The notes beneath the pieces were generated by a model that was not told the origin of the DNA, ran no database searches, and saw only the letters and a list, made by a program, of their open reading frames with translations. Positions 1 through 37,581 of a DNA stretch of 37,581 bases are shown in pieces. The stretch is taken from contig NZ_JACJQJ010000080.1 in assembly GCF_014696615.1 (NCBI RefSeq), positions 1 to 37,581 of the forward strand, given 5' to 3'. The DNA is from Nostoc linckia FACHB-104 (GTDB taxonomy: Bacteria > Cyanobacteriota > Cyanobacteriia > Cyanobacteriales > Nostocaceae). Every line of letters starts with the position of its first letter. The stretch's first letter is position 1. A program made the translations under genes and the position numbers.

Positions 1-196
1 TTATTCGTTGGTTGGATGAGATAATCGCTTATTTCGACAATGGGACAACCAGTGGTGCTGTTGAAGGCGTTAATAATAAACTCAAGCTCATTAAACGCTC
101 TGGTTACGGTTTTAGAAACTTTGAAAATTTCCGAATTAGGTGCTTATTAAGTTGGCATTTTAGCTGTTAGTTTAGCATAACAAGTCCTGAAGAACC
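1..196 (+). mobile_element. ISL3-family insertion sequence, 3' end (partial)
   Basis: The window opens inside an insertion sequence. Reading from base 3 gives 55 codons ending in TAG at 168-170, matching the C-terminus of ISL3-type transposases. After the stop, the stretch ending at 196 reads on the opposite strand as GGTTCTTCAGGACTTGTTAT, which looks like an ISL3-type terminal inverted repeat. The exact outer end and any 8-bp target duplication cannot be confirmed because the other end lies outside the window. Confidence 0.7.
3..170 (+). CDS. ISL3-family transposase, C-terminal fragment
   Basis: This is the last 55 residues of a DDE-type transposase of the ISL3 family; the rest lies upstream of the window. 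The sequence contains the family's C-terminal signature VEGVNNKLKLIKR followed by GYGFRNFENFRIR, where the Glu of VEG is expected to be the last catalytic acidic residue. It is open from the window edge to a TAG stop, so there is no sign of decay in the visible part. It lies next to xisI, consistent with insertion just downstream of that gene. Confidence 0.85.
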   Translation: MRWLDEIIAYFDNGTTSGAVEGVNNKLKLIKRSGYGFRNFENFRIRCLLSWHFSC

Positions 197-244
197 AAAT
201 ATTTTAATCCTATCAAACTCCAAAGATTATATAAGGCTAATTTT

Positions 245-580
245 CTAAGCAACGCCATAATCCGTATACTGCCTTTTATATGGAGGCTGCAATCCTAAAA
301 CGATATCTTCTTTAGGAACCTCCATCTTAACTAACTCCTCAGCAGGGTTCTGATCTGTTAAATTCTGCTGAAGCCATATTTTGCCATTTTTAATATCAAA
401 AGGAATTACACATCGATAAATGCGATCAAATTCTTGCCACCCGACATTCATCCATTGATAATGATCTCGTTCCGTATCAAATATAAGTAGAGTTTCTATA
501 TCTTTATCATCAACATCATCATGAGCATAACAAGTGAGTAATGTCTGAATATATTCTCGATACTTTGCTATTTTATCCAT
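245..580 (-). CDS. xisI: XisI family protein (fdxN element excision controlling factor-like)
   Basis: A 111-residue protein matching the XisI family, named for a factor that helps control excision of the fdxN element in heterocysts of Anabaena. Paralogues occur in many copies in Nostocales genomes, usually paired with xisH. Seen here: the typical start MDKIAKYREYIQTLL, the central FDTERDHYQWMNVGW segment and the C-terminal KEDIVLGLQPPYKRQYTDYG segment, at normal family length. Its ATG overlaps the end of the upstream xisH reading frame by 13 bp, the usual arrangement for the pair. The partner is truncated, so a role in excision is doubtful. No fdxN-type element or recombinase is visible in the window. 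Confidence 0.9.
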   Translation of the reverse strand: MDKIAKYREYIQTLLTCYAHDDVDDKDIETLLIFDTERDHYQWMNVGWQEFDRIYRCVIPFDIKNGKIWLQQNLTDQNPAEELVKMEVPKEDIVLGLQPPYKRQYTDYGVA

Positions 581-822
581 TGCACAATCACCTCATTCAC
601 AGGGTCATATACAACTAAGAACATTTGATATTTTTGTACTGCTGTCTGTGTAAACTCCAGTTGAAAGAAAGTTCGATAGGCATCTACTGGAATTGCTAAA
701 TATAATAATCGATCTGGCTCAGTTTTTTCCAATGCTAGGCGATAACTCAGGAATTGGCCTAAAGCATTTGAGTTGGAATTTCCCTGCAATAGAAACGATA
801 AATTAAAGGTTTTATCTTTCAC
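568..822 (-). pseudogene. xisH: xisH, 5'-truncated remnant
   Basis: The C-terminal 65 or so residues match XisH (ALGQFLSYRLALEKTEPDRLLYLAIP and a VIVQWI ending), but family members are about 135-140 residues and this frame has only 84 from a GTG. Nothing like the usual N-terminus is found upstream before the neighbouring hydrolase gene. XisH has a restriction-endonuclease-like fold with an E-x-K signature just before the SFL motif. Here SFL remains (residues 9-11), but the E-x-K part is replaced by KTFNL and the following linker is short and Asn-rich. It is probably a non-functional remnant, although a possible ribosome site (GAAAGG) lies near the GTG and translation could still couple to xisI. 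Confidence 0.75.
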
Positions 823-850
823 CTTTCAGCAATCAACCTTAAAAGCCACT

Positions 851-1732
851 TTATATTAAGGACAAGTGAGATTTCAGTTTTGCCAGGATATCTCTGGATC
901 TCGTCCAAAGAATCGATCCTCCTGCTTCTGGATCAATAGTATGTGAAGCGTTTGGCAAGCGTGAAGCCAGAGTTACACCAAAATCCGGGGAGTGAACAGT
1001 GCTAGTGTCTGCACCACCATACCAGAGATCCACGGGAACGGTGATGTTCTCCAGCGTGAAAGGCCATGAACCGAATGTATTTACCAAGTCTCGTGCGTAT
1101 CCCTGCGCGCCTTGGGAGAAACCTTCTTGTAAAGCGCGTTGATATGCCTTGCTGAATGTCTCACTCTCATACAATAGGCGATCGCATTCTCCACTCATAC
1201 CCATAATTAACTGCCACAGCCCCTCTGCAGTAGCCATTTGCGAAAAGCGCTGCTCGAAACCCACCGCATCTTTTTGAACATCTGTAATCATTCCTTGTAC
1301 ATCTGGATGTAACAGTGGTTTTACAAGCGGATGGGTCAGTTCGTCCTGTCCTGAAACAATTGCTATGACCTTCACCATCTCTTGTGCTGCAAGTGCAAAG
1401 GCGAATGGCGCACCTTGAGAGAAACCAACAGCGAGAACATTATGAAGATTTTGAGCCTGAATAAATTCTCGTGTGTCTTGTACCCAAGATGACAAAGTTT
1501 TATCAGCATGAGCATCAGATAAACCCAAGCCAGGACGGTCAATGGCAATGAGTTTCAAACCCAATTCTGGCAGGTATTGATGTCCAAAACCCAGCCATCC
1601 GCTCATTCCTGCACCTGTGCAAAACAAAACTGGTAGACCATCAATCGGCCCCCATTCCGACCAAGCCAGTACACGACCATCAAGCAATTGCATTGTTGCC
1701 TGTCTTTCGGGTGGTGTCACAATATCATTCAT
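851..1732 (-). CDS. alpha/beta hydrolase fold protein
   Basis: A 293-residue soluble alpha/beta hydrolase. The nucleophile elbow GFSQG lies at 103-107 (Ser105). Asp242 in WYGGADTS and His264 in NASHTIDP complete a plausible catalytic triad, and the oxyanion-side segment FCTGAGMSGW is near residue 37. The start is well supported: GGAGG lies six bases before the ATG. No signal peptide is evident. The substrate cannot be told from sequence; esterase, lactonase or haloperoxidase-like activities all occur in this superfamily. It lies 28 bp upstream of the xisH remnant on the same strand and downstream of the prolyl oligopeptidase gene, with no evident functional link to either. Confidence 0.85.
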   Translation of the reverse strand: MNDIVTPPERQATMQLLDGRVLAWSEWGPIDGLPVLFCTGAGMSGWLGFGHQYLPELGLKLIAIDRPGLGLSDAHADKTLSSWVQDTREFIQAQNLHNVLAVGFSQGAPFAFALAAQEMVKVIAIVSGQDELTHPLVKPLLHPDVQGMITDVQKDAVGFEQRFSQMATAEGLWQLIMGMSGECDRLLYESETFSKAYQRALQEGFSQGAQGYARDLVNTFGSWPFTLENITVPVDLWYGGADTSTVHSPDFGVTLASRLPNASHTIDPEAGGSILWTRSRDILAKLKSHLSLI

Positions 1733-1808
1733 AGTTAACCTCCAGAAAAATCAGGCACAAAAGCAATTCTAATTAAAACTGGCTCGATTCTGACAAATAC
1801 AGCGATCG

Positions 1809-4106
1809 CTACTTTGTAACAGCAGCTTTCATATCCAAAGTCCGCACCAAAAACGCCCACTTATCTGTGAGTTCGTCAATAGTTTTAGTTGTGGGCTTAC
1901 CTGCGCCATGTCCGGCTTTCGTCTCAATTCTAATGAGTACTGGCGCATTACCCGCTTGAGCAGCTTGCAAAGCCGCCGCAAATTTGAAACTATGAGCAGG
2001 AACCACGCGATCGTCATGATCCGCTGTAGTAATTAATGTTGCTGGGTAAGCTGTTCCTGGTTTAATGTTGTGCAATGGTGAATAGGCATATAGTGCTTTA
2101 AATTCTTCTGGGTTATCTGGCGAACCATATTCCGAAGTCCAAGCCCAACCGATAGTAAATTTATGGAACCGCAACATATCCATTACCCCAACTGCTGGTA
2201 AAGCCGCACCAAACAAATCGGGACGCTGAGTCATGCAAGCACCTACCAATAAACCGCCATTACTACCACCTGCGATCGCTAGTTTTGCAGATTTGGTATA
2301 ACCATTAGCGATTAACCACTCAGCCGCAGCAATAAAGTCATCAAAGACATTTTGCTTTTTGAACTTCATTCCGGCTTCGTGCCATTCTTCACCATACTCT
2401 CCACCACCGCGTATATTGGGCATTGCATGGATACCACCCATTTCCATCCAAACCAAAAGGCTTACAGAAAAACTGGGTGTCATTGAGGCATTAAAACCAC
2501 CATAACCGTAAAGATAGGTGGGATTATTCCCGTCTAACTTAATGCCCTTTTTATGAGTGATAAACATTGGCACTTTGGTGCCATCTTTACCTTGATAAAA
2601 TACTTGTTTAGTTTCGTAATTCTCTGGATTAAAATCTACCTTTGGTTTCCGAAAAACTTTACTATTTCCTGTCACCATATCATAGCGATAAATAGTGCCT
2701 GGTGTAGTAAAACTGGTGAAACTATAAAAAGTTTCGGTATCGTAGCGCTTACCATAAAAGCCATCAACTGAGCCAATTCCTGGTAATTCCACTTCCCGAA
2801 CCAATGCACCTTTCAAGTCAAAAATTTTAATTTGGCTGCGAGCATCTTTAAGATAATCAGCGATAAACTGATTATTTAAAATACTGACACCTTCTAAAGT
2901 CTCTGCTGATTCAGAAATAATTTCTTGCCAGTGTTCCTTTGCTGGTTTTTCGATATCAATCGCAATTACTCTACCACGTGGAGCGTTTAAATTTGTCCGA
3001 AAATAGAAAATACTATCATCGCGCTCAATAAAACTGTAATCCGCCTCAAATTGATTAATCAGTTCTACAACAGCCGATTTAGGATTAGTTAAATCTTTAT
3101 AAAAAACTAAATTTTTGGAATCAGTTCCTAACCAAACGGATATGATTAAATACTTGCCGTCTTCTGTAACTCCACCATTAAAACCCCATTCTTTCTGGTC
3201 AAGACGTTGATAAATTAATAAATCCTCTGATTGTGGAGTACCTAAGCGGTGATAATATAGTTTTTGATAATAATTCGTATCTTCTAATTTAGTTTTATTA
3301 TTTGGTTCATCGTAGCGGCTATAAAAGAATCCTTGGTTATCATTTGTCCAGGAAACATCAGAGAATTTAACCCATTTCAGATAGTCTGGTAAATCTTTAC
3401 CTGTTTCAATATCGCGTACCTTCCACTCTTGCCAATCAGAACCCGATGTAGATAAGCTGTAAGCTAACAATTTACCATTGTTGCTAATAGATAATCCTGA
3501 AAGAGCAACTGTACCATCTTCCGACAGTTTGTTGGGGTCAAGTAAAACTTTTGGCTCAGAATCAAGAGTTTTTTGAGTGTAGAGAACGCTTTGATTTTGC
3601 AGCCCATCATTTTTGAAATAAAAATAGCGTTCGGTAGAATTATCTCCTAATGATTTGCCTTCTTTAAATGGAATACTGTATCTTTCGTAATTCCATAATT
3701 TAGTGAGGCGCTGTCTAATTTTTTCCTTAGCAGGAACCCGATCGAGGTAGGTAGAAGTAACTTGATTTTGTGCCTCAATCCAACTTCTGGTTTCTGCCGA
3801 GTCGGGATTTTCTAACCAACGGTAAGGATCTGCTACTACAGTACCGTGATAGTTATCAACTTGATTGCTTTTACGGCTAGGTGGGTAAGTCAGCATAGTT
3901 TTTGATGGTACTCGGTGCTGTGCATATTGTTTGAGGAAGTGACTCCTTTGCAAATTTTCCCCATCTGTGAATTTCTCAACTACTACTTGTGGAGAGAACT
4001 TGCTGGAAATTTTAGCATTAGCGACAGCAGCAGGTAGCAACCATTGGCAAATTATCACTGTTGCCAAAAAGGTTGCTAAAAACCGAGTCCATTTGGCTTT
4101 TAGCAT
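1809..4106 (-). CDS. prolyl oligopeptidase family serine peptidase (S9A), with signal peptide
   Basis: A 765-residue protease of the S9A prolyl oligopeptidase family, which cleaves after proline in short peptides. The N-terminal segment YHGTVVADPYRWLENP (near residue 85) is typical, a beta-propeller region follows, and the C-terminal hydrolase domain carries GGSNGG with Ser615, the DHDDRVVP segment at 696-703 holding the catalytic Asp, and His733 in KAGHGAGKP. The first 31 residues look like a Sec signal peptide (basic start, hydrophobic core, AVANA before the likely cut), suggesting export. Cytosolic relatives start near what is Met71 here, so a shorter internal start is possible. No close operon partner: the gap to hmpE upstream is 197 bp and to the hydrolase gene downstream 76 bp. 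Confidence 0.93.
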   Translation of the reverse strand: MLKAKWTRFLATFLATVIICQWLLPAAVANAKISSKFSPQVVVEKFTDGENLQRSHFLKQYAQHRVPSKTMLTYPPSRKSNQVDNYHGTVVADPYRWLENPDSAETRSWIEAQNQVTSTYLDRVPAKEKIRQRLTKLWNYERYSIPFKEGKSLGDNSTERYFYFKNDGLQNQSVLYTQKTLDSEPKVLLDPNKLSEDGTVALSGLSISNNGKLLAYSLSTSGSDWQEWKVRDIETGKDLPDYLKWVKFSDVSWTNDNQGFFYSRYDEPNNKTKLEDTNYYQKLYYHRLGTPQSEDLLIYQRLDQKEWGFNGGVTEDGKYLIISVWLGTDSKNLVFYKDLTNPKSAVVELINQFEADYSFIERDDSIFYFRTNLNAPRGRVIAIDIEKPAKEHWQEIISESAETLEGVSILNNQFIADYLKDARSQIKIFDLKGALVREVELPGIGSVDGFYGKRYDTETFYSFTSFTTPGTIYRYDMVTGNSKVFRKPKVDFNPENYETKQVFYQGKDGTKVPMFITHKKGIKLDGNNPTYLYGYGGFNASMTPSFSVSLLVWMEMGGIHAMPNIRGGGEYGEEWHEAGMKFKKQNVFDDFIAAAEWLIANGYTKSAKLAIAGGSNGGLLVGACMTQRPDLFGAALPAVGVMDMLRFHKFTIGWAWTSEYGSPDNPEEFKALYAYSPLHNIKPGTAYPATLITTADHDDRVVPAHSFKFAAALQAAQAGNAPVLIRIETKAGHGAGKPTTKTIDELTDKWAFLVRTLDMKAAVTK

Positions 4107-4189
4107 TGTGAATGATAAATAATGAATTTATAAATTATCAATATTAAGAACTAACTTGCTTACAGGGCTGGCTCTCCTTGATTCTTGAA

Positions 4190-4232
4190 AGCCAGTTCAC
4201 TTAACAAAGGAAACCTCTGCAAGTGACTGGCT
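4190..4232 (-). terminator. hairpin downstream of hmpE
   Basis: AGCCAGTTCACTT at 4190-4202 pairs with AAGTGACTGGCT at 4221-4232, a 12-bp stem with one bulged base and an 18-base loop. It lies 72 bp past the hmpE stop and before the prolyl oligopeptidase start. The following T-tract is weak on both strands, so an RNA-stabilising or attenuating role is equally possible. Confidence 0.45.
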
Positions 4233-4303
4233 CTTCTTGGCTTTTAACTTTCAACCTCCATAACAGAATATTTGTGTATCCTTTGCATAAATGCTGGAAT
4301 CGG

Positions 4304-7300
4304 TTAAGCAGTAGTATTCAGAATCAGTTTTTCTCCTTTGAGCATCCGCACTGCTGCTTCAAGTAAAGCTTCTTCCAGGTAAGGCTTGGTAAAGTAACCG
4401 CTAGCACCTAGTTGGATAGCCATTTGTCTGTGCTTATCTGCACCGCGCGAGGTGAGCATAGCAATGGGGAGGTGGTTGAGGTTGTGATCTTTCTGGATGC
4501 GAGAGAGCAACTCCAGCCCGTCACAGCGAGGCATTTCAATATCGCAGAAGACGATATCACAAGGCAAGCCAGAGCGGAGTTTATCCCATGCCTCTTGACC
4601 ATCCCGTGCTTGTTCTACGCGGTAACCTGCCTTATTAAAGGTGAGAGAAAGTAATTCTCGTACTGTAATTGAGTCATCAACAATCAGCACTGTTGGATCA
4701 ATTTTCTCAACTGCGACTTCCGCCAGAGTCTGAGCAGGTTTTTGCTGCCAAAGGCCACTACTTTGTTTAGACATCCGTCCTTGGAAGATGTCCATAATTT
4801 CTAGTACGTCAGCAATTGGCATAATCCGACCATCCCCTAAGACTGTAGCACCTGCTACACCTAAGGGTTTAGGTGCTGGCCCCTCAAATTGCTTAATTAC
4901 AATTTCTTGCTCACTCAGTACTAGGTCAATTTGTAAGGCGAGGAGGTTATTTGCCGATCGCACTACGACCACAGAAACCATATCATCATCGCGAGTTCCA
5001 CCGTAAACACTACCGCGACTGATTTGGCGATTGAAGGCTAACAGATCTTTCAGTGGACGGAATGGTAATACTGTATCTCGCCAAGCAATAAATGTTTGCC
5101 CATCAGCATTTTGCTGAATACTCTTGACAGGAATATCTAAGGTATCTTCTACCCCGTCCATAGGGAAGGCAATTCTGGCTTTATCCGAAACGCAGCACAG
5201 GGCTTTACAAATACTCAGGGTAAGTGGGAGACGAATTGTAAAGGTAGTTCCCTTACCGATCGCAGAATCAGTGCTAACTGCTCCACGCACTTCGCTAATT
5301 TCCGAGCGTACGATGTCCATACCCACGCCACGCCCAGAAATCTCATCAGCTTCGTCTTTAATACTAAAACCAGAGTGGAACAGCAAGTTGTAGATTTCCA
5401 TGCGCGTGATGGTTTTTGCTTCTTCTGCTGTCAGCATTCCCAACTTCAACGCCTTGGCTTTGATTTTTTCGGTATCGATACCTGCACCATCATCGCCCAC
5501 AGAGATCACAGTTTGGTTACCTTGGTGGAAAGCACGAATCTTGATTTCCCCTACAGGATTTTTACCCGCTGCTTGTCGCACTTCTGGGGTTTCAATACCG
5601 TGAGCGATCGCATTATTGAGCATATGAGTTAATGGATCGGTCAGGTGATCCAAAATCATTTTGTCAATTAAGGTATCTCCACCCTCAATCATTAACTCCA
5701 CTTGCTTACCATATTTAATGGCATTATCCCGTACTCCTCGCCGCAAGCGATCGATAGCTTGAGAGAAAGGCACCATTCGAGCGCGTGTCAATCCCTCTTG
5801 CAGCTGAGTTGTGGCTTGCCGAAACTGTCGTGCTACTCTCTCAGTTTCTTCAGTCACAAAGTCAATGTCACTCGCTGACTCACGTACCCTGACGATCATT
5901 TCAATCATTTCTTGGGACAGTGTATGGAAAGGCGTAAACCGATCCATTTCCAGTTCACTGAAACCCCTGTCAGAATTAGAATCACCTGATGAGCCGCCAG
6001 ATTCTCTATGTTTGCGGGTAGCTAACAGAGAAGCTTCCAATAGCGATCGCTCGTATAATTCTTGCATCCGTGCGCCAACATCAGATAGCTGTTGTACCTG
6101 AATCAGCAAGTTATCTAGCGACTGTCGCAGACGTTCGTGATCCTGCTCTAAGGTATTGCGATTCACTACCAGTTCCCCAACCAGATTGCTCATATCATCT
6201 AGTTGCTTCACTGGAACTTTCATCGTTTCTTCAAATCTTGCACCCCGACGGGTAGCGGGACGTGCGGCTTTGCCTGGGGTTGATTTGATTGATGGTGAAT
6301 GAGATATTGTTTGATCTGCTTCCGCCAACAATTTTTCTAAGTCACCAAATTCATCTTCTAATTCTGGTGATGTAGCAGCAGTGTTGGCATTATTGTAAGC
6401 GTTAGGTGGTTGCGATTGTTGTGGGTAAACAGGTAAAGGTGCCGCAGATGGCTCCTCATTGAGATCTGCATCCAACAATGCTTCCAGAGCAGCAAAATCT
6501 TCTTCTGGTAAGGGGGATGCTAATTCCTCTTCTAGTAATGTTTCTAATTCCGCAAATTCATCTTCTGGAGTTGATGGTGGCACATCCAATTCTGCTTCTG
6601 CTGCGGTAGTTGTTGCCACTTCATCGGCCTGGGTTATGTTCTCCAGAGACACAGACAAATCATTGGCTGCATCTAATTCAACTACATTGTTTGCGATCGC
6701 ACCGTTACTGTCTTGAGTATTTGCAGTATTCTCTACTAAATCTTCCTGCTTAATTGCTACTTGCAGGATAGTTTCTGTTGATAATAAATCTGATTCTGCG
6801 TTAGTAGCAACTTTTGTTTCTGTACTATCTAATACTAATAAATCTAGATTTGTTGGTGGCTGCTCTAATTGTGCTACTTCACTGAAATTCAGTTCCAAAT
6901 CATCTGTTGTTGCCAGTAAATCAGTGCTTAAATCTAATTCTCCAACCTCATCACCGCTTGTTTCTGTGGTCTCAACATTTGCTAATAAATCTAGATTTGT
7001 TGGTGGCTGTTCTAATTGTGCTACTTCACTGAAATCCAGTTCTAAATCATCTGCTGTTGCCAGTAAATCAGTGCTTAAATCTAATTCTCCAACCTCATCA
7101 ACTACTGTTCCTGCTGTTTCAGCATTTAATAAATTTATTTGAGCTTGTGGCTGTTCTAATTCTGTCGCGGCGTTGAAATCTAGTTCCAGAACACCTGCTG
7201 TTGCCAGTAAATCAGTGCTTAAATCTAATTCTCCAACCTCATCAACGCTTGTTTCTGTGGTCTCAACATTTGCTAATAAATCTAGATTTGTTGGTGGCTG

Positions 7301-10300
7301 TTCTAATTGTGCTACTTCGCTGAAATCTAGTTCTAAATCATCTGCTGTTGCCAGTAAATCAGTGCTTAAATCTAATTCTCCAACCTCATCAACGCTTGTT
7401 TCTGTAGTCTCAACATTTGCTAATAAATCTAGATTTGCTTGTGGCTGTTCTGATTGTTCTACTTCGCTGAAATCTAGTTCTAAATCATCTGCTGTTGCCA
7501 GTAAATCAGTGCTTAAATCTAATTCTCCAACCTCATCAACTGCTGTTCCTGCTGTTGCAGCATTTAATAAATCTAGATTTGCTTGTGGCTGTTCTGATTG
7601 TTCTACTTCGCTGAAATCTAGTTCTAAATCATCTGCTGCTGTTAGTAAATCAGTGCTTAACTCTAATCCTCCAACCTGATCAACGCTTGTTTCGATGGTC
7701 TCAAAATTTGCTAATAAATCTAGATTTATGTCTGGGTGTTCTAATTGTGCTACTTCGCTGAAATTCAGTTCCAACTCATCTGCTGTTGTCAGTAAATCAG
7801 CGCTTAAATCTAATCTTGAAACCTCATCAACTACTGTTCCTGCTATTTCAGCATTTAATAAATCTAGATTTGTGTCTGGGTGTTCTAATTGTGCTACTTC
7901 ACTGAAATTCAGTTCCAACTCATCTGCTGTTGTCAGTAAATCATCGCCTAAATCTAATCCAGCAACCTCATCAACTGTTGTTTCTGCTGTTTCAGTATTT
8001 AATAAATCTAGATTTGCTTGTGGCTGTTCTAATTGTGCTACTTCGCTAAAATCTAGTGCTAAATCTGATGCTGCAACCTCATCAACTATTGCCCCTGCAA
8101 GCTCAAGATTCTCAAATAAATCTAAGTTTGTTGGACGCTGCTGTACTTCTGTTGATTCGTTTAAATCTAGTTTTAAATCATTTGCTGTCCCCAGTAAATC
8201 AGCACCTAAATCTAATGTTGCAAACTCATTATTAGTTGTTTCTGCGGTTTCAATATTTGCTAATAAATCTAGATTTGCTGGACGTTGCTGTACTTCTGTG
8301 GATTCGTTTAAATCCAGTTCTAAATCGGCTGATGTTGCTAGTAAATCATCGCCTAAATCTAATTCTGGAGTATCAGAAATCCTGATTTCTGAAGGGTCAA
8401 GCTGAATATATGTTGCGTGAGCGTTGTTGATATCCTCAAATAATAATTGTGGATTATCTCCGCTATTGTCGTTGATGAAATCAAACAAATCACTATCCGC
8501 AGAACTACCAAATGTATTGTCTGTTGATGGCTGATTCGTGAATTCTGGAGTGAAATCCAAAGCTTCGGGAGGTAGTGCTGTAGACGGAAGTGGTGAGCGT
8601 AAGCTTAGTTCCTCAGAAACATCGTCTTCCTCCGGTATCAAGCTGCGAATTTCTGTCAAAGGTAATTCAGTAGCATTAGCGGGGAAAATAGCTGTGTTGT
8701 CTGGTGCTAAATCTGCAAAAAGATCATCTCCAGCATCGGCTTCAAACATCAGATCCAGCTGCTCATCATCAGGCTGAAAAGTTAGATTAAAATCTTCTGG
8801 CTCAAAAGGTGATGCGGAAGATTGGGGTGACTGACTATCATCCAAAAAGTCATGAGCAGCTGTAAACAAACTCTCCTCTAGTGCTTTGGCAACATCTTGC
8901 TCGACTCGAGAACCAAATTCTAGCTGTGGTTCTGCGCCAGCTTCTTCATTCCAGAAGTTGCTTAAATCGTCTGCTGAAATATCATAATCCCTTGCTACTG
9001 TTGCTTGCGGATCAAATAAATCGTCAATTGTTGATTCGCTAGTAGAAAGTAGAGGATTTTCTCCCAAGTCAGTAAATGGATTATCCAAAGACAAGCTTTC
9101 TGGCTGTGGGAAGTTAATTGGAGAAATTTCTTCTAATAAATTGTCATTTGGAGTTTCTGAGAATAAATCATCAAAACTGGCTTCTTTATCTGGTTGATGT
9201 AATTCACCAAGAGATAGCAGATTGTTTTCATCTAGTTCTAAACCCAATAAATCTTGCACCACATCTTGTGGGGCAATATCACCAGGATATTCTTGCAGAA
9301 TTTCTGTAAATTCTCTGAGACTTTCATTAGTAGATGAGCTTAAATTTATATCATTTTGAGAAATATTGTTGACATCAGCATTTGTTGCTGATGTTTTTAG
9401 AGGTTTCGTAGTAGAATTTTCCTTTTCTAGGAAGTTTTCCCCAAATAATATGCTGAAATCTTCTGTTTGAATAATAGTTTGTTTAGATTCATCAATACTG
9501 CTAGGTTCATCAAAAGATAGTAAATCAGCTAAATCACTATCGGCATCTTCAGTATTGCTAGTGTTGGTATCAATGCCTAATTTGTTGGCTGCATTAATGT
9601 CTAAAATTTCCTCTTGTTGCCAAGTTTCATCTAGTTCGGGAGTTTCACCTTCAAATAAATCAGCGAGTGTATTTAACTCCGCAATTCCTACTTCTGGCCC
9701 TTTGGGGTCAAGATTTTGATTTGTCAGTACTGTTTCATCTTCATTATTGGGCAAGAAGTTGAATAATTCTGAAGTCTCAGGGGTAGAATTTTCTTTATTT
9801 GTAGCAATATCTTGGACTTGGTAAACTGGGGTTGATAGGTCAGATAAGCTAGCAGTGATATTGTTATTAGCGTCGGCAAAATCATGCTTTGTTACAAAAG
9901 TTAGCTCATCAGTGATCGCTTGAGTGCGCTCGTTCGTAGATAGAGTTGGTTGGGTTGCAAACTCATCTGGTAAATCAGTAGTTATTTCAAATAAATCAAC
10001 TTCAGGGAAACTTAAAAGAACTTCTAGCTGCTGGCTAATGACAATCTCAGATTCTTTACCTTTAAGAACTAATTCCTGAGCTTTTTTAATTTCTGTAATA
10101 ACAATTTTTGCCAGAGTTAGATAACTATTATCTGGATTAGCGATCGCATTCTCTGCGGCTTCGCATAATTTACACCAGTTCGGCAAATTAAATGTCTCAC
10201 CCAATACGACTAATTGGTGACAGGTTTGCTGGAGATTTTGCCGACTTTCATCAGTTGTTCCTTGTTTAAATAGTTGCAACATTTCTCGCAGCGTCTGCAG

Positions 10301-10909
10301 CACTTGCGCTTGAAACTCACCCCAGTTATCATTTGCTTTGGTAACAACTGGCGCAGACTTTTGGGGTGGTGCTTCTTCTGGGACAGAAAAATCCCGTTGC
10401 ATGAAGATTTCTGTTAGTGTGTGGGAGTTATCAGCAAAAGCTGGCTGCATTGCTGGTGCAACCCTACTGTCTACACCACCGCTTGCTTGTTGTACAAGTA
10501 GTTCCAAATGCTCGTTCAGCCATTGAAAGACCGGCTCAGTTTCCGACATCAATGTATTAGCTGTCTCTTCTGACAAACCAAATGGGCCGCTCAAATTCTC
10601 TAGCAGCGCTTTAAGGGTATCAGAAACCCCAAGAAATAAGGACTCTAACTTTTGGTCAACCTGAATCGGATTTTCTTTGAGAACCTTGAAACAATCTTCT
10701 AGGCGGTGAGATGTATGCTGGATGCTACTCAAACCAAGCATCGCCGCTCCTCCTTTAATGGAGTGAGCAGCCCGGAAGACTTCGTTGATCATTTCTGGAT
10801 CGTTCAGGGTACTCTGAAGATTTAACAACCCCTGCTCAATGGTATTCAGGTGGTCTCTTGCTTCTTCAATAAAGTAACCTAAAATGCGCTGTTGTTGTTC
10901 CGGCAGCAT
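4304..10909 (-). CDS. hmpE: HmpE: CheA-type hybrid histidine kinase with giant acidic repeat linker
   Basis: A 2201-residue CheA/PilL-type kinase. The N-terminal HPt domain carries His49 in AAHSIKGGAAMLGL. A second, degenerate HPt-like stretch lies near 196-262. A very acidic, probably disordered linker runs from about 320 to 1540 and holds the tandem repeats annotated separately. The CheA core starts near 1560 (MKVPVKQLDDMSNLVGELV), with N-box HMLNNAIAHGIE near 1760, a GDDGAGID box, and GRGVGMD before a CheW-like domain (about 1900-2043). A C-terminal receiver (2073-2190) has Asp2123 in FCDIEMP and the FTKP lysine. In Nostoc punctiforme the hmp kinase is needed for hormogonium development and motility. 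It is last in the cluster, 126 bp after hmpD. Confidence 0.95.
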   Translation of the reverse strand: MLPEQQQRILGYFIEEARDHLNTIEQGLLNLQSTLNDPEMINEVFRAAHSIKGGAAMLGLSSIQHTSHRLEDCFKVLKENPIQVDQKLESLFLGVSDTLKALLENLSGPFGLSEETANTLMSETEPVFQWLNEHLELLVQQASGGVDSRVAPAMQPAFADNSHTLTEIFMQRDFSVPEEAPPQKSAPVVTKANDNWGEFQAQVLQTLREMLQLFKQGTTDESRQNLQQTCHQLVVLGETFNLPNWCKLCEAAENAIANPDNSYLTLAKIVITEIKKAQELVLKGKESEIVISQQLEVLLSFPEVDLFEITTDLPDEFATQPTLSTNERTQAITDELTFVTKHDFADANNNITASLSDLSTPVYQVQDIATNKENSTPETSELFNFLPNNEDETVLTNQNLDPKGPEVGIAELNTLADLFEGETPELDETWQQEEILDINAANKLGIDTNTSNTEDADSDLADLLSFDEPSSIDESKQTIIQTEDFSILFGENFLEKENSTTKPLKTSATNADVNNISQNDINLSSSTNESLREFTEILQEYPGDIAPQDVVQDLLGLELDENNLLSLGELHQPDKEASFDDLFSETPNDNLLEEISPINFPQPESLSLDNPFTDLGENPLLSTSESTIDDLFDPQATVARDYDISADDLSNFWNEEAGAEPQLEFGSRVEQDVAKALEESLFTAAHDFLDDSQSPQSSASPFEPEDFNLTFQPDDEQLDLMFEADAGDDLFADLAPDNTAIFPANATELPLTEIRSLIPEEDDVSEELSLRSPLPSTALPPEALDFTPEFTNQPSTDNTFGSSADSDLFDFINDNSGDNPQLLFEDINNAHATYIQLDPSEIRISDTPELDLGDDLLATSADLELDLNESTEVQQRPANLDLLANIETAETTNNEFATLDLGADLLGTANDLKLDLNESTEVQQRPTNLDLFENLELAGAIVDEVAASDLALDFSEVAQLEQPQANLDLLNTETAETTVDEVAGLDLGDDLLTTADELELNFSEVAQLEHPDTNLDLLNAEIAGTVVDEVSRLDLSADLLTTADELELNFSEVAQLEHPDINLDLLANFETIETSVDQVGGLELSTDLLTAADDLELDFSEVEQSEQPQANLDLLNAATAGTAVDEVGELDLSTDLLATADDLELDFSEVEQSEQPQANLDLLANVETTETSVDEVGELDLSTDLLATADDLELDFSEVAQLEQPPTNLDLLANVETTETSVDEVGELDLSTDLLATAGVLELDFNAATELEQPQAQINLLNAETAGTVVDEVGELDLSTDLLATADDLELDFSEVAQLEQPPTNLDLLANVETTETSGDEVGELDLSTDLLATTDDLELNFSEVAQLEQPPTNLDLLVLDSTETKVATNAESDLLSTETILQVAIKQEDLVENTANTQDSNGAIANNVVELDAANDLSVSLENITQADEVATTTAAEAELDVPPSTPEDEFAELETLLEEELASPLPEEDFAALEALLDADLNEEPSAAPLPVYPQQSQPPNAYNNANTAATSPELEDEFGDLEKLLAEADQTISHSPSIKSTPGKAARPATRRGARFEETMKVPVKQLDDMSNLVGELVVNRNTLEQDHERLRQSLDNLLIQVQQLSDVGARMQELYERSLLEASLLATRKHRESGGSSGDSNSDRGFSELEMDRFTPFHTLSQEMIEMIVRVRESASDIDFVTEETERVARQFRQATTQLQEGLTRARMVPFSQAIDRLRRGVRDNAIKYGKQVELMIEGGDTLIDKMILDHLTDPLTHMLNNAIAHGIETPEVRQAAGKNPVGEIKIRAFHQGNQTVISVGDDGAGIDTEKIKAKALKLGMLTAEEAKTITRMEIYNLLFHSGFSIKDEADEISGRGVGMDIVRSEISEVRGAVSTDSAIGKGTTFTIRLPLTLSICKALCCVSDKARIAFPMDGVEDTLDIPVKSIQQNADGQTFIAWRDTVLPFRPLKDLLAFNRQISRGSVYGGTRDDDMVSVVVVRSANNLLALQIDLVLSEQEIVIKQFEGPAPKPLGVAGATVLGDGRIMPIADVLEIMDIFQGRMSKQSSGLWQQKPAQTLAEVAVEKIDPTVLIVDDSITVRELLSLTFNKAGYRVEQARDGQEAWDKLRSGLPCDIVFCDIEMPRCDGLELLSRIQKDHNLNHLPIAMLTSRGADKHRQMAIQLGASGYFTKPYLEEALLEAAVRMLKGEKLILNTTA
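6848..8380 (-). repeat. 144-147 bp in-frame tandem repeats inside hmpE
   Basis: About ten complete units and one partial unit encode 48-49 residues each, with one shortened to 38 residues (8012-8125). Boundaries read from the DNA are 6848, 6995, 7139, 7286, 7433, 7577, 7724, 7868, 8012, 8126 and 8273. The peptide consensus begins LDLLANVETTETSVDEVGEL and continues with DLSTDLLATADDLELDF and SEVAQLEQPPTN. Units between 6848 and 7576 are the most alike, so they look recently amplified. Unit lengths are all multiples of three, so copy-number change would keep the kinase in frame. Confidence 0.93.
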
Positions 10910-11035
10910 AGGACATGATGAAGGATAAAGGATGAAAGAAAAAAATGAAAGATAAAGGTTAAAGGTTAAAGGGACTGAAGCATGAATAATAGTTCATACT
11001 TACTATTTCACACTTCACATTTTATACTTCATACT
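10910..11035. repeat. hmpD-hmpE spacer with heptamer-like short tandem repeats
   Basis: The 126-bp gap is made largely of seven-base near-repeats: GGATAAA/GGATGAA/GGTTAAA types between about 10918 and 10973, and CTTCACA/CTTCATA types at 11008-11035. This resembles the short tandemly repeated repetitive (STRR) sequences known from Nostocales intergenic DNA. No hairpin terminator is evident, so hmpE could be co-transcribed with hmpD or have its own promoter here. Confidence 0.6.
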
Positions 11036-14026
11036 TTATCTAGATTCGAGAGTATCTACCCGGAAACGTTCCACAGAAGCAATTAAGTCTCTTGATACGC
11101 CTACTAAGTGTTGTAACGCACCAGATACTCTTTGTGCTTCCTGGGAGGTTTCCTGTGCCGTTAGTTCTACGGATTGCATAACGTGAGCTACTGCACGGGA
11201 GGTTTCTGTTTGTTCTACAGTATCCGAGGTAATTGAACGCACCAGGATATCAATCCGATTTGCTACTTGAATGATATTTTCTAGCGATCGCTTAGCTTCT
11301 TCAGCTAATTTAGTACCTTTAATTACCTGTTGTGTGCCTTCCTCCATTGCAGTCATTACAGAGCCTGTTTCGCTCTGGATTTGCATCACGATTTGTTCAA
11401 TTTCTTTTAAGGACTTGGCAGATTTGTCTGCTAGCTGGCGGACTTCATCCGCTACAATAGCAAATCCACGTCCGGCTTCACCTGCCCTGGCTGCCTCAAT
11501 ACTAGCGTTGAGCGCTAATAAATTAGTTCGGGAGGCAATTTGCGAAATTAACGCCACAATCTTAGAAATTTCTTGCGAAGATTCGGCTAAGCGCTTCACT
11601 TTGCGAGTAGTTTCTGCTACAGTTTCTCTGATTTCTAAAATACCTGCCACGGTATTTTCCACGGCTTCACCACCTTTTAAGGCGATGGTGCTGGCATCGC
11701 GGGCAACAGTTTCCGCTTCTCTGGCTGCTTCCGCTACCCGTTGAATGGAGTCGGTCATTACCTGTACAGAATTGAGTGTGACAGCTAACTCTTCTGCTTG
11801 CCTTAAAGCATCACTAGATAAGGCTCTAGCAAATGTTTCGGAGTTCGTTGCACCCTTGGTAACATCTCGTGCCGCTACTTTTACCTGTTGCACAATATCC
11901 CGCAAGTTTTGAATTGTCAGGTTAAAGGCATCTGCTACGGCTCCTAGTACGTCTGCTGTTACCTCAGCTTGTACTGTTAAATCGCCTCTGGCTGCTCCTT
12001 CTACATCATCCAACAGGCGAATTACTTGGCGTTGTAGATTTTCTTTGGCTTCTTCCTGTTCATCAGCTTTTCTTTGGGCTTCATTGGTAGTAGTAAAAAT
12101 TACTCTTGCCATTTCATTAAAGCCAGTAGCCAACAGTCCTAATTCATCTTCAGAATAGACTGTGGCTTGAACATTGAGATTGCCTTGACGAACAGCATCA
12201 AACTGAGCTTGTAAGTTCTGAGTTGTGCGGCGAACTTGCTTGATAGTGAAATTACCCATAAAGGCTGCGGTAGCAAACCCAGCCAGCCCGGCTGCTAGTG
12301 ACATAGCCCAGCCAGTGTTCCGCACTGATTCCCGCTGCTGCGGCGGCGAAAAGCTGGTAGCACCAAAGCTAACTGTTGCTACAACCAGCGCTGATACGAC
12401 ACCTACAGTCCCCGCAATCAGCCATTGTTTCTTCTCTAGGGAAGCATTTTCTAAGGGCGCTAACCAACCTTGCTCAACGCTGACATTGGCTTCTAATTTT
12501 GCAACATCTACTTGAGTAAAGACTGGGACTACTTCTTGTGAACCAGTAATTGAAAACAGTTCATCTTCGCGATCGCCTGTTTCATCAATTGCAGGTTTTT
12601 GTCCGGTTTGACTGCGAGAGTGACTACCTGTTTCCAATGGGCCAGAATCCATGCTGACATCTCGGAAGCTGGCTTCTGCATCTGTCAAATCAAATCCAGG
12701 AATGTTACCCAGGTCGTCAAATTCATCAAAGTCATCTAAAAAATCTATATTAGTTTTAGAAGCCTCGTGATTAATTTCTCCACTACTGATATTGCTTGCT
12801 GGGATATTACTTGCTGGGATATTGCTCGGTTCTTCATCGGGGCTGAAATCATCTGTACCAAAGGCAGATTCAAAAGCCTCCAAATCAAAGCTGTCATCTA
12901 TATCAGAAAAACTCTGTTCTAGCTGGCTACCTTGTTTTTGTGGCTGTTCTTCTCGGTGAAAATTGCTGTCAGCAGTGCTAACCACCTCTTTTAATGTATC
13001 TTCAGCTTCTATGGGGCCCAACCAATTATCAGATGTAGTTGGGGATAAATCCTCCTGAGGCTGGGATGGCAAATTGCTAGTTTTTGGAGCACTTTCCTGA
13101 AGAAGTGTTTGGTTCTTGACTAAAGTTTCATTTTCCAGGCTATTACTCTTCCACTCAAAATCAGCTTCGCTAGGCTCCGGATAGGTTTCTGAGGTTAAGA
13201 ACTCAGTCGGTATTTCCCAATTATTACTTGTTGAAGCATCAAGTTCTTCAACTTCTGTAAACGGTGAATCGCTATAATTTTCCGAATTAGTGAAACCTTT
13301 ATTATTTGAATTTGTAGTAGCTTCTAGAAAAGGATTATTTATCCCTGAATCATCAATAGTATTTTGATTGTTGTCTTCTTGCCAAAAAGCAGGTAACTCT
13401 AATTCTCCTTGTTTTTCCCAAATGTTAGCATTGGCATCGCGATCGCTAGCTTCCTCAGTAAAACTAAAGGGATCGTTACTCAAAGGTGCTGAATCATCTG
13501 GTAAACCATTAAATGCACTACTACTATATGCAGAGATATCAAATGAACTATCTAAGGATAGTTCTTCTATTCCATCTCCAGATTCTTGGTATTCACCAAA
13601 GGGATGGTCGCCAAAGCTGCTACTAGCAAAATCATTATGCTGTTGCGAATTCTGTAATTCTTCTGTATCAGCAAACCGACCATTGGATATTTCTGATGAA
13701 GAAATATCTTCATTATTGTCACTGATAGCAAACTCATCTGGTAGTGATTGTTGATATTGAGCAATACTTTCCAGACCATGTTTAGCAAAATCAATTAATT
13801 CTCGATTGTCGGTTAACTGTAAAACTTGTTGATATTCAGCTTTGGCTATATCGTACTGTTGTAAAACGTAGTATATGTGACCCCGCAACAAATGGGAGTT
13901 AGGGTCATTTGGCAAATTTTGTACCACCTGATCCACTAAAGTGGCGGCAACATCATAGTTCTGTTGCGCGTAAGCCGTACAAGCCTGCTTATATATTTCT
14001 AAGTAATCATCTATACTTGCTGCCAT
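11036..14026 (-). CDS. hmpD: HmpD: methyl-accepting chemotaxis protein (PilJ-like) with TPR-like N-terminus
   Basis: A 996-residue chemoreceptor. Residues 1-100 contain TPR-like helices ([36 protein letters not shown]), then a roughly 400-residue acidic linker. Two membrane segments (about 533-556 and 573-597) are separated by only about 16 residues, so there is almost no periplasmic domain. A HAMP and a second HAMP-like region follow, then a long signalling coiled coil with the hairpin tip [20 protein letters not shown] near 845. The start at 14026 is chosen over an in-frame ATG at 14062 because GGAGG lies six bases upstream and it avoids overlap with hmpC, leaving 16 bp between them. In Nostoc it acts with HmpC and HmpE in motility control. 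Confidence 0.93.
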
Positions 14027-14042
14027 GTCCACCCTCCCAATA

Positions 14043-14573
14043 TCATCCTGCCCACCTCGCACTCCGCAAAATTGCCATTTGATCCAGAAGTCTTAAAGAC
14101 TTATTTGTTTTGGCATCTATTAACCACTCACCGCGCAGAAAGGGAGCCATAGTATCCGGTACATGAGTTGTTAGCATCAGATGCTGCACGTCAAGCCAGT
14201 CCATACCACCTATTTCTTCTACCGCTAAGCCCACTATCGTGTCTTGCTCTTCGATAGCAATTACCGGAATTTCTGCTCTATCTGTATTTAATGCGGTTGC
14301 TTCTCCTAAAAATTGACCCAAATCAGCTACCCAAATTACTCGACCTCGTAAGTTTAGAGTACCCAAAAGTAAAGGAGAAGCATTAGGAATGGGAGTGATT
14401 CTATCAGGACTCAATTCCATTACCTCTCGAATTCCAGTTGCTGGTAGTGCAAACTCCTGGTGCGAGGGGATGTAAAACCGCAAATGCAATTCACCTTCAG
14501 GGCTTTCTACTTGTAATTCAGGACGGAAGTGGTCTTGACTACCACCACTTAAAAAGTCCGGTTTACTGACCAT
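14043..14573 (-). CDS. hmpC: HmpC: CheW-like adaptor (PilI-like)
   Basis: A 176-residue single CheW domain that should couple receptor HmpD to kinase HmpE. The typical pattern is present: [14 protein letters not shown] near 32, the IREVMEL turn, then [19 protein letters not shown], and AVEEIGGM toward the end. The ATG is preceded by AAGGAT and lies 13 bp after the hmpB stop; hmpD starts 16 bp after its own stop, so B-C-D form a tight translational unit. Length and domain make-up are normal for the family. Confidence 0.93.
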
Positions 14574-14586
14574 TTTCTTGTCATCC

Positions 14587-14952
14587 TTATCCTCGCAGCA
14601 GTTGTTTGACTGTTCCCACCAACTCAGTTGGTTGAAACGGTTTGGCTATGTAAGCGTCTGCACCCTGTTTCATGCCCCAGTAGCGATCGAATTCTTCACC
14701 TTTGGAAGAACACATCACAACGGGGACATTTTGGGTTTTCGGATCGGATTTTAACCGACGGCAAACTTCGTAGCCGTTCATCCGGGGCATGACAATATCC
14801 AAGACCACTAAATCAGGAGGTGTGCTTTGAATTGCCTCCAAAGCTTCAACCCCATCACTGGCATGGGTGACTGTTAAGCCACTTGCTTTCAGGAGGTCTG
14901 TAATCATCTCCCTTTGTGCGATACTGTCTTCCACAATCAGAACTGTACTCAT
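14587..14952 (-). CDS. hmpB: HmpB: CheY-like single-domain response regulator (PilH-like)
   Basis: A 121-residue receiver domain with no output domain. The acidic pair lies in VEDS (Glu8, Asp9), the phosphoacceptor is Asp52 in LVVLDIVMPRMNG, the switch Ser is in the MCSSKG stretch (near 82), and the conserved Lys is 104 in AKPF. All key residues are present, unlike the receiver of HmpA. It is presumably phosphorylated by HmpE. It lies 13 bp upstream of hmpC and 214 bp downstream of hmpA. Confidence 0.93.
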   Translation of the reverse strand: MSTVLIVEDSIAQREMITDLLKASGLTVTHASDGVEALEAIQSTPPDLVVLDIVMPRMNGYEVCRRLKSDPKTQNVPVVMCSSKGEEFDRYWGMKQGADAYIAKPFQPTELVGTVKQLLRG

Positions 14953-15166
14953 AAATGCCTATCTACCTCCTGATGTAGACGTTCCTACTTGGAACATTCC
15001 CTGATTCCCCGCAAGTATTTAGTGTATAAATTAAGTCTATTCCTTAACTAATTTACTAGATAATAACTTTATACTGGTTGTACTGGGGCTGGCTGATTCT
15101 GTGATAACATTTTTTACCTCATCTTTTATCGAATCAACAAGTGTTATATCTTTTCTGTATGACCAT

Positions 15167-16363
15167 TTAAGGCTGTTTATTGATATATTTTTCTACGAGC
15201 GCGAGTAACTCAGTATCTTGCAAAGGCTTAGTCAGATAATCTGTAGCCCCAACCATACTAGCTCTGACTCGATCAATAAACCTATCTTGACTATTCAGCA
15301 TAATAATCGGCACCAGCCGAAATGCTGTAGATTGTCGCAGCATGGCACAAATCTCATATCCATCTAATTCCGGCATGGTAATGTTGCAAAAAATCATCTG
15401 CGGCTTGAGTTGAAAAACGAGACTTAGAGAGTCTAAGGGATTAGTTAAAGTTAACACTTCATAACCTTGTTGCTGCAAAATAGCCTCTATAGTCTCACCA
15501 ATGGTTGTGACTTCGTCAATACATAATATCCGTGCCTTGTAGTCTGACTCTACTAAAATTTTCTCAGTGTTAATACTGTGTTTACTAGTAATTGGATATA
15601 CTAACTTTAGCCAACCCTGTTGAACGTAGGGATATATTACCTTGGCAATTGTCAAAATGTCTCGGTTGAGATAACGAGAAAGTTGACGTAAGGATGTTTT
15701 CCCATCTGCCCAATGCTTGAGTTTATTTATTGTTTCTGCTGGTAAAGATGAGTTTAATTGAACCATCTCAGAAAGTATGGGCACTTGATCGGCAGACTCA
15801 ATGTGAGGATACAACTGCTGCCAATGTTGCAGTTGCTTGGCAATTTTACTGACTAGCGGGCCTATCTCCCAAGTGTTTAATTGTGGAGTCAGGGCCGGAC
15901 TGTGATGGAAGATAAAACTACCTGTGTGCAAACCCAGTAAATCAAATAGCGTTTCAGACACCAGACTATGCATGATATTACGCGCTACTTTGGGGTTAAT
16001 CATATTTTGCTCTAACAGTGCCCAAAGATAGCTATATTCTTTTATATTCAGTGGATCTACTATGGAAGCTAGCTGGATATCGTTGAGCTGAGTCTCCACA
16101 CGGTAATGTCTTAAGTAATCGTTAATCCTGGATGAAGTACCATCTCCTTCTTGGCAATAGAGAATCTGGCCATTTAAGAAAAAGACGAACCAGTACTGTT
16201 GTGGTTGGTAGCAAAAGGAATGGTGATATCTGTTCACCTCTTCTCTAATTTGGTTGCTATTGCGAAAGTTATGAGTTTTCACCAACAGTTGGCCAGTTCG
16301 CTGGCCCAACTCAATCAATTGCAGGATACTACGAAGATCTATTTCATTTAAATTTCCCTGCAT
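15167..16363 (-). CDS. hmpA: HmpA: PATAN-domain (PatA-like) response regulator with degenerate receiver
   Basis: A 398-residue PatA/PilG-like protein. The N-terminal half is a PATAN (DUF4388-type) domain (IDLRSILQLIELGQRTGQLL at 8-27). A receiver occupies roughly 276-395. The acidic pair (Asp283, Glu284) and Lys379 in LTKPL are kept, but the phosphoacceptor position is Asn327 (FCNITMPELDG) and the switch Thr position is Asn357 (IIMLNSQD). I checked both codons (AAC at 15383-15385, AAT at 15293-15295). The domain is therefore probably a pseudo-receiver. It is first in the cluster, divergent from hmpF across 559 bp. Identity rests on domain order and neighbours; PatA-family paralogues are common in Nostoc. 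Confidence 0.9.
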   Translation of the reverse strand: MQGNLNEIDLRSILQLIELGQRTGQLLVKTHNFRNSNQIREEVNRYHHSFCYQPQQYWFVFFLNGQILYCQEGDGTSSRINDYLRHYRVETQLNDIQLASIVDPLNIKEYSYLWALLEQNMINPKVARNIMHSLVSETLFDLLGLHTGSFIFHHSPALTPQLNTWEIGPLVSKIAKQLQHWQQLYPHIESADQVPILSEMVQLNSSLPAETINKLKHWADGKTSLRQLSRYLNRDILTIAKVIYPYVQQGWLKLVYPITSKHSINTEKILVESDYKARILCIDEVTTIGETIEAILQQQGYEVLTLTNPLDSLSLVFQLKPQMIFCNITMPELDGYEICAMLRQSTAFRLVPIIMLNSQDRFIDRVRASMVGATDYLTKPLQDTELLALVEKYINKQP

Positions 16364-16922
16364 TTAGCTCAAAGGTGCTCCTTGCGATCCTGTTGATATT
16401 GTTTAATTAATTTTGCCCAGTAATTTTTCGATGTTTTAACTAGCACCACCGATCTGCACTAAATTGATAATTTCTGCCTAATGTGAATTTGGTGTAAATT
16501 ATCTCATAAGGGTTTCTAGCCTAGCCCAAAATTACACTTTTGTGAGGATATACGAAATTACAAGGGTTTTCCGGCTGGATTTACATTTTATGTAATTTGT
16601 TATATACAAAGAAAATTACTGCCTATCCAAACATCTCTAGCAATAGAATACGTTCAGCAATATTCCTTAATTTTTTGTAATAAACTTTGATGAAGCTAGT
16701 AATCACACGGTAGCCATCATTATTATCATCAGCACACAATATAAAGGCGCTATCCAGAGTAAGCGCATCTAGATTTATATATATCAAGGCGTGATATGTC
16801 ATGTCTATAAATAGTTTTGCCAGTTTTATTTTCCCTAACTGCGGTTAAATCAAACAGGCTAACAGAATTATCTATGGTATAAACCAAATCACGGACATCA
16901 AGTACACAAAAGGACTAACGGT
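16364..16922. promoter_or_regulatory. hmpA/hmpF divergent intergenic region
   Basis: These 559 bp hold no convincing gene and must carry the start signals for both hmpA (leftward) and hmpF (rightward). The stretch is AT-rich, and AAAAGGA about seven bases before the hmpF GTG serves as ribosome site. I looked for a GTA-N8-TAC NtcA site and found none at correct spacing. Specific sigma-factor motifs could not be assigned by eye. Confidence 0.6.
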
Positions 16923-18680
16923 GTGCTGTATTTAGCAGAAGTACAAAAGCAAAAAGGCGGCTTACTTAGTGGTAGTTCCAAAACCGAATTGAAACTGCTG
17001 GCTTGTCAGCGAACCGACCAGATTTGGAGTACTGTGTCGGAAGAAGTGATTGCGGCAGAGGAAGCAAGCAAATTAAATGATGGTGCATTAGTACTAGTAG
17101 AAGTGAATCCCAACCGCCAAGTGCAACGGATTCAAGAAGCTGGGAGACCACTTGTTAATATATTGCAGAACTTTTCTCGCCAGTTAGAAAAATTTAAGCT
17201 CAAGGAAGACGAAATCGATCAGTGGAAACAATCACTGACATTTCAGGCGCAAGAATTGAATCGCCGTGAAATGGACATGGAAGTCCGCATGGATCAGTTG
17301 CAACAAATTGAGGATGATTTTCAAAGGCTAGAGGCGCAAAAGCAGGAATTTGAAGCCTCTCGCCAAGAAATTGAAAAGTTGCAACAACAAATTGAGCGCG
17401 ATCGCTTGGAACTTTCAGGTGCTTGGGAGCATTTGCGGGGTGAGCAGCGCCGTTTGGAGGAATATCAAGCAGATGCCCAGCAGGGTAAAGTTTTAGACGA
17501 GGAGCAAAGTCGAGTATTAAGTGAGTTACTAGATCGCTTGTCTAGTCGCGTGGCTCCTACGGAGACGGTACGGGAACACCTGAATTTTGCTGTTGAATTA
17601 GTCGAAAAGCAGCAAGCTACTCTCAATGAACACTGGCAAAACCTAGAGCAGCAAAAAACTGTAGCGACTCAACAGCAACAAGAAGTAGATAGCTTTGTCC
17701 AAACCTTGAGCGATCGCCAAAATGCTTGGCAAGAAGCACAAAATTCTCTACAGCAACAAACATCTGAATTAAAAGTCAACACTGCTATCCTGACAAGCAA
17801 GCAAGAATACGCTCAAATCTTGAAAGCACAATTGCAAAGCCAAGAAAATTTATATCAGCAGATTCAGTCCTTAGCTGCAAGCTCCAGTGACATGATTCTT
17901 TGCGAAGTAGATGTCAAAGCTTTAGAGAATATGTCTTTAGAGGAACTGCAAAGATTAGTGCAAGATTTGCACGAGAAATTTGATATTGATTCTAGCTTTG
18001 TCCACGATCAGGAACAAGAACTGAAATATAAACAAGAAGCTATAGAAGACCTAAAAAATAAGATTCACCAGGCATCCGACCAAGACGTGATCAATTTGGA
18101 AATGGAACTGGCAGATGAAAAAGACCTCTACCAAATGCTCAATGAAAGCTTGGTAGGGCAACGTCGTAATTTACTACAACGGCAGAATTTACTCAAACAG
18201 CACCAAACTGTGCTCCTACAGCGACAAGGGCATACAGTTAGTCATGAGCCAGAAGCTGCCAAAATTGATTTGAGACCGATTCTTTTGCAAACTGAAAACC
18301 AGCGACAACAGCAATCTCAAGATTTGCAAAAATTGGAACGAGAGATTGAGCAGTTAAGTTCTGGTATTGAGCTTGCCCAAGGGATGATTGATAATCAAAG
18401 CCATGACTTAGAACAGCAGCACCAAGAACTAAAAACAATGGAGGAAAATTTACAAACATTGAGAACTGCAACTAGTGAGTGCTGGGGTAGGGTGAAGCTT
18501 TACCAAGAAGCATTACAACCAATTCAGGATTGTCTGGATGGTTTACGGCAGAAGTTGCAAGCAATGGTGGAAGCTTTGGCTCAAGTTCAAGAAACTGGAG
18601 ATTATCAACTTCAGGCTATTAGCCAAATGCGCCATACTCTTCTGGGTTTAATATCTCAGCCAGAACTCCTAGCATCCTGA
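16923..18680 (+). CDS. hmpF: HmpF: coiled-coil motility protein
   Basis: A 585-residue Gln/Glu-rich protein that is almost entirely predicted coiled coil after a globular first 60 residues (MLYLAEVQKQKGGLLSGSSK). No membrane segment or catalytic motif is visible. In Nostoc punctiforme HmpF lies beside the hmp genes, is widely conserved in cyanobacteria, localises dynamically to cell poles and is needed for type IV pilus activity and directional movement. The position next to hmpA and the overall form match that protein. The start is GTG with AAAAGGA about seven bases upstream; no in-frame ATG lies near. It ends before a strong bidirectional hairpin shared with tilS. Confidence 0.9.
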   Translation: MLYLAEVQKQKGGLLSGSSKTELKLLACQRTDQIWSTVSEEVIAAEEASKLNDGALVLVEVNPNRQVQRIQEAGRPLVNILQNFSRQLEKFKLKEDEIDQWKQSLTFQAQELNRREMDMEVRMDQLQQIEDDFQRLEAQKQEFEASRQEIEKLQQQIERDRLELSGAWEHLRGEQRRLEEYQADAQQGKVLDEEQSRVLSELLDRLSSRVAPTETVREHLNFAVELVEKQQATLNEHWQNLEQQKTVATQQQQEVDSFVQTLSDRQNAWQEAQNSLQQQTSELKVNTAILTSKQEYAQILKAQLQSQENLYQQIQSLAASSSDMILCEVDVKALENMSLEELQRLVQDLHEKFDIDSSFVHDQEQELKYKQEAIEDLKNKIHQASDQDVINLEMELADEKDLYQMLNESLVGQRRNLLQRQNLLKQHQTVLLQRQGHTVSHEPEAAKIDLRPILLQTENQRQQQSQDLQKLEREIEQLSSGIELAQGMIDNQSHDLEQQHQELKTMEENLQTLRTATSECWGRVKLYQEALQPIQDCLDGLRQKLQAMVEALAQVQETGDYQLQAISQMRHTLLGLISQPELLAS

Positions 18681-18709
18681 AAAGGATAAAGTATGAAGTA
18701 TAAAGGATA

Positions 18710-18741
18710 AAAAACTCCATCCCTTTGTGGTTGGAGTTTTT
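18710..18741. terminator. bidirectional terminator between hmpF and tilS
   Basis: AAAAACTCCA (18710-18719) and TGGAGTTTTT (18732-18741) form a perfect 10-bp stem with a 12-base loop. A run of T follows on the plus strand and an A-run precedes, so it can end both hmpF and the convergent tilS transcript. Confidence 0.85.
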
Positions 18742-18786
18742 GGCCATAGAGAAGAAGTTATATCGTGCCAGTGAATAACAGAGGCT

Positions 18787-19776
18787 TCAGAATTCATTCT
18801 TGATATCTATCCAATCACCTGCAACTTGGGCGATCGCACCTCCGGGAAATGGATCGGTTTGGGAACGATTGGGTGCTGTAATTAAAGCAGTTAATTTTTC
18901 GATATGTTCAAAACTGGGAGCATCAGGAAGTATTTGTTGTAAAATTTGACGCATGACTCGACGCTGCAACGCTACTGGTGCAGTTTCCAGTACGCGACGA
19001 TTGAGCCGTAAGGGACAATTATCTGGATTCTCTGCTGTTACTGCTTCTGTTCTTAACTTTTGAGCGGCTGTCTCTAAATATTCCACTTCTGCTTGCAATA
19101 GTTCCGCAGTTTGGGCTAAAGCTGATTCTACTTTAGGATTAAAATGTTCTTGTAAATACGGTAATAACTCTTTGCGGATGCGATTGCGGGTGTATTTTAA
19201 ATCCTGATTTGTGGAATCTTCCCATACTGACAGATGGAAATCATCACAAAATTGTTTGGTTTGTGTACGAGTAATTTCTAAGAGTGGGCGTACTAAGGTA
19301 ATGTCCCGATTTAGTGGACGTTGCCAAGTTAGAGCTTGTAAACCATCTGCTCCCGTACCGCGCATTAAATTATAGAGAAGAGTTTCAGCGCGATCGCTGG
19401 CTGTGTGTCCCGTCACAATATAGTGGTAATTATGCTCTTGGGCGATCGCACTTAAAGCCTGATATCGCCAATTCCGGGCAGCAGCTTCACTAGTTAAAGG
19501 CTCTTTTGCCGTTTCTAAATAAAATAATATACGCCAGCTTTTTGCTAGCTGTTCTACATGAAGAGCATTAGCTTGCGAATCAGTACGCCAGCGATGATCG
19601 CAGTGAGCAATACCTAAATGCCATCCCCATTTTGGTTGTAAATCTAATAGTAATTTTATTAAGCATAAAGAATCTTGCCCGCCGGAAACTGCGATTAATA
19701 GGCGTTGATTGCGCTCAAATAGATGGCGCATTCGGATAGTTCGATGAATTTTTGCATGAAAGGGAGTCCATACCAT
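18787..19776 (-). CDS. tilS: tRNA(Ile)-lysidine synthetase TilS
   Basis: A 329-residue enzyme that converts the wobble C34 of tRNA-Ile(CAU) to lysidine using ATP and lysine, which lets it read AUA codons; it is normally essential. The PP-loop SGGQDS is at 31-36, followed by GHTASDRAETLLYNLMRGTG near 142 and RNRIRKELLPYL near 200. The length fits the shorter cyanobacterial form without the extra C-terminal domains of E. coli TilS. It is convergent with hmpF and separated from the upstream small gene by a hairpin, so it is probably transcribed alone. Confidence 0.95.
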   Translation of the reverse strand: MVWTPFHAKIHRTIRMRHLFERNQRLLIAVSGGQDSLCLIKLLLDLQPKWGWHLGIAHCDHRWRTDSQANALHVEQLAKSWRILFYLETAKEPLTSEAAARNWRYQALSAIAQEHNYHYIVTGHTASDRAETLLYNLMRGTGADGLQALTWQRPLNRDITLVRPLLEITRTQTKQFCDDFHLSVWEDSTNQDLKYTRNRIRKELLPYLQEHFNPKVESALAQTAELLQAEVEYLETAAQKLRTEAVTAENPDNCPLRLNRRVLETAPVALQRRVMRQILQQILPDAPSFEHIEKLTALITAPNRSQTDPFPGGAIAQVAGDWIDIKNEF

Positions 19777-19858
19777 TGTGAATTTTGCACGCCAAATGAA
19801 TGCAGGACATTATATATTTTATCTACATCATTCTGGGGTTCCCTAACTACCAAAACCA

Positions 19859-19891
19859 AAAAGCTGCATCAATATATTTGGCGCAGCTTTT
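19859..19891 (-). terminator. terminator after small membrane protein gene
   Basis: AAAAGCTGC (19859-19867) pairs with GCAGCTTTT (19883-19891) across a 15-base loop. On the minus strand the stem is followed by TTTTTGG. It lies 22 bp past the stop of the gene at 19913-20221 and upstream of tilS. Confidence 0.8.
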
Positions 19892-19912
19892 AATTTAGTA
19901 TTTATTTAAAAC

Positions 19913-20221
19913 TTAAAAAGTCGGGCTATGTTGATCGTCCCAACACTTATTGTCATGCCAACTTCTATTAGTATATTGGCATTCTGAGGGATTATCAATC
20001 CAAGGAATAGATGTCTCGTGTGCTGAGGTGTTTTGGGAAGTAAACAATGATGAGACTGAAGAAGAAGTGGATGAAGATGACAAGAATCGGAAAGTAGCAA
20101 AACTACAAATTGGTAGAATTATGAGACCTGTGGCGCAAATTAGAGTGTTGTTTAAAGTCCAAGTTTTTTTGCTACTTCTTGGTTGAATATTTTTTTTTGC
20201 TTGTTTGGAATTTAATAACAC
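19913..20221 (-). CDS. small membrane-anchored protein, unknown function
   Basis: A 102-residue protein. Residues 1-25 are basic, 27-48 form one hydrophobic segment, then comes a Ser/Thr-rich linker and a C-terminal part with two cysteines (ECQYTNRSWHDNKCWDDQHS), also rich in Trp, His and Asp. If the N-terminus stays inside, the Cys part would face the periplasm or lumen and could form a disulfide or bind metal; that is inference. The GTG start is supported by AAGGA eight bases upstream, and a good terminator follows, which argues for a real gene. An overlapping 64-residue frame at 19906-20100 is treated as spurious. Confidence 0.6.
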   Translation of the reverse strand: MLLNSKQAKKNIQPRSSKKTWTLNNTLICATGLIILPICSFATFRFLSSSSTSSSVSSLFTSQNTSAHETSIPWIDNPSECQYTNRSWHDNKCWDDQHSPTF

Positions 20222-20917
20222 AATCTCAATCCTTAAAATCTAAACTTGCTGGTATCAATTCATCATCTTTTAAGTTCATTCTATAGACGGATGGTGAAAT
20301 TAACCATGAGGATATTACGGTTTTTGGAGTTTTAGATTGTAGATATTTAGTAGGATTAACTAAAAGATATCCTGAGCAAAATTAAGTTTTTATGCTGAAA
20401 GTATTTAAAGATTATATATGTATTTAATAAACACTTTATCTAGTTAAAATTTTTTGAGATTAGATTATGAGTGCAGGCTACCCGCCCTGACAGCAGATAA
20501 ATTTGGTGGACTGGGTGAGAAATGATGAGCCAGATTTGCATTTAAATTTACATCAAATCTAAATATTACAAACACCCATCCAATAGCTGATTCTCTGTTC
20601 AATAGCAAGTTGTTAAATTAAATTTTTAATAGGTTGCTGACCTTTCAATTCCGTGAAAACTACTAAGGCATTTTTACTGAGATTGGGTAGAGAACTTGGG
20701 TATGGTATTCCATCTGCTAGGATCGCAATAATTCAACAACCGCAGAGACGCTGAGGTCACAGAGGAAGAGAGGAAATCATTGCCGTATTTACGGATAGCG
20801 CTTTTAGATGTCATGCAATTTTCGATTTTGGATTAGGAATTGCCTTGTGCGTATGGCTTTGGTGAATTAATCTGCCATAATCATGTTTTGAATGAGAGGC
20901 TTCTTGCTGTTCAAGCT
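20222..20917. other. gene-free stretch with a short interspersed repeat
   Basis: About 700 bp with no supported gene. At roughly 20739-20780 it holds a CGCAGAGACGCTGAGGTCAC-type sequence, a form of the short repeat scattered through Nostoc-like genomes. The right part must contain the promoter of the small gene at 19913-20221 only if that lies close to 20222; nothing else stands out. Confidence 0.5.
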
Positions 20918-20941
20918 AAAAAAACCTCCCACGAGGGGAGG
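20918..20941 (-). terminator. terminator after the large repeat membrane protein gene
   Basis: CCTCCC (20925-20930) and GGGAGG (20936-20941) form a 6-bp GC stem with a 5-base loop; on the minus strand seven T follow (20924-20918). It lies 33 bp beyond the stop of the gene at 20974-24093. Confidence 0.85.
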
Positions 20942-20973
20942 CTCATACAGGAAAGCGGAGACAATTTGTCAAA

Positions 20974-23900
20974 CTACAGCCGAACGACAGCGATCGCTCC
21001 TCCTAATGCGGAGAAAATAGCGGAGACAACTGCTGTCGCAAACAACCACCAAGCTGCTGAAGCTGCGGCTTTGCGGGTTTCTTCGGCTTGTCGCTGTGCT
21101 TGATGCTTGACTTGTTCTAAGCGGCGCTGCGCTTCTTGATGTAAGCGTTCTGCCCGTTGTAAAACTGTGTTGCGCGCTCCTTCAATTTGGTCGATAATCC
21201 GGTTGGCATCTTCTTCGGAGATATCCTCACGGGAACTGATCAGTGCTACTAAGGTATCGCGGTTGAAAGAAGATAAGCGATCGCGTAAGGAATCAAATCC
21301 CGCTTGGGGATCGTCAAATAGTTGGCGCACATCGCGCTTAATACTATCGTAGTTGAGTTCGGGGCGTTCCAAGGAGTTGAGGTAGTTACGGATGCGGGCA
21401 AACACGCCATCAATCACATCTTGAATGCGGCGCTGAATACCCCGTATTTGCTCAACAAATTGTTCTTGCACTGAGACGATATTATCTGCAATTCTCGCTG
21501 CTTCCTCATCGGAAATATCTTCGCGAATTTTCAGCAGAGCGATAATTGTGGAACGGTCAAAGTGTGCCAGGCGATCGCTAAAACTTTCAATCCCCACCCG
21601 TGGATCGTGTAATAACAGTTGTAAGTCGCGTTTGATACCTTCGGGGTTGAGTTCTTCTTTGCCTGTCTGCCGTAAATACTCTTCTAAATAAGCTTGGAAG
21701 GTTTCTACTCTTTGCTGGGTTCTGGTAGCTAGGCGACGAGGCGCACGCACAAAATTGCGAATCGAATGTTGTACAGAATCAATGACTTCATTGACTTGCT
21801 GTTCGCTCAAGTCTTGACGCTGACTGAGTAATTTCACTAGGGTATCTCTATCTACCTGAGACAAGCGACGGCGGAGTGCTAAGGCTCCTTCTTGGGGGTT
21901 TTCAAACAGTCTATTTAAATCGCGTTGAATACCTTCGGGATTGAGTTCGCTTTTGCCGGTATTACGCAAGTAATCAGCGATGGTAGTGCTAACAGAGTCA
22001 TATTGCTCTTTCGCTTTATCTGCTACTGCTTGGGGTGCGTGGCGGATACTATGCCATGACTGTTCGACAGTATCAATAATTTGATTTGCTTGGTCTTGGC
22101 TGATATCTTGGCGCTGACTCAACAGTTGTACCAAGGTGTCGCGGTCAAACCGAGACAAGCGTGCCTGAATTGCAGTCACACCAGCTTGCGGATCTTCCAG
22201 CAATCTTTTGAGATCGGCTCGAATTGCATCGGGGTTGAGTTCGCCTTTGCCGGTATTACGCAGATATGATTCTAAATTCAGCCACAGGGTTTCTGCTTGA
22301 TATTTTGCCTGATCTGCCAGATTTTTAGATTCGATTAAAGTGCGATCGCGTTGTTTTTCTAAATCCTCGAGAATCCCATCTAGTTCGTATGGCTGAATGT
22401 CGTTGCGTTGATACAGTATTTGCTGCATTTGTTGGCGATCAATCGCAGCTAATCGTCGTGAGAGGGTTTCGTAATCTGCATCTGGGTCTGACAAAAGATT
22501 TTTAAAATCCCGTTCAATACCTTCTGAGGTTAAATCAGATTTACTAGTAACGAGGAGGTAGCTTGAGACTCGACGTTGTAAATCTTCTACTATCTCTCTT
22601 TCTTCCACAGCGGTCACAGTCACCAATACTTCTTGGCGGACAGCTTCTAGTTGATCTGCAATGCGCTGAATTTGTCCTTGGGTAAGCAGTCCCCTCTGTT
22701 GCAAGATGTTGGCAAAATCATTGCGGGAAAGTCGCTCTAATTCTCGCCTTACTACTCCAGGATCTGCTGCTGGATCGTAGATCACATCACGGAATTCCTG
22801 GGCAATTCTTTCGCGGCTGAGTTGCCAAGCATAAGTATTGGAAAGATAGTTTTCCACATCAGCCCGAATAGGACTATAGGGCTGGGAAGCTGCGGGTAAA
22901 CCTAGCTTATCGGCTTGTTCGCTGATTTTATCTTTAGCGGTGGATAGGGATTGCCAAATTTTTTCTACATCTAAATCTGATAAGTCTGTTCTGCCCAAAA
23001 CAATACCAGTTAAAGCCGAGATTCCTTGCTGGAGTGTTTGCTGAATTGGCCCAGGGGTGGCTTTTTGGTCAGCTTCTTTAGAGTCACGAGTTTCTGCAAT
23101 TAACCTCTCCAGCTTGGCATTGAGTTCATCTGTTTTCGTTTGTCCTGGTGGTAATGATTTGAGATATTCGACTAACTCCCCTAGGCGGTCTTGGGCTGGT
23201 GCTTGCTGACTGACTACTTGCTGCCAGAGTTTGTATAATGTGTCTGAGATGCGTTTGACATCGCGTTTAGATAGGTCTGTACGATTGCTAACTAAATCAA
23301 TAAACTTTTGACGGTCGATGTTGCGGAGGTCAGGGCTACCTGCGATCGCTTGAAATTGGGGGTCTTTTAGTAAGTTTTCAAACTCGCTGCGGATTTTGGA
23401 TAAATCTAACTCTGGCGGACGCAACCTGTCTAAGTAATCTTCTACATTTTCCCGAATGCTTGTGGGGTCAATTCCGCTTCCTAGTTCGCGACGCATGGCG
23501 GCGGCGGCGGCTTCGGCTGTGGCTACAACTTGGTTATTCACAGCTTTTGCACCTAATGCAGCTGTAGCTGTCCCCATAATTGCTTGAAAGCCAGAGGTTG
23601 CTGTGTTAACTACTGAACCAATTAAGGAACCAACTGTAGTGGAACTCACCCACATCAATAATAAGAAGTAGGCTCCCCAAATTACTAACCCTAGAGTTGC
23701 ACCCAATCCTGGATCTAACACCAGAAGACTGAGTTTAACTGCTAAGTAACTAGCAATTAAAAGGGCCACTGTCACCGTGACCAAAGTCCAAATCCCTACA
23801 GCAGTACCAATTTTACGAATTGTGCCGCCCAAACTTCCTGCTTCATTATCGGAATCTGAGTCAGAGGAATGCCCTAAGTAGGAAATACCAGCTGCTAGGG

Positions 23901-24093
23901 AGAGATTTGTTAATACTAGTTGAAAAGCAAAGGCGAGAATTACGCCGGAAATTAAGGCAATAAAAAAGCGTGGCCCAGAGGTGAGAACCGATGCTTGTGC
24001 TGGTGAAATATCTGAGGTGGGGTTTACTGGAATCTGTGCCATCCATAAGAATGGCTTGTAGAGTCCCAGCATAATTTCTGTACTTTGAAACAT
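20974..24093 (-). CDS. large membrane protein with about seven ~100-residue repeats, unknown function
   Basis: A 1039-residue protein I do not recognise as a named family. Three or four membrane segments lie near the N-terminus (about 43-67, 97-126, 132-160) and one at the C-terminus (1013-1037). Between them is a long soluble region with repeats near 214-295, 408-490, 506-585, 605-685, 704-785, 802-880 and 900-980. The consensus runs YLRNTGKxELNPEGIxRDL, then LLxDPQAG, then DRDTLVxLLSQRxDIS and a helix ending in IIDxVE. The C-terminal 30 residues before the last span are a charged helix (RLEQVKHQAQRQAEETRK). AAAGGA precedes the ATG. It diverges from the hli genes across a region with an HLR1 match, suggesting light-stress control. 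An envelope- or thylakoid-tethered scaffold is possible; no catalytic motif is seen. Confidence 0.85.
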   Translation of the reverse strand: MFQSTEIMLGLYKPFLWMAQIPVNPTSDISPAQASVLTSGPRFFIALISGVILAFAFQLVLTNLSLAAGISYLGHSSDSDSDNEAGSLGGTIRKIGTAVGIWTLVTVTVALLIASYLAVKLSLLVLDPGLGATLGLVIWGAYFLLLMWVSSTTVGSLIGSVVNTATSGFQAIMGTATAALGAKAVNNQVVATAEAAAAAMRRELGSGIDPTSIRENVEDYLDRLRPPELDLSKIRSEFENLLKDPQFQAIAGSPDLRNIDRQKFIDLVSNRTDLSKRDVKRISDTLYKLWQQVVSQQAPAQDRLGELVEYLKSLPPGQTKTDELNAKLERLIAETRDSKEADQKATPGPIQQTLQQGISALTGIVLGRTDLSDLDVEKIWQSLSTAKDKISEQADKLGLPAASQPYSPIRADVENYLSNTYAWQLSRERIAQEFRDVIYDPAADPGVVRRELERLSRNDFANILQQRGLLTQGQIQRIADQLEAVRQEVLVTVTAVEEREIVEDLQRRVSSYLLVTSKSDLTSEGIERDFKNLLSDPDADYETLSRRLAAIDRQQMQQILYQRNDIQPYELDGILEDLEKQRDRTLIESKNLADQAKYQAETLWLNLESYLRNTGKGELNPDAIRADLKRLLEDPQAGVTAIQARLSRFDRDTLVQLLSQRQDISQDQANQIIDTVEQSWHSIRHAPQAVADKAKEQYDSVSTTIADYLRNTGKSELNPEGIQRDLNRLFENPQEGALALRRRLSQVDRDTLVKLLSQRQDLSEQQVNEVIDSVQHSIRNFVRAPRRLATRTQQRVETFQAYLEEYLRQTGKEELNPEGIKRDLQLLLHDPRVGIESFSDRLAHFDRSTIIALLKIREDISDEEAARIADNIVSVQEQFVEQIRGIQRRIQDVIDGVFARIRNYLNSLERPELNYDSIKRDVRQLFDDPQAGFDSLRDRLSSFNRDTLVALISSREDISEEDANRIIDQIEGARNTVLQRAERLHQEAQRRLEQVKHQAQRQAEETRKAAASAAWWLFATAVVSAIFSALGGAIAVVRL
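21154..23454 (-). repeat. seven diverged ~300 bp coding repeats
   Basis: These are the repeats in the 1039-residue membrane protein. They are diverged at DNA level but clear in protein: each has a Y-L start, E-L-N/D-x-x-x-I-x-R-D, D-P near the middle, and D/N-R-x-T-L-x-x-L-x-x-R-x-D-I/L-S toward the end. Spacing is about 98 residues in the last five units and longer between the first two, where a partial unit (TDLSDLDVEKIW, near 369) remains. Confidence 0.8.
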
Positions 24094-24623
24094 TTTATTT
24101 CCTTTCTCTAAGCTTAAATTTGGGGAAATTAAGGATTACGTGTGCAGAAAATCTGTATTTATGGACATACCTAACTCTTGTAAGTCTCAGAATCGTGGAA
24201 TTTGGGTGCTAAGAGCATCTCTCCACAGTTTGAATAACATATCTAGCGTTAGGTAGAAATTTAATTAGCCAAAGGGAAAATCTTCATTAGCTAGCTGGTA
24301 AAAATTCGGATTTATTACTAGTTAAGGCATCTAGATGGCTATATGCAAGAATATTTTTTTATATACATTGATTGTGCAAGTAAATTATTTATTTATGGGT
24401 ATCCCAGCTAAAGTAAATTCCTGCAATTAAAAGTTTTTTATGTTGTCCACGTTACATTTATTTACAAATATTTTTTTATCACCATCTTAAGGTGGATATC
24501 TAAGTTGCGATCGCTTTTGAAGCTTCATCCATAAGAAGTGCCTATTGTTTGTACCTATAGACAGAAAGCAATTTGTTTGTAAATCGTTACATTTAAGTTA
24601 TGAAACAAATTGTTAAGGGAAAA
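24094..24623. promoter_or_regulatory. divergent regulatory region between repeat protein and hli array
   Basis: About 530 bp without a gene, AT-rich. It contains the HLR1 match annotated separately and a HIP1-type GCGATCGC near 24508. Close to the hli start, TTTGTAAAtcGTTACATT (24575-24596 area) carries one more HLR1-like half-site in a non-canonical arrangement. Confidence 0.6.
24451..24468 (+). promoter_or_regulatory. HLR1 element (candidate RpaB-binding site)
   Basis: GTTACATT-TA-TTTACAAA fits the published HLR1 consensus (G/T)TTACA(T/A)(T/A)NN(G/T)TTACA(T/A)(T/A) at every defined position. HLR1 is bound by the response regulator RpaB and controls hli and photosystem genes under high light. 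It lies about 155 bp before the first hli ATG and about 360 bp before the divergent repeat-protein gene. The match is seen; binding and the distance effect are inferred. Confidence 0.75.
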
Positions 24624-24827
24624 ATGGAAACTCGTTCTTCCACAGATTTACCAACAATTTCTACAGAATATAACGGCATAGATCGTAATGCTTTTATATT
24701 CGGCTGGACACCACAAGCAGAACTTTGGAATGGTCGTTTAGCAGCTATTGGGTTTTTAGCTTATCTACTTTGGGATTTAGCAGGTTATAGCGTTCTTCGC
24801 GACGTATTACACCTGATTAGTTACTAA
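24624..24827 (+). CDS. hli: high light-inducible protein (HLIP), copy 1
   Basis: A 67-residue single-span Lhc-like thylakoid protein. HLIPs bind chlorophyll and carotenoid and protect photosystem II assembly intermediates. The chlorophyll-binding motif AELWNGRLAAIGF (Glu33, Asn36, Arg38) leads into the membrane helix. I chose the ATG at 24624 rather than the in-frame ATG at 24600: AAGGGA lies just upstream, and it gives the same 67 residues as the other three copies. This copy is slightly diverged at the N-terminus and C-terminus (TISTEYNGID, LISY). It is first in the array and nearest the HLR1 element. Confidence 0.93.
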   Translation: METRSSTDLPTISTEYNGIDRNAFIFGWTPQAELWNGRLAAIGFLAYLLWDLAGYSVLRDVLHLISY

Positions 24828-24866
24828 AGATTAAAGACAGAAAAAAACGCGCATTGGAGTAAAAAA

Positions 24867-25070
24867 ATGGCAACTCGCTCTTCCACTGATTTACCACCTG
24901 TCGCTACAGAATACAACGGCGTAGATCGCAATGCTTTTTTGTTTGGTTGGACTCCCCAAGCAGAACTCTGGAATGGTCGTTTAGCAGCTATTGGATTTTT
25001 AGCTTATTTACTTTGGGATTTAGCGGGTTATAGCGTTCTCCGCGACGTATTACACCTGATTGGTTACTAG
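24867..25070 (+). CDS. hli: high light-inducible protein (HLIP), copy 2
   Basis: 67 residues, nearly identical to copy 3 (two differences, at residues 2 and 5). It has the same AELWNGRLAAIGF chlorophyll-binding motif and a single membrane span ending in the YSVLRDVLHLIGY tail. TTGGAGTAAAAAA precedes the ATG, and the same leader is found before copy 3. The gap from copy 1 is 39 bp with no terminator, so the array is probably one transcript. Confidence 0.93.
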   Translation: MATRSSTDLPPVATEYNGVDRNAFLFGWTPQAELWNGRLAAIGFLAYLLWDLAGYSVLRDVLHLIGY

Positions 25071-25112
25071 AGATTAAATACAAATAAAAAAGCGTAATTT
25101 TGGAGTAAAAAA

Positions 25113-25316
25113 ATGGAAACTCGTCCTTCTACTGATTTACCACCTGTTGCTACAGAATATAACGGCGTAGATCGCAATGCTTTTCTATTCGGTTGGACTC
25201 CCCAAGCAGAACTTTGGAATGGTCGTTTAGCAGCTATTGGATTTTTAGCTTATTTACTTTGGGATTTAGCGGGTTATAGCGTTCTTCGGGACGTATTACA
25301 CCTGATCGGTTACTAA
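25113..25316 (+). CDS. hli: high light-inducible protein (HLIP), copy 3
   Basis: 67 residues, differing from copy 2 only at residues 2 and 5. It keeps the chlorophyll-binding Glu, Asn and Arg. The upstream TTTTGGAGTAAAAAA matches the leader of copy 2. It starts 246 bp after the start of copy 2, matching the array period of 243-246 bp, which indicates tandem duplication of gene plus leader. Confidence 0.93.
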   Translation: METRPSTDLPPVATEYNGVDRNAFLFGWTPQAELWNGRLAAIGFLAYLLWDLAGYSVLRDVLHLIGY

Positions 25317-25357
25317 AAATTAAATAACCCAAAAAGTATTCAATTTTGGAGAAAAAA

Positions 25358-25561
25358 ATGGAAAGTCGCTCTTCTACAAATTTACCAGCAGATTCTAAGG
25401 CTTACAATGGCGTAGATCGTAATGCCTTTATCTTTGGTTGGAATCCCCAAGCTGAACTTTGGAACGGTCGTTTAGCAGCTATTGGATTTTTAGCTTATCT
25501 ACTTTGGGATTTAGCTGGCTACAGCGTTCTGCGTGATGTATTACACATCGTTGGCTATTAG
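25358..25561 (+). CDS. hli: high light-inducible protein (HLIP), copy 4
   Basis: 67 residues with the most diverged N-terminus (NLPADSKAYNGVD), WNPQ in place of WTPQ, and a C-terminal LHIVGY. The chlorophyll-binding motif is intact. The ATG at 25358, preceded by TTTTGGAGAAAAAA, is chosen over an in-frame TTG at 25346. A 15-bp stem terminator follows the stop closely, ending the array. Confidence 0.93.
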   Translation: MESRSSTNLPADSKAYNGVDRNAFIFGWNPQAELWNGRLAAIGFLAYLLWDLAGYSVLRDVLHIVGY

Positions 25562-25585
25562 ATTATAGCTAATTAGTACAGAATT

Positions 25586-25622
25586 AAAATTCCCAGCTTC
25601 TATAAAAGAAGCTGGGAATTTT
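25586..25622. terminator. bidirectional terminator after the hli array
   Basis: AAAATTCCCAGCTTC (25586-25600) and GAAGCTGGGAATTTT (25608-25622) make a perfect 15-bp stem with a 7-base loop. It sits between the convergent hli copy 4 and the membrane protein gene at 25651 and carries T-runs on both strands. Confidence 0.9.
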
Positions 25623-25650
25623 CTCATGTTAGAAATGATTTAGTTGTAAA

Positions 25651-26358
25651 TTAACGTCCGCCTAAAATTTCTGAGATTGCCGATACAATATCAAGATAGA
25701 AATTGCCACCTACTGCTCGAAATAATTCAAATTTAGAGCCAGGTGAACCAAAAAATGGTCTTAAAAACCAGCCTAATTGCACACCTACAAAGCCATATAA
25801 AAATAGCCAGGATCGTAAAATAGTAGTGCGAGTTTTTTTACCAACATCATCTTGTTGAGAAAGCAATTGCATTCCTTCATAGAGGAATTTCACCCCAAAT
25901 ATACCTGTGATCCCAAAAATTAACACATTTAACAGTTTAAAAAATTGGTAAGAACCAGGCGCAGTGATCATAAAAAATAGCGTCACTGGTGCCAAGCTGA
26001 ATAAAAGCACACTAATTACAGATACAGCTGTGAGCAAGACAACAAAATGCTGTTGCAGAGTGCTACGGGAACCAAATAAAACATTAAAAAAGAATAGAGT
26101 TGGGAAACAAATAATTAGCGTTAGCAAATAGAAAGCTGGGAGTTTGATAGCACCAGATAATGCTTGTCCCCAACTATGGGATGCACCGATAATTGCACCG
26201 TAGATAGCAAAACAGATGGAACTAGAAACAAAGAGAGCGCTGATTTTACTTTGTAACCTGACTCCTTGGCTAATTTCTTCTAAAAAACCCTGGCGATCGC
26301 GTAGTAAACTGATGAGAATGTTAAACTGTTTATTTTTGTAAGAAGGCTTATCAAGCAT
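25651..26358 (-). CDS. multi-span membrane protein, paralogue A, unknown function
   Basis: A 235-residue integral membrane protein with about five or six hydrophobic segments (roughly 41-60, 71-90, 101-123, 131-155 and 184-200). A cytosolic start carries LLRDRQGFLEEISQGVRL and a C-terminal signature RPFFGSPGSKFELFR is followed by a short amphipathic tail. It is clearly paralogous to the next gene upstream (26453-27157), sharing the same N-terminal, central and RPFFG motifs. I cannot assign a function. It is convergent with the hli array; the 94-bp gap to its paralogue allows co-transcription. Confidence 0.8.
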   Translation of the reverse strand: MLDKPSYKNKQFNILISLLRDRQGFLEEISQGVRLQSKISALFVSSSICFAIYGAIIGASHSWGQALSGAIKLPAFYLLTLIICFPTLFFFNVLFGSRSTLQQHFVVLLTAVSVISVLLFSLAPVTLFFMITAPGSYQFFKLLNVLIFGITGIFGVKFLYEGMQLLSQQDDVGKKTRTTILRSWLFLYGFVGVQLGWFLRPFFGSPGSKFELFRAVGGNFYLDIVSAISEILGGR

Positions 26359-26452
26359 AGTGGTCTAGTAAATTAATTAACGATTAATTAGAAATGGCAC
26401 CCTGCATAAAAAAGCTTGTCGATTACATCTGATTTTTATTGCTCAGATTGAG

Positions 26453-27157
26453 TTAACGTAATCCTAAGAGGTAGCCAATAGCTTGCAGCACACTTAGGTA
26501 AAAACTACCTTCTCTGTCTCTAAATAGTTGGAATATAGAACCAGGCGTACCAAAAAATGGTCTGAGAGTCCATCCCAGCTGGCTACCTACAAAAGCATAG
26601 AGAAACAACCAAGATAGGATAATTTTGCGGCGTGTATTGCTACCTTCATTGTCTTGTTCTAGCACTACACTTGTGGCTTGATATAGAGAGGAAATACCAA
26701 TAAATCCTGTAAAGCTAAATATCACCACATTCAGCAGGATTAAAAATTGATAGTTATTAGTAGTGATTAAGAAAAATAGTGTAATAGGTGCAAAGCTAAA
26801 TAATAACACGCTAGTTACTGAAACCGCTGTTAATACTAGTACAAAATGCTGCCCAAAAGTTCGCTTAGAACCAAAAATAATATTAGAAAAATAAAGTGTG
26901 GGCAAACAAATTATCAGTGTAATTAAATAGAGTGCTGGTAGTTTAACTGCAGAAGACAAAGCTTGCATCCAGCTATGATATGCGCCAATAATACCACCAT
27001 AAATAGCCAGAAATAGAGAACTGCAAACTAACAGCGAAATGATTTTACTTGGTAGTCTAACGCCTTGGGTAATTTCTTCTAAAAAAGCTTGGCGATCGCG
27101 CAGTAAGCCAATCAGGACTGTAAAATATTTTATCCCTGAAGATTGCCTTTCAATCAT
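26453..27157 (-). CDS. multi-span membrane protein, paralogue B, unknown function
   Basis: A 234-residue paralogue of the downstream gene. Shared blocks are LLRDRQAFLEEITQGVRLPSK, the AIYGGIIGAYHSW helix, LPALYLITLIICLPTLYF, and the C-terminal RPFFGTPGSIFQLFR. About six membrane spans and no signal peptide or catalytic motif are visible. The pair arose by tandem duplication and has since diverged considerably. Position near hli and cruP suggests, but does not show, a link to thylakoid or light-stress biology. Confidence 0.8.
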   Translation of the reverse strand: MIERQSSGIKYFTVLIGLLRDRQAFLEEITQGVRLPSKIISLLVCSSLFLAIYGGIIGAYHSWMQALSSAVKLPALYLITLIICLPTLYFSNIIFGSKRTFGQHFVLVLTAVSVTSVLLFSFAPITLFFLITTNNYQFLILLNVVIFSFTGFIGISSLYQATSVVLEQDNEGSNTRRKIILSWLFLYAFVGSQLGWTLRPFFGTPGSIFQLFRDREGSFYLSVLQAIGYLLGLR

Positions 27158-27267
27158 CTTAGCTCCTCACACAGATTTTTTATCCGAATACTATTAAATA
27201 TCGCCTCTTGTTTGGACTGTCCAGAGTCAAAAAGTTGTAGGAACAATTTTTGACCCTTGACATTTCT

Positions 27268-27291
27268 ACAGACGCGATTAATCGCGTCTGT
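27268..27291. repeat. 24-bp perfect palindrome
   Basis: ACAGACGCGATTAATCGCGT followed by CTGT reads the same on both strands. A decayed form occurs at 30634-30657. Palindromes of the GACGCGATTAATCGCGTC type are scattered in cyanobacterial intergenic DNA. It lies 54 bp past the cruP stop, so it could end or stabilise that transcript, but no T-run follows. Confidence 0.7.
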
Positions 27292-27344
27292 GTAACTCTT
27301 ATGAAAGATATTGATGATGCATCACAACTATAGTTTTTATTAAG

Positions 27345-28889
27345 TTACTCATCCACATAATCACTACCAGAACCGAACTGCCAAGCATCAATTAAACGAT
27401 GCCAATAATATTGTTGTTGGTTTGGTAAATACCTAACTAATGTTTCTAACATTGGACTTAGCCAAAATAAGGTGGTATAAATACTTAAATTTACATAATG
27501 CAATATCCAATCTAGTAAATTGATTAAACCTACTTGAGGAATTATTTTGGCAATTAATCCTGGATTTGCCAAACCTGTTTTTACAAGTGTTTGCGTTAAT
27601 GCAGGAAACTTTACTATATCTTGTAAAAATGGCTTGAGTACTTTAGTTCCTAACTTTTGCATTTCTTGAAAAACAACGGCAAGCAATTGGTTAATTTGCT
27701 CTGGTGAAATATTTTGATTTATACCCACACTCATGGCTTTTTGAAACAACCAAGTAACAGCTAAACTGGGCTGATAAGGTTGCAGTAAAGCTAACGCAGT
27801 TGTAGATAATTGTTCGGTTTGGAGTGCTTCTTGAATTCCAAATGTTAACCGCTTGAGGTGTCGTACCATTGCACCGAAACCACCAAAACTTAAAGGTGAT
27901 TGACTCCCACTACTATCTCCGACTGGCAAAATACGATTCCAAGGGGTTTTGAGGGGACTTTGGCGATAGGTAGGAAAGAAGCCAAACAGTGCCCGTTGAA
28001 ATTTTAAATTGCTTAATTCCACACCCTGATATTGTGGTAGAAGGCGTAAATATTCCTCAAATAAAGCTTCTAAACCTAAGCGCTGGGGGTGTGCATCCAT
28101 GTATGTAAACAAGTAGGTTGTTCTACCATCCTTCGCTGGGAAAGCTTCCCAAAAGTACTGACATTGATTTTGCAAGGATGTAAAAGATAACAACAAGTCC
28201 CCACTGTGATTTTCCGGAAATCCTTGGGCACAACTTCCCACCACTAAGCATAGTGCATCAGGCTTTTGCCCTTGGCGGGCTTGTTGAGCGATGGGAGAAA
28301 GGTGTCCCATTGCATCAATTAATAACCGTGTTTTGAATTGGTTGTTTACCATCACCCCATTGGGATGAACTACAGCCTCATTCAGCGGTGTGTTTTCCCA
28401 CAACGCACCACCAGCAGCCAAAAACCGCGTTTTCAATGTTTCTAAGAGATAGACGGGATCTATACCAATATTGAGAACATCTTCTACCCATACCTCTGTA
28501 CCGCCTTGAAAGCTAACACGGGCTGGGTTATATTCAGTGGCGATCGCTTCCTCTAATTCTGCATTGGTAAGTAGATTTAATTCCAAAAATACTTCTAACT
28601 CTTTGCGCGAAATATTCCATTCTTGTTCTCTACCACGGAGAATTCCCCGTTCAATCAACCCAACCTTGAGTCCCTTTACTGCTAAGGCGCAACCGATTAA
28701 AATTCCCAAGGTTCCACCGCAGACAATTACATCCCAGTCCACATAGTCTAATAGTTGAGGGTTTTCTTTCACTACCATCGGTATTGGTGCTCGATCAGCC
28801 CTCAGTGATGCTAAAGTGCGATCGGCACGACGTAAACCTTCCATGACATTGCCTGGGAGTTGGGAGAGAATATCTTCGGTGATGCTCAT
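27345..28889 (-). CDS. cruP: CruP: FAD-dependent lycopene cyclase paralogue
   Basis: A 514-residue flavoprotein of the CruA/CruP group. The FAD-binding start is DVIVCGGTLGILIG at 53-66 with Glu80 at the end of the second strand. The family segments GREQEWNISRKEL, QGGTEVWVEDVLNIGIDP, LLIDAMGHLSP, CQYFWEAFPAKDGRTTYLFTY-type and GDSSGSQSPLSFGGFG follow, the last being the C-terminal FAD-binding stretch. These match plant and cyanobacterial CruP more than CruA. In plants CruP limits singlet-oxygen-derived beta-carotene epoxide rather than acting as a main cyclase, so a photoprotective role is likely. The start is uncertain: the ribosome site is weak, and Met16 is an alternative. Confidence 0.88.
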   Translation of the reverse strand: MSITEDILSQLPGNVMEGLRRADRTLASLRADRAPIPMVVKENPQLLDYVDWDVIVCGGTLGILIGCALAVKGLKVGLIERGILRGREQEWNISRKELEVFLELNLLTNAELEEAIATEYNPARVSFQGGTEVWVEDVLNIGIDPVYLLETLKTRFLAAGGALWENTPLNEAVVHPNGVMVNNQFKTRLLIDAMGHLSPIAQQARQGQKPDALCLVVGSCAQGFPENHSGDLLLSFTSLQNQCQYFWEAFPAKDGRTTYLFTYMDAHPQRLGLEALFEEYLRLLPQYQGVELSNLKFQRALFGFFPTYRQSPLKTPWNRILPVGDSSGSQSPLSFGGFGAMVRHLKRLTFGIQEALQTEQLSTTALALLQPYQPSLAVTWLFQKAMSVGINQNISPEQINQLLAVVFQEMQKLGTKVLKPFLQDIVKFPALTQTLVKTGLANPGLIAKIIPQVGLINLLDWILHYVNLSIYTTLFWLSPMLETLVRYLPNQQQYYWHRLIDAWQFGSGSDYVDE

Positions 28890-28897
28890 ACCATTTT

Positions 28898-28925
28898 GGA
28901 TTTTAGATTTTGGATTTTAGATTGG
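28898..28925. repeat. 14-bp direct repeat upstream of cruP
   Basis: GGATTTTAGATTTT at 28898-28911 is followed directly by GGATTTTAGATTGG. It is a common type of short low-complexity repeat in Nostoc intergenic DNA and lies just before the cruP start. Confidence 0.6.
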
Positions 28926-28953
28926 GAATTACTGTCTCTGTCGGGATTGTGTT

Positions 28954-29081
28954 AGGGACTTCCAGAAATTAAATTATCCATTTTTTCGTAAGGAAGACCA
29001 TAACTATATTCTTCCTCCTCTGCTTCCTCTGCTTCCTCTGCTTGTCAAAGCGATTGATTATTTTTTTATTTGGAAGTCCCT
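28954..29081. mobile_element. MITE-like element 1 (128 bp)
   Basis: AGGGACTTCCA at 28954-28964 and its exact complement TGGAAGTCCCT at 29071-29081 form terminal inverted repeats around a short non-coding core. The core carries a CTTCCTCTG direct repeat (three copies near 29012-29042). There is no transposase, so it would be non-autonomous. No target duplication is obvious. It makes up part of the 453-bp gene-free stretch 28890-29342, in which nothing else beyond a HIP1 site near 29174 is seen. Confidence 0.6.
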
Positions 29082-29342
29082 GAATCCATCTGTCCCAATC
29101 ATGTTTTTGATTTGTATAATTATTGTGCTGACTAGGCTAGGAATTAGGCAATCGGCGCTGACTCTGCAAACAGGCGATCGCCTATAATAAGCAGCACTTC
29201 AGTAAAATTATGTAACTGTTATCTGCCGTAACTTAGTATATCTTTGTACTCTTTTTGGAAAGTATAGAGTATAACGTATCAGGAATGATACTAGCTAAGT
29301 ATTTTCCTGCATATAGTCAAAAAAATTAAACAGATAGAACGT

Positions 29343-29780
29343 ATGTTTAAACAAACTACCATACTTTCCGCAACGGCTGCGATCGCACTACTGTTTACAG
29401 GTTGTGGCGAGAGCAAGGTCGCTCAATGTAACAAAATAGTTAAGGTAGCAAATCAAGCAGTAACTATAGGTCAAGACTTTGGTAAAAATCCCAATAATGC
29501 CAAAACAGGTTCTAAAGCCTTAACTGAAGTCGCAGGTAAAATAGACGCAATTACTACAGAGATGAAGGCGCTGGAAATTAAGGATGAAAAGTTGCAAGGC
29601 TTTCAGCAGCGCTTTACCACCCTTTATCAGAGTACAAGTCAAGGTTTGAAGGATGAAGCCAAAGCTTTAGATAAAAAAGATTTAGCTGGTGCAAAACGTT
29701 CTTTGGTAACTCTGAAAAAGAATAGTACTGAGGAAAGTACTTTAGTAAAAGAAATAAATAGTTACTGTTCTGGTAAATAA
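29343..29780 (+). CDS. small lipoprotein, unknown function
   Basis: A 145-residue predicted lipoprotein: a short basic start, a hydrophobic stretch and the lipobox LFTGC with Cys21 as the lipid-attachment residue. The mature part is Lys-rich and helical, with two further cysteines (in QCNKI near 28 and NSYCSGK near 142) that could pair. No enzyme motif is seen. It is flanked by MITE-like elements on both sides and a terminator follows at 29977. The function is unknown. Confidence 0.8.
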   Translation: MFKQTTILSATAAIALLFTGCGESKVAQCNKIVKVANQAVTIGQDFGKNPNNAKTGSKALTEVAGKIDAITTEMKALEIKDEKLQGFQQRFTTLYQSTSQGLKDEAKALDKKDLAGAKRSLVTLKKNSTEESTLVKEINSYCSGK

Positions 29781-29785
29781 TTACA

Positions 29786-29911
29786 GGACTTACGCAAGTG
29801 CCATATTTTTACCGCAGTGGTTGTCAAGGGTCAAAAGTCCAAAGTCCAATTTTTGACTCTTGACTCTTGACTGCTACGCCCCGAAAATATTTGTGCCAGT
29901 TGCGTAAGTCC
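29786..29911. mobile_element. MITE-like element 2 (126 bp)
   Basis: GGACTTACGCAA (29786-29797) and TTGCGTAAGTCC (29900-29911) are perfect 12-bp terminal inverted repeats, extending imperfectly to about 25 bp. The core contains a 14-bp near-perfect hairpin (29823-29836 with 29851-29864) and heptamer repeats TGACTCT and AAAGTCC. GGACTTACGCA ends are typical of small repeated elements in Nostoc-like genomes. No transposase is present. Confidence 0.7.
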
Positions 29912-29976
29912 CGAATTAGTTTTGAGACTTAAGAGTCAAGGGTAAAGTGTCAAAAGTATATGTAAATTTTTGTAGG

Positions 29977-30003
29977 GGGAAAGGAAAAATCTTTTCCCTT
30001 TTT
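29977..30003 (+). terminator. terminator after lipoprotein gene and MITE
   Basis: GGGAAAGGA (29977-29985) pairs with TCTTTTCCC (29990-29998) with one G-T pair, a 4-base loop and a following run of T. It would stop transcripts from the lipoprotein gene before the next gene at 30108. Confidence 0.65.
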
Positions 30004-30107
30004 CTTTACCCTTTTTAATATAGTTATGTTGATTTCTGCTGACCTATTTATTGCATTCAAATTAGAATTGGTATAGTTGAGTTCTGCGCTACGAGGACAA
30101 CAAAAAA

Positions 30108-30590
30108 ATGGAACTCAAAGCAGTTGCAATGCAAATTCCTGAAGGCTGTAACCTCATATTGGGACAAAGCCACTTTATTAAAACAGTGGAAGACCTCTAT
30201 GAAATTATGGTCAATATATCTTCACAAGTAAAATTTGGGATTGCTTTTTGTGAAGCTTCCGGGCCATGTTTACTCAGAACTACAGGAAATGATCGCACTT
30301 TAGAAGACACAGCAATTAAAAATGCTCTCGCTATTGGTGCAGGCCATAGTTTTATAATTTTACTTAAAGAAGCTTATCCAATTAATTTCCTCAATGCCAT
30401 TAAGCAGTGTCCAGAAGTTTGCTCAATTTTCTGTGCAACAGCAAATCCAGTAGAGGTAATTGTAGCTGAAACCGAGCAAGGAAGAGGTATTCTCGGTGTA
30501 GTTGATGGATTTTCACCTAAAGGCTTAGAATCGCCTGAAGATGTCAAAGTACGTCAGGGATTTTTACGTCAAATTGGTTATAAGCTTTGA
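30108..30590 (+). CDS. adenosine-specific kinase family protein (DUF355)
   Basis: A 160-residue protein of the small archaeal/bacterial family annotated as adenosine-specific kinase (PAE2307-like). Typical segments are [22 protein letters not shown] near 41-62, [48 protein letters not shown] and the [15 protein letters not shown] ending. It is at family length with a good upstream GAGGAC site. The reaction is taken from the family name, which rests on a structure-led assignment; no independent evidence for kinase action is visible here. It appears to be a single gene. Confidence 0.85.
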
Positions 30591-30633
30591 AGGTGGATGA
30601 GGGAAAATAACTAATAAATTTTGACCTTTGAGT

Positions 30634-30657
30634 ACAGACGCGATGAATCGCTTCTCT
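30634..30657. repeat. imperfect copy of the 24-bp palindrome
   Basis: ACAGACGCGATGAATCGCTT followed by CTCT corresponds to the perfect palindrome at 27268-27291 with a few changes. It sits between the genes at 30108 and 30737. Confidence 0.55.
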
Positions 30658-30736
30658 ACAATTCTTGGCTTTTTTACCTAAGCCAAACTCGCTTTTTTAT
30701 TGAAGAATTTTCGATAGTAAAAAATAAGGGGGGAAA

Positions 30737-31192
30737 ATGGCTATTAATTATCGAGAAAAAATTATTGCGTTGTGGACAGTATTTTTATTAGGAACAGTGT
30801 TTCACACCCAACTCGGTTTAATGCCTTTGTTCCACGGGTTATCAGTTGCTGAGTCACAAAAAGCCACAACCATGAATGAAATTTCGGTAATTATGTGGTT
30901 AATGTTGGGATTTTTTGTGATACCAATGTTGGCAATTATTGCGACTGCTTTTGCTGATTCTAAACGCTATAGAGTGATTCATTTTGGATTGACTATATTT
31001 TACAGCGTGATGAATTTACTGCATCTGATTCTTGACTTATTTGTAACACCAATTTTTTGGTATCAAATTGCTTTAATGGCAATTTTATTTGGTGTAGGTT
31101 TACTATTAAATGTTGTGGCTTACCAATGGCTGCGATCGCCCCATGAAAAGGGTAGACAATGGACAGAACCATTGACACAATCACATTTGTAA
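30737..31192 (+). CDS. four-span membrane protein, unknown function
   Basis: A 151-residue protein with four hydrophobic segments (about 8-28, 50-75, 82-103 and 108-132) and a charged, hydrophilic C-terminus. AAGGGGGG lies four bases before the ATG, a strong ribosome site. No recognised motif is present; two His residues (FHTQ near 22, FHGL near 33) lie in the first loop and one in the third span. Its stop lies 10 bp from the stop of the convergent GH65 fusion gene, with a hairpin covering the junction. Confidence 0.75.
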   Translation: MAINYREKIIALWTVFLLGTVFHTQLGLMPLFHGLSVAESQKATTMNEISVIMWLMLGFFVIPMLAIIATAFADSKRYRVIHFGLTIFYSVMNLLHLILDLFVTPIFWYQIALMAILFGVGLLLNVVAYQWLRSPHEKGRQWTEPLTQSHL

Positions 31193-31215
31193 TTCGTAAT
31201 TCCTAATTACGAATT
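31191..31215. terminator. hairpin spanning two convergent stop codons
   Basis: AATTCGTAATT (31191-31201) and AATTACGAATT (31205-31215) form a perfect 11-bp stem with a 3-base loop. The TAA of the plus-strand gene is in the left arm, and the minus-strand TAG (31203-31205) is in the loop. T-runs are poor, so it may shield 3' ends rather than act as a classical terminator. Confidence 0.6.
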
Positions 31216-34085
31216 ATTAATTTACCTTTGATATCTGCCCATATAATGCATTTTAAATCTGGCAGCACTACATTAGCAGAACCAACTCGTTCAACAGGGC
31301 CGAGTCCTACAGCCCGCATTCCACCGGCTAAAGCAGCTTCCACACCTGCGGTTGCATCTTCAAAAACTACGCATTGTGCTGGCGGGAGTCCTAACAATTT
31401 GGCAGCAAAGAGAAATAAGTCTGGTGCTGGCTTGGGTTTTTCAACACTATAACCATCAGCGATCGCATCTACTTTATCAGCAATGCCCAATTTATCGACA
31501 ACGGTTTGGGCATTTTTGCTGGCGGAACCAATAGCGATTTTAATCCCCGCTTGTCGTAGTTCATCAAGAAGGGCGATCGCACCTGGTAATAAATCTGCGG
31601 GTGAAATATTCTCAATAGATTCCACATAATAGCGGTTCTTACGTGCCATCATCTCTTGAATTTGTTCTTCTGAATAGGGTCTATCACCAATAATCAGCAT
31701 CAGAGATTCTCGCCGCGAGACACCGCGCAATGCTTCGTTAGCCTGGCGATTAAAGGGTATACCTTCTTCATCTGCTAACCTTTGCCAAGCACGATAATGA
31801 TATTCTGCAGTATCTGTAAGAACACCATCTAAATCAAAAATTACTCCCCGAATATCCGGAGAATTGGATTCTTCCATAGTCCCTATTCCTGGCTGTAAAT
31901 CAAAATCGTGCCATTTACCACGCCAATGCAATTTGAATTTCAAACGCGTCCAACCTGGAGGTAAGTGGGGCTGGGCTACAGGGCCATTTTCCCGCATTTG
32001 GATGCCACCAAAGCCAAAAATTACCGCTTGCCAAACACCGCCAGCACTCGCGCCGTGAATTCCATCGTTAGTATTGCCCCGCACATCCTGCAAATCTACC
32101 ATTGCGGCTTGCATAAACCGTTCGTAAGCTACGTCTGATTTCCCTAAATCTGAGGCTAAGATGCCATGAATGGCTGGGCCGAGGGAAGAACCATAGGTAA
32201 TATCTGTACGAGGTGCGTAGTAGTCCCAGTTAATCTGCAATGTTTTTTGATTGTAGGGCGATTCCTCTGATTGCCGCATTAGATAAAGCAGCATTAAAAC
32301 ATCTGGTTGCTTAAGTACTTGCCGCTTATTTGCACCATCAATACCCAAGATAGCTTGCATGGAACGGGTGCGAGGTTCGTACTTACTCAAGTCGATATCT
32401 TCTAACTGGAAAAATCCCTCGTACTGTTCAATTAACCCCGTGTCTGGATAACTGAGAATCCAGATATTAGCGATGATATCTTCCCAGCGCGATCGCTGTT
32501 TCCTACTCAAATGCAATTGTTCTTCTAGTTCCTTGGCTTGTTCTGGGAAGTTGGCGCGTAGCCAATCATCGATGATAATTGCCTTTTCCAGATGCCATTG
32601 CACCATGCGGTTGGTGAAGGTATTGTTATGGACAAACTCGTGATATTCATCTGCACCGATAACGCCGCGAATCTCATAACGTTCGTATTTGGGGTTAAAT
32701 TCCACCCTGCTACCCCAGAATATCGCCGTATCTAAGACAATTTCTGCGCCACAGTCTCGCATCCACTCATCATCACCAGTGGCTTGCCAGTAGTACCAAA
32801 CAGCATAAACGATATCTGCACTTATATGAATTTCGCGATCGCGGCACCAAATCCGCACGTCTTCACCATAAGGATCGTTTGGTAACGCCCAGCGGGGTGT
32901 GACTTCATCGCCTGTATCTGCGCTTTCCCAGGCAAACATGGCCCCTTTATAACCATCATGGGCAGCTTTGCGTCGTGCGCCTTTTAAAGTATGGTAGCGG
33001 TAGCTGAGAAGGTTACGAGCAAGCTCTGGTTGTGTATATATAAAAAATGGCAGTATAAAAATTTCTGTATCCCAGAAAACATGACCGTGATAACCGAAAC
33101 CTGAAAGGGTTTTGGCGGGGATACTTACCTGATCATCATTTCGTCTGGCTGCAATTAAAAGCTGAAATAGGTTGTAGCGGACAGCAAAAGCGGCTGTAAT
33201 ATCGCCTTCAATCGCAATATCACTTTTTTCCCATAACTCATTCCATGCTTGTTCTTGGTCTTGGAGAAGGGTTGTATAGTTAGGAAGAACAGCTAATTTT
33301 TCCCGTGCAGCTTTGTATGGTGCTTCTACATCCCGTGAAGTAAAAACTGTGACAATTTTTTCTGCCGTTACTGTCTGATTTGCTGTCGCGGAGAATGATG
33401 CACTCAAGGTAGGATAACCAGGCGCACTGTTAACCTGTAAAGTTGTCTCAGCGCCAAAAATTTGCAACCGCGTCGCCATCCCAATATCAATACATGAGTT
33501 GCGAGTACGGCGATGTAACCACACACCTTGGTCAGTTTTACCTTGATCTAACCATTCCCAGTGATTAAAACCGGGGTTTTCAGGATAACCGTTAATGCTA
33601 GCTTGAATTTCAATTAAGCCATCAAAATCTAGGGGTGTGATTTGGCAGCGTTGCCCTAAGATATGCTCATCTGCCATACTAGCGAAACGTTCAAATTGCA
33701 GGTCTACTGTACTTCCTGTAGGACTGCGCCAACGTACAGAACGGCTAATTAGACCCCGACGCACATCAAGCTGACGTTCGTATTGTAATATTTCTCCTTG
33801 ATCCATACGGAAGCGATCGCCATTGATCGTCACTGCTAATGGTAGCCAATCAGGACAGTTAACTAGTTCTGTATAGACAACCGGAACCTCATCATAAACA
33901 CCGTGGATAAATGTAGCCGGTAATGCACGCATATACCCTTCTTCAAAGCTACCGCGTGTACCCAAATAACCATTACCGATTGTGAAAATGGTTTCTCTAG
34001 CATGTAACTGATCGGGGTTAAACTGGGTTTCAATTAAAATCCAGTCTTTATAAATAAAATCGTGATAATTACCTGTTATATCCAT
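31203..34085 (-). CDS. GH65 glycoside phosphorylase fused to beta-phosphoglucomutase
   Basis: A 960-residue two-enzyme fusion. Residues 1 to about 735 are a GH65 protein of the maltose/trehalose/kojibiose phosphorylase group: FTIGNGYLGTRGSFEEGY near 34, GHVFWDTEIFILPFF, the general acid Glu480 in GADEYHEFV, KQPDVLMLLYLM and HGASAGGVWQAVIFGFGG. From 746 a HAD beta-phosphoglucomutase follows, with Asp751 and Asp753 in FDLDGVLTD, the GSASKN motif, KPKPAPD and FEDATAGVEAA. GH65 phosphorylases release beta-glucose 1-phosphate, which the mutase turns into glucose 6-phosphate, so the fusion supports phosphorolysis rather than hydrolysis. The disaccharide cannot be told from sequence. It lies 139 bp downstream of the sucrose-synthase-like gene on the same strand. 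Confidence 0.93.
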   Translation of the reverse strand: MDITGNYHDFIYKDWILIETQFNPDQLHARETIFTIGNGYLGTRGSFEEGYMRALPATFIHGVYDEVPVVYTELVNCPDWLPLAVTINGDRFRMDQGEILQYERQLDVRRGLISRSVRWRSPTGSTVDLQFERFASMADEHILGQRCQITPLDFDGLIEIQASINGYPENPGFNHWEWLDQGKTDQGVWLHRRTRNSCIDIGMATRLQIFGAETTLQVNSAPGYPTLSASFSATANQTVTAEKIVTVFTSRDVEAPYKAAREKLAVLPNYTTLLQDQEQAWNELWEKSDIAIEGDITAAFAVRYNLFQLLIAARRNDDQVSIPAKTLSGFGYHGHVFWDTEIFILPFFIYTQPELARNLLSYRYHTLKGARRKAAHDGYKGAMFAWESADTGDEVTPRWALPNDPYGEDVRIWCRDREIHISADIVYAVWYYWQATGDDEWMRDCGAEIVLDTAIFWGSRVEFNPKYERYEIRGVIGADEYHEFVHNNTFTNRMVQWHLEKAIIIDDWLRANFPEQAKELEEQLHLSRKQRSRWEDIIANIWILSYPDTGLIEQYEGFFQLEDIDLSKYEPRTRSMQAILGIDGANKRQVLKQPDVLMLLYLMRQSEESPYNQKTLQINWDYYAPRTDITYGSSLGPAIHGILASDLGKSDVAYERFMQAAMVDLQDVRGNTNDGIHGASAGGVWQAVIFGFGGIQMRENGPVAQPHLPPGWTRLKFKLHWRGKWHDFDLQPGIGTMEESNSPDIRGVIFDLDGVLTDTAEYHYRAWQRLADEEGIPFNRQANEALRGVSRRESLMLIIGDRPYSEEQIQEMMARKNRYYVESIENISPADLLPGAIALLDELRQAGIKIAIGSASKNAQTVVDKLGIADKVDAIADGYSVEKPKPAPDLFLFAAKLLGLPPAQCVVFEDATAGVEAALAGGMRAVGLGPVERVGSANVVLPDLKCIIWADIKGKLIIRN

Positions 34086-34224
34086 CGTACATGTCTTGAA
34101 TTACATCAATTTGGCAGTTGGGGTTTGGGGTTTGTTAATGGCTAACAGAAATTTCTCCCCTGCTTCCTCTGCTTCCTCTGCACCCCTGCTTCTTCATCTC
34201 CCTCATCCCCCTCATCATCCTTAA
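34086..34224. other. spacer with pyrimidine-rich repeats between the sucrose-synthase-like and GH65 genes
   Basis: The minus-strand spacer carries CTTCCTCTG direct repeats (about 34162-34182 on the plus strand), the same unit as in MITE-like element 1, then CCCTCATCC-type repeats. No clear hairpin terminator is seen, so read-through from the upstream gene is possible. Confidence 0.5.
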
Positions 34225-36639
34225 CTATCGCCTTGTATGATTTTCTAAAATTTTATCTGCTCTTGGTTTATAAATTAGATGGAATAATGTTTCCATATAG
34301 CGAACCCTAGCTTCGGTGTTTTCTGGCGCGACAAAGTTCCAGAAACTATAAATTTTAGCTAGCAAAAGTAACTGATTGGTGTGTATATTCCAGTTATATT
34401 TACTGCGAACTCGTCTGATCATCCAATTGGAAGTTTCTTCCCAATTTTCAGAATTAGTATCACATTGATGGCAGAATTCTACAATTTTATTTGCTGACCC
34501 TTCTAAATCTGTAGGATTAAGCGTAAATTTATGTTCTCGTTCATCAATAATTTCTAAAGCACCGCCAAATTGTGTGGCGAAAGTTGGTAAACCAGAAATC
34601 ATTGCTTCTAAAATGCTTCTACCAAAAGCTTCAAAGCTGGCGAAATGGACATAAATTCCCTTTTTATCAGCTATGACTCGATAAGCTTCACTAATATCAC
34701 GTCCAGGTAGACGCATTCCCAACCACCGAATATGACCGTGCAGATTGTATTGGTTGATCATCTCATGCAGCTTCTGAATTTCTTCGGCTTCTTCTGTGTT
34801 AGAGGCTTCTGATGGATGCAATTTGCCTGTTAAGATAAATAAGTTGCAATGGTCTTGCAAAGCCTGACTTTTACCAAAGCATTCAGCCAAACCCGCCAGA
34901 TTTTTAATAGATATCATCGGCGCTAAAGTTAAAATTGGTCGCTTATCAGGGTTTTCTAAATGACCGAGAATTTGCTCATTTTCTTGATAAAAAAGTAATT
35001 CATTGAGATGTTGACGGAGATTCTCATCTCGTTTATCTACTTCGTTGTAGGGAAAGAAAATACTTTCGTTTACCCCTGGTGGAACAACGTTAAATTTAGG
35101 ACTGAATAAATCAATACCATCTATTACATGATACAGTTCTGGCATTGTGAAACATTTGTATGACTCATACTGTCCCATGCTTTCTGGCGTACCGACAATT
35201 TCTTGGTAGGAAGAGGTAACGATGAAGTCGGACGCATTCATGTTGATTAAATCAGCGCTATACTGCACTGAAAGATGGTATTGGTCTTCGAGATTTTGCC
35301 AATAAAGATTACTAAAAAGACGTTTCGGTTTTTCTAAAGAATGAGCAATATGGCAATGAGTAACTTTCAGCTTTTGCGATAGCAGAAAAGCCACTAAATT
35401 CCCATCTGTATAGTTACCTATTAAAAGATGTGGTTTACTACCTTGAAATTCAGATAATATTTCTTTTTCTACATCTTCGGCAAATGTTTCTAAATAGGGC
35501 CAAATTTCATATTTGGAAATCCAGTTATTTGTAACTTCGGGATTAAATTCTCGGAAAGGTACGCGCAGAATCCAAGCATTTTCTGTACCTTCAATTTTTT
35601 CTCGGCGGAGGTTACAAAATGTGCCTTCGCAGTTAGGAATTAGGCGAGTAAGAATAATTACCTGCGGCTTAACTCCTATCACATCAAGACCAGCCAGTTG
35701 AATTTCTTCCCACAGTTTATTTTCTAAGCTGCGTGCTTCTTCGAGGACATAAGCGACTTGACCGAGGGTTTCATCTCTACCTAAAGTACCTTCTTGACTC
35801 ACCCAGCCATGTACAGAAATGAGAACAACCCGAAATACAGCCGGAATCCTGGACACCAATGCTTCTAACATTGCAGGCTGTGGGTTTTCAATCAGTCTTT
35901 GGAATAGTTCTAGAGTTTCTCTCACTCGTGAGACAGTGTTACCCCAGCCCGGTTCAAAACCGAGTTCTTGCAAATCAACGCGAAATTTCTCGTAAGGTGC
36001 GTCAGGGTGTTGCTGGCTGAGAAATTTCATGACTTGCTGCATTTGTTGGGCTAGATGATTACCCGATTGAATGCGATCGTTAATTAGCAAGCCAATGCCA
36101 TCGTAATTGAGTCGATGTAGTACTTCAAAGAGTACATCTAAACAGTATTGAGGGTCTGTTAATACCTGACTACACAAATAACGGTTGAGGAAAGCTAGAC
36201 CTTGACCAATATTTCTTGGATCGCTAATAGTTGGAGAATTAGCATAAAAAGGGTGCAGATCTATATCTAAAATGTGAGGTTGGTAGCGATTTACTAGACG
36301 GTCTCTTACGCCTAGCAAATCCTGGGAAGTCATTAGCTCAAATTGAGTCAACTCAGCTGTTAATCGCCAAACTTCTTGACTAGCAATCCTCGGACGGACA
36401 ACAAACCATATACTGTCATCCTCCAAAATAATTTCATGACAATAATGAATTAATTGACCAATAGAGGAAGAATGATAAAAATATGTAGGTCGTTGGAATT
36501 GTTGGCAATAGTCAGCAAAAGCCTGTAATATCTCATTCCTGAGAAAGTAACGCTTACCTGTAGAACTCAGCGCAAGAATTAAGTGATGTAGCGCACTTTT
36601 ATCGTCACTATTTAAAGCAGCCTGAACTAGTTCATACAT
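34225..36639 (-). CDS. sucrose synthase-like GT4 glycosyltransferase, divergent active site
   Basis: An 804-residue protein of normal sucrose-synthase length and domain order: a regulatory N-terminal part (1-265), then two GT4 Rossmann domains. Clear family segments are ISVHGWVSQEGTLG near 275, IGNYTDGNLVAFLLSQKL, IAHSLEKPKR, DFIVTSSYQEIVGTPESMGQYESY, FNVVPPGVNESIFFPY and FEAFGRSILEAMISGLPTFAT with the E-x7-E pair intact. Canonical enzymes carry DTGGQ and ARLDRVKN at the nucleotide-sugar site. Here these read ETLGQ (Leu292) and APMISIKN (Pro574 and Ser577, Lys579 kept). Family enzymes interconvert sucrose plus NDP with NDP-glucose plus fructose; with these changes donor use or activity may differ. 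Anabaena has susA and susB; I cannot place this copy safely. Confidence 0.88.
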   Translation of the reverse strand: MYELVQAALNSDDKSALHHLILALSSTGKRYFLRNEILQAFADYCQQFQRPTYFYHSSSIGQLIHYCHEIILEDDSIWFVVRPRIASQEVWRLTAELTQFELMTSQDLLGVRDRLVNRYQPHILDIDLHPFYANSPTISDPRNIGQGLAFLNRYLCSQVLTDPQYCLDVLFEVLHRLNYDGIGLLINDRIQSGNHLAQQMQQVMKFLSQQHPDAPYEKFRVDLQELGFEPGWGNTVSRVRETLELFQRLIENPQPAMLEALVSRIPAVFRVVLISVHGWVSQEGTLGRDETLGQVAYVLEEARSLENKLWEEIQLAGLDVIGVKPQVIILTRLIPNCEGTFCNLRREKIEGTENAWILRVPFREFNPEVTNNWISKYEIWPYLETFAEDVEKEILSEFQGSKPHLLIGNYTDGNLVAFLLSQKLKVTHCHIAHSLEKPKRLFSNLYWQNLEDQYHLSVQYSADLINMNASDFIVTSSYQEIVGTPESMGQYESYKCFTMPELYHVIDGIDLFSPKFNVVPPGVNESIFFPYNEVDKRDENLRQHLNELLFYQENEQILGHLENPDKRPILTLAPMISIKNLAGLAECFGKSQALQDHCNLFILTGKLHPSEASNTEEAEEIQKLHEMINQYNLHGHIRWLGMRLPGRDISEAYRVIADKKGIYVHFASFEAFGRSILEAMISGLPTFATQFGGALEIIDEREHKFTLNPTDLEGSANKIVEFCHQCDTNSENWEETSNWMIRRVRSKYNWNIHTNQLLLLAKIYSFWNFVAPENTEARVRYMETLFHLIYKPRADKILENHTRR

Positions 36640-37417
36640 AGATGAATCCCAGAACTCTAATTAGGTCACGACCTCATTTATTTTTCCCTCAACAAAGATA
36701 GTTGTAACAACTGCTATTTAGAGGTGCATTTCCTTTCTAATATTAGTGAAAGATAATCCCTTGGGCTTCTAGCTGAGGGAGGAGATGTATAAATTTTCTT
36801 CAATAATCCAGATACGCTAATAGATAGTAATAAGATTTAATTCGCAGATATTACTTGCGTAGTTAGGTACAGGGAAAATCAAACAGGGAATATCAATTAG
36901 AGTATACCTAGCTTGGTAATAATCAAATATAAGTTCTATACAAAATTTAAGTAAGTGCGATTAAATGTAATTAAGTAAACTTTTGTAGGTAAAAAGCACA
37001 AAGGGTAAAGGTTTTGCTGCTTACCCTTTACCCTTCTTCATGTATTTTTGTTTAGCTATTAAAACTTTGGTGCTGATGCGTTACGCTATCGCTAATAGGG
37101 CAAACGCATCTAAATTCCTCATGATCACAACGAAGGTTAAGAACCAACGAAAAAATCAAGATTTCGCGTTTGATTATTTTTAAAGCTCCAAAGCGATCAC
37201 CTAAGTTCTTCGCAATAAGCAAGGGTTAATGACATTATTTTTAACTCTATTGAGAATAGACTTTACTTATTGACATGATGCGGCCGCCCTACTATCGCTA
37301 ACGCATCCTACGTAGATTTCAAAAATCAAATATGAGTCCTATAACCCTCTTCTGTCACTTTCCGAGTATTCTGAATAAAAGGATGAAAAGAAAAAACTCT
37401 GGAAGGTAAGCAGGGCA
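36640..37417. other. gene-free stretch upstream of the sucrose-synthase-like gene and the IS701-type element
   Basis: About 780 bp with no supported gene. It holds an 11-bp inverted repeat (37001-37011 with 37025-37035, AAGGGTAAAGG) and the larger imperfect inverted repeat noted at 37075-37307. Part of it near 36640-36720 must hold the start signals of the sucrose-synthase-like gene. I found no correctly spaced GTA-N8-TAC NtcA site. Confidence 0.5.
37075..37307. repeat. imperfect inverted repeat, possible small mobile element
   Basis: GATGCGTTACGCTATCGCTA followed by ATAGGGC at the left end resembles the complement of GCCCTACTATCGCTAACGCATC at the right end (37286-37307). GCGTTAGCGATAGC-type palindromes are widespread in Nostoc-like intergenic DNA, so this may be two independent repeat copies rather than one element. 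The right end adjoins a NotI-type GCGGCCGC. Confidence 0.4.
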
Positions 37418-37581
37418 ATGGATGTAGAATTACAAATCCTGAAACATTTAGCAAGAGATCCTCATCCAACAGTTGGCATCATAGATGAATATTGTGCAGA
37501 GTATAAAGACTTATTTAAAGAAGTAAGAAATTATGAGTGCTTCAAATATTTACACTTGGGAATCATCTCAACGATAAAAAG
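37418..37581 (+). CDS. IS701-family transposase, N-terminal fragment (runs off window)
   Basis: From ATG at 37418 an open frame of 54 codons reaches the window end: MDVELQILKHLARDPHPTVG, then IIDEYCAEYKDLFKEVRNYE and CFKYLHLGIISTIK. This matches the start of IS701-type transposases common in filamentous cyanobacteria. GGAAGG lies about 14 bases upstream. The left end of the element is probably within the preceding 80 bp, but I could not define its inverted repeat without the other end. Confidence 0.8.
   Translation, partial: MDVELQILKHLARDPHPTVGIIDEYCAEYKDLFKEVRNYECFKYLHLGIISTIK

Follow-up and report, generated by a model that had tools for sequence, protein, structure and literature searches.

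The described proteins closest to the one studied here are the small membrane proteins called PhnA-like or YrzE family, for which our literature search found no function; nor did it find any experiment on our protein or on any relative. These names are used as they stand on plasmid records, and the YrzE protein of B. subtilis itself lies outside the comparison. Our protein, here called P0001, is encoded in a window of 37,581 nucleotides from Nostoc linckia FACHB-104, by which we mean the whole stretch of DNA that was analysed. A tblastn search of plasmids with P0001 returned 15 records at an E-value of 0.01, two named PhnA-like and one YrzE family. With the short cyanobacterial form described below as the query, 80 records were obtained at an E-value of 0.1, mostly from Alphaproteobacteria, and among the best 30 of these 80 several were annotated as PhnA-like and the rest were hypothetical or unannotated.

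The comparison set consisted of eight proteobacterial proteins of 274 to 335 amino acids (P0242 to P0248 and L175). In BLASTP, P0001 aligned with P0242 from Comamonadaceae over 276 columns that ran from the membrane core into the HU-like hairpin (E = 3e-14), and its N-terminal core aligned with P0243 from Pseudomonas (E = 3e-12). Residues 875 to 1035, which comprise the last repeat and the C-terminal span, matched P0243 as a separate segment (E = 9e-10). In P0243, a profile of the repeat unit recovered the two halves of the unit one after the other (E = 4.7e-4 and 6.1e-7); in L068 it recovered half a unit (E = 2.5e-5), and it gave no match at an E-value of 1 in five of the eight proteobacterial proteins (P0244 to P0248), L175 being outside the scan. 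When alignments were compared with hhalign, the long family (A3) matched the proteobacterial set (A5) at 99.0% (E = 7.5e-18), and the short cyanobacterial form (A4) matched these two at 97.4% and 99.7%, respectively; a control comparison of A5 with a two-row alignment of an unrelated membrane pair (A7) gave 0.1%.

Like P0001, the PhnA-like/YrzE proteins of Pseudomonadota have three related N-terminal spans and one C-terminal span, and P0242 and P0243 contain, between spans three and four, a unit that resembles both halves of the repeat. They also have stress genes as neighbours: YsnF/AvaK or DUF2382 genes adjoined five of the seven annotated loci of the Pseudomonadota relatives, and CsbD one more. 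However, they are 274 to 335 amino acids long with one recognisable unit or none, whereas P0001 has eight units in 1039 amino acids. At the level of sequence, these comparisons identify P0001 as a repeat-expanded relative of the PhnA-like/YrzE membrane proteins, and we filed it as such, and not as a member, because it has eight units versus at most one. The features of the locus are listed in Table 1.

Table 1. Features of P0001, the divergent hli genes and the DNA between them (positions in the window)
Feature	Position	Strand	Basis or remark
P0001 repeat membrane protein	20974..24093	minus	open frame, ATG start, 1039 aa
N-terminal membrane core, aa ~42-175, three predicted spans	23569..23970	minus	hydropathy; homology to PhnA-like/YrzE cores
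Eight 98-aa helical repeats, aa 212-991	21121..23460	minus	period 98 and repeat profile
HU alpha1-alpha2-like hairpin in repeat 1, aa 261-296	23206..23313	minus	PF00216, E 2.6e-7
C-terminal membrane span, aa ~1012-1036	20986..21060	minus	hydropathy; aligned to P0243 C-terminal span
Conserved block with palindrome TATCTAGCGCTAGATA, ~95-170 nt upstream of P0001 ATG	24188..24262	minus	putative promoter/regulatory element
HLR1-type (RpaB) site GTTACATTTATTTACAAA upstream of hli	24451..24468	+	exact match
hli gene 1	24600..24827	+	75 aa
hli gene 2	24867..25070	+	67 aa; PF00504 E 0.0026, below curated cut-off
hli gene 3	25113..25316	+	67 aa
hli gene 4	25346..25561	+	71 aa; PF00504 E 0.0027, below curated cut-off

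Even homologues with only about 46% identity kept the reading frame open and at full length. Of the 240 homologues among the matches listed, 231 were 1000 to 1100 amino acids long, and we conclude from both observations that the P0001 gene is real and its length conserved. Hydropathy predicted about four spans, with maxima at residues 43 to 61, 107 to 125 and 1019 to 1037 and several overlapping ones within residues 117 to 162. A sequence-only reading had described a protein of 1039 residues, anchored in the membrane at both ends with a long helical stretch between, which contained the motifs ELNPEGIxRDL and DRDTLVxLLSQRxDIS and was divergent from an hli array. The size agreed with the open frame, the N-terminal and C-terminal spans were recovered, both motifs were found in P0001, and four tandem hli genes are located on the opposite strand.

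Comparison of P0001 with itself gave a peak at an offset of exactly 98 residues. This period is independent of the repeat profile; the profile was made from P0001's own family without the second unit, so that its matches to P0001 are in part built in. The profile placed copies at residues 212-304, 307-402, 408-500, 504-599, 602-698, 700-795, 798-893 and 897-991, the second of which is degenerate and matched weakly (E = 1.5e-3). The earlier count of about seven repeats is thereby raised to eight, and the repeats do have relatives, as the single-unit PhnA-like/YrzE proteins of Pseudomonadota and the similarity to the HU alpha-hairpin in Pfam show. At an E-value below 0.01, 99 of the 119 proteins scanned had seven or eight units, 5 had nine or ten, and the 15 with fewer were short forms, proteobacterial proteins, a fragment and outliers. 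Nine long variants (P0249 to P0255, P0260 and P0267) were left out of the 95-row family alignment; 8 to 10 units were found in seven of these, P0251 and P0253 being outside the 119-protein scan.

The predicted model of the full-length protein was poor (mean pLDDT 53, pTM 0.31). The stretch of residues 410 to 600, with two adjacent units, was predicted better (block pLDDT 67 to 90); each unit would consist of three short helices and one helix of about 45 residues that continues into the next unit. In this local model, the helical units follow one another in tandem, joined by a long helix, as in spectrin-like and designed helical repeats, but neither sequence nor fold of P0001 matched these significantly, and a comparison of the model against solved structures gave nothing above noise.

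Homologues of P0001 are often named 'MFS transporter' in NCBI records and sometimes 'nucleoid DNA-binding protein' in JGI. The sole Pfam match of P0001 above the cut-off was PF00216 at residues 261 to 296 (31.2 bits, cut-off 22.4), and no NCBIfam model exceeded its cut-off; in five shorter cyanobacterial proteins, no model of either collection did so. The PF00216 match, which the records of most of the 120 listed homologues and of many in a second listing also carry as a precomputed annotation, is what would make P0001 a membrane-tethered HU-like nucleoid protein. We consider this very improbable, as the match covers only positions 3 to 38 of the 90 in the profile, that is, the alpha1-alpha2 hairpin; the beta sheet and arms, by which HU binds DNA, lie beyond it. 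In addition, no strand was present in the poor predicted model, the soluble region of this membrane protein is net acidic (118 K/R versus 141 D/E), and the repeats are probably extracytoplasmic. That P0001 is a transporter, as the name on many NCBI records has it, is hardly credible, given about four predicted spans versus about 12 in MFS proteins and no MFS profile among the Pfam and NCBIfam matches listed at E-values up to 10. Both database names are therefore unsupported: no MFS profile is listed, and the HU match misses the DNA-binding part.

A protein search with P0001 yielded 3007 proteins at an E-value of 0.001 or better among 7995 scored, and the organisms named in the best 120 of these 3007 matches were cyanobacteria. 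The family was matched in 31 of 39 relatives, the source genome counted in, and in 45 of 292 genomes across the phylum, again including the source genome, at least 3 of which represent short forms or chance matches. The family deserves attention since it is kept in 166 of the 192 genomes of its taxonomic family (query P0043) and is misleadingly named, with no Pfam or NCBIfam model matching along its whole length. The source genome contains one paralogue (G000:C13), which is 49% identical to P0001. The membrane frame is common to different phyla and, among the matches listed, the eight-fold array was seen in cyanobacteria only, a restriction that would support the sequence-only reading, with the genomes of other phyla lying outside the scan.

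A short form of 209 to 240 amino acids, represented by L067 and L070 to L072, was also identified in cyanobacteria, and one of its records is named PhnA-like. It shares the membrane core of P0001 and co-occurs with it in many genomes, but lacks any repeat, no unit having been recognised by the profile. The short-form profile matched in 49 of 285 genomes, in some of them through long forms only, and the source genome carries one short form, at G000:C79. A scan of genome contigs identified 225 loci for the short form, the best 80 of which were cyanobacterial by title, except for a Gracilibacteria bin (L150). No HLIP motif was found at L206, the one short-form locus inspected.

The charge distribution bears on the side of the membrane on which the repeats are located. 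The short relatives have an acidic loop 1, a basic loop 2 and a basic C-terminal tail; the proteobacterial ones among them also have a basic N-terminus. This is the pattern to be expected of proteins with the two ends in the cytoplasm. The long form disagrees: its N-terminus is acidic (0.89 K/R versus 3.04 D/E) and the stretch just before the last span is basic (8.46 K/R versus 4.63 D/E), which under the positive-inside rule would speak for the opposite side. The soluble region contained no cysteine in any of the 95 aligned proteins, versus 0.96% in the other open reading frames of the loci, which were not checked as genes. Seven of the 44 control frames of 500 amino acids or more were also free of cysteine, so that the absence of cysteine is no proof of export; the seven comprised four YflT neighbours, the family outlier L066 and two further frames that begin, in our reading, like exported proteins. 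The short form was predicted, at low confidence, to fold into four long helices and a short one (pLDDT 56). On balance, the extracytoplasmic side is the likelier one for the repeats of P0001.

Four of the seven hli-like places in the source genome belong to the array beside P0001. This neighbourhood, which the sequence-only reading had pointed out, turned out to be evolutionarily conserved: genes with the HLIP motif were located upstream of and divergent to the gene in 34 of the 38 orthologue loci (67% identity or more), never in the opposite direction, and in none of the 42 rows below 64% identity, three of which represent one locus (upstream reach 357 to 3000 bases). Three orthologues (L008, L038 and L084) had no HLIP motif within 6 to 8 kb upstream, and in a fourth (L019) the contig ends 771 bases upstream, yet an HLR1 site is present there. 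In 16 of the 20 orthologue loci with flanks of about 8 kb, hli adjoins the gene. Beyond this, a comparison of 20 window proteins with the 20 loci gave only response regulators and hli genes farther away. The conserved pairing marks P0001 as a candidate new player in light-stressed cyanobacterial membranes.

HLR1 is reported as the RpaB site of high-light genes (PMC6331805). The match between P0001 and hli was the only one in the window; with up to one mismatch allowed, the expected number was 0.12. At the same tolerance, HLR1 was found in 25 of 32 hli-linked intergenic regions (0.2 expected), pointing toward hli in 22 and the other way in 3; this count took in 32 of the 34 hli-linked loci, L004 and L083 being left out. 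Among 45 other upstream regions, which include five members of the hli clade, HLR1 was present within the first 600 bases in two, L019 of the clade and L077. The same 600 bases contained no HLR1 in hli-linked L083 or in the three clade members without hli, and outside the clade only L077 of 40 members had a site with at most one mismatch. HLR1 thus tracks hli rather than the P0001 family. The palindrome in the block upstream of P0001 was exact in 6 of 32 orthologues; the block was recognisable in L008 and L038, both without hli, and part of it recurs in L045 and L053 at a similar distance. Since HLR1 follows hli and P0001 has an upstream block of its own, hli and P0001 seem to be under separate signals, and since HLR1 is absent where hli is absent, light control of P0001 stays putative, as does the joint expression with HLIPs that the sequence-only reading had suggested.

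These data also bear on whether P0001 is a dedicated HLIP partner, made with the divergent HLIPs in high light and acting at the thylakoid as a scaffold for HLIP-bound pigment or for photosystem assembly. The conserved divergent pairing, the near absence of other shared neighbours in the 20 orthologue loci and the HLR1 site between the genes all speak for it, but the site lies 357 nucleotides from the start of P0001 and mostly points to hli, it is almost confined to the clade, three orthologues have no hli nearby, and hli is missing throughout the rows below 64% identity. We consider this reading doubtful.

In nine loci, the paralogue faces a divergent block of genes for YflT, BON and CAAD proteins and usually a protein of 135 amino acids, with one member missing in some. 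YflT was located nearby in another arrangement in L058, L060 and L193, the last of which is an orthologue of P0001. Counting the rearranged ones, the 36 loci without adjoining hli included 12 with YflT, 10 with CAAD and 9 with BON; no YflT gene was present in 24 of the 36, several of which have short flanks. Both arrangements occur in one Nostoc genome (G432), where the paralogue faces the same YflT-BON-CAAD order and two hli genes are divergent from the P0001 orthologue, which shares 98% identity with its N. punctiforme counterpart. In a quick tree of 78 proteins, a fully supported branch split the 35 hli rows, with L019 counted as hli by inference, from the 11 YflT rows, 32 rows having neither label. 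The 135-amino-acid protein had no HLIP helix motif and no Pfam match, and one stretch of it presumably resembles the N-terminus of HLIPs.

Starting from the observed architecture and genomic association, we infer the membrane side, loop geometry and function of P0001. We tentatively favour, at a probability of roughly 0.45, a repeat-expanded membrane-stress scaffold with the repeats probably outside the cytoplasm. The four spans would form one bundle, from which the helical array of 780 residues would leave and re-enter the same membrane as a loop. Both termini would face the cytoplasm, whereas the array would be located in the thylakoid lumen or the periplasm. To judge from its neighbourhoods, P0001 would work with membrane-stress proteins, one subfamily being paired with HLIPs and the paralogous one with YflT, BON and CAAD proteins, and the array may serve as a spacer in times of stress or, as a scaffold on the surface, lend stability to the membrane or its protein complexes. 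More speculatively, and on present evidence with rather poor odds, the membrane family with its stress-linked core of four spans may, in cyanobacteria, have expanded the 98-residue unit to an array of eight, which would form a membrane-anchored hoop in the thylakoid lumen or periplasm. Its two duplicates would have become tied to separate, divergently transcribed gene sets, HLIPs (light) and YflT-BON-CAAD (membrane or hydrophobic stress), and would represent a new kind of membrane-spacing scaffold.

Alternatively, the array could span the periplasm and link the plasma membrane to peptidoglycan or the outer membrane in osmotic or envelope stress. The length and helical repeats of P0001 would suit such a spacer, as would the BON-domain gene among the neighbours of the paralogue and the CsbD and mechanosensitive channel genes among those of the proteobacterial relatives, a csbD and an mscS gene being reported as direct targets of the general stress response in Sphingopyxis (PMC7083833). 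However, both ends of P0001 return to the membrane, neither Pfam nor NCBIfam showed a domain that would bind the wall or the outer membrane, and the linkage to hli points to the thylakoid, which makes such a role unlikely. The tie of P0001 to a membrane family found across phyla and to two stress neighbourhoods offers a route to the role of the PhnA-like/YrzE proteins.

From their gene order and features, the N. punctiforme genes Npun_F3786 to Npun_F3789 probably represent the YflT-BON-CAAD block. The main text of a transcriptome study of an alkane-overproducing strain of this species (PMC7660261) does not name the facing gene, for which an R378x tag is expected. Npun_F3786, with four predicted spans, was up 2.5-fold in that strain, Npun_F3787, with a signal sequence and a BON domain, 4.4-fold, and Npun_F3789 8.1-fold (PMC7660261). 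According to another study cited there, homologues of Npun_F3786 and Npun_F3789 rose with butachlor in three Anabaena strains.

The palindrome-containing block located 5' of the gene for P0001, the 1039-residue repeat membrane protein, was still recognisable in loci that lacked the hli genes, and was found in part among the more distant members of the P0001 family. In the orthologues, 1 to 4 HLIP motifs adjoined the gene, as counted within the stretch examined at each locus; in the window, 4 near-identical hli genes were arranged in tandem (positions 24600 to 25561).

The conserved block that is divergent from the paralogue of P0001 likely corresponds to the Npun_F3786-F3789 stress cluster of N. 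punctiforme. The large ORFs with YflT domains that neighbour the homologues in L079, L080, L087, and L065 were also devoid of cysteine. The matches to the repeat-free short form in L200 and L202 included a stop counted within the match, which may merely be the natural end.

Elsewhere in the window, the first of the 2 tandem membrane proteins had no match in a Pfam scan, and one response regulator in the chemotaxis-like block carried a DUF4388 and a receiver domain.

Coordinates of the features in the window and in 2 homologue loci
Feature	Location	Strand	Basis
Conserved block with palindrome, 5' of P0001	window 24188-24262		
YflT-BON-CAAD-p135 block (p135, 135-aa protein), conserved, divergent from paralogue	L063 1172-5239; L215 4321-7464		
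Two related multi-span membrane proteins in tandem, 62% identical	window 25651-27157		
Chemotaxis-like block: methyl-accepting protein, CheW-like protein, two response regulators	window 11036-16363		by reading
ORF, 2201 aa	window 4304-10909	minus
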